A DNA stretch of 64,000 nt. Source: Sycobia sp. Sy_11. Lineage: Eukaryota > Arthropoda > Insecta > Hymenoptera > Epichrysomallidae. The stretch is from the NCBI GenBank assembly GCA_018907035.1, contig JACCIC010000226.1, forward strand, positions 607,001 through 671,000, read 5' to 3'. The notes beneath the pieces were generated by a model. It was not told the DNA's origin. It saw only the letters and a list, made by a program, of their open reading frames with translations, and made no database searches. Below are positions 1-64,000 of the stretch, in pieces. The translations under genes and the position numbers were made by a program. Each line of letters begins with the position of its first letter. Position 1 is the stretch's first letter.

Positions 1-329
1 TACAATAAATATTCATGTTTAATAATGATAAAAATTTTGTTGTTAGTTTCACCGTGATTCAAGATCTGGATCGAGTGTTTTTTATAAAAGCATCTGTTAC
101 AATGTCGAATGATCAAAGGGAGCTTGACTTTTTTAGAAAGTTTAAAATTCTCGAACGGTATAATTAGAAGACTTGAGAACATTATAGATTCTCAAAGTTG
201 CCGTATTATTTTTTCTAATGAAGATCGATAAAAAAAGTTGCTTAAAAAATAACTGTATAATTCTACGCGTTACGAAACTTTTTGATAAAGATAATAGTGT
301 ATTAGCTTTGAGTGTAAACGAGAAGGACA

Positions 330-347
330 AAGAGAGAGAGAGAGAGG

Positions 348-384
<37 letters not shown>
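330..384. repeat. (GA)n microsatellite
   Basis: This is an interrupted GA dinucleotide run. Open frames through it read as Ser-Leu repeats on the minus strand and are not genes. Confidence 0.95.
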
Positions 385-648
385 CCTGCGAGTGTGAAAA
401 AGGGTAACCTGGACATAGGACGAGGAGAGATAAAGATAAACAGTTGCCGGAGAGGTCGGGCGGCGAGCTGTTGCATCCCTCATTCTCATTAACGTGACCA
501 GCTTGAATAATGGAGAGACAACGGAGCACCCGTTATAATTTGTCTTCGTCATTGTCCCGCGAGCGCGTGCGGCTTTTCGATATCAGAAAAAGGGGAAGGA
601 GGACGCGAGATCGTTTTTTTGTTTCTTATACTTTATATTCCCCACCTC

Positions 649-651
<3 letters not shown>

Positions 652-685
<34 letters not shown>

Positions 686-691
686 CTCTCT
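652..691. repeat. (CT)n microsatellite
   Basis: This CT dinucleotide run is complementary to the GA run about 270 bases upstream, so the pair forms an inverted repeat of simple sequence. Confidence 0.95.
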
Positions 692-2797
692 TTCGTTCCC
701 TTCGTCCGCTTTTTGTCCGATAGATTGACCTGCGAGCTGCCGCGAGTGGCTCGCTTTCAAGTTGGCCATAACCGCTGCTGTATTCGACTGTGCTATGTCG
801 AGTGTCCGTATAAGGTTTTCTTTTTATAGTATTTCTATTTGGCGAATTTTTTTTTCTTTTTTGACATTTTTCTACCTGCAGAACAGTTTGAGAGGTTGGT
901 ATAGAAAATGCCTCGCTCTACGGATAGATTTTGCTCGACAAAAAGCTATCGAAATAAAAGGGCAAAGATTGGTGTATTGAATAAAACTATACTGCAGAAA
1001 TGACGGAAACATTATTATTGAATCACACGCATTTTTCTGTTATAAATTAATATCTAGTAAATATAAAATTAAGTTGAACGCATGTACATATTCTTCCTTT
1101 TCCTACTTTTCATACTATTAATTTTTAAACTATTAATATTTTTTATATGTGTTTCTATATTTCTTAGTGGAATACTCAAGTTTATGTGGTTGAAACACTT
1201 TAATACAATATTTTTATGTTGAAGTAAACGACGTTCAATATATTTCCATGATGCCGAATATGCACGTCCTTCATTAAACGAGAATTGTAAGGCTGGTGTA
1301 AGTTGCATTCAAATATTTTAAGATTCAAAGTGTTTCGTGAATTTAAGATACTGATGTAATGCTACAATTTTTTAGTAAAATTTTAATTATTATACATATA
1401 AAAGCCATTAAAGCAAACTTCATTATATTTTATTATATTTTGCTATAATTTATCCTTTTTTTAAGACATACAAAAATGGATTTTGCTAGTTTTTAATAAC
1501 TTTTTGAAATATGTTTGAAATGAAAAAAACTTGTATAAATTTTATGTGATGTCATCATACACTTCAGACTGCTCGTGACCTATGATTTTATATACCGATA
1601 AAATAATTAAATGCAATTAGCTTACTGTGTTAAATTATACAAATTATAGTTTTTTAATTTACGTCTATTCGTAATGTGAGCTCACCTTCGATACTTTACT
1701 GTCAACGCAATTGCCGACAATACACAGGAAACGCACGTACCATTCTGGACTCTGTATATATGTTCATAGTGACATTCGAATTTTCATAAAATGAAACTCC
1801 TATGTAAAAGCGATGGGCTCTCGACTGCCCGCCTCAATTTAATTAAGCCGGCCACTGATCTCCTGTCCAAACGAAAACCAGGGAACAGGGAGGTGACGGT
1901 GGCGACGCGGCGGCGAGCGCCGACGAAAGCCAAACACACAAGCGACAGCGGGAGTTTAAAGAAGACTTTGACCTGTACTCGAATAGGTGGAACATCGTGC
2001 GTTCGTGCGCTCTCGACCGTCTACCTTTTCGTAGGAGGGGTGGGGAGCAGGGCACGGAAATCGCTCTTCCGTGCAGGGGGAGGCACTTTGCGCTCTCTCT
2101 AAATCTGGTGCACGAAAAGCTATCCCCTTCTCTCGTTCCCTCCTAAAATCCCCCCAGGATTCGCCAACTAAGGTGGAAACACGGCGTTTTTCCTCTTAAG
2201 TCCCAAAAGCACCACGCAGTCTCAGAATTTGGTTTTCGGTGAAATGGAGCACGGCTTGCTCGCGATTTTTTTTCTTTTCTTTCTTTTATTTCTTTCATTT
2301 TTCGCTCGGCGCAGCCGAGGGCGATTGCCTTTTTGTTTGTTATCCTATCGGCAGAAACTTTGTTGCGATTTTCTCACATTAAAATGTTGTACGGTAAAAA
2401 GGGATTGAACTTTTTGTAAGAAAGAAATAATAAAGATAATGCGTAAATTCAAGATTAGTATGTAGAATATTCCTTATTATTATACAGTCTAGAATCCATA
2501 TATATTTGCTTTTTTATAAATTATTATTGCGATAGCTATACTATTTATTTATTTTAATACTCATACATCCCATCGGAATATGAATCGTTTGTTCGCATCT
2601 TTTCCGAATTCAAGATTGTACAATGCTAATTCAAATTCGTTATTGATATGTACCGGTACATTGACATATGCGCAACAGAAGAATTTATTCTAATAATATT
2701 TATAATTTAATATCAACGTGATGTGTAAATTCACCAATCTTGATACACAAGAGTCAAACATAATATGATAATGTCATTGATTAGTATAAGTTATAGA

Positions 2798-2999
2798 GGC
2801 CTACAATGGCTCGATCGCTCGAGCGAAGGACTAGTACTTGGTGATCCGAGTTCAAATCCCGGTCACGACCAATTGAGACAATCCCCGCTGTAATAATTTA
2901 CATCTACTTTGTTTACAAACACATCGTAGACCTCCGTCGCTGATTAGCACCGATATATGGAAGCATAAATAGAGCGACATTAAATAACATAAAAAAAAT
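2798..2999 (+). mobile_element. tRNA-derived SINE, copy 1
   Basis: A tRNA-like head contains a box A-like TGGCTCGATCG (2807-2817) and a box B-like GAGTTCAAATCCC (2848-2860) at the spacing expected of an RNA polymerase III promoter. A tRNA-unrelated body with a TTTGTTTACAAACACATC segment follows, ending in an A-rich tail at 2991-2999. The same head and body recur on the minus strand at about 54885-55022, and the body alone at 13392-13480. The head cannot fold as a functional tRNA and the body is dispersed, so this is a SINE and not a tRNA gene. The family name is unknown to me. Confidence 0.8.
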
Positions 3000-3495
3000 G
3001 TATAAGGTATCGGCTCCATTATCTCGCGTATTAAATTTAACTTATATTTTAAATCTAACACGCGATATCTATAGATTAATTAAATTTTAACTGTAGAACT
3101 ATATTAGACTCATACTTTACTAATATTTTTGCATATTAACTGGGATTATAGTATGTATCTTGTGCAACTTCACTATGTAGAACGGCGGTATTCCTACTAT
3201 TTCCGATAATTCTTTCTCATAACTGTGAAACGGTCAAGCATGCTTTTTCGATGCATTCTTTTAATATACACACTTTAGAAGAAACGAGTGTGGTTCAATT
3301 CTAGGCAAACGACTACCTGTCCTAAGTAATACAACTGTGCTTTGAACGTGCCGTTTAACTTACACCACTCAAGACATACAATTCACCAGCTCTTGGACGC
3401 TCTGTTCTTGATTAAAAGTTCGGCACATATTGAACGCTGAACGATTGGTGATCTAACTACTGTCGGTTTTGTTAAAAAATTTGAAATTACTAATT

Positions 3496-3541
<46 letters not shown>

Positions 3542-3824
3542 CTCTTTTTCCATCGCTCTGCCCATCCTACGCGTTTCAACGGATTTTTAAAATTAAACTT
3601 TTATCAGAGCTAATCGGACGTTTTAAATGGCTTTTTTTACGTTTTAAGTAGAAACGTCTATCTAATCTAGGGGATTTTACGCTCTCGGGAGAACTCTTGG
3701 AATTCCGTCCAATTAAGCCGTTCGATGTCGAGCATGGCGATTTCGTCTGGGAAGGGGGATTGAGTATTGCTATGGACAGTACGACAGATCGATGGATTTA
3801 AAATCCTTATCGTTTGACTTGCGC
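3000..3824. other. Intergenic DNA with a (TA)n microsatellite
   Basis: This is AT-rich sequence without a recognisable gene. A (TA)n run occupies about 3499-3538. The Tyr/Ile-repeat frame through it is an artefact of the dinucleotide repeat. Confidence 0.6.
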
Positions 3825-4552
3825 GGTAAAACCATTTATATTCCATTGCATAATTTTGTTGAGCATTTTATTTGTATTTTAATAAGAAGGTGGTTGTTAA
3901 GTTTCACTATCAGATAGATACCGATTTTTTAGATTATTTAGTAATCTAGTACATCTGTTTTAACGGTGCTATTTCTTACGTTGGGGTATATTTCATTTTG
4001 TACAAAATCAGTAAATGCTTCGAGATTCGTAGTATATCGGGCAACTATGTTTATTGGATTTTTCGCTCCTTTAGTATTTTCAAGTAAACTTTTAAATTCA
4101 TCGTAATTATGGAGAGTTGTGCCAGTGTTTAAATAATTTTGTATCGCTATCAGTTTTTTATCCAGCTCATCTGTGATTTCTTCCTTTTCTATTTCAACAT
4201 CTGCAGACTTATTTCTCGTCGCACAATCCAGTTCGACTTTATTTTCGGATTCGTTGAATTTTTCGCCTTTACTGTTCTTTTTTTGAATATTAGTTATTTG
4301 TGTTTTGTTAATTTCAACTTGGTGTTCTGAATCGTGGAATCTTATTACTGAATGAGTTCTTTTATTGGTTGTTATAGATATATATGGTACATTATTAATA
4401 GACTTTGTCGCGTCGATGTCGTCAATATTTTCTATGTCACAGTGCTCGTCGATTTGCGTGGTTCCAGTTGTTGTGTTTACAGTATTGTTTACTATCTCGG
4501 ATAAGTAGTGTAACGTCCAACTAGTGTTGGTGCTACGCGGTAACATAATCAC
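3825..4552 (-). mobile_element. I-clade LINE fragment: ORF1 C-terminal part and ORF2 start
   Basis: A 204-codon minus-strand frame (4552-3938) rich in Asn, Thr, Glu and Lys reads as the acidic C-terminal part of an I-type ORF1. Just downstream, at about 3870-3825, the sequence reads NTNK, then a Met-Leu start, then IMQWNINGF. This closely matches the ORF2 endonuclease start of the longer I-clade element at 39894-44318 (NTNKIFSKIIQWNINGF). The match ends near 3825, so the remainder of ORF2 is missing. The upstream edge merges into AAT-type simple sequence near 4560. This copy preserves the normal separated ORF1/ORF2 arrangement that the long copy has lost. Confidence 0.7.
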
Positions 4553-4555
4553 GGT

Positions 4556-4567
4556 AACATTAGTAAT

Positions 4568-4598
<31 letters not shown>

Positions 4599-5075
4599 TA
4601 TAATAATTCCTGTATGTGTATAGTTTAAAATCACACCAATAATATCTAGTCGCAGTAACAGTAATTCTAAAGACGATGACAATGGTCCTCATATTATTAT
4701 TAGTGGTATTAATAATAATGAAAATAATATTGATATTAATAATCGTAATATTAGTAATAACAATCGTAATTGTAAGGATTAATAACTAGCGCAGAAATAT
4801 TATTGTGTAAACTAATAGGAATAAAAAGTAGTATTATAATATCGACAATATTAATTGGGACAGTAATAATAACAAGAACAATATTAATAATAGCATTATT
4901 ATCAATTAGAACAGTAATATTAGTAAGAATAGCAATATTAGTGCTTAGAATAGTAATAATAATAATAATATTAATAATTTTATCAATATTAGCAAATAAG
5001 AGCAATATTAATAACAACAATAAGTATAAATTTAGACGTTAGTAATAATAATATTATAACAATTAACCGTGCTTA
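4556..5075. repeat. AAT/ATT-rich cryptic simple sequence
   Basis: About 500 bases are dominated by AAT, AAC and ATT trinucleotides, with a purer (AAT)n core near 4572-4600. Overlapping open frames of 79-89 codons on both strands are low-complexity Ile/Asn products and are not genes. Confidence 0.8.
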
Positions 5076-5623
5076 ATAATACGAATATTTGTACATTTTT
5101 CATTACATTAATAATTTAGAAAATCGAAATTCATGTTCAGAAATAATATTATTTTGGTACGTCGTTTGTTTCGAGAATCTTTATATTCTACTCGAAACTA
5201 AAATTTCGGACGTATTTTAGTACAATAAAATCTAGACGTACTTCAGCATCCTGGAATATTGGTATATTAGATGATTTCTCAGGTTTCGTACTGCGTATAT
5301 AAAAAAGGGTGGAAGGGTCGTAAACAGTGCATTACTGCGGCTCCGCTTCGTTCCGAATTTTCCAGGTGGGCGGGAAAGTACAATCGGCGCGGGAAATGAG
5401 AGGATACTTCGGCCCGCACCGATCGCGGACGGTCCACAGCTAGACTGCATTGCTAAGGCCACATCTGGTCCGACTTTTTATTACTGGAAGGCGTGCGCCG
5501 CACAGGCATTTGGCAATGAGTTTCGTCATTAGGCGAGACGCAGACAGTTTATATATACAAATATATAAACGTATTTATTCTCACGGATTATCCCGAAAAT
5601 ATCTACGAATCTTGCCTTACTTT

Positions 5624-5693
<70 letters not shown>

Positions 5694-5746
5694 ATAGAAT
5701 ATCATATAATATCATATCATAACATATCATACTTCATATCATATCA
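5076..5746. other. Intergenic DNA upstream of Helitron copy A
   Basis: No gene is recognised. A GC-richer stretch lies at about 5300-5540. A (TA)n run at 5628-5692 is followed by degenerate ATATC pentamers leading into the Helitron-like 5' end. Confidence 0.5.
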
Positions 5747-6021
5747 TCATACTAATTTATTAAGACAAAGCGTGTTTTTGTTTGTACTCGATAACCGAAA
5801 AAACTACTGAACCAATTGTTCTGAAATTTGACATATAGATTCTATATTGTCTTGAGAAGGTGATGGGCTATGTCTTTTATCGAAAATGATTTTACTTTCA
5901 TCAATAAATTAAGTTAATTGTTTTAACAATCAGTTTCACCAGCAGCCTCTAGGTGGCGTCTTGAATCACGAACATCAACTCAACGTAGTCCGCTTAAAGT
6001 ATTAATACCAGGCCAGCTCAA

Positions 6022-6033
6022 ACGAATGTTCAT
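6022..6033 (+). repeat. Target-site duplication of the Jockey LINE, left copy
   Basis: ACGAATGTTCAT recurs at 10615-10626 directly after the LINE poly(A). In uninterrupted Helitron copies B and C this sequence occurs once, continuous with what follows the LINE here, which supports a true target-site duplication. Confidence 0.85.
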
Positions 6034-6581
6034 CATCAGACACACACATCATGATGATCACATCATCATGAACATCTACATCAGTGAGCTGAAAAAGCTG
6101 CGATATATTTAAATTTAATTTAATTTTCATTTATCTCTTACATAACTTATAATTTATAATTTATATAATTTATAAATTATAAATTTGTAAGAAACTCTTA
6201 AAACTTTTTAAAACTAACCTCAAAAATTTTAATTTTAATTTTTAATTTTAATTCTAATTTTAATTCAATTTTACTTTAAACTTGATTCTAATTTTAACTT
6301 AATTTCTCATCTATCTTAGATTTTCAACTCAAACTAACCTCTCTTAAATTCAACTTATATAATTTATATTTGACTTACCTCATTTTTAACTAATTCTATA
6401 ACTAATATACATTTATTTAGAATTTAATCATACCTATAATTATATTTATATTTACATATTTAAATATTTCTTCATAGTTATAATCTCCCACACCCCACCT
6501 TTCCCTCTATCTTTAACCCCCCCCCCCTAATCACAAACTGAAGGCAATCAACTTCTTCCATTCATTCGTAAGTCCGACTCC

Positions 6582-7877
6582 GTGGACATAGACACCGACC
6601 TCGACGGTCTTCCCCCCCAAAAGCTGATAGAAATTATCATCGGCCTCCGGGATCAGATTGGCCGCCTACAAAATATAATAACCACCACCACAACAGAACC
6701 AACCTTCTCTCAATCGGTGGCAACATCACGCTACACCATCGGAACTTCTACGTCTTCCTCGTCCGCCATGGATTTCTTTCAGGAGGCAGCAATTTTTGCA
6801 CTCCCGCTACCAAAATAACCGTCTCCGAATCAACTCCGATCTCTGAAGAAACCGAGTTCATAAAGCAAAGCCGTAAACGGATCCGCGTTGCCAAATCCAC
6901 ACCAACGCTCTCCGATCTGGATTCTGACACTGAAAAAGAATCTCCCATCGCTGTTCGACCCCCACCCCATCATCATCCGCCAGAAAATGATTTGCCCAAA
7001 GCTAAAGATCGTCATAGAGAAGGCCGGAATCTCCGTTCGCGGGGCCGTCAACACCTCTGACTCGGTCAAGGTGTACGCGGCAATGGTAGACGACTTCAGG
7101 CACCTAACGGCCCGCCTAGAAAATACTAAGATACAATATACCACCAACCAACTCCCCGAAGAACGGGACTTGGTTGTAGTCATTCGTGATATTAACGAAG
7201 CCATCGAAGACGAAGACATCCTGAATGAACGAAACTCGTAAGGTTACGCCCCACGACGCATTCACAGAATGCGTAGCGGCGAAAAAATCTGGCCGCTAGT
7301 GACCTTTCACCTAAACCCCTACTCACCCGCCGCTAAGTCAATCTTCGACTTAAGCACCATCGGTGGCCTCAACATAAAAGTGGAGGCAAAGAGGAAGTTG
7401 AAAGTCACGCCGGAGTGCCGGCGTTGCCTCAAATATAATCACACGTCAAACTACTGCCACATTGCATGAGCCTGCGCTTTTTGCAGCAAAAGTCACGCCA
7501 CCCCGCCATGTCATCTAAAAGACAATAAATACGCGCGCCCCACCTGCGCCAACTGCAAAGGTGAGCACAGGACAACTTACAGGGGCTGCCCCAAAGTCCC
7601 AAAGAAGGACAAGCCACCCTAAAAACAAGTGAAGCCGGTAAATGTTCCCAAAACCCGTAACAACCCCCACCCCAGCTCACACAAAAAAAGCACCATCCCC
7701 AATCGTCAACAAAATTGGGCAAACCTCAACCGCACCACATATGCGAACATAGTGAGTAACAGAGAGCATCAGCGGCACCATTACAAATCAACTCGCCTCC
7801 CATTGCGTCCGAACTGCAAAACATCATAATGAAGTTCGTCACGAACATTACCGCCGCTCTCTGCAGACCCAATAATG
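6582..7877 (+). pseudogene. Jockey ORF1 (Gag-like nucleic-acid-binding protein), broken
   Basis: In the family this protein binds element RNA. The frame opens at a GTG at 6582 where an ATG would be expected. It shifts near 6818 and 7241, has a stop at 7467-7469 and another at about 7621. A conserved block around 6990-7240 precedes the zinc-knuckle region, which starts at CRRCLKYNHTSNYC (from about 7417) and continues with ACAFCSKSHATPPC and TCANCKGEH, giving three CCHC-type knuckles as in Jockey-type Gag proteins. The last residues, ending at about 7877, overlap the ORF2 start, a normal arrangement for the clade. Confidence 0.75.
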
Positions 7878-10311
7878 GCTAATCCCGAGATAAAGATCCT
7901 CAACTGGAACGCCAACAGCATCCTCTGCAGAAATAGATCCCTAGAACTCCTCCAACTCTTGGAGGAGGAAAACATCGCGATTGCCTGCATCACAGAGACC
8001 CACCTCAACCCATCCCACAAACTCTTCCTTCCAAATTACATCACATATAGGAAGGACAAAGAGCACTCTAACGGTAGGAGCGTGGCAATCCTCGTCCACA
8101 AATCCCATCGTCGCCGTGGAATTACAACTACCTCCATCTGCGGGACAATAGGGGTTGAAATTTCCCTCCAAAAAGGTCCCTTGACGGTAATTGCATGCTA
8201 TAACTCTCCACAACTCCAAAACAACTTTAAAGATATTTCCTTGCTTCTCAGCAACAACACCCCCACAATCACCACCGGGGACCTAAATGCTAGGCACCCC
8301 TCTTGGGGCTACAGCTCCAGAAACAGCAACAGCCGCGCTCTTCTCAGAAAAACAATCCGGCATGATTTTACAGGGGAAGCTCCTCCCTCCCCCACCCACT
8401 TTTCGAGCTCCCCACAACACGCACCAGACATTCTCGGTATTTTTCTCACTAAAAGTATCACACCCCTAAGCGATCCCCGGATTATCTGTGCACTGAGCTC
8501 AGACCACAGCCCAGTGATCCTTGCCTTCCATGCACCACCCATCTCTCTCCCGTCACACACAGAACACATCGAATGGCTACATCTCAAATTTAACCTAGAG
8601 AACTCAGCTTTTATGCAGATCCATATTATCGATCTGTCAAATCGATCAAGAGATCACCTCCCTGTCTAACTACATCACCCACGCTGTTAGAATCGCTACA
8701 TACCCCCGCCCTCCACAGGGCACTAACATTAACCTCCCCGACGGTATTTTGAAGCTAATTAATCAAAAGAATAGAATCCGGAAGAAATGGCAACATCTTA
8801 GAACTCCATTTCTCAAAACCCAACTCAACTCCTTAAAAAGGGACATCCACTCTCGGATAAACGAGCTCAGAAACAGCCGCTTCAACGATTTCATCACTGA
8901 AACCAAAACTCACCCCAAAAACGTCTGGAAGGTGATAAAATCTATACGACGCAGTCGCCCTTACCTCCCACCACTCAAGCAAAATCTTCTCACTCGATGA
9001 AAAAAAGGCCGAGATCTTCGCATCATCTCTCAGCAATCAGTCCTCACCTCTACCCAGGGCACCAGAACTCTCACGCTTTCATGAGCATGTCACCCAGACA
9101 GCTCAATACATCCTCCCTTCAAACAGGGACATTACCCCTACCTCCCCCAAAGAGATAAGCGACATCATTCGCAATCTTCAAAGCAAGAACACCGGTGGTG
9201 CTGGCAAAATCAATAACAACACACTAAAAATCCTCCCCCATAAACACATCGTGTCCATCTGCAATATCGTAAACGCAATGATGAGACATCAATACTTCCC
9301 CAAGGCCTGGAAAACGGCCATAGTGGTCTGCCTTACAAAAGCCGGGAAGTCCCTCAACGACCCCGCAAGCTATCCTAAAACGCCTCTCTACCTCGGTCAC
9401 CAGAAAAAACCTCATGCCTGATTGTCAGCATGGGTTCCACACAGGACATAGCAACTGTCACCAACTTCTCAGAGTTACGGAACTCATTGCTGACAACATG
9501 AACAGACGACTGCACACAACGATGCTGCTGCTAGATGTCCAGCAAGCCTTCGACAGGGTATGGCATGACGGGCTCGTCTACAAGCTCAATGCCAATGACA
9601 TCACCCACTATTTAATCCGGATAATAAAGTCGTTCCTATCAGACTGATTTAGTCGAGTTAGGGTAGGCAACTTTCCGCTCCAAAGGCCATCTTAGCCGGC
9701 GTCCCTCAAGGGTCTAAGCTCTCCTCCCCCTACTTTTTACTTTTTTCTGTCACGATCTTCCCATAAAATCAACTGGTACTCACTGTGAAGACTCTCCATC
9801 AACGAAAGCAAGTCCATCAAAACCGCACCCTTCCGAACATATCGATCAAAGGCTTGGAGTGACGTTCGACAGGAACCTATCCTGGACAAACACCTCCGCC
9901 TAACCAGGAGCAAAAATGTTAGGAGCCTTCTTAAAGCTCAAACCTTTCTTCCATAGCAAAACCCTGTCATCCAGAACAAAGACCAGAGCCTTCTCCGCCA
10001 CCTTCAGGAGCATTGCCACATATGCCATCGCCATCTGGGGGTCCATTCCTCTTGATAGACTTCAACGACTCCAAGGCACCTACATGAGGCTGCTACGCTC
10101 TTCCCTCAACACCCCTTGGTACTTAAGGAACACTCAAGTACTTAAGGAAACTAACCTTCTTGCTGTCAACGATTACGCGAACAAATTCGCCAAAAATCTG
10201 AGAGAATCAATTAAACAGTACCCGAACTCAGGAATCCCATCCCTGAGTAGTATCCTTCATAAATTGACGGATCTCTACAGGAGGCCTTGCCAACTGATCA
10301 ACGATGCGTAA
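7875..10311 (+). pseudogene. Jockey ORF2 (endonuclease and reverse transcriptase), broken
   Basis: The first open block (7875-8669, 264 codons) is a nearly complete APE-type endonuclease. It has NWN near residue 13, ITETHL, GDLNARHPSWG and SSDHSP, covering the expected catalytic motifs. Later blocks (8749-9000, 9414-9647, 9916-10311) contain reverse transcriptase pieces: HGFHTGHSNCHQLL, motif A LDVQQAFDRVWHDGL, and a GVPQGSKLS-like motif B near 9700. The FADD-type motif C that should follow is absent, because sequence jumps to a later region (GVTFDRNLSWT, near 9857). I infer an internal deletion between about 9770 and 9780. No RNase H is seen. Confidence 0.8.
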
Positions 10312-10614
10312 CCCCATCAACCACCATCGGCCACTCCGTGCGTAAGCCTATGCCTCCATGAAGGCGCAGCCTCTAATCTCACCAATTCCTCCCCCTATCC
10401 ACATCCCCCTTCTGCTCCCCCACCCCCTACACCGTTTCATTAATAATTTTATCCAAAAAGGTAAAGGGAATGATACCTCCGGGTAGGAATCCCTGCGGGG
10501 AGGGGTTTTAGTCAGTAGGCATGCAAACAAAGGCTCCATGAATCAGACACTGCCTCTCTTAGAGAGGTGTCTATAGAAGATTTCCCCTCCACGCGTTACC
10601 AAAAAAAAAAAAAA

Positions 10615-10626
10615 ACGAATGTTCAT
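10615..10626 (+). repeat. Target-site duplication of the Jockey LINE, right copy
   Basis: ACGAATGTTCAT follows the A-tract and matches 6022-6033 exactly; Helitron sequence resumes directly after it. Confidence 0.85.
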
Positions 10627-10783
10627 ATTCAATTTGTGATTCGAATCCTAAAGGAGGTGTGACGTTAGTCGATATTAACCTTTTTTGGTCTTCAGGGTAA
10701 TCTGACATTATTCACCTTATGGATATCTTTTGATTTTTGTAAATTTCATTTTCTCTTAGGTGGAAAATGTCTCTGGCTATCCC

Positions 10784-10792
10784 CCCCTCTCT

Positions 10793-10865
<73 letters not shown>

Positions 10866-10880
10866 TCTCTCTCTCTCTCT
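10784..10880. repeat. (CT)n microsatellite inside Helitron copy A
   Basis: This long CT run lies at the same place in the element as the (CT)n run of copy B (21614-21684). Copy C lacks it, so the tract appears to be an expansion at a fixed internal site. Confidence 0.9.
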
Positions 10881-11298
10881 GGCTATATCTCTCTGTCTTT
10901 TTTTCTTCTTCTCTTGTAAAATGGTTCTGTATGCCAAATCATACTGAATATAGTTTGTGACGACAAATTATATTTTTATTTTTATACATTCTATTAACTT
11001 CAGAATTGTAACAAGAGACAATGTTTTTTTAGTTCAAAAAAAATCATGGCAAAATAGGGTTCTTTACTAACAAGCACGAAAATATGTATATGTAAATAAA
11101 ATATATCGTCACTTCTGCATAAAAAGACAAATTCATCGTCTGCTTAAAAAATATTCTATGCGCATAACAACATTTTTCTTGAATTTCAGTTAACATCACT
11201 ACGAAAATATTCACGGTATTTAATTGAAAAAATGGAAATATAAAAAACATATATATATTCTATCTATATTATATTGTACATCTTATATATACATATTT

Positions 11299-12117
11299 TA
11301 AATATGGTTTCTATTGAGTAATATTGTATTGGCGTGTACGGGCGCTTGATTACGATATTCCGTTGCCTCAAGACGATTTATATGGGCAGTTCTGTGTTCG
11401 AATCATTGAATGCTATGTCCAGGTGTCTCTGGGCGATATGAGGAAATCAAATATGAAGAAATCAGCTTCTATGGGAAGATTCGTGTTGGTACAGTAAAAT
11501 ATAATATCTACGTCTTTCCAAACGACTTCTACCGGGAGTAATTTGTTTAGTCATTAGGAAGTGATGCTAGCTTTCTCGGTACGACTTCTAATAAGACTAT
11601 CGTGCTTAGTTGGTTGGAAACGATGTTTCGGTATGTCGGCACAACCTCTACGCGGAGTTTCATGTTCAGATGATAGAATGCGACTTCTAGGTGTTTTGGT
11701 ACGACTTCTACGGGGAGTATCGTGTTTAGTTGATTGGAAACGATGTTTAGGTATGTCGGTACAACTTCTACGGGGAATTTTGTGTTCGGATGATAGAATG
11801 CGATTTCCAGGTGTTTTTTAACGACTTCTACGGGGAATTTCGTGTATAGTTGGTGGGAAACAAAATCCAGGTATGCCAGTACGATTTCTATGAATAGATT
11901 CTTATTCTATCACTCGAACACTACCCATAAAAGTCGTCCCGGGATACCTGGATATTGTATTCTACGTCCCCAACACAAAACTCTATATCGCAGTCGTCCC
12001 GAGATATTTCCTATAGTCCGAACATGATACTCTTCGAAAACGTTGTCTCGACAATTGGACATCTTTTTCTACCGCTTGAAATGGAAAGTACAATTTTCTC
12101 GATCGAAGCCATATTTA

Positions 12118-12119
<2 letters not shown>
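11299..12119 (+). repeat. 60-bp tandem array with orientation switch, Helitron copy A
   Basis: Units of 60 bases start with a variant of CGACTTCTACGGGGA and run head to tail from about 11300 to 11920. Near 11930 the orientation flips: from AGTCGTCCC onward the sequence matches the reverse complement of the unit. The array starts with AAATATGGTTTCTA and ends with the complement of a similar sequence, giving inverted ends. Because 60 is a multiple of three, an 86-codon frame stays open across units (11561-11821) with 20-residue repeats; I do not regard that as proof of coding. Confidence 0.8.

Positions 12120-12172
<53 letters not shown>
12120..12172. repeat. (TA)n microsatellite inside Helitron copy A
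   Basis: This TA run lies between the 60-bp array and the conserved 3' terminal segment starting GAGTACTTTTTACTTAG. Confidence 0.9.
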
Positions 12173-12175
<3 letters not shown>

Positions 12176-12228
12176 TACTTTTTACTTAGATGTTATTGAA
12201 TTGTTTATGGAATCCATCAAATTATTAT

Positions 12229-12257
12229 CTCGGGCGAAGCCGAGACGGAGGATACTA

Positions 12258-12258
<1 letters not shown>
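12229..12258 (+). other. Helitron 3' terminal hairpin and CTAG end
   Basis: CTCGGGCGAAGCCGAG folds into a stem of five to six base pairs. After ten bases comes CTAG followed by T. Hairpin plus CTRR a short distance downstream is the known Helitron terminator. The same arrangement occurs at 53698-53727, ending CTAA. Confidence 0.85.

Positions 12259-12259
<1 letters not shown>

Positions 12260-12319
<60 letters not shown>
12260..12319. repeat. (TA)n microsatellite flanking the Helitron 3' end
   Basis: A long TA run begins immediately at the element end, consistent with insertion into or expansion from a TA-rich target. Confidence 0.9.
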
Positions 12320-12322
<3 letters not shown>

Positions 12323-12548
12323 GGTAGTAAGGGCGACTTTGCCAAATGCACTCTTTTCCTTTCTCTCTCCTTCTCTATCCTTACGCACTTTCCCAGGCCT
12401 GAAACTCATCGGGAACTCGACGGGTCGGCGTGCCATGGTAATTCGACCGGCCTTTTCCTCTTTATCCCCGAACAGATATACATATATATATATATACAGC
12501 GTAATCGCTGGATGCGACAGTAGCTATTGTCACTTAAGTTTAGCTTAG

Positions 12549-13085
12549 GAATTTCTGTGTTTACTTTAGATTCTCTATTGGGACAATGTTTAGCTTGATG
12601 CCCTTCTAACAAATATATAATATTCGTTTTCATTGCATATAATTTTAAATAAATCTGGAATAAGTTTCACATCGTTTGGATCAACATAAACTTGACGCCT
12701 GAAACTGGAAACATGACTATAGCCATCTTTAGCTATGATTGCTTTTAATTTGAAAACAGGGGATGTTCTTTTGACTTTTAGATCGTCTACTATTTTTTCT
12801 ATTGCAAAATTTGAAATGTCCGGTGATACGATAGAAAAAATTATTCTTTTTTGCCTTGATTCGAGTGGTCTCATTGGGACTTTATTTTCATTGATTATTA
12901 CATAATCATACTTTTATCGAATAAATATAGATATACTCCGTTATTCGATATTCTTGATGCATATAGTATGTTTTTCGGTTTAACCAGATCTCCTATTACA
13001 CAGCTATAGTCGGTCAATTTAATTTCTTCGATGCAGTCTAATATTAGTCCTTGTTCTTGTATGTATATTCAACTTTAGAGACTGT
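12549..13085 (-). mobile_element. I-clade LINE fragment: ORF1 N-terminal and central part
   Basis: On the minus strand from about 13085, the sequence parallels the N-terminal ORF1 of the element at 39894-44318: the complements of GTATGTTTTTCGGTTT and AATATTAGTCCTTGTTC occur in both. It continues through a 94-codon frame (12874-12590, with RRQVYVDPNDVKLIPDLFK) to a zinc knuckle ending EGHQAKHCPN at about 12600-12560. A stop interrupts it near 12910. RRQVYxxPxxxxxIP also occurs in the related ORF1 at 25193. The ends are not precise and ORF2 is missing. Confidence 0.7.
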
Positions 13086-13391
13086 CGCTACTTGAAAGGA
13101 TGAAGTTCGACGAGTTAAAATAATTATAAAGATAATTATAATGTTACTATGTAATAAACGTCAGGTGGAGCCTATATAGTGCATTACTACCGTATTCAAT
13201 TTTTCTCAAATTAAACATTTTTTTTATACACATATTTGTGTGTTCCTTTTTCAATATTTCATAGCTTCTGTAATTCAGATTTCGAATAATTACATGTCAC
13301 TACCAATGTAAATAGTCGTTATTGATTCAACAATAACGCAGCAGTAACAATATTAGGTATATAAACACACGAAATTATAAATTGACCCGTG
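13086..13391. other. AT-rich intergenic DNA
   Basis: I see nothing recognisable here. Confidence 0.5.
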
Positions 13392-13480
13392 GTCTATTTA
13401 CAAACAGATCGTAGATCTTGGTCACTAATTGTCATTGATATGGAAGCACAAATAAAACGATATTAAAAGCAACGCATTAA
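13392..13480 (+). mobile_element. tRNA-derived SINE, copy 3 (3' part only)
   Basis: The stretch from TATTTACAAACAGATCGTAG through ATGGAAGCACAAATAAAACG matches the body of SINE copy 1 (about 2910-2985). The tRNA-like head is missing, as in ordinary 5' truncation. Confidence 0.65.
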
Positions 13481-14341
13481 AATATAATAACTGCATATTC
13501 AGCGGACAAATCAATATTGTGAAATTCTATATTTCTGCAACATAAAATGCTAAGTGATCTGATCTGAGAAAAATCTGAGCATTTTTTTAATTTAAAGATA
13601 ATTAAAATTAAAAGGCAATGGATACTTATTGCGAAAAATGATATTCCAACATGTCAGTTACATAGTTCTAATAAAAAATGAAGTATCCGTGTTTACAATC
13701 AAAATAACCTACACATTTTCGAACAAAACTATCGACAATACTTGCGAAAGGCAGAAACGCCCGAAATATTTAATAAATTCAACCCTCCATTTCCCAGTCT
13801 CCTACTACCAAGCGTGTTCCAACTACCATCTTTCATTTATTTTTTTCTTCTTCTTCTTCTTCTTCATCTCCGCTCTTCGATGGTCGAATAAAATTTTATC
13901 ACGTCTACGCCGTACTTTTCAGCACGGAAATACCATTTAACTCTCTCGACTGGAATTTGCGATCAAAATTATTATAGAGGAACATTTTACACCAGGAAAT
14001 GGATATAAACAACACATACACACACACACATACATACATACACACTCACACACACACTGTAAAAGATCATTTTCTAAAAACCATCTCTCTTCCGCTGCTA
14101 TGTTCCATTAGCGATTCTCCACCTCCCGACCCCCGCGCGCTATGCGCTCCAATATGGATGGTTGGAACATCGGGGCTATTTCTGCCCCTGAGGTAATTTT
14201 TCTTACTATCTTTCCGATCACTATATACATATATATAATCCTTTGTCAGGTCGTAAAGCGTTTCAATTTATGTAGACTACACGAGAAAAGAGCAGTCCGC
14301 CTTCCTGATGCCATCGCCACGTAATGAGACATGAAAATTAT

Positions 14342-14344
<3 letters not shown>

Positions 14345-14423
<79 letters not shown>
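14345..14423. repeat. (CA)n microsatellite
   Basis: Long CA run. Frames through it read His-Thr or Val-Cys repeats and are artefacts. Confidence 0.95.
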
Positions 14424-14426
<3 letters not shown>

Positions 14427-14468
14427 ACACTTCTTTATGTCTATACACGATGATTGGAAAAATTTTAG

Positions 14469-14470
<2 letters not shown>

Positions 14471-14520
<50 letters not shown>
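14471..14520. repeat. (TA)n microsatellite
   Basis: Uninterrupted TA run 48 bases after the CA run. Confidence 0.95.
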
Positions 14521-14523
<3 letters not shown>

Positions 14524-16482
14524 GTAAGTAAACAAAGTTTCTATAAAATTATAGATTGATGTATTTGATTTCAAGACCATTTATCGTTTCAAAAACAGTA
14601 GAAGTTAATGTCTCAGTTGTGGACAGTATATAAAAAATTCAAAATATAATATAATTTGAAAGTTGTAATAACAAAAGAAAAACTAATGTATTGTATGCTT
14701 TGCCCTAAGCTATTACCTGGACTCATAATAATAAAATAGCAGGTCACTTACTTTTAGTTGTACAATGGTAAACAATATTTTCACTGCATAACTTATGCTT
14801 TGGGTATCATGCAGCACATGTACTTACCTACACGATTTTCGTGTAAAAGAAATAGCATTTTTTCCGCGTATATGTATTATTAAAATTTACTTTTAATCTT
14901 GCAGCAAATTGTGTTATCTAGTGATATTGAATTCTTTTAGATTATAACAGCTTTCGCGTTTATACATACATATTCACTATTTTTCACATTCAAATCATTT
15001 TCTCCTTCGAACTTTATACATATTCACTATTCACGAGAGGAAGTAAGTTACTGATAAACTTCTTTCACAGATAAAATTAATAGAAATGTGATCAAGTGCA
15101 TAATACTTCGAATTTTCATACTTTATATCAGAGCTATACATTTCTTTTATCAAAGCGAAATATTTTCTTTCAGTTGAATAATATATTATTGAATTTTTAT
15201 TAAATATAGTAGGTGCAATGTTAAAATAAAGATACACGAAATAATCTTTTAACATGAACTTTATTTCAAACGAGGAAAGAAAAGACGTCTGTTCAAACGA
15301 AAGGACAACGCAAGACTCACAACAGTACTTGAAATTGAAAACTCTGCAAGCCTTTGTGAGAAAGTTAAAACCTATATAAAAACTCATCAGGCATCTAGGC
15401 AATAAACTCATAAATCATTTGCCGCGCAGGGCAGCAAAGACGCAGATCGTAATAAGACATAGTGGATACATATGTTTACATCCTTTTACGATACTCTCCA
15501 ATATTTAGTTTCAAGTATTTTTTTGCTTTATTATTTATAGAAGGCTAAAATAATCTAACATATATATTAAATAAATATACATTAATCAAGTCATTATCCT
15601 ACACAAACTGTATAATTACGAGATTAAAATTGGAATCTACTCTATTATTTTTGTTGACCCCAAACAAATAAAGTTGTTCAAACAAAGATCCTATTCTTAA
15701 AAGAATTTCGAGAAAACTTTCTCACCTATATAAATATATATAAATAAAACATAAATTCGATAAACCTGCTTATATCCATATATAGGCTTACGAATCATGG
15801 TGCAGTAAAACGCCAGAAACCCTTTAATGCAATTAATTTAATTGAAAAAATTTCCATCCCTCTTCCGCGTTCGCTTTCTCTTGCACCACACAATGTACAT
15901 TCAATTCAATTGACTCCTTACCGCGTCCAAATCCGATTAGAAGGATTATAGAAAAAACGACGGAACTCTTTTTCTATGTGCCGCATGTATGCTTGTACGT
16001 ACAAAACAATGAGAAAACGAGAAAGAGCAAAATCCATCGGTGCACGAACTATATTTTTCTTTCTTTGGCTACACACGCGTTCTATGTGTTTGTATAGGCG
16101 GAGGCTAAAAGAAAAAAGAGAAAATATGAACAGCGCGCGATATATTGAATTCGATACGACACGCTTCCGCCATGGAGATCGATTTAATTTCGGAACACTG
16201 TCCCGTCTCGCGAGCACGCACACTATATTGCTCCGACGATGTGTGCTTCTTTGATTTCGATGGGAGAACCGGGCACGAAGTATATATAGATGCCACATTT
16301 ATGGGATTATAGAATTAATGCAAGAGAACGTTATTATCGCTCAACGGGTGGATTGGAAACAAATAAAAGTCAAAACTTGTGTGGGTGGTCGGGACAGGGA
16401 AGCGGAAGCAATCGCACTGACCGGGATGCGGATGCCAAAGCAAAGCCGGTGCGGGTCTGACGCTCCAAGATTCGATTTCTCA

Positions 16483-16486
<4 letters not shown>

Positions 16487-16557
<71 letters not shown>

Positions 16558-16560
16558 TCT
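16487..16560. repeat. (CT)n microsatellite
   Basis: Long CT run that creates a spurious 141-codon plus-strand frame rich in Ser-Leu. Confidence 0.95.
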
Positions 16561-17357
16561 TTCTCTCTCTTTCTTTCTCACTCACTCACTTACTCCAGCT
16601 CTCGTTATTTCATCGTTAAGTCAGCCCTAATGCACCTAATGGAGGAACGATCATCGAGCGAGCTGCTACGCCGACTGCCGAACTCACACTTAGAAATACA
16701 ATTTTTATGGTTTTATTTCAATTTAAAAAATATATTTTACTGAAATTAGCTATCTATTGTGTGTGAGCGGAGGGCGGCTCTGTATAGTAATTTCGTGATT
16801 GATGTTCGAATTTTGACACTGATGGCTATATAAGACAATCTCCAGACAAATAGAATTAAAAATTGAATTAATATTCCCAAGTAGATGTGTTATAGATTAA
16901 CGATTGAATAATGAGTAATAATTTATATAGATTAATACTTTTGTTTCGCTCGATTCAAATCGAAACAAAACAGGCTTATTAATAAATCATTACTATAAAA
17001 TTCAAGCATTTTAATATATAAAAGAAAAAATATATAATTTAAAATAATATTTTAGTCGAATTTAAAAACAATCATTACCGACAATTGAATTTAAGAAATA
17101 TTTTTATCGGTCTTACAGTCTTTATAGTATAATATATTAACTAAAATAATGACAGTCCTAGTTTGTTTATCATCCCTCTAAGAATCTGAAATAAAATTGA
17201 TTACTACAATAAATTATATTAAAAAGTAAAAATAAAAATAAAATAAAATTAATAATAAAATAAAATAATAAAATAAAAATAATAAAAATCATAAACTATA
17301 TTCTATGTTGGTAAAGAACAATCTGACTGCTCCCACCACCTTATTTTTTGCTTTTGT

Positions 17358-17392
17358 GCTCGACGTTTCGAACCGCTAGGTTCATCCTCAGG
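17358..17392 (-). ncRNA. Hammerhead-ribozyme-like core motif (possible Penelope/retroelement relic)
   Basis: On the minus strand the order is CTGAGGA, then the perfect 5-bp hairpin GAACC-TAGC-GGTTC, then GAAACGTC. This resembles CUGANGA, stem II, GAAA of a hammerhead ribozyme. One extra base separates the first box from stem II, and I cannot find a matching strand to close stem III nearby. At best it is a degenerate remnant of the kind known from Penelope-like elements. No reverse transcriptase is readable beside it. Confidence 0.3.
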
Positions 17393-18749
17393 AATTAAAC
17401 TTTCATAAAATATAACTTTAACCGACAATTAAATATTCTGTATATTATGTATTTATGAAAGTTTTAAAGATTTAACATCTTTAAGTACAAACATTAGTAT
17501 CATTCGATATGCATTAATAAACTATGCTTTATCTTCATTTATAACTAATTTAAATATAAAATAAAATAACTATTGATTTTCATGATTTGAAAACTCTTTT
17601 AATACGATTTCAATTTCATATGTCAATTACTTGTATTGATGAATAATGGACAGGTACTAGTTTTATATTAACTTTTAAAATGTAATCTATTCTTGAATTT
17701 ATAAATGAAACATTTGCAAATTTCAGGTAATAAAACATGGAGATTTCATAAACTTTGTTGCGCTGCAAAGGCAAATTCATATTAAATTTAATTCTAATCT
17801 GACCCTTTTACCTCAACTATATTAATGATCTCAGTGATTAAGGTCATTATTATTACAAATGACATGTATTTTTATTCAGTGCTTACAAGATTAAGATTCA
17901 CATCTTGAACGCAGAATAGTAAAAAAATTTACCTCCAAAAATAATTTACACATTATTGTCATTAAAACATTTTAGCTTCTACCATAAACAAGATTCTTTA
18001 TACAGTGGAATACGTCAAAACGTGCAAAAAAATTCCCCGTCCTCGTGCGTATCGGTCACGGAATTTTTCGCCCGTCACCCAAAACGGAGACAGCAAAGTC
18101 CAGCGAAGCTTTATGGCTCGAAAACCCTTTTCTATATTTTTTCCACTGTACATTCATTTTGCGTTCACAGTTCGTTTTCGTCTTTGTAATACATATTGCA
18201 TACTATGGCACCGACTATGTTTCGTGAAGTCCGTGAAATTCCCGTGGCGATCACGTATATATTATATACACGAAAAGCGCGAAACAGGGAGACCGGGGAA
18301 AGTATTTTCGTTTAGGCAACAATGCTCGGCTCTCGGGCTCGGAGGATCGAGCGCTCCGTACTTTCGGTGCATCCCGTCGACTAAATTCACGAAACGTTGC
18401 AGGACAAATATTTATTTTTGAGTGACAAACAATGGTGAAAGAAAAAAAATCATAGTTTGTAACGAAAAATTACCAATTTTGTTCCCGATGTTCGAGAATT
18501 CTACCGCCAAAAAAAATGTCCCCAACATTGATTGTTTTTGCAATTAGAATAATTATTCACACGAGAAAAAAATATTTGACATACAAAGATGATGAACGCT
18601 GAGAAAAGGAAAGGTATAATCTAGTTAATGTAATAGAATATCATAGTTTATGGGAAGTTCTAGAAATAATTTAGTAAGAAAGTATATTGTGGTAAAGTCA
18701 CAAGGTTCCAAATATTTCTGTATTGCAAGCGCCACAGTTACTTGGTCAG

Positions 18750-20006
18750 ACGAGGTCAGACAATTAAGTAATGCGACCGATTTTATTTCTCGGCCTGTGG
18801 TGACAGTGCGAACTTGTAACTTCGGAATAGTAGATCCCTACTCTCTCGATTGACGGACCCTTGTACGATCATTTTTTCGCCAGCTGTTTGTTTGTTCGCG
18901 AGTCGTACATGCAACAAACATGGAACAGAAAAATTTGGAGCAACGGTGCGCGACAACATTTTAAGCGAAATTCGGCGAAGCTATGACAGAAACTTATGAA
19001 AAATTATTTAAAGTATATGGTAGTGATGCCCTGAGTCGTACTCAGGTGCTTCGATAGCATACCGATTTTAAAAAAGGCCGTCAGAGCGTAAAAGACGAGT
19101 CGCGGTGCGGAAGGCCAATTGACGTGCGAACCGACGCGATTGTTGACGGCGTACGTGTCCTCGTTCGTCAAGACCGACGACTAACCATTCAAATGTTGAT
19201 TGACGAGTTGAATATTCACCGAGAAATAGTTAGAAAGATTTTAACCGAAGGTTTCGCCATGAAAAAGTAGTACGCGAAGATGTTATCGAAGAAATTTTCA
19301 GATGAGCAAAAAGCCCACCGAATGAACATCGCTTGAGATTCTCTCGCACAGGCTGAAACTGATTATACTTTTCTCGATCGAGTTATTACTGGTAATGAAA
19401 TTTGGTTCTTTAAATATGGCTCCGAAACGAAACGACAAAGGCAACAGTAACTGTACCCTGGAGCGTCAAGGTCAAAGAAGGCGAGAATGAGCAAGTCGAA
19501 AGTGAAAACCATGTTCATTTGCTTCTTCGACAGTAAAGGGATGGTTCACGAAGAGTTTGTACCACCTGGACAAACTGTAAATCTAATATTCCACCGCAAT
19601 GTAATCGAAAAATTATGAAAAAGGGTGTTCAGACGAAAATGCTCCCTGTTATAGTGCATTTAATACCTCTCAGTTTTTGGCATATAAAGGAATCGCAACG
19701 TTACCACAACCGCCCTATTCATCGGACATGTCACCCTGCGAATTTTTCCTATTCTACCATTTGAAAAAATTCGTCAAAGGTTGAAATTTTGACTTCATTG
19801 AAGATATCCAAGATTCTGTGACGAGGGTACTCGGAGAGGTCCCACAAGATGTTTTCCAGTATTGTTACAAAAACTGGAAAAGTCACTGGAATACGTGTAC
19901 AGATGTGGGAGGGGACTACTTTGAAGGGCATCGCAGTGATCTACCTTAATTTTTAAATATATTCCATTTTGTAATTTTATCACATTACTTAATTGTCTGA
20001 CCCTGT
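18750..20006 (+). mobile_element. Mariner-family DNA transposon, inactivated
   Basis: Terminal inverted repeats contain GGTCAGACAATTAAGTAATG on the left (18754-18773) and its complement on the right (about 19982-20001), about 1.23 kb apart. They enclose a decayed mariner transposase. The right side continues as CCTGTATA, whereas the left edge has a duplicated GGTCAGAC, so the exact left end is uncertain. The length fits full-size mariners of about 1.3 kb. Confidence 0.85.
18920..19949 (+). pseudogene. Mariner transposase pseudogene
   Basis: The frame starts at ATG 18920 and ends at TAA 19947-19949. It includes a helix-turn-helix part (SRTQVLR, FKKGRQSVKDESRCGRP), a linker (DRRLTIQMLIDELNI), the first catalytic box as VITGNEIWF where families normally have VTGDE (the acid is changed to Asn), and the late box YSSDMSPCEFFLF. 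In-frame stops occur near the start and repeatedly afterwards, and there is a shift around 19600-19640. The enzyme would normally cut and paste the element at TA sites; this copy is dead. Confidence 0.85.
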
Positions 20007-20009
20007 ATA

Positions 20010-21183
20010 TTCCTAAAGAAAAGGCTTTATCTTCAAAAACCCTGCAAAGATGAAAAAATTTATATTACAACAATATTGATCATTATTTCCAAATTATTCA
20101 CTCAAATATTTACGATACACTTAGAAATACTCAATTGTTTTAATAGGTATTCTATGTTACAATAATTTTCAATCTTAAAGCTTCTTTTGCAATACTGAGG
20201 AGTATTTCTGCAGTACTAATACAACTTTACAGTATTATAAGTAGTTTTGAACAACGGGTAACAGATTTTCTTGAAATTATTTCAGCATTATTCTCCACAT
20301 TCTATTCTTTTCTTGTATATCCTTATCATTATATTATTTCTCTCTTATGTAGGTACGTAACTGTTTAAGAATATTAAACATATCATTTTTAAATTCATGT
20401 AATTTTACATGCGCGAAACTTGACGGGCTTGGAATCTGTCTAATCTATGGTCGTCAATTACGGTATTCTCCCTTAATAGAAAAAAGAGAAAAGAACAATC
20501 GTTTTTGTATCAAGAAACGGTAAAACATAATTTCCCAAAAAATTTTCTCATATTGCAATAGTAGTCAACTTTTTATGCTTAAAAAGAAAAGCCTCGTTTT
20601 CTTTCACTTGTTCCCACACCTTGCAGCATTAGTACAGCTGTTTGCATGCGATACAACAAATAAGAAAGCACGAATTGCCCATACATGAGCACACGAAATT
20701 TAGTGAAAGCGATAAGTCCACAAAAATATAAATAGTTTTGTAATGAATTATCTAAAAAAACCATACATTTGTCAATACTAAAAAATTTGAATCTGCTATT
20801 ACATCGCATTAATATTTGTATAAATAAAATTTTATATATAATAATAAAATAATAATAAATAAAAAAACAATTTCCTATACTATAAAAAACAGATCAGTAT
20901 ATTAACTGATACTAGAAAAAGTCTCATCACCACATATTTTATATGATATTGAAAATAAAGTTATCATTTTTAGAACAACATATGCTAGATAAAAAAAAGT
21001 GTATGGCAATAATAACTAAATTCAATAGAGTTTCAATTGCCAAATTTATTGTTTTTACAATTTAATCATATAACAACAACAGAACAACAGAGGTGTAGAA
21101 CTATACGGTATTAATCCTACATAGTGCAGTTTTAAAGTTTTTTAAAACCAACAAGAAAAAATTATATATCATATGATATCATA
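20010..21183. other. AT-rich intergenic DNA
   Basis: No gene or recognisable element is seen. The last 30 bases contain ATATC pentamers that precede Helitron copy B. Confidence 0.5.
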
Positions 21184-21611
21184 TCATACTAATTTATAAA
21201 GACAAAGCGTGTTTTTGTTTGTACGCGATACCCGAAAAAACTACTGAACCGATTCTTCTGAAATTTAACATATAGATTTTATATTATATTGGGAAGGACA
21301 TAGGCTATGTTTTTTATTGAAAATCATTTTACTTTCATCAATTAATTAAGTTAATGGTTTTAACCATCAGTTTCAATAGCGGTCACTACGTGGCGTCTAG
21401 AATGACGAACATTAAATCAAAGTAGTCCGCTTAAAATATTAATACCAGGCCAGCTCAGACGAATGTTCATATCCAACTTTGGGATTCGTATCCTAAAGAA
21501 GGTGTGGCATTAGTTGGTATAACCTTTTTTGTTCTTCAGGTTAATCTGACACACTCTCGCACCTTATAGATATCTTTTAATTTTTGTTAATTTTATTTTC
21601 TCTTACGTACG

Positions 21612-21613
<2 letters not shown>

Positions 21614-21684
<71 letters not shown>
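21614..21684. repeat. (CT)n microsatellite inside Helitron copy B
   Basis: CT run at the position homologous to 10784-10880 in copy A. Confidence 0.9.
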
Positions 21685-21688
<4 letters not shown>

Positions 21689-22076
21689 TTCTTTTTCCTT
21701 CTCTAATAAAAAAGTTCTCTATGCCAAATCATACTGAATATAGTTTGTGACGACAAAATATAGTTTTGTTTTTATAAATAATATTAATTTCAGAATTGTG
21801 GCAAGAAGCTATATTTTTCTTAGTTTGAACAAAAGCAATGATGACAAAATAGGATTCTTTACCAACAACCTTGAAACTATGAATATATAATCGTCGCTTC
21901 TTTATAAAAGAGCAATATCCATCGTCTGCTTAAAAAATATGTTATTCGGATACTAATATTTTGTTTAAATTTCAGTTGGCAATACTACGAAAAAAATTCA
22001 CGTATTCACGTATTTAATTGAAAAAACGGAAATATACGATATATATATTATATTGGACATATTATATATACACATT

Positions 22077-22984
22077 TTAAATACGGTTTCTATTAAAAAA
22101 TATTTTATTGGCGTGTACGGGCGGTCGATTATGATACCCCATTGCCTCAAGACGATTTCTAAAGGCAGTTGTGTGTTCCGATGATATGTCCAGGTGTCCG
22201 TGTACGGGGAATATTGTATTTAGTTGATAAAAAACGACGTCCAGATATGAGGAAATCAACTTCTATAGGAAGATTCATGTTGAGACGGTACTCTTTCCGA
22301 ACGACGTCTACGGGGACTACGGGGACTATCGCGTTTAGTCGTTAGGAAGCGATGCTAGGTTTCTCGGGACAACTTCTACTGGGACTATCGTATTTCGTTG
22401 GTCGGAAACGATGTTTAGGTACGTCGGGACAACGTCTACGAGGACTTTCGTGTTCGGATGATAGAATTCGATTTCCAAGTGTTTTGGAACGATTTCTATG
22501 GGGAATTTCATATTCGGAGGGTAGAAGATGATGTCCAGGTATGACGGGACGATTGCTACAGGGTATATCATGTTTAGTTGATAGAAAACGAAGTTCAGGT
22601 ATATAGGCTCAACTTCTACGGGGAGTTTCGTGTTCGGATAATAGAATGCGATTTCCAGATGATTTGTAACGACTTTTACGAGGAGTGTTATGTATAGTTG
22701 GTGGGAAACAATGTCCAGGTATATCATTACGACTTCTATGAAGAGATTAGTATTCCATCATTCGAACACGCACACTCCTAGTAAGAGTCGTCCCGGGATA
22801 ACTAGACATTGTATTCTACCTCCCCAATACAAAACTCTTTATAGCAGTCGTCCCGAGATATTTCCTATAGTCCGAACATAATGCTCTCTGCAAGTCTCTG
22901 TAAACGTTCTCGAGACACTTGCACATCTTTTTCTACCGCTCGAATTCGAAAGTACAATTTTCTGCATTGAAGCCGTATTTAATA
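22077..22984 (+). repeat. 60-bp tandem array with orientation switch, Helitron copy B
   Basis: Head-to-tail units related to CGACTTCTACGGGGA run from about 22130 to 22780, then inverted units run to about 22980. The ends are AAATACGGTTTCTAT and the complement of a similar sequence. A 130-codon minus-strand frame (22727-22335) stays open across six units and reads 20-residue repeats of the type VVPxxLxIxFYxPNTK. Similar but shorter frames occur in copy C. Confidence 0.8.
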
Positions 22985-23193
22985 TGCATATATATATAGT
23001 ATAAAATGGTCGGTAAAATATGCACTTTTTGAAGTGGACGCTACATTAAACCAGCTTTTTATACAGATGCGACGATAGGTAAATTACGGTCAATTATTTA
23101 TAGAAACATAGATTTTTATATATAGAGTACTTTTTACTTAGATATTATTGAATTATTTATGAAATCGGTTAAATTGTTATCTCGGAGGAAGCC

Positions 23194-23197
<4 letters not shown>

Positions 23198-23234
<37 letters not shown>

Positions 23235-23548
23235 CGCGGCAGCGAGCGCTAAAAATAGGATGAGCCAAAAGCACTCGCCCTTTCATTTTTCACTTTGTTG
23301 CTTGCAGCACACTAGTGCGGCGGTGCACGGTGGTAGCCTGTCGTTGAAAAGAAGTTTTGCACCTCCACTTTCTTCCTCTGGTGCCGAAGAACGTGCACGC
23401 GTGCCCACATCCCACACCAACATCCGGGATCGTAAACTCGGTCTCCGTTTCCCCTTATGAGAGAGAGACAGTATCTGCAAATTTTTTATCTATATACTTC
23501 GAACAGGATTTTCCAGATCACTCCAGTGACTAACAAAAAGGAGGGATC

Positions 23549-23581
<33 letters not shown>

Positions 23582-24472
23582 AAGGCGAAAGGAACAAAAA
23601 AAGCTGTTGCTCAAAAAATAGTCACAGGAAAAATCCTGTTTTTTATGTTTGAAACGTATAACGAGAGACGGCGTAATATTAAATAAATTGAAGTATTGAA
23701 GTATTATTTCGGTTTAAAGAGATTTATTTTTATTTTCTTAGATCGATTTTAATGAATAGAATATCATTTATACGTTACGTCAAAATAGAATTTTCGACAC
23801 CTTTTCGTTTGAGTTCCATATTTAGAGTGGTACCTGCTCCTCTGAAGTTTAATATTGAACCGATAAAGTTCTTTTAAAAAATTAGTATTTGGGGTATCTA
23901 ATCAACATTTTCGTATAAAAAAAAGAAATTCAATTTTTCGATATCCAAGCTTTGAAATATTATTCCATTTATTTTCATTATAAAATTGTGACATACCAAC
24001 TAGTGCCAGGTCCATGAACTAAGGTAATTCCGTCTATAATGGCACACGTGCCAGAGTTGTTATATAAAAATCAATGAATAAGTCTCTCTATGGATAACTA
24101 CAAAGTATTAAATTTAAAAGCTCGTTTTAAAGTTAATTTGTAATTTTGGAAAATTTCTTGTGGAACTAAAATAATGAAATTTTTATGAAATTTTGCCTTA
24201 GATCTTATTTACGATGATGCTAAAATCTATTTCTAATTTTACCCTTTATATGGAAAATTCTAATTTGAACTAGCGTGTAAAATAAGTATATTTTAGAATT
24301 TTATGCCATCAAAATCTATATAAAACTTCTTTTAATAATTCTTTTAATTTAACTCCATAATTCTTCTTCGTATGTATCTGGGTAAAATATTTTTAGCTAA
24401 AATATGGCTGCACAATTAGTCAATGTAACTTTTAATATAATTTAAATTTATACAGTTAATAAAAAAATTACA
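23198..24472. other. Intergenic DNA
   Basis: A (TA)n run (23198-23230), a GC-richer block (23230-23460) and a (GA)n run (23550-23576) are followed by AT-rich sequence. No gene is recognised. Confidence 0.5.
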
Positions 24473-25480
24473 CAGTCTCTCGTGAGCTCTCGTTGAGTAC
24501 AAACGTGTTTATGTTTACATACGTTTCGGAATAAGCGAATACCATTATTATAAGTGTTATAGTGAAAAATGTCATTGCCTCCAAGCAGCACTAAGGTGCT
24601 TGCCGGGGAAACCTAATTAGTGATAATGAGCAGTTTCAGCTATAAGGACCTGCCCGGAAATGAAGAAAACCGTAAAATTTATAAAACGTTTGCAAACAGT
24701 ATCCAGACACCCAGTACCTATGCAAAAGTAGCAAAACAGAAGAGAATGACCAAGAGTATGGCTTTAACCAATAAGAATGGCCAAGCAATCCTTATTAACG
24801 CAATAGACGGCTATACAATCAAGGATTACGTCAGGCAAATCGGCAAATTAACAAACACGACAAATATTAGATTTATCTCGAGAATATCTAATAACAGAAT
24901 ATGTGCTTATCTAGCTTCCAAAAACATAGCTAACGATCTAGTTGACAATAAAAGATGCATTTAGGGAATATACATTTAGGAAATAATCAATTGTATACAT
25001 TTAGGAAATAATCAATTACTAATCAGACCCTTAGAAACACGAGCAGAGCGTATAACTTTATTAAATGTCAGACCTGTCATCCCTCACGTTGTCTTCGAGG
25101 AAGCCTTAACAGCCCAATCAATTAAAATTGAATCTAAGGTATTATTTATCTGAGTAGAACTATCCGAAGCAGGCAGCACGCATATTTTCAATTTGAGACG
25201 TCAAGTATATATACAACCAGACTATATATTTAAAATTCCGGAATCATTTCAAGTGGAATATGAAAGAAGGAAATACTGGATATTTTCTTCTACAGACACG
25301 GTAACTTCCTTTATCTGTAAAGCTGAAGTACATATAGTCAAGCATTGGCCCGAAAATCAAATTCAATCAAAATGTACAGTCTTGATTACTACCAAATGAA
25401 AACAAAGAATTCACCGACAATAATCAAACATTGAGACCTAATCACAATTACAAACACAGATGCTGACCATTAATGAAGCA
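24473..25480 (+). mobile_element. I-clade LINE fragment, second lineage: 5' UTR and ORF1
   Basis: The sequence begins CAGTCTCTCGTGAGCTC; I-type elements commonly start with CAGT, and the minus-strand element at 44318 starts GGCAGTTCTC. ORF1 pieces follow. The 114-codon frame 24620-24964 shares DGYTIKDYVRQIG and RISNNRICAYL with the N-terminal ORF1 of the 44188 element (EGLTLTDYTCAIG, RISNNRVCLYL). A second piece (25193-25399) has RRQVYIQPDYIFKIP and a truncated zinc-knuckle-like CKAEVHIVKHWP. Identity to the other copies is low, so this is a separate subfamily. ORF2 is absent. Confidence 0.75.
24620..25399 (+). pseudogene. I-type ORF1 pseudogene
   Basis: The open part 24620-24964 ends at a stop after NKRCI. 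A short duplicated segment (ACATTTAGGAAATAATCAAT repeated around 24970-25015) and further stops separate it from the second part at 25193-25399. In the family the product is a nucleic-acid-binding Gag-like protein. The duplication and stops show that this copy is dead. Confidence 0.7.
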
Positions 25481-26940
25481 AAACAAATACTACCCTGAAG
25501 AAAATAGACATCATGAACTATGTCTTGAAATTAACTATTTCTTTCCATATACATTTATTAATTGAAGAATTAAAATTATGTTATGAAAAATTTATTACGA
25601 AGTTTTAGTAAATTAAATAAAAATTTGTTTTAAAAGCAATTTCCCAGCTCAGGTATAATTTTATTTGTAATATTTTTTAGAAAAAATTTTTAAACTTGAA
25701 GTTAAAGGAATCAAAGTAAATTCTTATGTAACGAGACCGCGATCATAATATTATTGATCATTCTGGCTGTTTAAAAATAATTGGCGAATATTTTTATAAG
25801 CGTTTAAGCATTTTTCACTAAACACGGAGATTATCGCGGGGGAAATCAGGATAATTGAAAGAGAGAGAGGGGGGCGGAGGTAGTGATATACAAAAAAGAG
25901 GCGCAGCCTTTGCACAAGAATGACGTGGTTCTGTTTCCACTAGAATTAATGCCTCAGCGTCTTTGACGGAGAAAAGCTCAATTCAAAGATCGTGCACGAA
26001 GATTCGTGCTGCAGTGCAGCAAGTAGCCGCGTACTTCGCGTTCTTTAATTTAATGAAAAGCTGACAAACGTCTTTTTCCATGCAATAGTTCGAAGCTGCC
26101 TGTTTATTCATATTTTTTTAGAATTTTCGTATTCACTTAAACATTATAAAAAATTAAAGATCGGATTTTATAATACCAATTCTGTCGAAGTAAGTGTGCT
26201 AACTAGCCGTTGAATCCGCTTCAATTAATTAGCGATATTTATCGAATTGGAAAGGACGCGTACGACAATCTATATACATACAAAATGAATCATTACCTCT
26301 GTGAGACCTAGACAACCTTAATTTGCGTTCGTCGAACGTAGCTCGTAAATCAACCCTGCGATAGCTAAATAAATCAATAATGCACATTAACGTATTTAAG
26401 CATCTGTTGTAGGTCATCGATACCGATCGACTTTTTCTTGAATCAAGTACGTATTTATTATGCGAGAAATACGAATTTTTTAATGTTTGCTGTTGCACTT
26501 TCAGTTATAAGAGGCTTAAGAAACGGCGAGAAAAATTCATGGAATTATTATGCTTGATGAATCTAATTTAGAACTGTCGTTTGAGAAGAAATTCACATGA
26601 ATTGAATTTTCAAAAAAGGACTTCCTGTCTCAACTTGATCGACAGTCGAGATAAATTATTATAGTTCTGAAAGTGGTGATTCAATTTCGTAATTCTGCTA
26701 ACGAGAAGAACCTCTCGGTTAGAAATGACAAACTTTGTGCGAACTCAGAGAGATAATTATCATGATCTCTATATATACCCTGTAAAATAACGAAATGAAA
26801 AATATGTTTTCTTTTGCTTCAAAAGATCACTATGTTTGATATATTTACGCTCTCCTCCCTTTAACGGATTGTACAAAAAAAACAGTAAATTTCAATCTTT
26901 AATGCATCACAATTTAATAATAAAATACAATTACAAACAA
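25481..26940. other. AT-rich intergenic DNA
   Basis: A GC-richer patch lies at about 25850-26050. The 89-codon minus-strand frame at 26498-26229 has no recognisable features. No gene is called. Confidence 0.5.
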
Positions 26941-26946
26941 TTAATA

Positions 26947-27013
26947 AATCATATCATATCATCACATCATATTATATCATATCATATCATATCATATCAT
27001 ATCATATCATATC
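26947..27013. repeat. (ATATC)n pentamer microsatellite at the Helitron 5' end
   Basis: Near-perfect ATATC units end exactly where Helitron copy C starts. Shorter or degenerate versions precede copies A (about 5696-5750) and B (about 21165-21188), so the tract travels with, or expands at, the element 5' end. Confidence 0.85.
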
Positions 27014-28460
27014 ACACTAATTTATAAAGACAAAGTGTGTTTTTGTTTGTACGCGATAACCGAAAAAACTACTGAACCGATTGTTCTGAAATTTGACACA
27101 TAGATTCTATATTATCTTGGGAAGGACATAGGCTATGTTTTTTATTCAAAATCATTTTACTTTCATCAATAAATTAAGTTAATATTTTTAACAATCGGTT
27201 CCATCAGCGACTACTAAGTGGCGTCTTGAATCACGAACATCAACTGAAAGTAATCCGCTTAAAGTATTCATACCAGGCCAGCTCAAACGAATGTTCATAT
27301 CCAACTTTGGTATACGTATCCTAAAGAAGATATCGTTTGATATCTTCTTTATGGTTATCGTTTGATTTTTGTAAATTTTATTTTCTTTATACATTCTATT
27401 AACTTCAGAATTGTGACAAGAGACTATGTTTTTTTTAATTCGAACAAAAGGAATGATGGCCAAATAGGATTCATTACCAACAACCTCGAAACTATGTATA
27501 TATAAATAAAATATATCGTCACTTCTGCATAAAAAGGCAATATCCATCGCCTATTTAAATAATATGCTATGTGAATACTAACATTTTGCTTGAATTTCAG
27601 TTAACATCACTACGAAAATATTCACGGTATTTAATTGAAAAAATGGAAATATAAAAAGCATATATATATTGTATGTATATTATATTGTACATCTTATATA
27701 TACATATTTTAAATACGGTTTCTACTGAGTAATATTGTATTGGCGTGTACGGGCGTTTAATTACGATATTCCGTTGCCTCAAGACGATTACTATACGCAG
27801 TTGTGTGTTCGGATGATAGAATGCGATATCCAGGTGTCTCTGGGCTATTTCTACGGGGAATATCGTATTTACTAAATGGAAAACGAGCTCTAGGTATGAG
27901 GAAATCAACTTCTATGGAAAGATTCCTATTGGGACAGTAAAATACGATATTTAGGTCTTTCCGAACGACTTCTATGGGGAGTATTTTGTTTAGTTGTTAG
28001 AAAGCGATGCTAGCTTTCTCGAACCGACTTCTACTGGGACTATTGTGTTTAGTTGATAGGAAACGATGTTTAGGTATATCGGGACAACCTGTTCGGGGAG
28101 TTTCGTGTTCGGATGATAGAATGCGATTTCCAAAAAATGATTTGGAACGACTTCTACGGGGATAGTCGTATATAGTTGGTGGGAAACAATGTCCAAGTAT
28201 GTCAGTACGACTTCTATAAAGAGATTGGTATTCTATCATTCGAACACGCACGCTGCCAGTAAGAGTCGTCTCGAGATACCTGGACATTGTATTCTACCTC
28301 TCCAACACAAAACTCTATATAGCAGGCATCACGAGAAATTTCCGATAGTCCGAACATGATACTCCGAAAACGTCGTCTCGAGAGACTTGGACATCTTGTT
28401 CTACCGCTTGAACTAGAAAGTACAATTTTCTTCATCCAAGCCATATTTAATATGCAGAAG
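27012..28460 (+). mobile_element. Helitron-like non-autonomous element, copy C (3' truncated)
   Basis: The 5' part matches copies A and B (TCACACTAATTTATAAAGAC, then AAAAAACTACTGAACCGATT). The interior has the CAGAATTGTGACAAGAGACT segment and the 60-bp array. The element stops near 28460, after the array, in a (TA)n run (28478-28531). The terminal segment with hairpin and CTAG is not present. It lacks the (CT)n insertion seen in A and B. Confidence 0.75.
27710..28450 (+). repeat. 60-bp tandem array with orientation switch, Helitron copy C
   Basis: The array starts AAATACGGTTTCTAC. Forward units run to about 28240 and inverted units to about 28450, ending in the complement of the start motif. 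Minus-strand frames at 27908-27597 and 28196-27990 show the same VVPxxLxIxFYxPNTK-like 20-residue repeat as copy B. Confidence 0.8.
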
Positions 28461-28476
28461 TGACGATGTATTATAT

Positions 28477-28533
<57 letters not shown>

Positions 28534-31500
28534 TTTTAAGACATTTGATGTGATTTCTATTCACTTTTTGTAACGATACATACAAAGAAAAGTAGCCCAA
28601 CTGTTGAACAATATAAAATGTTTTTATGTAACTTATGCGCACTTTTTTAAATTATTTAACAACATAACTAATATATAAATCGTTATTAGGTTCTCTATAG
28701 AATTGATATAATTACAAGACTTTATTTGTCACTCTCAAAATGTCGATATACCATTTTTTCTCGAATAGTAATATCGTATTAGAACAATATTGACTCGCCG
28801 CGATTCCAGCCTGTATAACTATTTATCCCTCTTCTGTATAACTATATATAATATATACTGATTGCGAGTTATTTTTTCTTCCTTTCTAGTTCGAATCGTT
28901 CATCGGTGTAGAATCTCCTGCGGTACCCATATATACGCGATCCGAAAAAAACATACTCCCTCTTTTTCGTCTATAGACATCAGATACCCGTGTGCGATCC
29001 GCAGCATACGTTTTACCCCTCTCCCTCTCAACTTCCCCTTGAGCTTTTTGCAGCAGCGGAGCAACTGTATAAGCGGGAAGTGGGGGAGCATCTCGCCCCT
29101 AGTCGAGTGAATTTTAAAAGCTGTTATGCTAATCGCTATTATATGCCACGCTAATGCGGTGAGGCCCGCATAATACACGTACGTGTGTCCGAGGTAACAA
29201 AAGCACGCTCGTTCGTCTTTTTCGCGCGGCTTCTCTTATCCACTCGTAGAACCGCTCCATGCACGGGAAAACACGAAAGGCACCCATGCCTAAATTATAC
29301 AGAATGAAAACCAAGTGTTCTTTTCACCTTATGGAAAAGCGCGTCAAAGCAGGAAAAGAGCGGGAGGTAAGAAACGAGATAAATAAAACATTAAATAAAT
29401 AAATGTAAAGTAATTCGTCAATTACAAAACGCCAAAGTATAATTGGTGATATGTAAAACCAATATTTCGCGTATAAAAGTAAAGACTTAAAAAATAAATA
29501 GAATAAAAAAATAAAATATAAATATAAATAAATAAAATAAAATATCGCAGCGAGGCATAACTCTTGAATAAATTTTGTATCTGGTTATAAGGTATAGTGA
29601 TTATACTACTTTATCGTATCCTTCACAAATATGAATACTAAAATAAAACACATATAGAAGTCGATATTCATGAGCTTTTTTGAGATTTAATAAAGAGTAT
29701 GATATTTACCATGAAATTCATAGACTTAGCTCAGTCAGCCTTTAAGCGCACATATGTATCCAAACTTTTAACTATATGTGTATATGGTCAACAAAAAATA
29801 GTGAACCTTCTATGATATTAATCAACTTGATGGTATTACTTCTTAGTTTTTTACCATTGTTCACTTCCTGAGGTAATTGATTGCAAATCTCTTCAATAGA
29901 TGGTTTTCGAAAGGTCATAGGTTATTCAAGGTCAATAGAAAAGTTATTCAGTCAATTTCGAATTTGCTCTTTAAAATGGAATAAATAACTAGCTATAGTT
30001 ATATAATGTCCATCTTCAATTATTTGATCAATTCAGATTCGTTCACTGAAAGTAAGCTGTATTTTTTCTTAGTCCAGATGTAAAAGAAGTTAATCGAACG
30101 AATACATGAAAATATACTTACAATACAGTAAGTAAGTGAAGGATTACATGTAAAATCTGGAATAATTAGAATTCACTAATTCAATGAATGGCTCAGAGTT
30201 AAAAAAATCAAACATTTAAAAAATATTCTATAGGGTGAAAGTAATGTATGCATCAACCGACTATACGCACCATTTCTAGCATATTAACTCGAATCTTGAA
30301 TAGGTCAATTCTAAGAAGTATTTATTTGACGATGGTTAATTTAAGATAATAATGGAATAATGGAGATTGGCACATAATCACTGACGGTAAAATCAACTAA
30401 GCTTTGAAATTAGAATTACTTATTCGAGTTCTCATATGCTAAAGTTTAGAAATTGTTTTTCTCAAGTTACTTAGTAAGTAGAAATTTGTTGCTTTTTACA
30501 TTTTCAAAAGTGGATCTACAGAAATATTTTAGAGGCTCAGTGCGGAGAAGGACACATAAGCTCCATTTCCCATCTTCTCAAAACATTTGGAGGAAAGATA
30601 CTCTATGTACTTCAAGAGTTGTACACGTGTGATCATCTATGCTATTATGATGAAATAATGTTTTCTATAGTATTATTGTGCATTTAATCTAGAGGCCTTA
30701 ATATTTATAACGTAAACCTGTCGTTTATAGATGGATTCTATTTTCTAATGAAACATTGAGCATAGAAATAAAAGAAATAGCAGCAGCACACAATAACTTT
30801 CTTAAAGTCATTATGTACTAAAGAATCTGAGATCTTACAATATCGGATGGCACTTACTACCTTTAGCTTCATATGGTCCCAAGTCAGATTCGTATTTATA
30901 ATATAGTATAATAATCAAAGCTAGATATAAGTTACACGATGAATTTTCGCAGTAATTCAGTTCACATTAATGATACACAAAAAATCCATTATCGATACAA
31001 GTACGGTGGACATGGGTCTATATTTATATCGGTCGTCAACATAGAAAAAAATCTACTAGATGTATTTAAATGTATACTGAGTCTAATGAATTTTTGATTC
31101 GCACGTATGTAAATTGAAAGTAGCATAAGAACTAATAGACATTTATTAATGTTATGTGAATCTATGATAATTTATATCCGCTTTACTTTATAATTATCTG
31201 ACAGAATCAATGAAGGAAAGTGAAACTTCTCAAAACATTCATAAAAAACTAAGCCCATTGAGTAAGCGTAATGTCTGATTGTGTCAATTGTCTTGATGAA
31301 GCTGAAAAATGTCAGCATCGAAATAAATTTTTATTCACATTTCAAATCTAATATCATCTGCCAGTTAAATCTATCGCAATCGAACCAAACATTGAAATCC
31401 TATTTACACAGGACTAAGCAGTCCAGAACTTTTCACACATTGTTGAAACTTGTCATAAACTATCCTTCCAAGAGTCTTTTAAAAAACCATAATATAAGGA

Positions 31501-34500
31501 TATTGGTCGCAAATTCGACGCATTTATATGTAATAAGTTTTAATACATTGTAATAAGTTTCAAGTTACATATAATAAGTTGTCCACCAAAGATGCTTCAA
31601 CGGAGAGGGATGAGCATTTTGTCGGTATGAAATGGTTCATGATATACTCTATCTCCTTTCCTCACGTCTCGCGTGCAACAATGAACGCCTCGACATTTTA
31701 CAATAATGAATATGTGAGAGCAAGTAAATAAATATGACTGTTAAAAAGTAACAGAGATGTGTTATTCAATTTCCATTTTATTTATATATATTTTTATCAT
31801 TCTAAATTCGATTATAACGCGTATATATTGAACTCTGATACTAAGAAAAGAGTTGTTTCCACTACCTAAGTGAATACAAGATACCATTGTAGTTTGATTG
31901 CTATTAAAATCTGGGAAATTTCTCACACCGTTCGACTAGTGCGTACCTCGACTAAAACTAATGTGTTATCTACTAATGCGTCTATCGGAATATAAAAAGA
32001 TCATCATATTTTCCATCTTTTATAGTGAATTCCGCGAGTACTCTTGCACCCCCTTCCTGAATAAAGATTGTGCTCTGTAAATCGATGCCACGCTGGCAAA
32101 GAATACAACCATCCAAGAAAATACACACGCACACGGAAGTTATCGTTAGAGGTTTATGTGCTTTATTATTGAAAAACAGAATACATGCAAGTATATGTTG
32201 TACTTAAAAAATGGAAACGATTAATATTGGCATATGGATTAGTCGACTGTAATATTTCGACTGAGGAGTCTATATAAGTTAAATTATAATAATATATATG
32301 TACAGGTTTCTACAAAATATCAGATAATTTAAATTTTAAGATATTATAAAACACCACACTTATTTATAAAGTAGTACCGTAGAAGATTATTTATTTATTT
32401 TACGTAGACATTTGGCCTTATTATATCGAATCAGTGTGTGAATAATGGTTGTTCTATCTAAATGAGCGATGCAGAATAGTCGAATTTTAAAAAGACATTT
32501 GACTATATAATTAAGCATGAAGCACATTGTGAGGTTATTTTTTTAATTATTACCACAATCAATTTATTTTATCAAATCGTTAAGGAAATTCAATTAATCA
32601 ATTTCAAATGGTCAAAGTATTATTACAAAAGGTAAAGAATTCAACAAATAAAAAAAATCTGCTCATAATTACATACACTACCCAATGACTTCAGCATGTT
32701 TCTTGACGAATTCCGGGGCTTTCGCGATATAGCCAAATTTTTTCCAGCAACCAATGCGGCCCCTAATAAAATCTATCCCTCCAGCTACTCATCCGTGTAG
32801 AGCTCCATATATATTAACGACAATAAATCAAAATTGAAACAATTGCACTCGAACGAGTGTGGATCGGGTCGACGGCTATTATTAACAGTTCGGCTGCACT
32901 TCTGCCTCGTGCTCGGTCGTAATCGTGGGGTAAAGGGAGAGGGAATGGGGAAAACGAGTAACAGTTCGTCGAGCATTCTCAATATCATATATACAGGTTT
33001 CGGTGCAACGTTTATGCAAACAATTTGTCAGCTATAACGGTATTGCAGCGAGTGAGCAAAAGAGGAGAGGAATCAACGATAAATTTAATGATTCTACTCG
33101 TGTATTTTTAGCGAAGCAACATATACGTATATAGCCAAGTATTTCTGGTATATATACGTACATACATATGTGCGTGCTTGTGCTCGCTATGGGTTTATGA
33201 ACCGTCAAATATATAGAATACTTCACTGACGGTTCAGCCCCAGTCCCGTAATAATATATAACCTATAACGATAGCTAGATCGGCACTAAATGCAATTTTG
33301 CGCGGGAGATTCGCGGACGATACGGAGCTTATTAAAGTGCAGTGTATATATGCGACAAAGCTTAACTTTTCGCGCGAATTACGGCTTCAATAAGTTCGAC
33401 TTTCCCAATATATTACAGTACGCTTGTTGCTTAACTTTTCTCTCTCTCTTGTTTACAATGAAAAATTTGTTGTAGTATCAGAGCAGTGGGATAGTGCCAA
33501 CATTTTTCTATAAGCTTTTCGAACGAGCTCACCTCCTTCTTTTTCCTGGGGGCAACTCGTTCCCTATCAAAATGTTATCCGCTTTACATAGTATAGCTCG
33601 ATCGGCGGTTTTACTGCGGAGCTGTAATAGGGTGAAACTTTTTGTTCGCGGGTCGTTGTGAACAATTTATCTCAATCGACGGGGGTAAAGCTCGTACGCG
33701 AAAGTTTTTATAAACGATGATGAAAAATCCTTCGAAGACTGCGTTTATTCGTAGATTATAATGCGGATTCGCACGGAAATAGTATACGGAGCATGCGATT
33801 ATAAATTTACATCCAAATAAATTCGTCTTGTCAAACGCGTACTGTACCGCACATTTACGGTATACGTATAGTGGCAACTAGAAAATAAGAGTACTACGAT
33901 TATTATGTTCTGAATATGTCACTATATGGCATGGCTAATGTCAATGGGCGACCTTTTCAATTGAGTAAGTACATAGCTACTACATCTAAGTTTCATATTC
34001 ACACATACTGAAGATCCTCAGATGTCACTGCATAAGATATAAAATTTTTTATCTTATAAGTACTAAATTTTAAGTAAATGAGCTAAAAAATCGGCGTATT
34101 CTATAATTACTTATTAATCAAATGAATTACACATTTCCAAATTTTAAAAGAAAAATATCTCATCTCATATAAAAAGGTATCCCATATAAAAAAACTTCCA
34201 CTGAATATAAGCATACATTAAAGAATATTAAGCTGAAGTTTGTATGTCTCAATTCATATCGCATGGTATTTTTCTGTCTGTCTATACATTGAGTAGTGAA
34301 TTTACTGGAAAGGGGAGGGAGGTCCATTGGAAGTCAACGATGAATAACACGGAGGTCTGGAGCTCTAAGACAGAAGATAATACAATTTCTTCTTTGTGCA
34401 TTATGTATATTTTCAGGTGCTTTCAAAAACCTATGTCATGTGTGTAAATGTAGTAAAAGACTGCCTATGATTTTTAGATGAAATAGTCTATAGATATTTA

Positions 34501-35379
34501 TCATAAAAATAGAACGTATAAAGTTACGTAAAATTACTTTATTATTAACAAAGAGAAAGTTACAATTGTTTATATAAATACAATATTCTATTCAAGCCTG
34601 TAAAATTATTATTTTTAGGTTATAAAATTTATTTTTAAATTGTATTACAAAAAACAGATATTCATTACAGTTTTTATCTGTATGTGTGTTTAACTTTACT
34701 ATATAAAATATACTTGAAATTACATCATAAAACCATGGGGAAATTATTTTATCTTCATAAATGTTACGTACATACTCAGGTATAATTATTGCCTCTCTTA
34801 TTATCTCTCTACATTATACTCATATATAGTCTTCAATATACCTTGTACTTCTTATTGTAGTAAAAGGCATGTAACTGATACTAGCTAGCTAGCACATCTA
34901 TCTAGTTTCGTATGTTGATGCAAGTTGAAACGTTTTTTCCATTATAAATTTTATAAAGAACTTTATAAACCTTATAAAAAACATTTTTTATAAAGGAAAA
35001 CTAGGTGCTTCATTTAGGGTGTCTGGAAAAATGCTACGATGAACTACGTGAATGGAGAGAAGTTATAAAATACATAAACGAGCTACCTAGTTTATGGTCA
35101 TCATTCGGAAAACTGACAGCTGTGTCTCCCGGTGCAGTGACGTAGCGAGGCGACTGTCATCCACACTACTGCCTCAGCTCCGACGGGGCATGGATACCAT
35201 TGACAGTTGGCTGTCCTTGGAGAGATGTCGGGTGCTCGAGACTGCAGTAGAGCGGGGGGAGTAGTTCGATATTGAAAACTCGACAAGGGAATACCGGACC
35301 AGAGTAGAGGAGGACAGTTGTTGGTGTATCGCGGTTTAGATCGAATCGTTCGACAATTGTTCACTGTTAATGTTTGGAG
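28461..35379. other. Long AT-rich intergenic stretch
   Basis: No supported gene. GC-richer blocks lie at about 28900-29340, 32830-33060 and 33260-33880. Open frames such as 31281-31553 (plus, 90 codons) and 33877-33611 (minus, 88 codons) have no recognisable motif. A short protein-like tail ending at a stop is readable on the minus strand at 32791-32693 (noted in findings). A (TA)n run is at 28478-28531. Confidence 0.5.
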
Positions 35380-35639
35380 TGTCTCAAGTCTGTGGTTTTT
35401 TATTCTACATCGGGTGCATACGGCCTTCCAAGTCGATCTTTGATTCACAGCGTGGGTCGAACTCGAGAGCGGTCCGTTCAGGACGATGTTCGTCCAGGTC
35501 TGGTGGCGGCACGAACCTTATCGCCTTCGGAGGAAAGCGGCGCACGGCCACCGACCATCGCCAGGCTCCACCACGAAGGTCAACAAAAGAAAGCGTAACC
35601 TTCTTCGCTTGACGCCCAGGCTCGGGCGGTCACCCGAAT

Positions 35640-36930
35640 GCTAGTGTGTGCCCGTAGCTACGTGACTCAATCCGCAGGCGCCCCCCTGGTGCGGCAGCTA
35701 TCCTCGAGTTCATTGCGAATGTCCCTGGGTATATGTATATGATTATGTATGTATGTGTATGTATGGAAGTATCTTCGAAGCTTCCTCCGGAAGCGTCAAA
35801 TATGTTACTTCCTGAATAATTAAATCTAGAAATATTTCTGATTGGCAATTAGAAACGGACGCATTGATTCTTCCCCGACTGACGTCTCATTTACCTGTAT
35901 GCAACATAAATAATTTTGACTTATCGGAATATTCAGATATATCGTTAATGGATCCAGATTTTCACCGTAGAAGCAAGATCGATATGATCTTAGGAGCTGA
36001 TGTTAATAGTCGACTACTAATGCCTGGTTTACGAAGCTCGTGTTCTCGGGTGGATCGTCTCCCGACCTGTACAAGCCTACGTGACATGGCGGGTGAAGCT
36101 GTCGTCCAAATTATCCAAGCCGGAGGAGAAAAAATGTGAACGATTGTTCACCGAAGCTTATGCTCGTAATTTACAGGGCAGGTTCACTGTGTAATTGCCA
36201 TTGAAGTCGGAGTCTCCAGCTGCGGCAACTGAAACGCGAAGATTAGCGGTAGGCTCTCTCATTAGTATGCACCGTCGTTTTGCGCGCGAACCAAACGTTG
36301 CTAAGTCTTATTACGAATTTAAGACAGCTTATGAGCAATTAGAACACATGGAGCGCATTTTGCTAGCCGATCTAAATCATCCTCGAGCGTGGTACTTACG
36401 AGACCATGCAGTAATTACACAAAAGAATCGAGTAGTTTTTGACGCGTTGAGAAAATCCCGTGGTGAACGCTCCTTGATTGATTTTCTGCTGCCACGGCCA
36501 CCCCTTCAAAATGACCTCTCTCTCGTTCTTCTCAATTGGCGAAGATATAGATATGTTTTTACGGCCGACATTATAAAAATGTTCCGGCAGATCTTCGTCG
36601 CCCCAGAGCATCGAGACTATCAACATATTGTTTGGTCTCCTCGTCCAGATGTACCTCTAGTAGATTATTGTTTATATACGGAACAGCATGCGCGCGGTAT
36701 CTTGAAATATCCACGTTTTTATAATTGGCACAGGATGACAAATCACGGTTTCCTCTTGGTTCTTGGTACTTAGAGGAAAATATATATGTTGACGATATAT
36801 TTGCTGGAGATGATAATTTGTCGGCCGCAATAAAAAAAAGGACGGAGCTTATAGATATTTTGAAAACTGCCGGGATACAGTTAGACAAATGGGCAAGCAA
36901 TCACGTTACACTTCTCCCCTCGCAGTTAAA
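35640..36930 (+). pseudogene. BEL/Pao protease and reverse transcriptase remnant
   Basis: The protease-like part includes a segment around 35650-35720 and IDMILGADV (about 35977). The 192-codon frame 36195-36773 is reverse transcriptase: YLRDHAVITQKNRVVFDALRK matches the BEL-type YLPHHAV...RVVFDAS block, followed by FTADIIKMFRQIFVAPEHRDYQHIVW. The catalytic box is ENIYVDDIFAGDD (about 36775-36815) in a shifted frame, followed by LDKWASN. Stops near 36139 and 36192 and a frameshift at about 36750 disable it. This domain copies element RNA to DNA in intact copies. Confidence 0.8.
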
Positions 36931-37099
36931 TTAATCTAGTACCGAAAAGCAGATCGAAAAGGATATCGCAATTAAAACGCTTGGAATCCAGTTAAACTCC
37001 AAACGTGATGTATTTATATTTCGTAGCGCTGATCTTAAAGTACTAGTAGGAGAAGTGACAAAACGAGGAGTTCTTTCCAATATTGCTCGACTGTTTGAT

Positions 37100-37710
37100 C
37101 CCCTCTGATGGCTCTCGCCAGTTACTGTCGTCGCGAAAATTCTCATGCAGGATTTATGGCTCCTGAAGAGTACATGAAACGCTCCGATGCCAGAACCGAT
37201 GCGCGAAAAATGGTTGGATTACTCCACTTCATTCGCGTCGTTATCAGGTTATCGATTGAACGATGGGTCGGTACCTCTTCACAAAAGGTATATCAGCTTC
37301 ATGGTTTCGCAGATGCATTCTCGCGCGTATGCGGCTGCTGTTCACCTCAGATGCGATGAGGGAAACGGGAAATTTCGGACTTCACTGTTAGCTGCAAAAA
37401 CCACAGTGGCTCCGGTAAAAACAATCAGTATCTCAAATCTTGAGTTGTGTGGTGTAGTGCTCTTAATTAAACTTATACATCATACACAAAAACTATATTT
37501 TTTTCTACAATTACATGTTTATGCTTAGTCCAACAGCCAGACTGTTCTTGCTTCCAAAACATCCACGATTCTGGAAAACCTTTCGAATATCCTACACACA
37601 AACACAGCTCCCTTCTGCTATATGGTCCCATGTGCCGACTTTGAACCGAAATTGAACCCCACTGATTTGGCAACTCGAGGTTGTAAACCAATTGAACTAT
37701 CGAAAAGTTC
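37100..37710 (+). pseudogene. BEL/Pao RNase H region remnant
   Basis: LHGFADAFSR (about 37290) and, in the next frame, SRAYAAAVHLRCDEG and AAKTTVAPVKTISISNLELCGVVLL match the BEL RNase H-like domain after the reverse transcriptase. Frames 37108-37359 and 37187-37528 overlap, which marks a frameshift near 37320. The domain removes template RNA in the family. Confidence 0.75.
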
Positions 37711-37740
37711 ATTGTGCTGGCGTGGACCAGTTGACTTTCA

Positions 37741-39292
37741 ATGCCTTCAAACAGATGGCCTCAATTACAGCAGATTGTGCAGGTTTTAAATGTTTGCATA
37801 TCAATGGATCAACCAGAGATACTTAAGCGATTCTCATCACTAACAGTACTCATCCGTGTTGTGGCTCGATGCTTGAGTGCGCTGATTAATTTGAGAAGAC
37901 GAAGAGGTGGACTGAGTGCATTATCTAAATTTCGAACAGTTGACGAACTTTTTCGAGCATGCATCGTAGTTATTAAACTAGCGCAGTCTGTAGCATTTGA
38001 CAAAGAAATTAAGATGCTTCAATCAGCAAAATCCTTTACCAAGCCCAAACCAAACATTCTATGCAAATTTTCATCGAGTATTGATGAGAATGGTGTACTT
38101 CGTCTTGGAGGGCGCCTCGCATATGCAGATTTATTGCGCGATCAAAAAAAAAACTATTTTACCTCGTTCATCTCACCTCAGTAAGCTGCTTGTACTTCAA
38201 GCGCACAGCGAATGCCTCCACGGAGGTCAGACACTGACGTCTAGTTTTGTAACATCAAGAGCATGGATTTTGGGAAGAAATAGGTTGGTCAAATCTGTTA
38301 TTCATAGTTGCGTTATTTGCCATCGTGTACAGCCGCGCCCAGCTTTTCAAATGATGGGAAATCTTCCCGCCGCTCGAATGATGCCAGCTAGGCCATTTTC
38401 TACAGCAGGTCTCGACTATGCGGGGCCAATACTGATTCGTACTACCAAGGGCCGTGGCCATAAAACATACAAGGGATATATTGCTCTTTTCATCTGTTTC
38501 GCGACGTGTGCGATACATTTAGAATTAGTCAGCGACTGCACTTCCTCAATGTTCATTGCAGCATACAGACGTTTCATTAGCCGACGTGGTATCTGACGCT
38601 ATTTGTATGGCAATAATGCCACACCCTTTCGTGGTGCAGACAGAGAACTGCAAGATATGTTCAACGCGGCCTTCGACTTTTACAAATATGCCGCTTCTCT
38701 TATAGCGAATGACGGAACATCGTGGAAATTTATTCCACCAAATACTCCACATTACGGCGGCTTATGGGAAGCCGGAGTTAAATCGACAAAGTATCATTTG
38801 AAACCAGTCATCAGTGATCACAGCCTGACGTACGAAGAATTATCTACGGTGTTCATTCAAATCGAGGCCTGTCTGAACTTTCGTCCGATCTGCCCTCTGA
38901 GTAATATTAGGAAAGATCTGCACGCACCAACTCCATCTCATTTCCTTATAGGTGAGACACCGGGTTTGGTACCTAAGGAAGAAAGCCGTAAAGTTCCCGA
39001 GAATCGCCTCAATTGCTTTCAGCTCATGTAAAGAATCCGAGATAAGTTCTAGAAGCAGTGTTCTAAAGAATATCTGCCACATCTGCAGGAGAGAAGCAAG
39101 TGGAGAGACCTTGCGGAGAATTTTTCGGTCGGTCAACTAGTTTTAGTAATCGATGATCGATATCCGGCAGCTAAATGCCCACTAGCGCGCGTAATTGCTA
39201 TGCATCCAGGACCAGATGACCTTGTTAGATTAGTTACCGTTAAGACGGCAACCACCACTTTTCACCGTCACATCGCAAGGCTCAGTGAAATA
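37741..39292 (+). pseudogene. BEL/Pao integrase remnant
   Basis: The region contains LRLGGRLAYADLL, HLSKLLVLQAHSECLHGGQTL (zinc-finger part) and CVICHRVQ. The core follows with GLDYAGP (first acid), YGNNATPFRGADRELQ where the usual SDN is changed to Asn, and WEAGVKSTKYHL (the Glu). The C-terminal chromodomain-like end reads PHPGPDDLVRLVTVKTATTTFHRHIARL in part. Shifts occur near 38160, 38596 and 39031. The mutated second acid and broken frames make it inactive. Confidence 0.8.
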
Positions 39293-39780
39293 CCTTTTTA
39301 CATTTCGGCGAAAACGTGATGGCCGATTGTCGGAGCAACGCGCGGCTGGGAAATTTTATTTCCTGCTGAGGAAATCTGTCGCAGAAAGTATTGTAATCTT
39401 TAAGTCTACTTATGGGCATACTGCCCTTAGTAAAATTAGAATCTACGAGTGGTTTTCACGTTTAAAGAATGAAGAAATTCACTTGAAGACTAACCCTGCA
39501 ACCTCTAGAAGTATCGAAATCAATGCTCTCGTATGTGAAGACTGTCGACGAACGATTGATCAATTCAGCGAGATGAGTCAGTTCAGAGAATTTTATCCAA
39601 AGATTTGAACGTAGAAAGTGTTATAATCAAAGTTGTCCCTCGCCTTCTCACAGGCGAGCAAAGAGAGCGACGAGTTCATTCTCGCCGTAAAACAGTTTTT
39701 GAACAAAAACAGCATGGCACTAATCGTTCAGCTTCTCCCCCCATCCCTACACACAGGATCTGGTCAAACCCACACATAAC
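39293..39780 (+). mobile_element. Mariner transposase N-terminal fragment
   Basis: A 107-codon frame (39285-39608) has DGRLSEQRAAGKFYFLLRKSVAES, YEWFSRLKNEEIHLKTNPATSR and DCRRTIDQFSEMSQF, matching the helix-turn-helix part of a mariner transposase. A later-frame VVPRLLTGEQRERRV (about 39630-39680) corresponds to the conserved VPRxLTxEQ segment. The catalytic domain is missing, and so are clear inverted repeats. It begins right at the BEL C-terminal end, so one element is inserted in or joined to the other. Confidence 0.75.
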
Positions 39781-39880
39781 GTAGAAAATTATTTAATTAT
39801 TATATAAATATATATCATTGTAGTGGCACCTTTTTTCTCGATCTCGCCTAATATATCTAAATCTACTTTCAATTAATCTT

Positions 39881-39893
39881 TTTGTATAATTTT
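39881..39893 (+). repeat. Target-site duplication of the I-clade LINE, left copy
   Basis: TTTGTATAATTTT, identical to 44319-44331, lies directly beside the element's poly(A) (poly(T) on this strand). Confidence 0.8.
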
Positions 39894-40169
39894 TTTTTTT
39901 TTTTTATTTATGTTTAAGGTCACATTAACCATGTGAGGTCATGAGTGACCGGATGGTTTGAGGTACAAAAAAAATACATTTTGTTTGTCAATCGTACGTA
40001 GTTGTTAATAGTTGCGTATGTTACATCTTGATGAGTTCTATTTACATATTTATGCTTTTCTTATAGATAGACAGTTAACTGTAAAATAGGGTGCGGCGCA
40101 GCGCACGAAATTTGTTTCTAGTGTGAAAAAGTTCATGAAGTGGTTAACAATTTATTGAGTAGCGTTAAA

Positions 40170-40929
40170 TTAAATGTTTTAAACCAATTTTTTTTATATA
40201 ATTTAGTACATTATAGTCTGAGTTTGTGTTGGAGAAGTCCTTGGAGAAATCGATGGGGATGTTGAATATTTTCCTTTCCTTGTCGTACTTTTTGCAATGG
40301 CATATAATATGCTCAACCATCATTAGTGCGTTGCAAGTACTGCATTTTTTTTGTTTTTCCTTGGTGATTAGGTGGATGTGCGTTAGGTTTGTATGTCCTA
40401 TCCTCAGTCTTGTTAGTGTTACTTGATTTTTTCTACTTATAGTGGAAATTTAGCTTGGTTCGAAGAAATTATTTTTTATTTGGTGAACTTGAATTTTTCC
40501 GTTCTCAGTCCATATTTTATTCCAATATGTTTCTATCGCTTGTAGTGCAATACTTTTTGCATCGTGACAAGATATTTGCGGTGTTGTTATATTTTCAGTA
40601 GTGCTGCTTCTTTGGCTGCTTTATCGGCAATGCTGTTTCCAGTGATTCCGGAATGTGCAGGTATCCATATGAATCCAATTTTAGTAGTTTTGTTGAGCTG
40701 CATTAGTTCATAATTAATTTCATTGACTATTGAATTATTGGAGTTGGGATTGCGCAGTGATTGTAGTACACTTTATGAGTTTGTACATATAAAAAACGAG
40801 GCGTTGTTTGACGATTTAGCATATCTAATGGCACAAAGTATTGCAAATGCTTCAGCTGAGAAAGTAGAGAATTCATCTGGGAGTTTGAATTGAATATTTT
40901 GGTCTGAAAACACTACTGCGGATATATGG

Positions 40930-40971
<42 letters not shown>

Positions 40972-41210
40972 ATGGATCCAGTTCCTGTATGTGATTTAGA
41001 CCCATCAGTAAATAAATATGTACTGTTTGTATTTCTATTTCTGAAGTCATTAAAATTGCTTTTAATTTGATTTTGGTTTAGTTCCTGTTTGTTTCCTTGA
41101 AATAGATTTATTATTGTAGGTGGTTTGAAGTGCCACGGGAGTATGACCTTGTTTATTTTTGGGGCTATATTATTTAGGTTTATTTTGATATGGTTTCTGC
41201 GTATTTCCAA
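40170..41210 (-). pseudogene. I-type ORF2 RNase H and C-terminal region, with (TA)n insertion
   Basis: The frame 41210-40773 has YLFTDGSKSHTGTGS (first RNase H acid), then a run of Tyr-Ile from the (TA)n at 40931-40970, then AVVFSD and FSAEAFAILCAIRYA. Downstream on the minus strand, IGFIWIPAHSGITGNSIADKAAKEA (about 40690-40610, quoted in part) is the end of RNase H. CNALMMVEHIICHCKKYDKER near 40340-40280 is the terminal zinc-binding motif. Stops and shifts separate these parts. The microsatellite keeps the frame open but lengthens a loop by about 13 residues. Confidence 0.75.
40931..40970. repeat. (TA)n microsatellite inside LINE RNase H
   Basis: About 20 TA units interrupt the RNase H coding sequence between GTGSMV and HISAVVFSD. 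Confidence 0.9.
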
Positions 41211-42443
41211 ATTCTAAAGTAAAAAGGTTTTGGTAGGTTAGGTTTTGTTTCGAACTCCTTTACCTGTTCTGTATTAAAAGTGTGTAAGTAGGCTGGATTT
41301 TTGGGTGTTGATGCTATTTTTGAAGCATATGAGAGGCTTAGTTGCATTCTCCGGATATGAAGTGGTGGCAGGATTGATTCACTTAGAACTGCATTAGCTG
41401 GACTCGTTCGGAAGGCGCCGGTGGCAATACGTGTACCTGTGATGTGTATGGAATCAAGGAGTTTTAGTGTAGATTTTGTTGCTGAATTGTATACTATTGA
41501 GCCGTAATTAAGTTTCGATCTTAGCAGGGCCGTATATGTTTTGATTAATACTGAGTACTCAGCACCCCAGTTTTTTGATGCAATCATTTTCAAAATATTA
41601 AAGTTGCGTACGCAGTTATTTTTCAGTTGTTTGATGTGTTCCGACCAATTCATTTTGCTGTCGAATATGAGTCGAACTTCATCTTGCTAGTGATAGGCAG
41701 CTTATGTTTGCCAAGAAATAGGTTTAAATCACGATTAGTGATTTTATTTCTCGAAAAGATGGTAATTGTTGATTTCGAATGGGAGAACTTAAATCCGCTT
41801 TCGTTTGTGAATTTTATGATGTTATTTAAAATAGGCTGAAGAAGTTTTTGTGTTGTATTGATATTTTTACCAGCCACAAAAATTGTGCAGTCGTCGACAA
41901 GCATGGTGTGACTTGCCGGAGGGGTGATAAGGTTAGAGATTGCGTCTATGACACGGACTTTTATTCTTCTATTTTTCAAAAAGTTGTTAATAAATTTGAG
42001 CATATTACCTGCTAGATGGTGATTTATAAGTATCTGTAGTATCCTTCTCTTCCATAACATATCGTATGCTTTTTCAATATCAATGCATATCACTATTAGG
42101 TGTTGTTTGTTGTTGAATGCTTTACAGATTTCGACTGAATATTGATTAAGCAGTCATTTGTAGATCTAAATTGTCTGAACCCATATTGACTATCTGAAAT
42201 TATATTGTTTGTTTCTAAAAACCACTGGAATCTCTTGTTAATAATTTTTTCAAGGAGCTTACAAATGCAACAGGTTAGTGCTATGGGTCTATAGCCCTCA
42301 GTACTACATTTATTTTTACCTTGTTTAGGGATGGGAATTACTGTTGCGTGCAACCAGTTTTTTGGAAAAACATTTTTTGTCCATATCAGATTGTACATTT
42401 TCAGTAGATATAATAGAGCTACTTCGGGGAGTTTTTTGAGCAT
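41180..42443 (-). pseudogene. I-type ORF2 reverse transcriptase, frameshifted
   Basis: Three frames carry it. 42443-42096 has VIPIPKQGKNK, GYRPIALTCCICKLLEKII and SQYGFRQFRSTNDCL. 42093-41650 has motif A CIDIEKAYDMLWKRRI and the catalytic box MLVDDCTIFV. 41653-41180 has thumb-like NWSEHIKQLKNNC and ALLRSKLNYGSIVY. Shifts lie near 42095 and 41651. The motif-B segment (usually QGxxxSP) is absent between KVRVIDAIS and HTMLVDD, which suggests a small deletion. In the family this enzyme primes reverse transcription on nicked target DNA. Confidence 0.8.
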
Positions 42444-42517
42444 TATATTAGGTACGTTGTCAGGTCCTGGGCTGGAATTGTTGCAAGCATTTAGGATATT
42501 GGTTAATTCAAAAAATG

Positions 42518-44188
42518 TTATGTTATATTTTCATTTAATTGTTGTATTTTTTTGGTTTGATTCGTTGAATCTAAATCGATTTCGTTTGCTTCAGTTTTTT
42601 GTTTCAGCTTCAGAAATTCTGGTTCAAAATTTGAGTCTGAAGAATTTTTTGCGAATATTGCAGCGAGTGCGTTGGCTATTTCTTTATTGTCGGATATTAA
42701 TCTCTTTGTGGAATCTTCAATTGCTGAAATCTGTATATATGATTTTCTTCCGTTGATGGCTTTAATTTTGTTCCACATTTCCGAACTTGTCGTGTTACTT
42801 CTAAGAGAAGAAACAAAGTTGATCCAAGATTCCTTTTTAGCCTGCTTGAGGACTCTTCGAGACATTGCTCTTTTATTTTTGTAGTTAATTTGGTTTTCGT
42901 ATGTTGGATGTTTTTTATATTGATTGAACGCTCGCTTGTACTCCCTTATTACTTTTTCACACTGGTCGTTCCACCATGGAGTGTACTTTTTTTCTGTTTT
43001 TGATTTTGTTTTAGGTATTGTTTCGTTGGCAGTTTCTATAATTAGATTAATGAAATTGTCGTTGAGATGATCAATTTCAGATGAATTGCATTTTTCGGGA
43101 TCCTTTAGTGCGTGTATTTTATCAGCTATTGTTTTTTGGTAGTTCTCCCAGTTGACCTTTTTAAAGTTCCATCTAGATTGAGAGATTGGAGGGTGAGAGA
43201 CTCTATTTTGAATGTCGATACTTATTGGAAAATGGTCGCTTCCGTAGAGCTCCGACTTTGCGTTCCACTCGAATCTATCGGCGCCGTTTGCATTACATGT
43301 TGTTAAGTCAATTGCGCTCATTTTACCGTTGGAGATATTGAAATTAGTAGGGCTTGAAGAGTTTAAGAGTGAAATATTATGCGACAGTAGTAGATTTTCG
43401 ACTATTTTTCCACGTATGACAATTTTGTAAGAGCCCCACTGCGTGTGATGACTGTTAAAGTCATCAATAATTAAAACTGGCTTAGGGAGTTGCCTTATTA
43501 TGTTAGAAATGTCATGTTCGGTTAGATTGTAGTTGTTAGGAACATACAGATTACAGATACATAATTGCATCTCACGTAATATTATGAACGTAGCAATTGA
43601 TTCTAAATTAGTGTTAATATTTAGATCGATATATTCTAGCTCTTTTTTAATTAATGTTGCGACTCCTCCGCTTGCAATAAGGCAATTTGACCTATTTTTA
43701 TGTGATATATTGTAACCTGGGATACTGCGTGCGCAGTCATTTTTAAAATTTGTCTCTTGTATACAGATGACGCCGGCCTTTTCGTCTTCAATTAATTTTT
43801 GCAAAAGTTCGACATGCACGTTAAAACCATTTATATTCCATTGAATAATTTTGCTGAAAATTTTATTTGTATTATTTTCATTGATTATTATAAAATCATA
43901 CTTATCTGTTAATTGATTTACAAATTTTTTATCCGACAAATAAAGACATACTCTGTTATTTGATATTCTTGAAGCATATAGTATGTTTTTCGGTTTTACC
44001 AGATCTCCTATTGCACAGGTGTAGTCGGTCAATGTAAGTCCTTCGATACAGTCTAAAATAAGTCCTTGTTCACGTGTGGGTATTGAGTCGGTGACATTTG
44101 CATAACCAGTGGGTCCTTTAACTTGGAAGGTAATTATATTTTTCGATGGTGATTGAGATGTGGAATAACTGGGCGAATTCGGAGGCAT
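42518..44188 (-). pseudogene. Fused I-type ORF1 N-terminus and ORF2 endonuclease (556-codon frame)
   Basis: Residues 1-105 are ORF1: GLTLTDYTCAIGDLVKPKNILYASRISNN matches other ORF1 copies in part. The frame then passes from INEN directly to NTNKIFSKIIQWNINGF, the ORF2 start. The copies at 12549-13085 and 3825-4552 show that ORF1 normally continues and ends before ORF2, so about 1 kb is deleted in frame. The endonuclease (residues about 115-330) has QWNINGF, IQETNF, DDFNSHHTQWG and GSDHFPI, close to the expected catalytic set; the usual GDFN is DDFN here. The tail (to residue 556) leads toward the reverse transcriptase. Confidence 0.8.
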
Positions 44189-44318
44189 ATTGAAGCACTC
44201 GCGTGAGCGCGGGCGCCTCGCACCTGAGCCTTGTAGGCTCTGCTATACTCGTTGAGCGTACGATAACAACCAAAATGTAAACACGTCTGCTCGTGTGAAA
44301 GTCTCGATGAGAACTGCC

Positions 44319-44331
44319 TTTGTATAATTTT
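44319..44331 (+). repeat. Target-site duplication of the I-clade LINE, right copy
   Basis: TTTGTATAATTTT is identical to 39881-39893 and lies directly beyond the element 5' end. Confidence 0.8.
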
Positions 44332-44624
44332 GTTTTTTAATTCGCTTTTGAAATGCATTGGTGTAAAATTTAGAAAACGATGTATATATTTTTTCATAAA
44401 CAGTCATACTAAATGAAAATAGAAAATTGTTATAAGATTAAAATTATTGTTATACATATTATAAAAATTGAAGAAGATGAACACTAGAAAAATGTAGAGT
44501 CTCTAAAACTGTTGATTTTGTCAAAAGTATCACTGACATAATCTTCGATTGCATAGTTTTTGTACAAATAAGGATCCGAATCTTTCGGTAAGTTAATCTG
44601 TCTTCACATAAACTCCACATTAAT

Positions 44625-44676
<52 letters not shown>

Positions 44677-45281
44677 ATATTTTTAATACTGTTGAATCAA
44701 AAAGAGTCTGCTAAGCGGTCGATAAAATCAAATCACTATAAACTCATATTAATATACATATCATGCACTAACACGCGAAAGATTACATGATATACTAATA
44801 CATGTTGTACAATTCTTTTTATCCTCTCGATTTAAGACGCAAAGGTTTGCCGAGCTCATATCAGGCGAAAATGACGACTCTGTTAAAAAGGAAACTGCAA
44901 GATTAGAAGATAATTTCGTTTTTAGTTCCAATACATATACACGGAAAACGTCAAACAGCGCCGTGATCAGAAAATTCCAGTGACTGTCACCTGCGGAGGA
45001 GTGTATTATTCGAGGTATTATTGTAAGAGAGAGATAGAGGACAAGAGAAAGTGCGAGGGAGGCAGTCTCGGTCGCTGCGAGCGCCTGCGCAATAATCGAT
45101 GTCACCCACAAATGAACTCGACCTTGAGCCGCCCATTTAATAATCTAAATCAACGAGGAGCGGCGCGGCGCGGCGTGTAATGCGAGAATCGGTCTGCGCG
45201 CTGATGATGGCACAGCGCCCCCTCTCACCTCTTCCCGGTGACCAGCATCATTTCTCGGGCTCGCTGATGCTTCCTCGAGCT

Positions 45282-45324
<43 letters not shown>

Positions 45325-48300
45325 GCGCATATCCGTTTGTATAGTTGCATGTGCGTAGCTCGTTCAAAATATATCTCCGGCTCTCCTGCTTATGCTCACG
45401 TTTTCTTGTTCTTTTTACAATAATATGCTTTGCTAAATGTATCAATTGTTTCTAAATTCTCGGCTCGAATATTTTCATTACACGCCAAAAAAATAATGAA
45501 CCAAAAATTCGAAATTACATATTCAAAAAGAATTTTGGCTCACTGGGACAGCTTGCGACGAATCAAAAAACTCAATTAATTTTTGACAAAGCTTTTTATT
45601 TCTTACAATTATATGAACTGAATATACTATGTTAAATTATTTTATACGGATATTTGCACATAGAAAAATCACCTATTTGCTAAAACTGTTGTACAAAAAT
45701 TGTTTAGATTATCTCAGTTAGTATTTATAGTATACTTCAGTATGAACGATCACCTCGTTTGTTAAATAATCATCTAATTGTTAGTTTAATTAACGAATAT
45801 GAGAAAGAATGTCATTACTCAAAACTGTTACCATTTATAGTTTAAATAAATTTCTAAAACTTTTTGGATTTAGCGAAGTCTTGGTTAATAAATTAATAAA
45901 TTAACGATTAGATATCACTGGAAAATAAAGTATATTTATAGATTAGATAATCCATTATTTGATAATCCATTAAAGTCAAACACTATTGAATTTTTGTAAA
46001 TTTTACGTAAGTTAATGTGAAACGATTAAATGATTTTTGAACTTTCGTTCAAATACAGTGGCATAACTGATCTTTTTTTTTAATTGGACCTGCAATATCT
46101 GTATAGAAAAAATTATTCGCTCTTCGCTCAAAAATGTGATAAACGTAGAATCAATGCAACATTATGTATTTTTCGTAACAATTTATTGATTATTTATCGA
46201 TTATTAATTACATAAATATTACATGGTGATAATCGTTAAATCTAATTTAGGTGCGAAGAGCTAGAAACGATCTCTTTTATAGAATTAAAATTTTTATTAT
46301 CAAGAGCAGGATATCTATTTAAAATACAATGATATTACATTATTGTTTGAAAGTTACAGGTAAATTTTGATCGAAAATACTGGCAAACTATCTTATAATT
46401 GATATTTATGAGTGGTATGTAATCTATTCATGCCTAATTTAGAAATGAATCTAAATTCAGTATTGCCAAAAGTATTGTACGAATGCTACTATTGCTCCAA
46501 TTAGCCTGATTTATAGTAAGTTTTCCTAAAAAGTTCCAAATCAATATATTAATATACATAGAAATATCTATTTCAAAGGCAATTGATAACAGAGAATAAA
46601 TTATCACACACACACATAGGTAAAAACTTATATAGCAATGAGAAATCCTTAAAAAAAATATACCAAAATAGAACTAAATAAAAATAAAATATAAAAATAC
46701 ATAAACTTAGAGAGATAATATATATCTATATAGAAGTACGGTGAGCTTTCCGTTTCTACCTATATTGGGAAAGCTTTAAAGGGCTGAGAAAAAGGAAATG
46801 ATAAATTAAGTTTTCAAAGCCGCACTACGTCTCCCTCTGAGTAACGAATAGCGACAATTAGTTTCGCTTACTCTGATATTTAAAAGCGTTCTTAGAAATT
46901 TATAATAGCCTGAAACTTTGTATAACGATTAGAAAATTTTAGTGAAAAATGAAAAAATTTATATATTTATCCGCTTTATTTTGGCAATATAAAAAATGCA
47001 TATGGAATTTGCATATCCCAAAGATAGAAATCATAATTTAAAATGAAAGTTTACGAATAACACATTAGACATTCGTAAACTCTTTCAACTTTTCAGAGAA
47101 GAATAGATTAAAAGATAAAATAAATTTTAAACTTATTAGTAATATATCGTTTCATTTTCTTTTTATTTTTTTTTTCTTTTATTACTGACTTCTAAAGTGC
47201 GAGAATGTGAAAATGAGATTTGATTTAACTATTTGATTCTATAAAAAGTCTAATGGAAAATCTCAATTTTTAGTAGTAATATTAAATCTAATTTTTGCTA
47301 AAAAAAGTTTTATCACTTGATTTAAGTTTCGTATAGGTTATATTTACTTTACTAAGTACATTAGGCCAGTTCAGAGCTATAGCCAATGTGATTGGTATGA
47401 ATTGGAATTCCAATCAATTATGGACCGTTAAGTAGTGCAGTAACGATGAGAAGTGGACTTGCTTTTATCTAATATAGACTCTACACTGTTGAAAATTTCC
47501 GACTTAATGTAACTCAAGGAAAGTTTGAACACATGAAACTTAAAATTTATTTATATGCTATTCCAAATTTGATGAATATATTGAAAAAAACCTATAATAT
47601 TTAAATAAATATTTAACATTATTATACTATTAATGTGTTTGTTTTTGTTTTAAAATATTTCTGTAATGTAAATATACTTCAAATTATCGAAGCACGTGTT
47701 TTAGTTTAGTTTAGGTACGTGTCACAGAAACATTTTAAGTATAGTTCTTTCACAATTAAATTTAGAAAATTATAGTCATAATTTTAAACAATATGCTAAT
47801 TTATTTGATTTCCATCTATATAGCTAAAACTCAATTTAAATCGGGATGAATTTCCCAATAACTGTTCGTTGAAGTGGTAATTCTTGTCTTGAAAATCTGT
47901 ATTTTTTATATATGCAGTCTAATATTTTAATATTTATGTATATTTCGGTACTTATGGTTAATATTACAAAGAAAAAAGTACGGTAACTCGTACCATTTCT
48001 TTATATTGAAATTAAGTTCAAGAACGTTCTACGCCAAATATGATAAATAATAATCAACGATTACTCAATATACTGACAATAATTTAGTAGATAGTTTCAG
48101 GGATACAAGTAAATGAATCGTAAGACTTAAACGTGAAATGTACTATTCACATTTTTAAATTAAAGGAATCCCATTATCCAATACATATTATTTAGAGAAT
48201 TGTCTCATATAATATAGCGTAAACTTTTAATTTAGAAAGAGAATCTCAAATATAAGAGTACTCATGTTGTAACAATTAGTACATACGTGCTGTTGCTGAA

Positions 48301-48794
48301 TATATTTGTTACGATGTAGAAATATAGGCAATTCAACTTTTATGGATAAAAAAATAATATTAAGAATGTAAATATTTAAAACTCATGGAATATTATTAGA
48401 AACATCAGTAATGCATTTAGAAAAAATCTTCCTTGCGTTCGAATTAAATTTCCTTTGTTCGTATGACAAAGCATGTATACGAAAAGAATATCTAAAATTT
48501 CAACTCAATTGTTCCAGTATTATCATTTGACTCCTAGACTAAGCCAATTCATAGCAGAGATCTTAGAGCCCTTAAATTTTATTAAAATTTTTTTATTTAT
48601 AGTTGAAAGGTAGGCTGTCCGCTTAAAAAACGTTAATTATTTTTCGACATTCTCTGTTTTGATTTAATCGCACAAAAACGCTTTATTCGGAGCGCGCTAT
48701 AGTCTTTTCACAAATATCTATAATTTTCAGAAAAGTTGGCTCCGTGGGCGCCAACTACACACCCCGTATACATAGACACGCTCGCGTACACCTG
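44332..48794. other. Intergenic DNA
   Basis: No gene is recognised. There is a (GA)n run (44629-44673), a GC-rich block at 45030-45280 followed by (TA)n (45283-45321), then about 3.4 kb of very AT-rich sequence with no open frame of interest. A short perfect palindrome, ATTGGAATTCCAAT, lies at about 47403. Confidence 0.55.
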
Positions 48795-48854
48795 CTATAT
48801 GTCGCGAGCGCTTCGGACGAAGCGTAAATAAGCCATCGCAAATAAACAATTTAC

Positions 48855-49007
48855 CTCTTTGAGGTCCAGGTGGCTCTGTGCCTTGAGCTCGCTACAGTAG
48901 TTGAGGAGCGCGTCCTCAGCGACGGCAGCAACCGCTCGTCGCGCTGGCGGACCCAGCAGCAAGGAGAGCAGGCCCGCCACAAAGATCCCGATTGTGCACC
49001 TCTTCAT
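48855..49007 (-). CDS. Candidate first coding exon of an unidentified secreted protein
   Basis: An ATG at 49007-49005 opens MKRCTIGIFVAGLLSLLLGP, a clear signal-peptide pattern (basic start, hydrophobic core, likely cleavage after an Ala-rich stretch AAVA near residue 30). The next residues are EDALLNYCSELKAQ. After 51 codons, AAAGAG is followed by GTAAAT, a good splice donor, at 48854-48853, leaving phase 0. Reading on past that point soon becomes low quality. The GC-rich, CpG-rich sequence upstream (49200-49700) could be a promoter and 5' UTR. An upstream in-frame ATG at 49118 is possible but would bury the signal peptide. The next exon would lie to the left and I could not find it. The short secreted N-terminus would suit a neuropeptide precursor or other small secreted protein; no family is recognised. 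Confidence 0.45.
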
Positions 49008-49121
49008 GATTCGTACTCTCTCCGCTTCTCTCTGTAAATCTCTCTGAGGATTCGCTTGGAACCGCAACGAAATTGGTGTGCTGGTTTCTTCTCCGATGGA
49101 GGGAGGGTGGATGCACAAAAA

Positions 49122-49177
<56 letters not shown>

Positions 49178-49566
49178 GATACACACAAATATATAAGCAC
49201 ACAACAACACTATGGAGAACCCCCGATCCCAGAACTCCGAGCTCGCTGCTTAACCCCTCGCCAGGAGCGCGCACTTCAACAGTACGAACTGAATCCCACA
49301 CTCGTTGCGTGCTTATGCGCCGTTTTTTTCGTAACGAGATCTTACAATACTGCAAACGAGGTCGGTACACGAGCGCGTATACGCACGCTCTGTCTGTTTC
49401 TCTCACTCGCGAGAACGACAGCAAAAGACAGAGAGCGAGCTTTAATCGTGCGGACGCACCGGAGTCTGCAAGCACTCTGGAGACGCGCGCGGCGTGCGAG
49501 CCGCCTTCCTCGCTATAAGCCGCGCGCACGGCCGCTCTACGGCGCGCGCACGATTCATTCGGAATG

Positions 49567-49603
<37 letters not shown>

Positions 49604-49730
49604 ATCGCGAACGCGAAGCTCGTCACATTTTCCGTCCGATCGCAGGGGGAACGTGCGTCACGTAGGCGTCGATGCATGCAATATTGGGCGCTTTTCTCAT
49701 TTTTGTGTCTCTATTAATATTAAGGGGTGA
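49008..49730 (-). promoter_or_regulatory. GC/CpG-rich block upstream of the candidate exon
   Basis: The block from about 49200 to 49700 is strikingly richer in G, C and CpG than its surroundings. It contains a (TA)n run (49123-49168) and a (CA)n run (49567-49597). Its position upstream of the candidate signal-peptide exon suggests a promoter/5' UTR region; no specific element is claimed. Long overlapping frames across it on both strands are products of composition and simple repeats. Confidence 0.35.
49123..49168. repeat. (TA)n microsatellite
   Basis: TA run within about 120 bases upstream of the candidate start codon at 49007. Confidence 0.95.
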
Positions 49731-50410
49731 TTCTCATCGACTTTTTATATACTTTTAATCGCTTATGATACGTTGAATATGCTTTCAAGATACTTTGATC
49801 GACAACAAAATTTCGTAGTGTTTAATGTATAGGTGTATTGTATTATTTTATTCCCTCTCGATTTTCTCCTAAATGAGATCTATTATTAATAGAAAAGTTT
49901 AATTATATCATTATACTTTTTACTTTTAACTTAAAATAAGTATTAATAAAATTTTCAAACGCAGCTTTTATCGCCATTTTGAGGGTAGAAGTGTATAGAA
50001 ACTAGAAGGAAAATTCTCCATAAAAGAAAGATTAAGATAAGGAATATAAAAAGAGATTTGAGTCATCTCCTCATGCATTTAAAGATTTTGTTATTGTAGA
50101 AAATAAAAAAATTTATGTTATTACTTACAAGCTACTGTGTTCTAATTCTTTTGTGTATATTATATAATGTTAATTATTGTCCCATAATTGCAAACAATAG
50201 CTGTTGTTTATCTATTTATGAACTATCACATCTGTCCAAATATTACCCTTATACTTTACTGATCATCGTTGCCAAAATATAATTCAAGGAACTTATGAAA
50301 AAGAATTTTTTTCGTTTTAATTCCAACCTATTAATCCGTACTATATACTGTACTGTTAAAAATGATACAGAGATGAAAACGTATAAGAAACAATACAAAA
50401 GAAAAAGAAC

Positions 50411-50442
<32 letters not shown>

Positions 50443-50688
50443 CCGAGATTGTAATCGTATAATTAAATCAATTCGCAAAATTTACATGTAAACATAATTA
50501 ATTTACAAACAACGTCATTTTTCATTCTACTTGCTGAAAGCATACCAAAAAATGTTTCGTGGTTTTCAAAAACCGCATACTAATTGTAGAATAGATTTCA
50601 GGGCAACTTCAAGCATAATAAATCATTAGAAGAAATATTATTCATATAATGAAAAGTTCATATAATTCAAAATATTCCAAAATATACG
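49731..50688. other. AT-rich intergenic DNA
   Basis: No gene is seen. A (GA)n run is at 50413-50441. Confidence 0.55.
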
Positions 50689-51880
50689 TGGGTGGATGAT
50701 AAGTTTCCGGTCTGACCAAGAGACAGCGTCACTAGGCCTACCTTGAGGTGGCGTTCTATAGTACCATCCTTAGATAGCTTGTAGTTTCAGTCCGATTGCC
50801 ATGTTAGATTAGGTTTGAGAGCACGCTAAACAAGACGCCTCTGTATTTTTCGTAAAAATGGAAAAGATCGAAAATCGTGTTGTCATCAAATACTTTTATT
50901 TGAAGGGGTTAACGCCGAAGGAAATTACGGAAGAGATGGACTCAACACTGGGGATATCCTCCCCATCATATTCAACCGTTAAGAAGTGGGTTTCCGAGTT
51001 TAAAAACGGTCGTGTGAGCACCTCTGATGAAGCTCGCTCAGGACTCCCCGTTGAGGTCACAACTCCAGATATGATCGAAAAAATCCATCAAATAGTGCTA
51101 AAAGACCGCAGATTAAAAGTGCGTGAGATAGCTGAGACCTGTAAGATGTGATATGAACGTGTACAAAATATTTTGCAGCAACATTTGTATATGCAAAAGC
51201 TCTGTGCAAGATGGGTGCCGCGTTTGCTAACAATCGACCAAAACTTGATTCGAAAGAACATTTCTACCGCCAATTTGGTGTTGTATAAGCGTAATCCAAG
51301 CGAATTTTTACGTCGATTCGTAACCGTTGACGAAACTTGGATCCACCACTACACTGGGCTACTGTTTTTTGAGATGCAAGAGGTATTATATACATTGATT
51401 ACCTTGACAAGGGTAAAACTATCACTGGTCAATACTACGCAGACTTATTGCAACGTTTGAGCCACGAAGTGAAAATTAAACGACCTCATTTGGCGAAGAA
51501 AAAAATCTTGTTTCACCACGATAACGCACCAGCGCACACGTCATCGTTGCAATGGTTAAATCAACGATCTGAAGTTTGAATTGATGCCGCACCCTCCCTA
51601 CTTTCCAGACCTATCCCCAGGTGACTATTATCTGTTTCCTAACCTCAAAAAATGGCTTGGCCTTAAAAGATTTGCGGACAATGAAAAAATAATCGAAGCT
51701 GTAAATGGGTATTTTAGGAGCTTGACGAATCAGTCTATAGAGATGACATTACTAGACTAAGACACCACTATGAGAAATGTGGAGAAATGTGCCTTGGAGG
51801 AGATTATATTGTGAAATAAAAAAAAATTCTTAAAAATTTTGTTTTTCTTGGTCAGGCCGGAAACTTATCAATTCACCCAG
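50689..51880 (+). mobile_element. Mariner-family DNA transposon (second lineage), inactivated
   Basis: Imperfect terminal inverted repeats of about 30 bp contain GATAAGTTTCCGG followed by T/CCTGACCAAG on the left (50690-50720) and the complement on the right (51849-51879). The 1.19-kb interior encodes a mariner transposase of a different lineage from the one at 18750. The ends have drifted and the flanking TA is clear only on the left (TACGTGGGTGG). A solo copy of the right end lies at 53796-53880. Confidence 0.85.
50858..51816 (+). pseudogene. Mariner transposase pseudogene
   Basis: The first 97 codons (50858-51148) form the helix-turn-helix region: IKYFYLKGLTPKEITEEM, STVKKWVSEFKNGR, DEARSGLPVEVTTPDMI and VLKDRRLKVREIAE. 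A TGA stop follows KM. The continuation has VPRLLTIDQN, VTVDETWIHHY (first catalytic acid), HHDNAPAHTS (second acid, about 51520) and YFPDLSPGDYYLFPNLKKWL (third acid box, about 51600). The later part is in shifted frames. The overall plan matches the mariner subfamily that includes the transposase part of vertebrate SETMAR. The catalytic residues survive but stops and shifts make the copy inactive. Confidence 0.85.
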
Positions 51881-52102
51881 AGTCACAAACAGAGGTATCT
51901 TGAATCGTTATCAGGTCATAGATCCAAACTGATTCGAGGTCTCTAAACATTAACTAAAAAATGTGTCATAACTTCTTTATATTCATTTTATTCAAGAAAA
52001 TAACCGTTTAATTACTCACCATTCAGTGTCGGCGTAGCCAACATTCTTGAAATACCCTTAGGAAAGAAATATATACATACGAGAAATATATATCTATATA
52101 TA
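51881..52102. other. Short intergenic gap between mariner and Helitron copy D
   Basis: I see no recognisable feature here. Confidence 0.5.
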
Positions 52103-52299
52103 TCTATATATATAAGAATGAATGTATGTGTGTTTGTTTGTCCTGGATAAACTCCGAAACTACTGAAACGATCGCGTTCTACACAGTCAGGTCAAAGGCT
52201 ATTTTTTTTTTTTTTTTTTGCAAATTCGACAAAAATATAAAAAATTGGCAAATTAGGTAGTCACTTTACCAACGATTTGTAATGTATATACTATAGACA

Positions 52300-52307
52300 C
52301 ACACACG

Positions 52308-52363
<56 letters not shown>
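52300..52363. repeat. (CG)n/(CA)n microsatellite inside Helitron copy D
   Basis: CACACGCGCGCGC passes into a long CA run. Confidence 0.9.
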
Positions 52364-52372
<9 letters not shown>

Positions 52373-52421
52373 TTACATGTATAGTATTATATTATGTTGT
52401 ATATAAGATATATACACATTT

Positions 52422-53521
52422 TAAATACGGTTTCTACTAAGAAATATTGTATTGGCGTGTATGGGCGGTTGATTACGATATTCCGTTGCCTCAAGCCGAT
52501 TTCTATAGGTAGTTGTGTGTTCGGATGATAGAATTCAATGTCCAGGTGTATCTAGGCGATTTCTACGGGGAATATTGTATTTAGTTGATAGAAAACGACC
52601 TCCAAGTATGAGGAAATCAACTTCCATGGGAAGATTCGTGTGTGGACGGTAAAATACGATATCTAGGTCTTTCTTCACGACTTCGACGGGGAATATTGTG
52701 TTTAGTCGTTAGGAAGCGATGCTAGCTTTCTCGGAACGACTTCTACTGGGAGTATCGTGTTTAGTTGGTAGGACACGATGTTTAGATATGTCGGGACGGC
52801 TTCTACGGGGAGTACCGTGTTCAGTTTGTAGAAGACGATGTCCAGGTATGACGGGACGATTTGCACGTGGAATTTCTTGTTCGGACGATAGAAGACGATG
52901 TCCAGATGTCTCTGAACGACTGACTTCTTTGGGGAGTATCGTGTTTGGATAGTGGGATGAGATGTCCAAGCGCTTCGGGACGACTTCTACGGGGAATTTC
53001 GTGTTCTGACGGTAGAAAACGATGTCCTGATAGGACGGGATGACTTCTACAGGGAATTTAGTGTTCGGACGGTAGAAGACGATGTCCAGGTAGGATGGGA
53101 CGACTTCTACGGGGAATTTCGTGTTCGGACGGTAGAAAACGATGTACAGATATGATGGGACGACATCTACAGGGAGTTGTCTGTTCGAACGGTAGAAGAC
53201 GATGTCCAGATATGACGGGACGACTTCTATGGGGAGTTTCGTGTTTGGATAGTGGGATCAGATGTCGGGATGTTTAAGCTACTTCTATAAAGAGATTCAT
53301 TTTCTATCGTTGGAACACACACACTCCCAGCAAAAGTCGTCCCGGAATACCTGGACGTCGTAAACTACCTTCCCAACAAAAAACTCTCTATAGCAGGCGT
53401 CCCGAGACATGTTCTATATTACGAACATGATACTCTATAAACGTCGTCTCGAGACACTTGGACATCTTTTTTTACCGCTCGAACTCAAAAGTACAATTTT
53501 CCTCATAGAAGCCGTATGTAA
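52422..53521 (+). repeat. 60-bp tandem array with orientation switch, Helitron copy D (longest)
   Basis: About 14 forward units fill about 52430-53285. Those from 52980 to 53280 are nearly identical and exactly 60 bases apart (CGACTTCTACGGGGAATTTC at the start of each). From about 53337 three units run in the opposite orientation (TCCCGGAATACCTGGAC and so on). The final AGAAGCCGTATGT is the complement of a variant of the starting AAATACGGTTTCTA. Forward frames 52719-52952 and 53095-53277 read 20-residue repeats such as GRLLRGISCSDDRxRCPDM. Confidence 0.85.
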
Positions 53522-53723
53522 TATGTATACGTGTGTGTATTAAATACGGTTGTACATTCTGTATATACATACTGTATATACAGAAGCGATAATAGGTAAA
53601 TTATGGTCAATTATTTATAGTAATATAGATTTTTATGTATAGAGTACTTTTTACTTAGATATTATTGAATTGCTTATGAAATCGGTTAAATTATTATCTC
53701 GGGCGAAGCCGAGACGGGGGATA

Positions 53724-53727
<4 letters not shown>

Positions 53728-53794
<67 letters not shown>
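53728..53794. repeat. (TA)n microsatellite flanking Helitron copy D
   Basis: The TA run begins at the element 3' terminus and ends where a mariner 3' fragment begins. Confidence 0.9.
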
Positions 53795-53795
<1 letters not shown>

Positions 53796-53796
<1 letters not shown>

Positions 53797-53880
53797 AGAA
53801 ATAAACATGTTGAGAAATAAAAAATAATTCTTAAAAATGTTGTTTTGCTTGGTCAGGCCGGAAACTTATCAATCCACCCT
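53796..53880 (+). mobile_element. Solo mariner 3' end
   Basis: The stretch from GAGAAATAAAAAATAATTC through GGTCAGGCCGGAAACTTATC to CCACCC matches the last 70 bases or so of the mariner at 50689-51880, including its right inverted repeat. The remainder of the element is missing. Confidence 0.8.
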
Positions 53881-54884
53881 CGTATATAACAAACAATATC
53901 TATTTTAATAAGAAGACCTACGAGTTTGTTTATAATATTTTTTGAAATTTTCTATATTTTCCAAGATCAATATTAGAAACGATCATTTTTATGGGCTTAA
54001 ATAATGTTACATAAATCTAAATCAATGTTACATTCGTGGTTGCTATTTATAATGACAATAATGAGCTTAAAAGGCATGGACTATGGACAATTGAAACATC
54101 TAATATACTTTTACTTTTTGACTTGTATTATGTATTGAATATATTGTGTATATATTGTATGTTAATAAAAACAAATTTAGACTGTTTTATTGTTTATGAT
54201 TTTTAAGAATTCTACAATGGAAACCAATTATATATAGAGTTTTCAGGCGATCTTCTTACGTTTAAAACATTTATATTTTTTTTTAGAAGAAGAGAGTACA
54301 TCAAAGAAGGTGGGATATAATCACGACACCAGAGTCCAGGCTGGCTTGATTCGACTTACTTATAGATGCATTACGCTACGATCTATAGTAAAGCTGCAGA
54401 AATATGCGAAACATTACAGTTATCGGCTGCTTTGTTTGACCTAGAGTATACAGGTCCGGTTTTCCCACACGGAGTAATAAACGAGAACTCGGAACGTCCT
54501 TCGTGCGGAAATCTAGAATAATTCTCGAACTTGTCGAGTCAGATATGGACGTTGATAGTTTATCGAATTCGTCCCCTTTGATTTCTGCGTTGATGAAGAA
54601 ATGCCAGATGGACAATTGTAATCCGTATTATTTCTACTTGTTTTATATATGCTCTTGATTTTGTATATTGTACGAATATGTGGAAATAATGTTTCTATTG
54701 TGAAAATGATATTTTCATTCATCGCCGGATAGATATGCATCAATTCATGTTCCATTTACTTTTTCTACCAAAGTTGTTTTGTACTATTTAAGTTTTACAC
54801 GCTATAGAAATCGGCGCCTTAGATATTAGTTCAAGATTGTCCTATTGATAAGGCAAATCCCTTGATAAATTTGCGTGATCGATC
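53881..54884. other. AT-rich intergenic DNA
   Basis: Overlapping minus-strand frames (54615-54376, 54755-54513) have no recognisable motif. No gene is called. Confidence 0.5.
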
Positions 54885-55022
54885 TGGTCCAGATGTGTTT
54901 GTAAACAAAGCACATGTAAATTATTGCAGTGTTGCTTGTGTCAATCAGCTGAGACCGGGATTTGAACTCGGATCACCAAGTTACTAGTCCTTCGCTCTAA
55001 CGACCGAGCCATCCTAGGCTTC
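54885..55022 (-). mobile_element. tRNA-derived SINE, copy 2
   Basis: On the minus strand the head starts near 55022 with GCCTAGGATGGCTCGGTCG (box A) and continues through ACTAGTAACTTGGTGATCC and GAGTTCAAATCCCGGTC (box B) to TTTGTTTACAAACACATC at about 54895, matching copy 1. The match is lost just downstream, so the 3' part is missing or diverged. Confidence 0.8.
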
Positions 55023-55626
55023 ATTTGAAAAATTATTCTTACTTCAAAATCACTGTCAAAAGTAAGGATTTCCATTAAAAATCTAAAAATATAACAAAGT
55101 ACATTTAATTCAATTAGAATTAAATATATATTGTAAGTAACAAGTACTATATCTTCGGTATAGGAAATCGTTATGCTGTAAAATTTTGCAGAGCTCATTT
55201 TGAAGGTGATCAGTAGTTAAAACCCGAAGATCAGTAGTTATCTCAATATCGACCAAATCCCTCACCGAAATTTCGTGCCCTCGCCTTGTGAGATCAACTC
55301 TAAGTATTATCTTGACTATAAATTATTATTCATAATATATTTTTATAGTATATATCTAGCTATTAATCTCGTAAGCGAATGTCTTTAGGATTAGATAATA
55401 TTCTATATTTTTTGGATGATATATTCATGTGATAGATATGCCCTTGCATAGATCTATCGACGTATCCATCTATTTATCGATCTATCTATATCCAGCAGAC
55501 GAATAGTACGGAGATTATCCTACGGGCGTCCGCCTGCAGATTACTACTAAGCAACGTTGGTGCTGGTGCGCTGCTGATGGCTGCATGGAGGTATTTAATG
55601 TGGGCCACGATGAGACGACGATGGAA

Positions 55627-55672
<46 letters not shown>

Positions 55673-56301
55673 AAGACAAAAGTATTTAAATTTTAATTAT
55701 GAACCAAATATAACAGATAATCTAACATTTCATGAATTACAATCAAATTGCAACAATGAAAAAGAAATTATCGGGTAATAAACTAATTCTACCTCTTTCC
55801 ACACCGATATATTTCAAAACAATAGAATGGAAATTTTATATTGATATCGATATTGTATACATAATATTAACGATAATATATTATTCTTCTAGTTTTGTTG
55901 CTGAAACAAAGGAAAATAGGTTTCGCTGAACATATACTCTGTACTCACTCGGTTGCTAGAGTATCGTTATTGTCTGGAACCCTAGCAGCAAATGGTATAA
56001 TATACTCTTATAAATAAATATTTGAAAACTTTGTTAAAGTTGAAAGTCCGAGTAGTTCTATCCCAGAGTACTGTTTGGATTTAATCCAGGGGGCGGAGAC
56101 TTTCCATCTCGGTATACATATAGTCCCGTTAAGTACAAAAACGAAGAAGTATTTTCAAAGTTCGACAATGTAAAAATAACAATTGATTTTCCGAGAGCTC
56201 AGCAAGAGGATTAAAATCTCAATTCAAATAAATTTTTCTCCTTTATCGGTTCGCATTCTCAATTTGTATATTGCCATCAAGCGCAGTTTAGAGCACTATA
56301 T
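55023..56301. other. AT-rich intergenic DNA
   Basis: A GC-richer patch at about 55490-55630 is followed by (TA)n (55631-55669). No gene is recognised. Confidence 0.5.
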
Positions 56302-56601
56302 TATTAGGTTGTGAAATATCGCCCTTTCGCCTTTCTGTCTTATGAATTTCGCGGCTATGTACAAAGCGGTACAGAGCTCGTATCTGGCAATACTATACAT
56401 CATTTGAAAGGTCTTGACATAACGTACAAAACGACGCTAGAGTTTTCTACGAGTGAGGTATTATGAAGTTGCCATCGAGATGGAAACAGATTATCGAACA
56501 AAACGACGCATACTTGAAGTTAATTCGACCACTGTAACACTTTTTATAAAGCATTGAACGAAGAGCAAAAAAGCGTAAGGGAGACATTTGACAACCTAAT
56601 A
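56302..56601 (+). mobile_element. Mariner-derived MITE (internally deleted mariner) with TA duplication
   Basis: TA at 56302-56303 precedes TTAGGTTGTGAAATATC, and the right end reads GACATTTGACAACCTAA followed by TA (56600-56601). The ends form an inverted repeat of about 26 bp with a few mismatches. Near the right end, PSRWKQIIEQNDAYLK is readable (about 56475-56525), matching the last residues of a mariner transposase. The 296-base body is what remains after an internal deletion of a full element. It is a third mariner lineage in this window. Confidence 0.8.
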
Positions 56602-57091
56602 TCAAAACGCTGAAACGTATGAATTAAAACTCATTCGGTGAGGCCCACATATCACCCTTTTATAATGTTAAAATCTGACCTGCCCCTTGAAAGTGCATTA
56701 TCTATCTATCTCCTAAAGGATGGTTTTAACGATCCTTACACGAAATTCAATGAATGATCCTTCTAAAGAGTTAATAGAATAATTTATATTTTTTGTACAA
56801 GGTGTAAACTCATTTCTTATTTAGATAAAATTAGTATAAATAATTCTAATTTTAACTACGTTAGGATTAGCAGTTTGATCGATTATTAATAAAAAAACGT
56901 CATAACTTCTCCTAATATCAGGAATTTTTTAAACAACAACAATAATACACACTAAAAAAATATCTCGCAAACTTTTGGAAATACGGTCAAGATCCTACTG
57001 ATAGAATAAAAAGAGTATTAAAGAGAATTAGCTTCTTGGAGGGTATATCAATTCGAAGACTGGATGATCGCTTTGATATTTTAGATTGTTC

Positions 57092-57148
<57 letters not shown>
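56602..57148. other. AT-rich intergenic DNA
   Basis: No feature apart from a (TA)n run at 57097-57143. Confidence 0.5.
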
Positions 57149-57361
57149 TTCTGGAATACTTCCATGTGATCCACGACTCTTATAGCTCACAGCCCTTACG
57201 TCACAGACTCTGACGTCAAGCGTGGTTCCGGATTACTGCCAGTGATCCAGAACTCTCATAGCTTACAGCGGTTGCGTCACGAACGACACGCGCAGTTCCG
57301 AGATGATCCAGAACGCCCATAGCTTACAATGTCGACGTCACAGGCCCTGACGTCAGCGACT
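57149..57361 (+). repeat. Three tandem units of about 65-77 bp carrying CRE-like sites
   Basis: Units start with GTTCTGGAATAC (57149), GTTCCGGATTAC (about 57227) and GTTCCGAGATGATCC (about 57297). They share a GTGATCC-like box, CATAGCTTACA and a TTGCGTCAC/ACGTCAC box. Units 1 and 3 contain TGACGTCA, the cAMP-response-element consensus. The surroundings (57160-57740) are GC-richer than average, with several AAAAGTATATAG-like motifs. This could be regulatory, but the function is inferred from motifs alone. Confidence 0.6.
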
Positions 57362-58595
57362 TTTAGCACCATATGTTTTTCTCTCTCTCTCGTAGAGAAA
57401 GGGAAAAGTATGTAGTTCTTGTCTCACAACGCGCTGTTTTTTTAAATACTACGCCGCACGCCCATTATCGACGTGTGTAAAAGAGAGTGCGCTATATACT
57501 TTTCTCGCTGACAATTCTAGTTGCATGTTAGAGAGAGAGAAAAGTATATAGCTTTTTCTTTTCCAATACTGCCCGCTGTATTACAGAGTCGGTTGTATGA
57601 TGTCCATGGGAGCTAGACGGAGAGAGAACAATATACTTTTCTCTCTCTCTCTCTAGCCGGGCCCTTCTCTTACACACTTGCCACGGTCGCGTTGCTATCC
57701 ACATGCATGGACATGTTTACGTCGATTCGACGACGATTATGTAATCGTTTATTATTTTTTTTTATTATTGCCATCTGATGCAGACAACTCATTCGAAAAT
57801 ATACGTTTGTGTGTGTGTGTGTGTGTATGTATGTGGTACTATTGATCATTCACAATGCTTATTTTTGACGAGTAAAAACTGTACTTTGTCCGTGTTTCGG
57901 AATAATATTTTTTTAATAGTTTTACATTATGCAGAGTACACGTAACTTTATACGCTGCATTATGATTGATGCATACTGTTAGAGTATTCTTGCGCTTCTG
58001 TTTCTTCTACTCGCAGAATGGTAAATCCTACAGTATTAATATCGTAAACGATAAAATTGTGTCTTTTAAATCTTTTTATCTTTTATTTTGCACTCGGATA
58101 TGACCTGCAAGTCGTTCACGAGAAAATGTCTTTTTAAATAAAAGTATTATGGGTTTTGACTCGCCTTTGAGTAGTAAAATGGCAAGCTCTTTAAGTAGAT
58201 AGTCATGGTCACCCTGCTCAAGCCTTGCATATCAACGATGGTATGCAACGATGTATTCATCATGACTGACAGCTTTCGACAAAAAGTTTTACTTATATAT
58301 ATATATATTGGAAAACTAATATTAAGATACGAGAACGTTAAAAGTGGCATGTGGCAACATACTAGTAAACACATTAATACCCTCATTTATGCCGTTAGAT
58401 CTATTATATACGGGTGATTCAAAACGTTATGGACAGTAATATTTTTTTGAATCTCAGAAGGACACAAAGTGATATGAAGCTAGTTACTAGGGAGCAATTT
58501 AAGTAATATTTCATAAGTACTCATAAGAATCGAATTAGCACTCTTTGAATTTTAGAGAGGTTGTAGATATATTAAAACTCCGGGTACGAAATGAC

Positions 58596-58651
<56 letters not shown>

Positions 58652-59430
58652 AGTATTAAAAATGAAATAACCATCTTCGATTTATAGTGCATTGCACGAA
58701 AAATCGGAAGAACGAAAGCCTTCCGACTCCAGTTATTAACGACGTCCGATTTCACGCTGTCGCTCGAGGATTCATAAAGCGCAGCGGTCTCGAGACTTCT
58801 CTGACAAATAGCGACGTATATAGTACCACAGCAGTTTTCCGAGTGACTCAGCGCGTGCGAATTGCGAATTGCGGGGGTGGGGGACTAGTCGCGGGAACAA
58901 TATTGCGTAGAACCTGAAGGTGGATGTAGCACGCAAGTTTAGTTCGCGCGAGCAAGAAGCAGCCATGGTCGGGGAGACCGAAAATGCAAATTTTTTCTAT
59001 TTTCTTTTGAGAAGGCTGAACTGCTAAAGTAAAACATGGAGCAAATAAAAGTTTGTGTTCGAATTGTACGATCGAGGAGGAAGATAGAGAGAGGGACAGT
59101 GTATTGACGATATATGCTCGATGATTTAAATGGGCCGAACACCATTTGTACGACTATATATACGTTTGTGAGTTAATCTTTGGTAATAATTGGAAGAAAC
59201 ACGTTTTTTTTAATTATTACCTCAGTTTACTCGTTGATATAGCGAATAGAAGAAGAGAATATAGGTAATTAAGTTAAGGAATTTATATATTTCAATAAAT
59301 TTTGTTATAATGAGTAAAAAAGTAGTCCACATATCGTCACTTTATCATTACGCATAAGTGAAGAGCATAAAATATTTTTATTTTTATAACTAAATATAAA
59401 CTGTAACCTATACATTGGTTGAGTGGCGAG
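57362..59430. other. Intergenic DNA with GC-richer blocks
   Basis: Blocks at 57380-57740 and 58690-59000 are GC-richer than average. A (TA)n run lies at 58599-58646. I see no coding sequence with recognisable motifs. Confidence 0.5.
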
Positions 59431-59505
59431 CGTGCACCTCGGGCGATCAGCACGATTAAGCAACCTTCAATGGAGGCACTACTTGGATGGGTGACAGCGC
59501 GGACG
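59431..59505 (+). mobile_element. 5S rRNA-derived block (pseudogene or SINE3-type head)
   Basis: GTGCACCTCGGGCGATCAG, then GATTAAGCAACCTTCAATGG, then ACTTGGATGGGTGACAGCGC follow the order and spacing of animal 5S rRNA from its second quarter to near its end (GATCACCGAAGTTAAGCAAC and TACTTGGATGGGTGACCGC). This covers the internal control region (box A-like GATTAAGCAAC, box C-like GGATGGGTGAC). The 5' and 3' ends of 5S do not match. Unrelated sequence continues smoothly to an A-rich stretch near 59800, which would fit a 5S-headed SINE; a simple decayed 5S pseudogene is the alternative. Confidence 0.65.
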
Positions 59506-60057
59506 CTGATTCTTTGTTTATCATTTAGGTGTTTTTTTTGACACACAACAATGCAAGTGGAACGTGTGGATCTGATAAATCCGATATTCGAGTCTAGACA
59601 TACAACACGAATACCAAATTCGAGCAGTTTCAATGCACAGATCAATCCCGAGCGGATTTTCCTAATCGGCATTTAACTTCTGGCTTTGGTCATGGGTTTT
59701 TCTAGCTCCACAGGCAGAACTCTAGGCGAATGCGGAGGGGCTGATTTAGGTTAAGATTTAGGTTAAATTTAGTTTGTAACATAGGAATCAGGCACAAAAA
59801 ATATGCAAGGGATCACATGCATAAATATGTGTGTGTGTGTGTGTGTACGTAAAAATATTTAAAATAATGTTGTTTGGACAACTATATCTTCGTATAGCTT
59901 TAATGGTTACAGTATTTATTCATATACTTATAGATCTATGATAAGGGCTGTTAGGCTCATGTAGAAACATTTTGATGGCCTTTAAGTACGTGCGTTCTAA
60001 TAAAATTATTGTTTAATTCTTTGTGCTAGGATTGTATAGTCGAATTGAAGTAGGTAG

Positions 60058-60225
60058 GCTATAGGCAAACTGGCACATAGGCATTCTGGCACACTTCCAC
60101 TCCTCAAACTTGAGCCAGTATCCCGTCCGACGTCACACCAACGAATTACTCAAGGTTCCTTTCGAATCGAGCAGTGCCTGGAGGAGCGGGCAGTGCGCCT
60201 TGAAATGTGCCATTATGCCTATAGC
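60058..60225. mobile_element. MITE candidate with 21-bp inverted repeats
   Basis: GCTATAGGCAAACTGGCAC at the left (60058-60078) is matched by the complement of GTGCCATTATGCCTATAGC at the right (60205-60225), 19 of 21 positions agreeing. The 168-base unit has a GC-richer interior. No protein is encoded and no clear target duplication is visible beyond a possible TA. It is unrelated to the mariner ends in this window. Confidence 0.55.
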
Positions 60226-60659
60226 TATTAATTCTACTTTTTAGTTGTTTTTTTCCTGTTGGTTACTAATGGAGAACTAATAGAATAATTTCAAGAGTTT
60301 CTCTTTGTAATATTATCCATTGGCTATTTAAATAATCTTTCTCACATCTCCACTTATTGGATTATAATGAACGATGCGGTCATGCAAAATCAAACAATAA
60401 GCTGTAGTATTGTTTGGGAAGTTATTTCTTGTCTCAATTTATAGTCGCACGTCTACAGGAGCGTTCTTTATTTTGTCATGATCTTTATTTTGTTCTTATT
60501 TATTTTGTCATATTCTTTATTTTGTCATTGTCTTCATTTGATTCATTTTGTCGCGAACATTCGATAATTATGGGTGTTTCATTGAAAAGAAAGTTTGTTC
60601 TTGTAAGGAGTGGTTGAGAATCTCTTGCATAGTATGTCTTTTGAATATTTGCATACACA
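60226..60659. other. Intergenic DNA beside the Polinton-like element
   Basis: Imperfect repeats of CTTTATTTTGTCAT occur about five times at 60465-60552. No gene is recognised. The left end of the Polinton-like sequence must lie near 60660, since capsid homology is lost there. Confidence 0.5.
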
Positions 60660-61638
60660 TCATAGAGTAGTGCATATTATGTATATAGCAATGTCAAGAT
60701 TTAGATTATTATATGGATAATATTGTGAATTTAAGAAAAGCCTCACATTACTAATATTACAATGATCAAAACGATTTACATTTGCAGCAGGTTCATTTTT
60801 TTTCTTCGTCTGTAAGCCAAGCATGATAAAACGAGGTTTTTCCAATTGTTTGGAAGTTTTCACTGTCCAGATATGTTTATTAGCGCTTGCTAGAACAGGA
60901 TATTCAAATAGTTCCCATGAACGATAACACATTGAAATAGGAGTATCCTTGCCAATAAACTTTAAAAGTTGTATTTTTTGTTTATCAGATGCAATGACAT
61001 AAGGCATTAGCCGTTCAATCTTACTTATTTTTATGTCACATTCTTCATATATAATATTAATACCAACTGTAGTACCTTCGTAGATTATTGCATTATCGTC
61101 CGATCTTGATCTTATGAGAATAAGTTCATGCTTCATATTCACTACTATTTTTTTGTAATCTTCTGCAAAGCCCAAAATCATACTCAGTGGAATAGCAACG
61201 TCAATGTTTCCTTGTTTATCCACCAGAGATATTTAACCCTTCTCCATTGCCAAGCCAGCCTGCATTTTCAAGCATGAGAGTCTCATTGGGAATAAACGAA
61301 GTCCACCCTTTCATCACACTACTTAATCCGACATTTTTACTTTTGTCTATTTCTACTCTATTAATTTCATAGCGAATTTCATCAAAAAGATGACAAATAG
61401 CATTGTTAACAAATCTAGATTTCATAGGCAAGCTGCCATCAGTTTTTTTAAACTTTCCAGTAATATGGATAGAACTTCGTGATGGTAGAAGACACAAATC
61501 TTGATGTTGGATAGAAATACGAATTTCGTCATTGTTATCAAAGCTTAGTGCTGTGTATGGCTGATGTGCGTGGATTTCGTAATGAGCAATTGACTCATCG
61601 AACACGACATCTGATTTAATTTTTAGAATTTCGTCCAT
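60660..61638 (-). pseudogene. Polinton major capsid protein, frameshifted and 3' truncated
   Basis: In the family this double jelly-roll protein forms the hexameric capsomers. The first part (61638-61216, 140 codons) opens with MDEILKIKSDVVFDESIAHY and includes SRSSIHITGKFKKTDG, FVNNAICHLFDEIRYE and the glycine-rich GWLGNGEGLN. It ends at TAA 61218-61216. The second part (from 61223 leftward, 187 codons) continues the family pattern (IDVAIPLSMILGFAEDYKKI, YVIASDKQKIQLLKF) in the neighbouring frame, so a one-base shift near 61220 splits the gene. It then ends at FLNSQYYPYNN plus a short unrelated tail. The total of about 325 codons is well short of the usual 500-650, so the 3' third or more is missing. 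MCP is a family assignment from motifs and context. Confidence 0.75.
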
Positions 61639-61659
61639 TTTTCAAGAAGCAGCAGAAGA

Positions 61660-61770
61660 TTATACAAGTGAATTTTTGTCACGAACTTTTAGACCCAGAC
61701 TTTGGAGGAACTGAATGCTCTCCGTGTTAACGGTCTCAAATTCTTCAATTGACTGATTATCGATTGACAT
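61660..61770 (-). CDS. Small ORF between the penton and major capsid genes
   Basis: An ATG at 61770-61768 opens a 36-codon frame ending at TAA 61662-61660. It reads MSIDNQSIEEFETVNTESIQ at the start and then FLQSLGLKVRDKNSLV. It begins 44 bases downstream of the penton stop (61814) and ends 22 bases before the capsid start (61638), so it fits the gene spacing of the block. It has no membrane segment or Cys/His motif and is predicted helical and acidic at its N-terminus. I do not recognise it; Polintons do carry small conserved virion genes, but a chance ORF of this size is possible. Confidence 0.4.
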   Translation of the reverse strand: MSIDNQSIEEFETVNTESIQFLQSLGLKVRDKNSLV

Positions 61771-61813
61771 GATGGAGAACTTATATGCGTGCTAGAATTA
61801 TAAACTATCCCCA

Positions 61814-62500
61814 TTATATAGATTTGATATGAAGTCTAATAGTAATTTCCTCTCCTTGAAAATTAACTAAATTTCCCTCTTGATCGACTATTCGAATTTG
61901 AAGATGATTTATAGACTTAACATTCAGTAGTAGATATATAATATGAGATGGAACTTCTATGATTTTATATCCTGGAGGAACTTTGGGCAAGAATTTATGA
62001 ATGGTATGAACCTTTTTATTGTTAATGAAAGCTCCCTCAGTAATATTACACTCGCCTCTGAGTGCATTGATTTTCAATATTTTCACTGGTAAATCAGAAT
62101 TGTGCTCTGTGTTTTCCTTGAGAATACGCGGAGTAAAGCGGAGAAGACTACCTATCGATGTTTGAGGACTAAGATCTAATGGAACACTGCACTTTATTTC
62201 ACTTCTAAACGTGTTATTATTGGCTTTCAAGGAAAAATCAATTTCTTTGGGTTTCAATGTGGTTGATAAAAATTTATGGATATCGTTAATCTCGTAACTA
62301 CCGGTGAGAAAAGTAACCACTTCCCACTGTAAATGTAGTTTATTATTTGTATTGTCAATATTCGGAATTGAGTTAAAGGTTAACAGTTCGACTAAGCCTA
62401 AAACAAATTTTTTATGCTTTGCAAGTTCAATAGAGGGAAAATAATCAGCTTCTAAAACAGAAGATCTGCCTGATAGAGTCAAAGTAAAACTATCTTCCAT
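61814..62500 (-). CDS. Polinton penton-like minor capsid protein
   Basis: This 228-codon intact frame starts MEDSFTLTLSGRSSVLEADY and includes a FPSIELAKHKKFVLGLVELLTFNSIPNI block that is characteristic of the Polinton minor capsid (single jelly-roll penton homolog). It also has INDIHKFLSTTL, and a C-terminal half ending EEITIRLHIKSI. There is no signal peptide or transmembrane segment. Its position between the protease and the major capsid gene matches the usual morphogenesis cluster. In the virion it would occupy fivefold vertices. The start is supported by the 46-base spacing to the upstream protease gene. No stop or frameshift is seen. Confidence 0.75.
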   Translation of the reverse strand: MEDSFTLTLSGRSSVLEADYFPSIELAKHKKFVLGLVELLTFNSIPNIDNTNNKLHLQWEVVTFLTGSYEINDIHKFLSTTLKPKEIDFSLKANNNTFRSEIKCSVPLDLSPQTSIGSLLRFTPRILKENTEHNSDLPVKILKINALRGECNITEGAFINNKKVHTIHKFLPKVPPGYKIIEVPSHIIYLLLNVKSINHLQIRIVDQEGNLVNFQGEEITIRLHIKSI

Positions 62501-62546
62501 GACTGATTGACCGAGAATGATTAAATTTAGACAATCAAGTCCTTCT

Positions 62547-62903
62547 TTATAGACTATCGGTTAAGAATTGAAGACAAAGGTGAACACAAATAAATGAATC
62601 GAACTTCTGATATCTTTTATAGTTGTATTTTATTTCATTTACATTGAAATATTTCATGAGATCTATGGGAGGCCTTAAATCACCAAAACTGTCAAAGTAC
62701 ATTACATCAGAACCTCTCTTTCGATAAGACACCCAATGAGTACCTTTATTCTGTGAATCATCAAGATTAACAATAGCAGATTCGTTGTACCATAGACCAT
62801 TATGAGGCAGATTATTTCTCATGAAAACGCCTCGAAAATATGGAATTTTTAATATACGTGTATATTTCATAAGATCATAATCTGATAATACGCGATTTGG
62901 CAA
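62547..62903 (-). CDS. Polinton adenovirus-type cysteine protease (maturation protease)
   Basis: This 118-codon intact frame has the fold signature of adenain-like C5/Ulp-type proteases: a catalytic His in GTHWVSYRKRG (residue about 56), YFDSFG with the Asp (about 70), and a terminal block QKFDSFICVHLCLQFL containing the oxyanion Gln and nucleophile Cys (about 105). The usual CGH is CVH here, a conservative oddity beside the active Cys. In the family it processes capsid proteins. It starts 3 bases after the PLA2-domain gene stop, which suggests co-transcription. The length is close to that of Polinton proteases without extra domains. Confidence 0.8.
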   Translation of the reverse strand: MPNRVLSDYDLMKYTRILKIPYFRGVFMRNNLPHNGLWYNESAIVNLDDSQNKGTHWVSYRKRGSDVMYFDSFGDLRPPIDLMKYFNVNEIKYNYKRYQKFDSFICVHLCLQFLTDSL

Positions 62904-62906
62904 AGT

Positions 62907-63695
62907 TCAATCGAAGTTTTTTTTTTTAACTTGTCCGTATCCGATATGTGGTTTCAGAAATAACACCATTCCATGCTTATATGGCATAAGATAGAGACCT
63001 TTACCTAAAGCAATAGCTTCCATCGTCTTATTATGTCGCTTAGTTTCTTTATAATCTTTGTGTGCAGCTTTAGCACTATTTACTGCTTTTGCTAGTCCAG
63101 CAGCACCTCTTGCTAGGGCACCAGTTGCACTGAATCCTGCAAATAGTGGTATAAGAAATGGAAGAACTCCACTAATTTTAGATGGAAGTGGTAGAATACG
63201 TGGAACGATAACTTTCTTTTTTCCACCATTGTTTTTAACAGCTTGATGAGCACCCTTTAATACAGATTGAATGACTTTGTGCGAATTTTTGCTTGCTGTT
63301 AATGATTTTTTCGCTGCCGTAACCAACTTGCTGAATTTTAGTCCCATTCCAGTTTTTGCCTTTAATTTCAAAGCACTTGTAACAGCTAGAGTAGCGGCTT
63401 TCTCAGCAAGAGTAGAATCATTTGCTTTAACCCGTTGCCAAGCCTTATCAGCAAGCTTTATATCAGCAATATTACGATTACTATTTTTATTGGCATACTG
63501 CATGTCATGTTCTTTACATGCCTGATCAAGCGGATTAATTCCTGGATCACCTCTTTTTATTCGCTTCTTTAATTTAGTTCCTGAACCACAGTATTGATAT
63601 CCAGGAAGATGTATTTCAAATGGTAAATTGTTGATTACTCTATCGAGTAATCTTCCGCCACGTTTCGACTGTTTTCGAGATTTATGAACAAGCAT
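62907..63695 (-). CDS. PLA2-domain virion protein of the Polinton-like element
   Basis: This 262-codon intact frame starts at the ATG at 63695-63693. An N-terminal basic stretch (KSRKQSKRGGRLLDR) precedes a phospholipase A2-like domain: LPGYQYCGSGTKL (calcium loop, residues about 30-42) and LDQACKEHDMQYAN (catalytic His-Asp, about 56-69), the pattern seen in parvovirus VP1 N-termini and adintovirus virion proteins. A Lys/Ala-rich middle follows, then a hydrophobic segment PFLIPLFAGFSATGALARGA (about 178-200) and a C-terminal LYLMPYKHGMVLFLKPHIGYG motif. The domain is thought to help particles cross membranes; that is family knowledge, not shown here. It is the first minus-strand gene from the divergent promoter region. 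Confidence 0.8.
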   Translation of the reverse strand: MLVHKSRKQSKRGGRLLDRVINNLPFEIHLPGYQYCGSGTKLKKRIKRGDPGINPLDQACKEHDMQYANKNSNRNIADIKLADKAWQRVKANDSTLAEKAATLAVTSALKLKAKTGMGLKFSKLVTAAKKSLTASKNSHKVIQSVLKGAHQAVKNNGGKKKVIVPRILPLPSKISGVLPFLIPLFAGFSATGALARGAAGLAKAVNSAKAAHKDYKETKRHNKTMEAIALGKGLYLMPYKHGMVLFLKPHIGYGQVKKKNFD

Positions 63696-63792
63696 CTTCG
63701 ATTACTATTTTATAACTGCTTTTAAAAAACTATAAAACATGCATTTATATATTTTCATCGTTCAATGATATATTCGACTTAGTCACGGGAAC
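63696..63792. promoter_or_regulatory. Divergent promoter region between the PLA2-domain gene and the ATPase gene
   Basis: Only 97 bases separate the two opposite start codons. The spacer is AT-rich and contains a TATATA-like stretch (near 63745) and a GATATATTCG stretch. It must hold both start regions if the genes are expressed; no specific transcription factor site is recognised. Confidence 0.4.
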
Positions 63793-64000
63793 ATGGATTT
63801 CACTGAGCAAACAATCAAACTCCCCATCTCCAACTTTGATTTTGGAATCGAGAAAAAAAGGAAAAGGCGGCATAGAGAGTTACTACTAGATAGTATACAA
63901 GCAGTATTCTGCGGCCCATCAAACTGCGGGAAAACAAATAGCTTATTAGCTTTAATCACTCATCCCAACGGCCTTAGATTCGAGAATGTGTATATTTATT
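63793..64000 (+). CDS. Polinton packaging ATPase (FtsK/HerA, A32-like), 5' part
   Basis: An ATG at 63793 opens a frame that stays open to the window edge (69 codons visible). Residues 36-50 read QAVFCGPSNCGKTNS, with the Walker A P-loop GPSNCGKTN at 41-49. That P-loop form and the short basic N-terminal lead (EKKRKRRHRE, 20-29) are typical of the Polinton/adintovirus packaging ATPase, which pumps DNA into capsids. The Walker B part lies beyond the window. Divergent orientation to the capsid block matches part of the known Polinton arrangement. Confidence 0.8.
   Translation, partial: MDFTEQTIKLPISNFDFGIEKKRKRRHRELLLDSIQAVFCGPSNCGKTNSLLALITHPNGLRFENVYIY

What the first reader, a model, noticed from the sequence alone, without database searches (positions are those of the whole stretch)
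11299..12119. 60-bp repeats that reverse orientation inside a Helitron-like element: foldback-like architecture
In copies A-D a head-to-tail 60-bp array is followed by about three units in the opposite orientation, and the outer ends are an inverted pair built on AAATACGGTTTCTA. Foldback transposons have long inverted repeats made of short tandem units; here such a unit lies inside Helitron ends. It may be a foldback element captured by a Helitron, or a new class of composite element. Its RNA could form a long imperfect hairpin.
Basis: partly seen in the sequence, partly recalled or inferred. Interest (0 to 1): 0.75.

Follow-up and report, generated by a model that had tools for sequence, protein, structure and literature searches.

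The report
Helitron carrying an inverted repeat array
A common jumping-gene family in this genome carries a block of 60-letter repeats that runs one way and then turns back on itself; the block looks like a second kind of transposon, but in the copies we read it travels as a built-in part of its carrier.

Summary
In copy A about seven to nine diverged 60-bp units run forward and about 3.5 run backward, between an inverted pair AAATACGGYTTC / GAARCCGTATTT. A unit profile finds the backward arm in 33 of 33 copies first examined and in 73 of 75 array-bearing loci read from the same 621-Mb genome. Of the two exceptions, one lacks the arm and one stretch ends inside the array.

The carrier has Helitron ends: a 3' hairpin, then CTAG, then T. 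The terminus occurs 596 times. A decayed locus with a Helraiser-like helicase, L069, ends with the same 31 bp.

The "captured foldback" reading has no direct support. Of 54 loci chosen by array similarity alone, 50 have a Helitron 5' or 3' module beside the array, and none shows two array ends in unrelated DNA. Copies lacking the left terminus lie on four contigs. The one array-less copy with both Helitron modules (L080) nests in an array-bearing clade, so it looks like a loss. The arms do not co-vary.

Most likely: a non-autonomous Helitron whose internal array became a palindrome before the family spread. New variant of a known kind; the palindrome's origin is open.

The parts
10601..11242 (+). 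Copy A: Helitron 5' part (H5), interrupted by a CT microsatellite 10787-10898; no canonical 5' end found in this copy
   Evidence: annotation; TRF
11243..11298 (+). Copy A: AT-rich left flank (..ATATTGTACATCTTATATATACATATTT) joining H5 to the array
11299..11890 (+). Copy A: forward arm, about 7-9 diverged 60-bp units; outer end AAATATGGTTTCTA at 11300-11313
11891..12119 (-). Copy A: inverted arm, about 3.5 units in the opposite orientation, ending GAAGCCATATTT (12105-12116)
12118..12172 (+). Copy A: (AT)n tract between the array and the Helitron 3' part
12173..12258 (+). Copy A: Helitron 3' part (H3); hairpin CTCGGGCGAAGCCGAG 12229-12244 and terminal CTAG 12255-12258, followed by T
21161..22040 (+). 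Copy B: Helitron 5' part, starting at (TCATA)n-CTAATTTATAAAGACAAAGCG
22078..22988 (+). Copy B: array with forward arm and inverted arm (inverted from about 22750)
23011..23196 (+). Copy B: Helitron 3' part, terminal hairpin degraded
26973..27653 (+). Copy C: Helitron 5' part
27710..28450 (+). Copy C: array with forward arm and inverted arm (inverted from about 28228); Helitron 3' end missing
52422..53530 (+). Copy D: longest array in the window (13 forward units), inverted arm from about 53297; Helitron 5' part missing
53577..53727 (+). Copy D: Helitron 3' part, hairpin from 53698, ends CTAA (53724-53727) followed by T

Best explanation
The feature is the internal module of a high-copy, non-autonomous Helitron with canonical (Helitron1-type) ends. 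The module is an imperfect palindrome: several 60-bp units forward, a short turnaround, then about 3.5 units backward, usually bracketed by AT tracts. Nearly every copy read has the same layout, so the inversion most likely happened once, before the family spread. Copies then spread by rolling-circle transposition, driven by a RepHel partner that recognises the Helitron ends; the array's own ends are not needed. The forward arm grows and shrinks (2 to 23 units among loci read, kilobase arrays at two contig ends), while the backward arm stays at up to 4 units. The AT tracts on both sides go with deletions, inversions and nested insertions, including loss of the array. Shown: the anatomy, the 3' ends, the order H5-array-H3, and a decayed RepHel-type gene with the same 3' end. 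Inferred: single origin (layout, not a tree of the turnaround), that such a RepHel source moves the family, and that unit number changes by unequal exchange or slippage. Not settled: whether the first palindrome came from a foldback/MITE insertion or from an inverted duplication inside the Helitron.
For: Backward units in 33 of 33 copies, 63 of 65 (E at most 0.01) and 10 of 10 further loci. Of 65 array-bearing loci: H5 upstream in 46, short left flank in 51, right flank motif in 53, H3 downstream in 56, 3' hairpin+CTAG in 48; 64 of 65 have at least one of these. In the other direction, of 14 places chosen only by the 3' terminus, 10 carry the array; of 6 chosen by H3 similarity, 6 carry array units, one (L064) without the backward arm. 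Of 49 3' ends read in 70 loci, 46 end CTAG and 3 CTAA, and 47 are followed by T. The terminus CTCGGGCGAAGCCGAGACGGNNNATGCTAG occurs 596 times, reversed-pattern control 0. In L069 the frame 3015-4256 matches Helraiser (7lcc, E 7e-50) and PIF1 (E 3.4e-56), and the last frame 5282-5824 (Pif1 2B domain, E 3.2e-16) ends about 35 bp before the same terminus. L015, L021, L025 and L051 share loss of the left terminus and lie on four contigs. L080 has H5-(AT)n-H3 without array; its H3 nests among array-bearing copies (support 0.67-0.86) and its H5 is next to L067 (0.66), so it looks like a loss. The array grows inside Helitron parts: C456:18-6758 leads into inverted arm, H3 and terminus; C12:4-4527 starts from H5 and left end.
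Against: The sample is small against the candidates (40 scored of 4721, 3857, 2581 and 1690), and the first set leans towards copy A. L007 and L012 start almost exactly at AAATACGG with non-Helitron DNA to the left, as a free element would, although L007 has a Helitron 3' end on the right and L012 an inverted H5. Distances between modules correlate for left end and H3 (n 26, r 0.66, 0 of 500 permutations) and weakly for right end and H3 (r 0.24, p 0.03), but not clearly for the other four pairs (r 0.12-0.27, p above 0.1), including left and right array ends (0.14); the H5 alignment had outliers. L069 shares only the last 31 bp and its gene is broken; its 5' end was not matched, so partnership rests on the 3' end.
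Confidence: 0.77

Rival explanations
1. A small foldback or MITE-like element with 60-bp subrepeats in its terminal inverted repeats inserted once into an AT-rich part of a Helitron. It was immobilised there and then amplified by the Helitron, its forward arm later expanding.
For: Both ends stop at the same phase of the unit with the same TTAAATACGG sequence. Arms are near symmetric in short copies: L056:3424-3772, about 3 forward and 3 backward units, and L099, 3-4 forward and 4 backward between H5 and H3. A direct repeat ATATTGTAT brackets the segment: with up to two mismatches the left motif is in 36 of 70 loci, the right in 32, both in 20; exact both in 3; reversed-motif controls 0 and 1.
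Against: No free-standing copy among 54 loci chosen by array similarity. The only H5-H3 locus without array (L080) looks like a loss, not an empty site. The direct repeat lies in AT-rich DNA and D-type copies have a different right flank. TTAAATACGGYTTC and GAAGCCRTATTTAA occur together in only 6 of 70 loci.
Confidence: 0.35
2. The palindrome arose inside the Helitron by an inverted duplication (template switch or snap-back synthesis during rolling-circle replication on single-stranded DNA), with no second transposon involved.
For: No free-standing array among the 54 loci; in A the similarity of the two sides runs on into the AT-rich flanks (12089-12167 against 11249-11328, 81% over 83 nt). 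Self-complementary AT tracts next to both ends would prime fold-back synthesis (inference).
Against: No young, near-perfect palindrome was seen; arms are now about 67-83% alike in the stretches that align, so age blurs the test.
Confidence: 0.45
3. The hairpin is kept by selection, for example as a source of hairpin siRNA or as a structure used in Helitron replication.
For: Folding energies lie well below shuffles (z -6.6 for A; z -10.4 for L013; 20 shuffles each); the backward arm persists while the forward arm varies.
Against: Arms of the same copy match each other no better than arms of different copies (25 copies: outer 50 nt P 0.77, whole arms P 0.185). Longest perfect helices are 13-21 bp in A-D. 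L064 has lost the backward arm and still has its 3' end. No RNA data.
Confidence: 0.06
4. The array encodes a repeat protein (20 residues per 60-bp unit on the - strand).
For: Minus-strand frames of 119-182 aa cross the arrays; stops in that frame are fewer than column-shuffled units give (0.36 against 0.51 per unit).
Against: 0.36 stops per unit over 284 units is far from open; no Pfam match for the D frame.
Confidence: 0.02

Closest known systems
Canonical Helitron (Helitron1); protein relative Helraiser (PDB 7lcc)
   Same: 3' hairpin then CTRR, insertion before T, 5' end consistent with TC, and a decayed RepHel-type locus with the same 3' end in the genome (features as given in passages of PMC5148889)
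   Different: Non-autonomous; carries an internal inverted minisatellite palindrome
HINE / Helentron-associated elements with central tandem repeats (Cg_HINE of the Pacific oyster; passages of PMC7492417)
   Same: A rolling-circle element carrying a central satellite-like array, a microsatellite and a 3' palindrome
   Different: HINEs are described with subterminal inverted repeats in the two flanking modules; here the ends are Helitron1-type, the inverted pair is internal and the array itself is inverted
Tetris, foldback transposon of Drosophila virilis (passages of PMC4079207)
   Same: Inverted repeats built from tandem subunits; subunits also make kb-size satellite arrays
   Different: Tetris is described with target duplications of 8-10 bp and a middle domain; neither was established here
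Galileo / FB foldback elements (PMC4168063 seen in a search listing only; FB recalled)
   Same: Long inverted repeats with internal repeats
   Different: Independent TIR transposons (Galileo: P superfamily, from the listing)

Membership tests
Helitron (Helitron1) | 3' CTRR end preceded by a short hairpin | tested here: met
   49 3' ends read in 70 loci: 46 CTAG, 3 CTAA, hairpin CTCGG..CCGAG with up to 4 substitutions; 596 termini in the genome
Helitron (Helitron1) | 5' TC | tested here: inconclusive
   23 of 70 loci match TCATACTAATTTATAAAGACAAAGCG with up to 4 substitutions, where homology between copies begins; consistent with TC, but the first base is blurred by the (TCATA)n repeat
Helitron (Helitron1) | Insertion between A and T without target duplication | tested here: inconclusive
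   T follows the 3' end in 47 of 49; the 5' side lies in AT or ATCAT repeats, and absence of duplication was not tested
Helitron (Helitron1) | RepHel protein or a partner with the same ends | tested here: met
   Met for the 3' end only: L069 has a broken PIF1/Helraiser-like gene ending about 35 bp before the same 3' terminus; its 5' end was not matched
Foldback (TIR) transposon | Long inverted repeats made of tandem subunits | tested here: met
Foldback (TIR) transposon | Inverted repeats lie at the ends of an independently mobile element | tested here: not met
   0 of 54 loci chosen by array similarity shows two array ends in unrelated DNA; 50 of 54 have H5 or H3 beside the array. A sample, not the whole genome
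Foldback (TIR) transposon | Target-site duplication next to the inverted repeats | tested here: inconclusive
   A direct repeat ATATTGTAT brackets the segment in 20 of 70 loci (2 mismatches allowed; 3 exact) but lies in AT-rich DNA, and no ancestral empty site was found
HINE / Helentron | Subterminal inverted repeats near the element ends | tested here: inconclusive
   The inverted pair lies about 900 bp from the 5' end and the 3' end is CTAG; no separate search for subterminal repeats was made
Satellite DNA derived from a transposon | Kilobase tandem arrays of the same unit | tested here: met
   C456:18-6758 and C12:4-4527, both joined to Helitron parts

The most novel reading that the evidence does not exclude
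A foldback element with 60-bp subrepeats was absorbed by a Helitron, lost its own mobility, and became the engine of a satellite. Its forward arm expands to kilobase arrays inside Helitron ends while the backward arm stays at about three units, so one family links a foldback, a Helitron and a satellite DNA.
Probability: 0.3. Interest if true: 0.55.

Novelty: new variant of a known kind. Interest (0 to 1): 0.38.

Why it matters
Tandem repeats inside rolling-circle elements and subrepeats inside foldback elements are each known. A Helitron family in which the internal array is itself an inherited palindrome gives a natural test of how inverted repeats survive rolling-circle (single-stranded) transposition, and of how a transposon seeds a satellite: copies from 2 units to kilobase arrays coexist in one genome. 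The palindrome and its AT tracts also go with visible rearrangements (L006, L012, L056, L080).

Tried and rejected
Coding repeat: rejected. Selected hairpin: no covariation of arms. PF14214 loci L031-L050 as carriers: none of the 20 had H5, array or H3 in the 3.5 kb held; the one left-end match, L045, was an AT-rich chance match. L070, a decayed RepHel gene with an array 0.9 kb downstream, was considered as an autonomous carrier; the stretch between them matched no other locus that I compared, and D-type copies with H5 exist (L086, L088, L089), so I do not claim it. Viral contigs: two exact patterns, no match. Rfam: no match in the window. Adjacent 20 kb of the contig (L061, L062): no element. 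Mantel test: clear only for left end and H3. Papers: eight searches listed no paper whose title or shown abstract reports a Helitron with an inverted internal array. This covers the open-licence PMC library only; I saw listings, and passages of three papers.

Full report
What is there. Copy A (11299-12119) holds forward 60-bp units to about 11890 and backward units from there to 12119. The null for an ungapped 60-mer match in this stretch never passed 31 of 60 in 200 resamples; forward hits reach 47 and the best backward hit 43. A profile of forward units finds the backward arm in 33 of 33 copies (A-D and L002-L030). The outer ends read as diverged units, and the inverted pair can be followed for about 28 nt at 75-86% identity in several copies, in some to 50-78 nt; of 29 copies tested, 17 beat 50 shuffles and 12 did not.

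The carrier. I read 70 loci in array orientation: 29, the four window copies, and 37 others (L051-L060, L063-L089). In them 49 3' ends could be read: 46 CTAG, 3 CTAA, 47 followed by T, 2 by A; 23 loci match the 5' sequence TCATACTAATTTATAAAGACAAAGCG with up to four substitutions. The 3' terminus with its hairpin occurs 596 times in 621 Mb, and 0 times for the reversed pattern; the first 100 places were listed. Comparing those 100 by eye with the PF14214 places, two had such a terminus 3-4 kb downstream on the same strand. One, L069, has a broken helicase gene. Its frame 3015-4256 matches Helraiser (7lcc) at E 7e-50 and PIF1 at 3.4e-56, and its last frame, with a Pif1 2B domain, ends about 35 bp before the terminus. 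In the other, L070, the terminus belongs to an array-bearing copy lying 0.9 kb beyond a decayed RepHel gene, and I make no claim from it. The family is therefore a Helitron with at least one RepHel-type relative sharing its last 31 bp.

Does the array live outside it? Of the 65 array-bearing loci (70 read, 5 without array), H5 lies upstream in 46, the short left flank in 51, the right flank motif in 53, H3 downstream in 56, hairpin+CTAG in 48. The two short flanks could belong to the array unit rather than the Helitron, so I count H5 and H3 as the test. L012 has none of the five features, but H5 lies directly beside its array in the opposite orientation. L057 has only the short left flank, and its right end is cut before the terminus. 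Some left-side misses are due to short fetched stretches. Ten more loci were taken from a search with a short copy: 10 of 10 have units on both strands, and 8 of 10 have H5 or H3; L090 is truncated on the left (its H5/H3 matches are short and AT-rich and I do not count them) and L095 runs off the stretch. Counting loci picked by array similarity (29 + 10 + 5 + 10 = 54), 50 have H5 or H3 beside the array and none shows two array ends in unrelated DNA. Picked the other way, by 3' terminus alone, 10 of 14 carry the array.

Loss, gain and rearrangement. L080 has H5, an AT tract and H3 with no units. Its H3 sits inside a clade of array-bearing copies (support 0.67-0.86) and its H5 next to L067 (0.66), so the array was probably lost there, most simply by exchange between AT tracts. 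L015, L021, L025 and L051 lack the left terminus in the same way and lie on four contigs; L014 lacks it differently. Among the 65 loci the forward arm has 2-23 detected units, most often 9 (28 of 65; some counts are cut by stretch ends), and the backward arm 0-4, most often 3 (30 of 65). The two without backward units are L064 and L086; L086 is a stretch that ends inside the array. Two contigs begin inside kilobase arrays (C456:18-6758, C12:4-4527); one leads into backward arm, H3 and terminus, the other starts from H5 and the left end. They may be two halves of one locus (inference). L056 has three array-H3 modules in tandem, the last short and almost symmetric. L006 has a head-to-head duplicated left end.

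Function. The single strand folds far better than shuffles (z -6.6 in A, -10.4 in L013, 20 shuffles each), as any palindrome would. But within-copy arm similarity is not higher than between copies (25 copies, P 0.77 and 0.185), longest perfect helices are 13-21 bp in A-D, and the frames through the array are not kept open. I see no evidence that the hairpin is maintained for a function.

Origin. That nearly every copy has the same layout points to one origin; I did not test this with a tree of the turnaround. Two readings remain: one insertion of a small foldback or MITE-like element, or an inverted duplication inside the Helitron. For the first speak the equal phase of both ends, the near-symmetric short copies (L056, L099), and a direct repeat ATATTGTAT around the segment (left motif in 36, right in 32, both in 20 of 70 loci; exact both in 3; reversed controls 0 and 1). 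Against it speak the lack of a free copy in the sample and of an ancestral empty site. For the second speak the lack of free copies and, in A, similarity that continues into the AT-rich flanks. I lean slightly to the second.

Known systems. Helentron-type elements with central satellite-like arrays are known (passages of PMC7492417), a foldback element whose subrepeats make a satellite is known (passages of PMC4079207), and Helitron1 ends are as described in passages of PMC5148889. Eight searches of open-licence PMC listed no report of a Helitron whose internal array is itself inverted. I file it as a new variant of a non-autonomous Helitron that looks like, but was not shown to be, a foldback element. 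The host species is not known to me.

Noticed in passing
window 60660-63701 (-): A cluster of reading frames, one with a phospholipase A2-like domain (PF08398, E 1.4e-9, 62907-63701), resembling a Polinton/adintovirus-like insertion (label recalled).
   Followed up: partly
window 42518-44242 (-) and 7833-8669 (+): Endonuclease domains as in non-LTR retrotransposons (PF14529, E 2.3e-19 and 2.1e-14).
   Followed up: partly
window 37994-38596 (+) and 50819-51151 (+): An integrase zinc-binding domain (PF17921, E 2.6e-7) and a Mos1-type HTH (PF17906, E 1.4e-8).
   Followed up: partly
G000 C456:18-6758 and C12:4-4527: Kilobase arrays of the 60-bp unit reaching the contig starts, so the assembly probably breaks in this satellite; both are joined to Helitron parts (L085, L086).
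   Followed up: partly
L056 (G000:C114:4028300-4032300): Three array-H3 modules in tandem behind one H5; the third is short and nearly symmetric.
   Followed up: partly
window 53540-53551; also L085, L087, L088, L096: D-type copies carry an extra TTAAATACGGTT, in the orientation of the left end, about 20 bp after the right end, perhaps a remnant of a second unit.
   Followed up: no
window 5624-6033: A related Helitron 5' end with (ATATC)n and about 300 bp of H5 similarity; no array was detected beside it.
   Followed up: no
L094:593-642 and 1004-1053: A 50-nt inverted repeat (94%) within an array copy, perhaps another nested element.
   Followed up: no
5' ends of L004, L005, L013, L020, L051 and others: The 5'-terminal TCATA motif is itself repeated many times in tandem at the Helitron start.
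   Followed up: no
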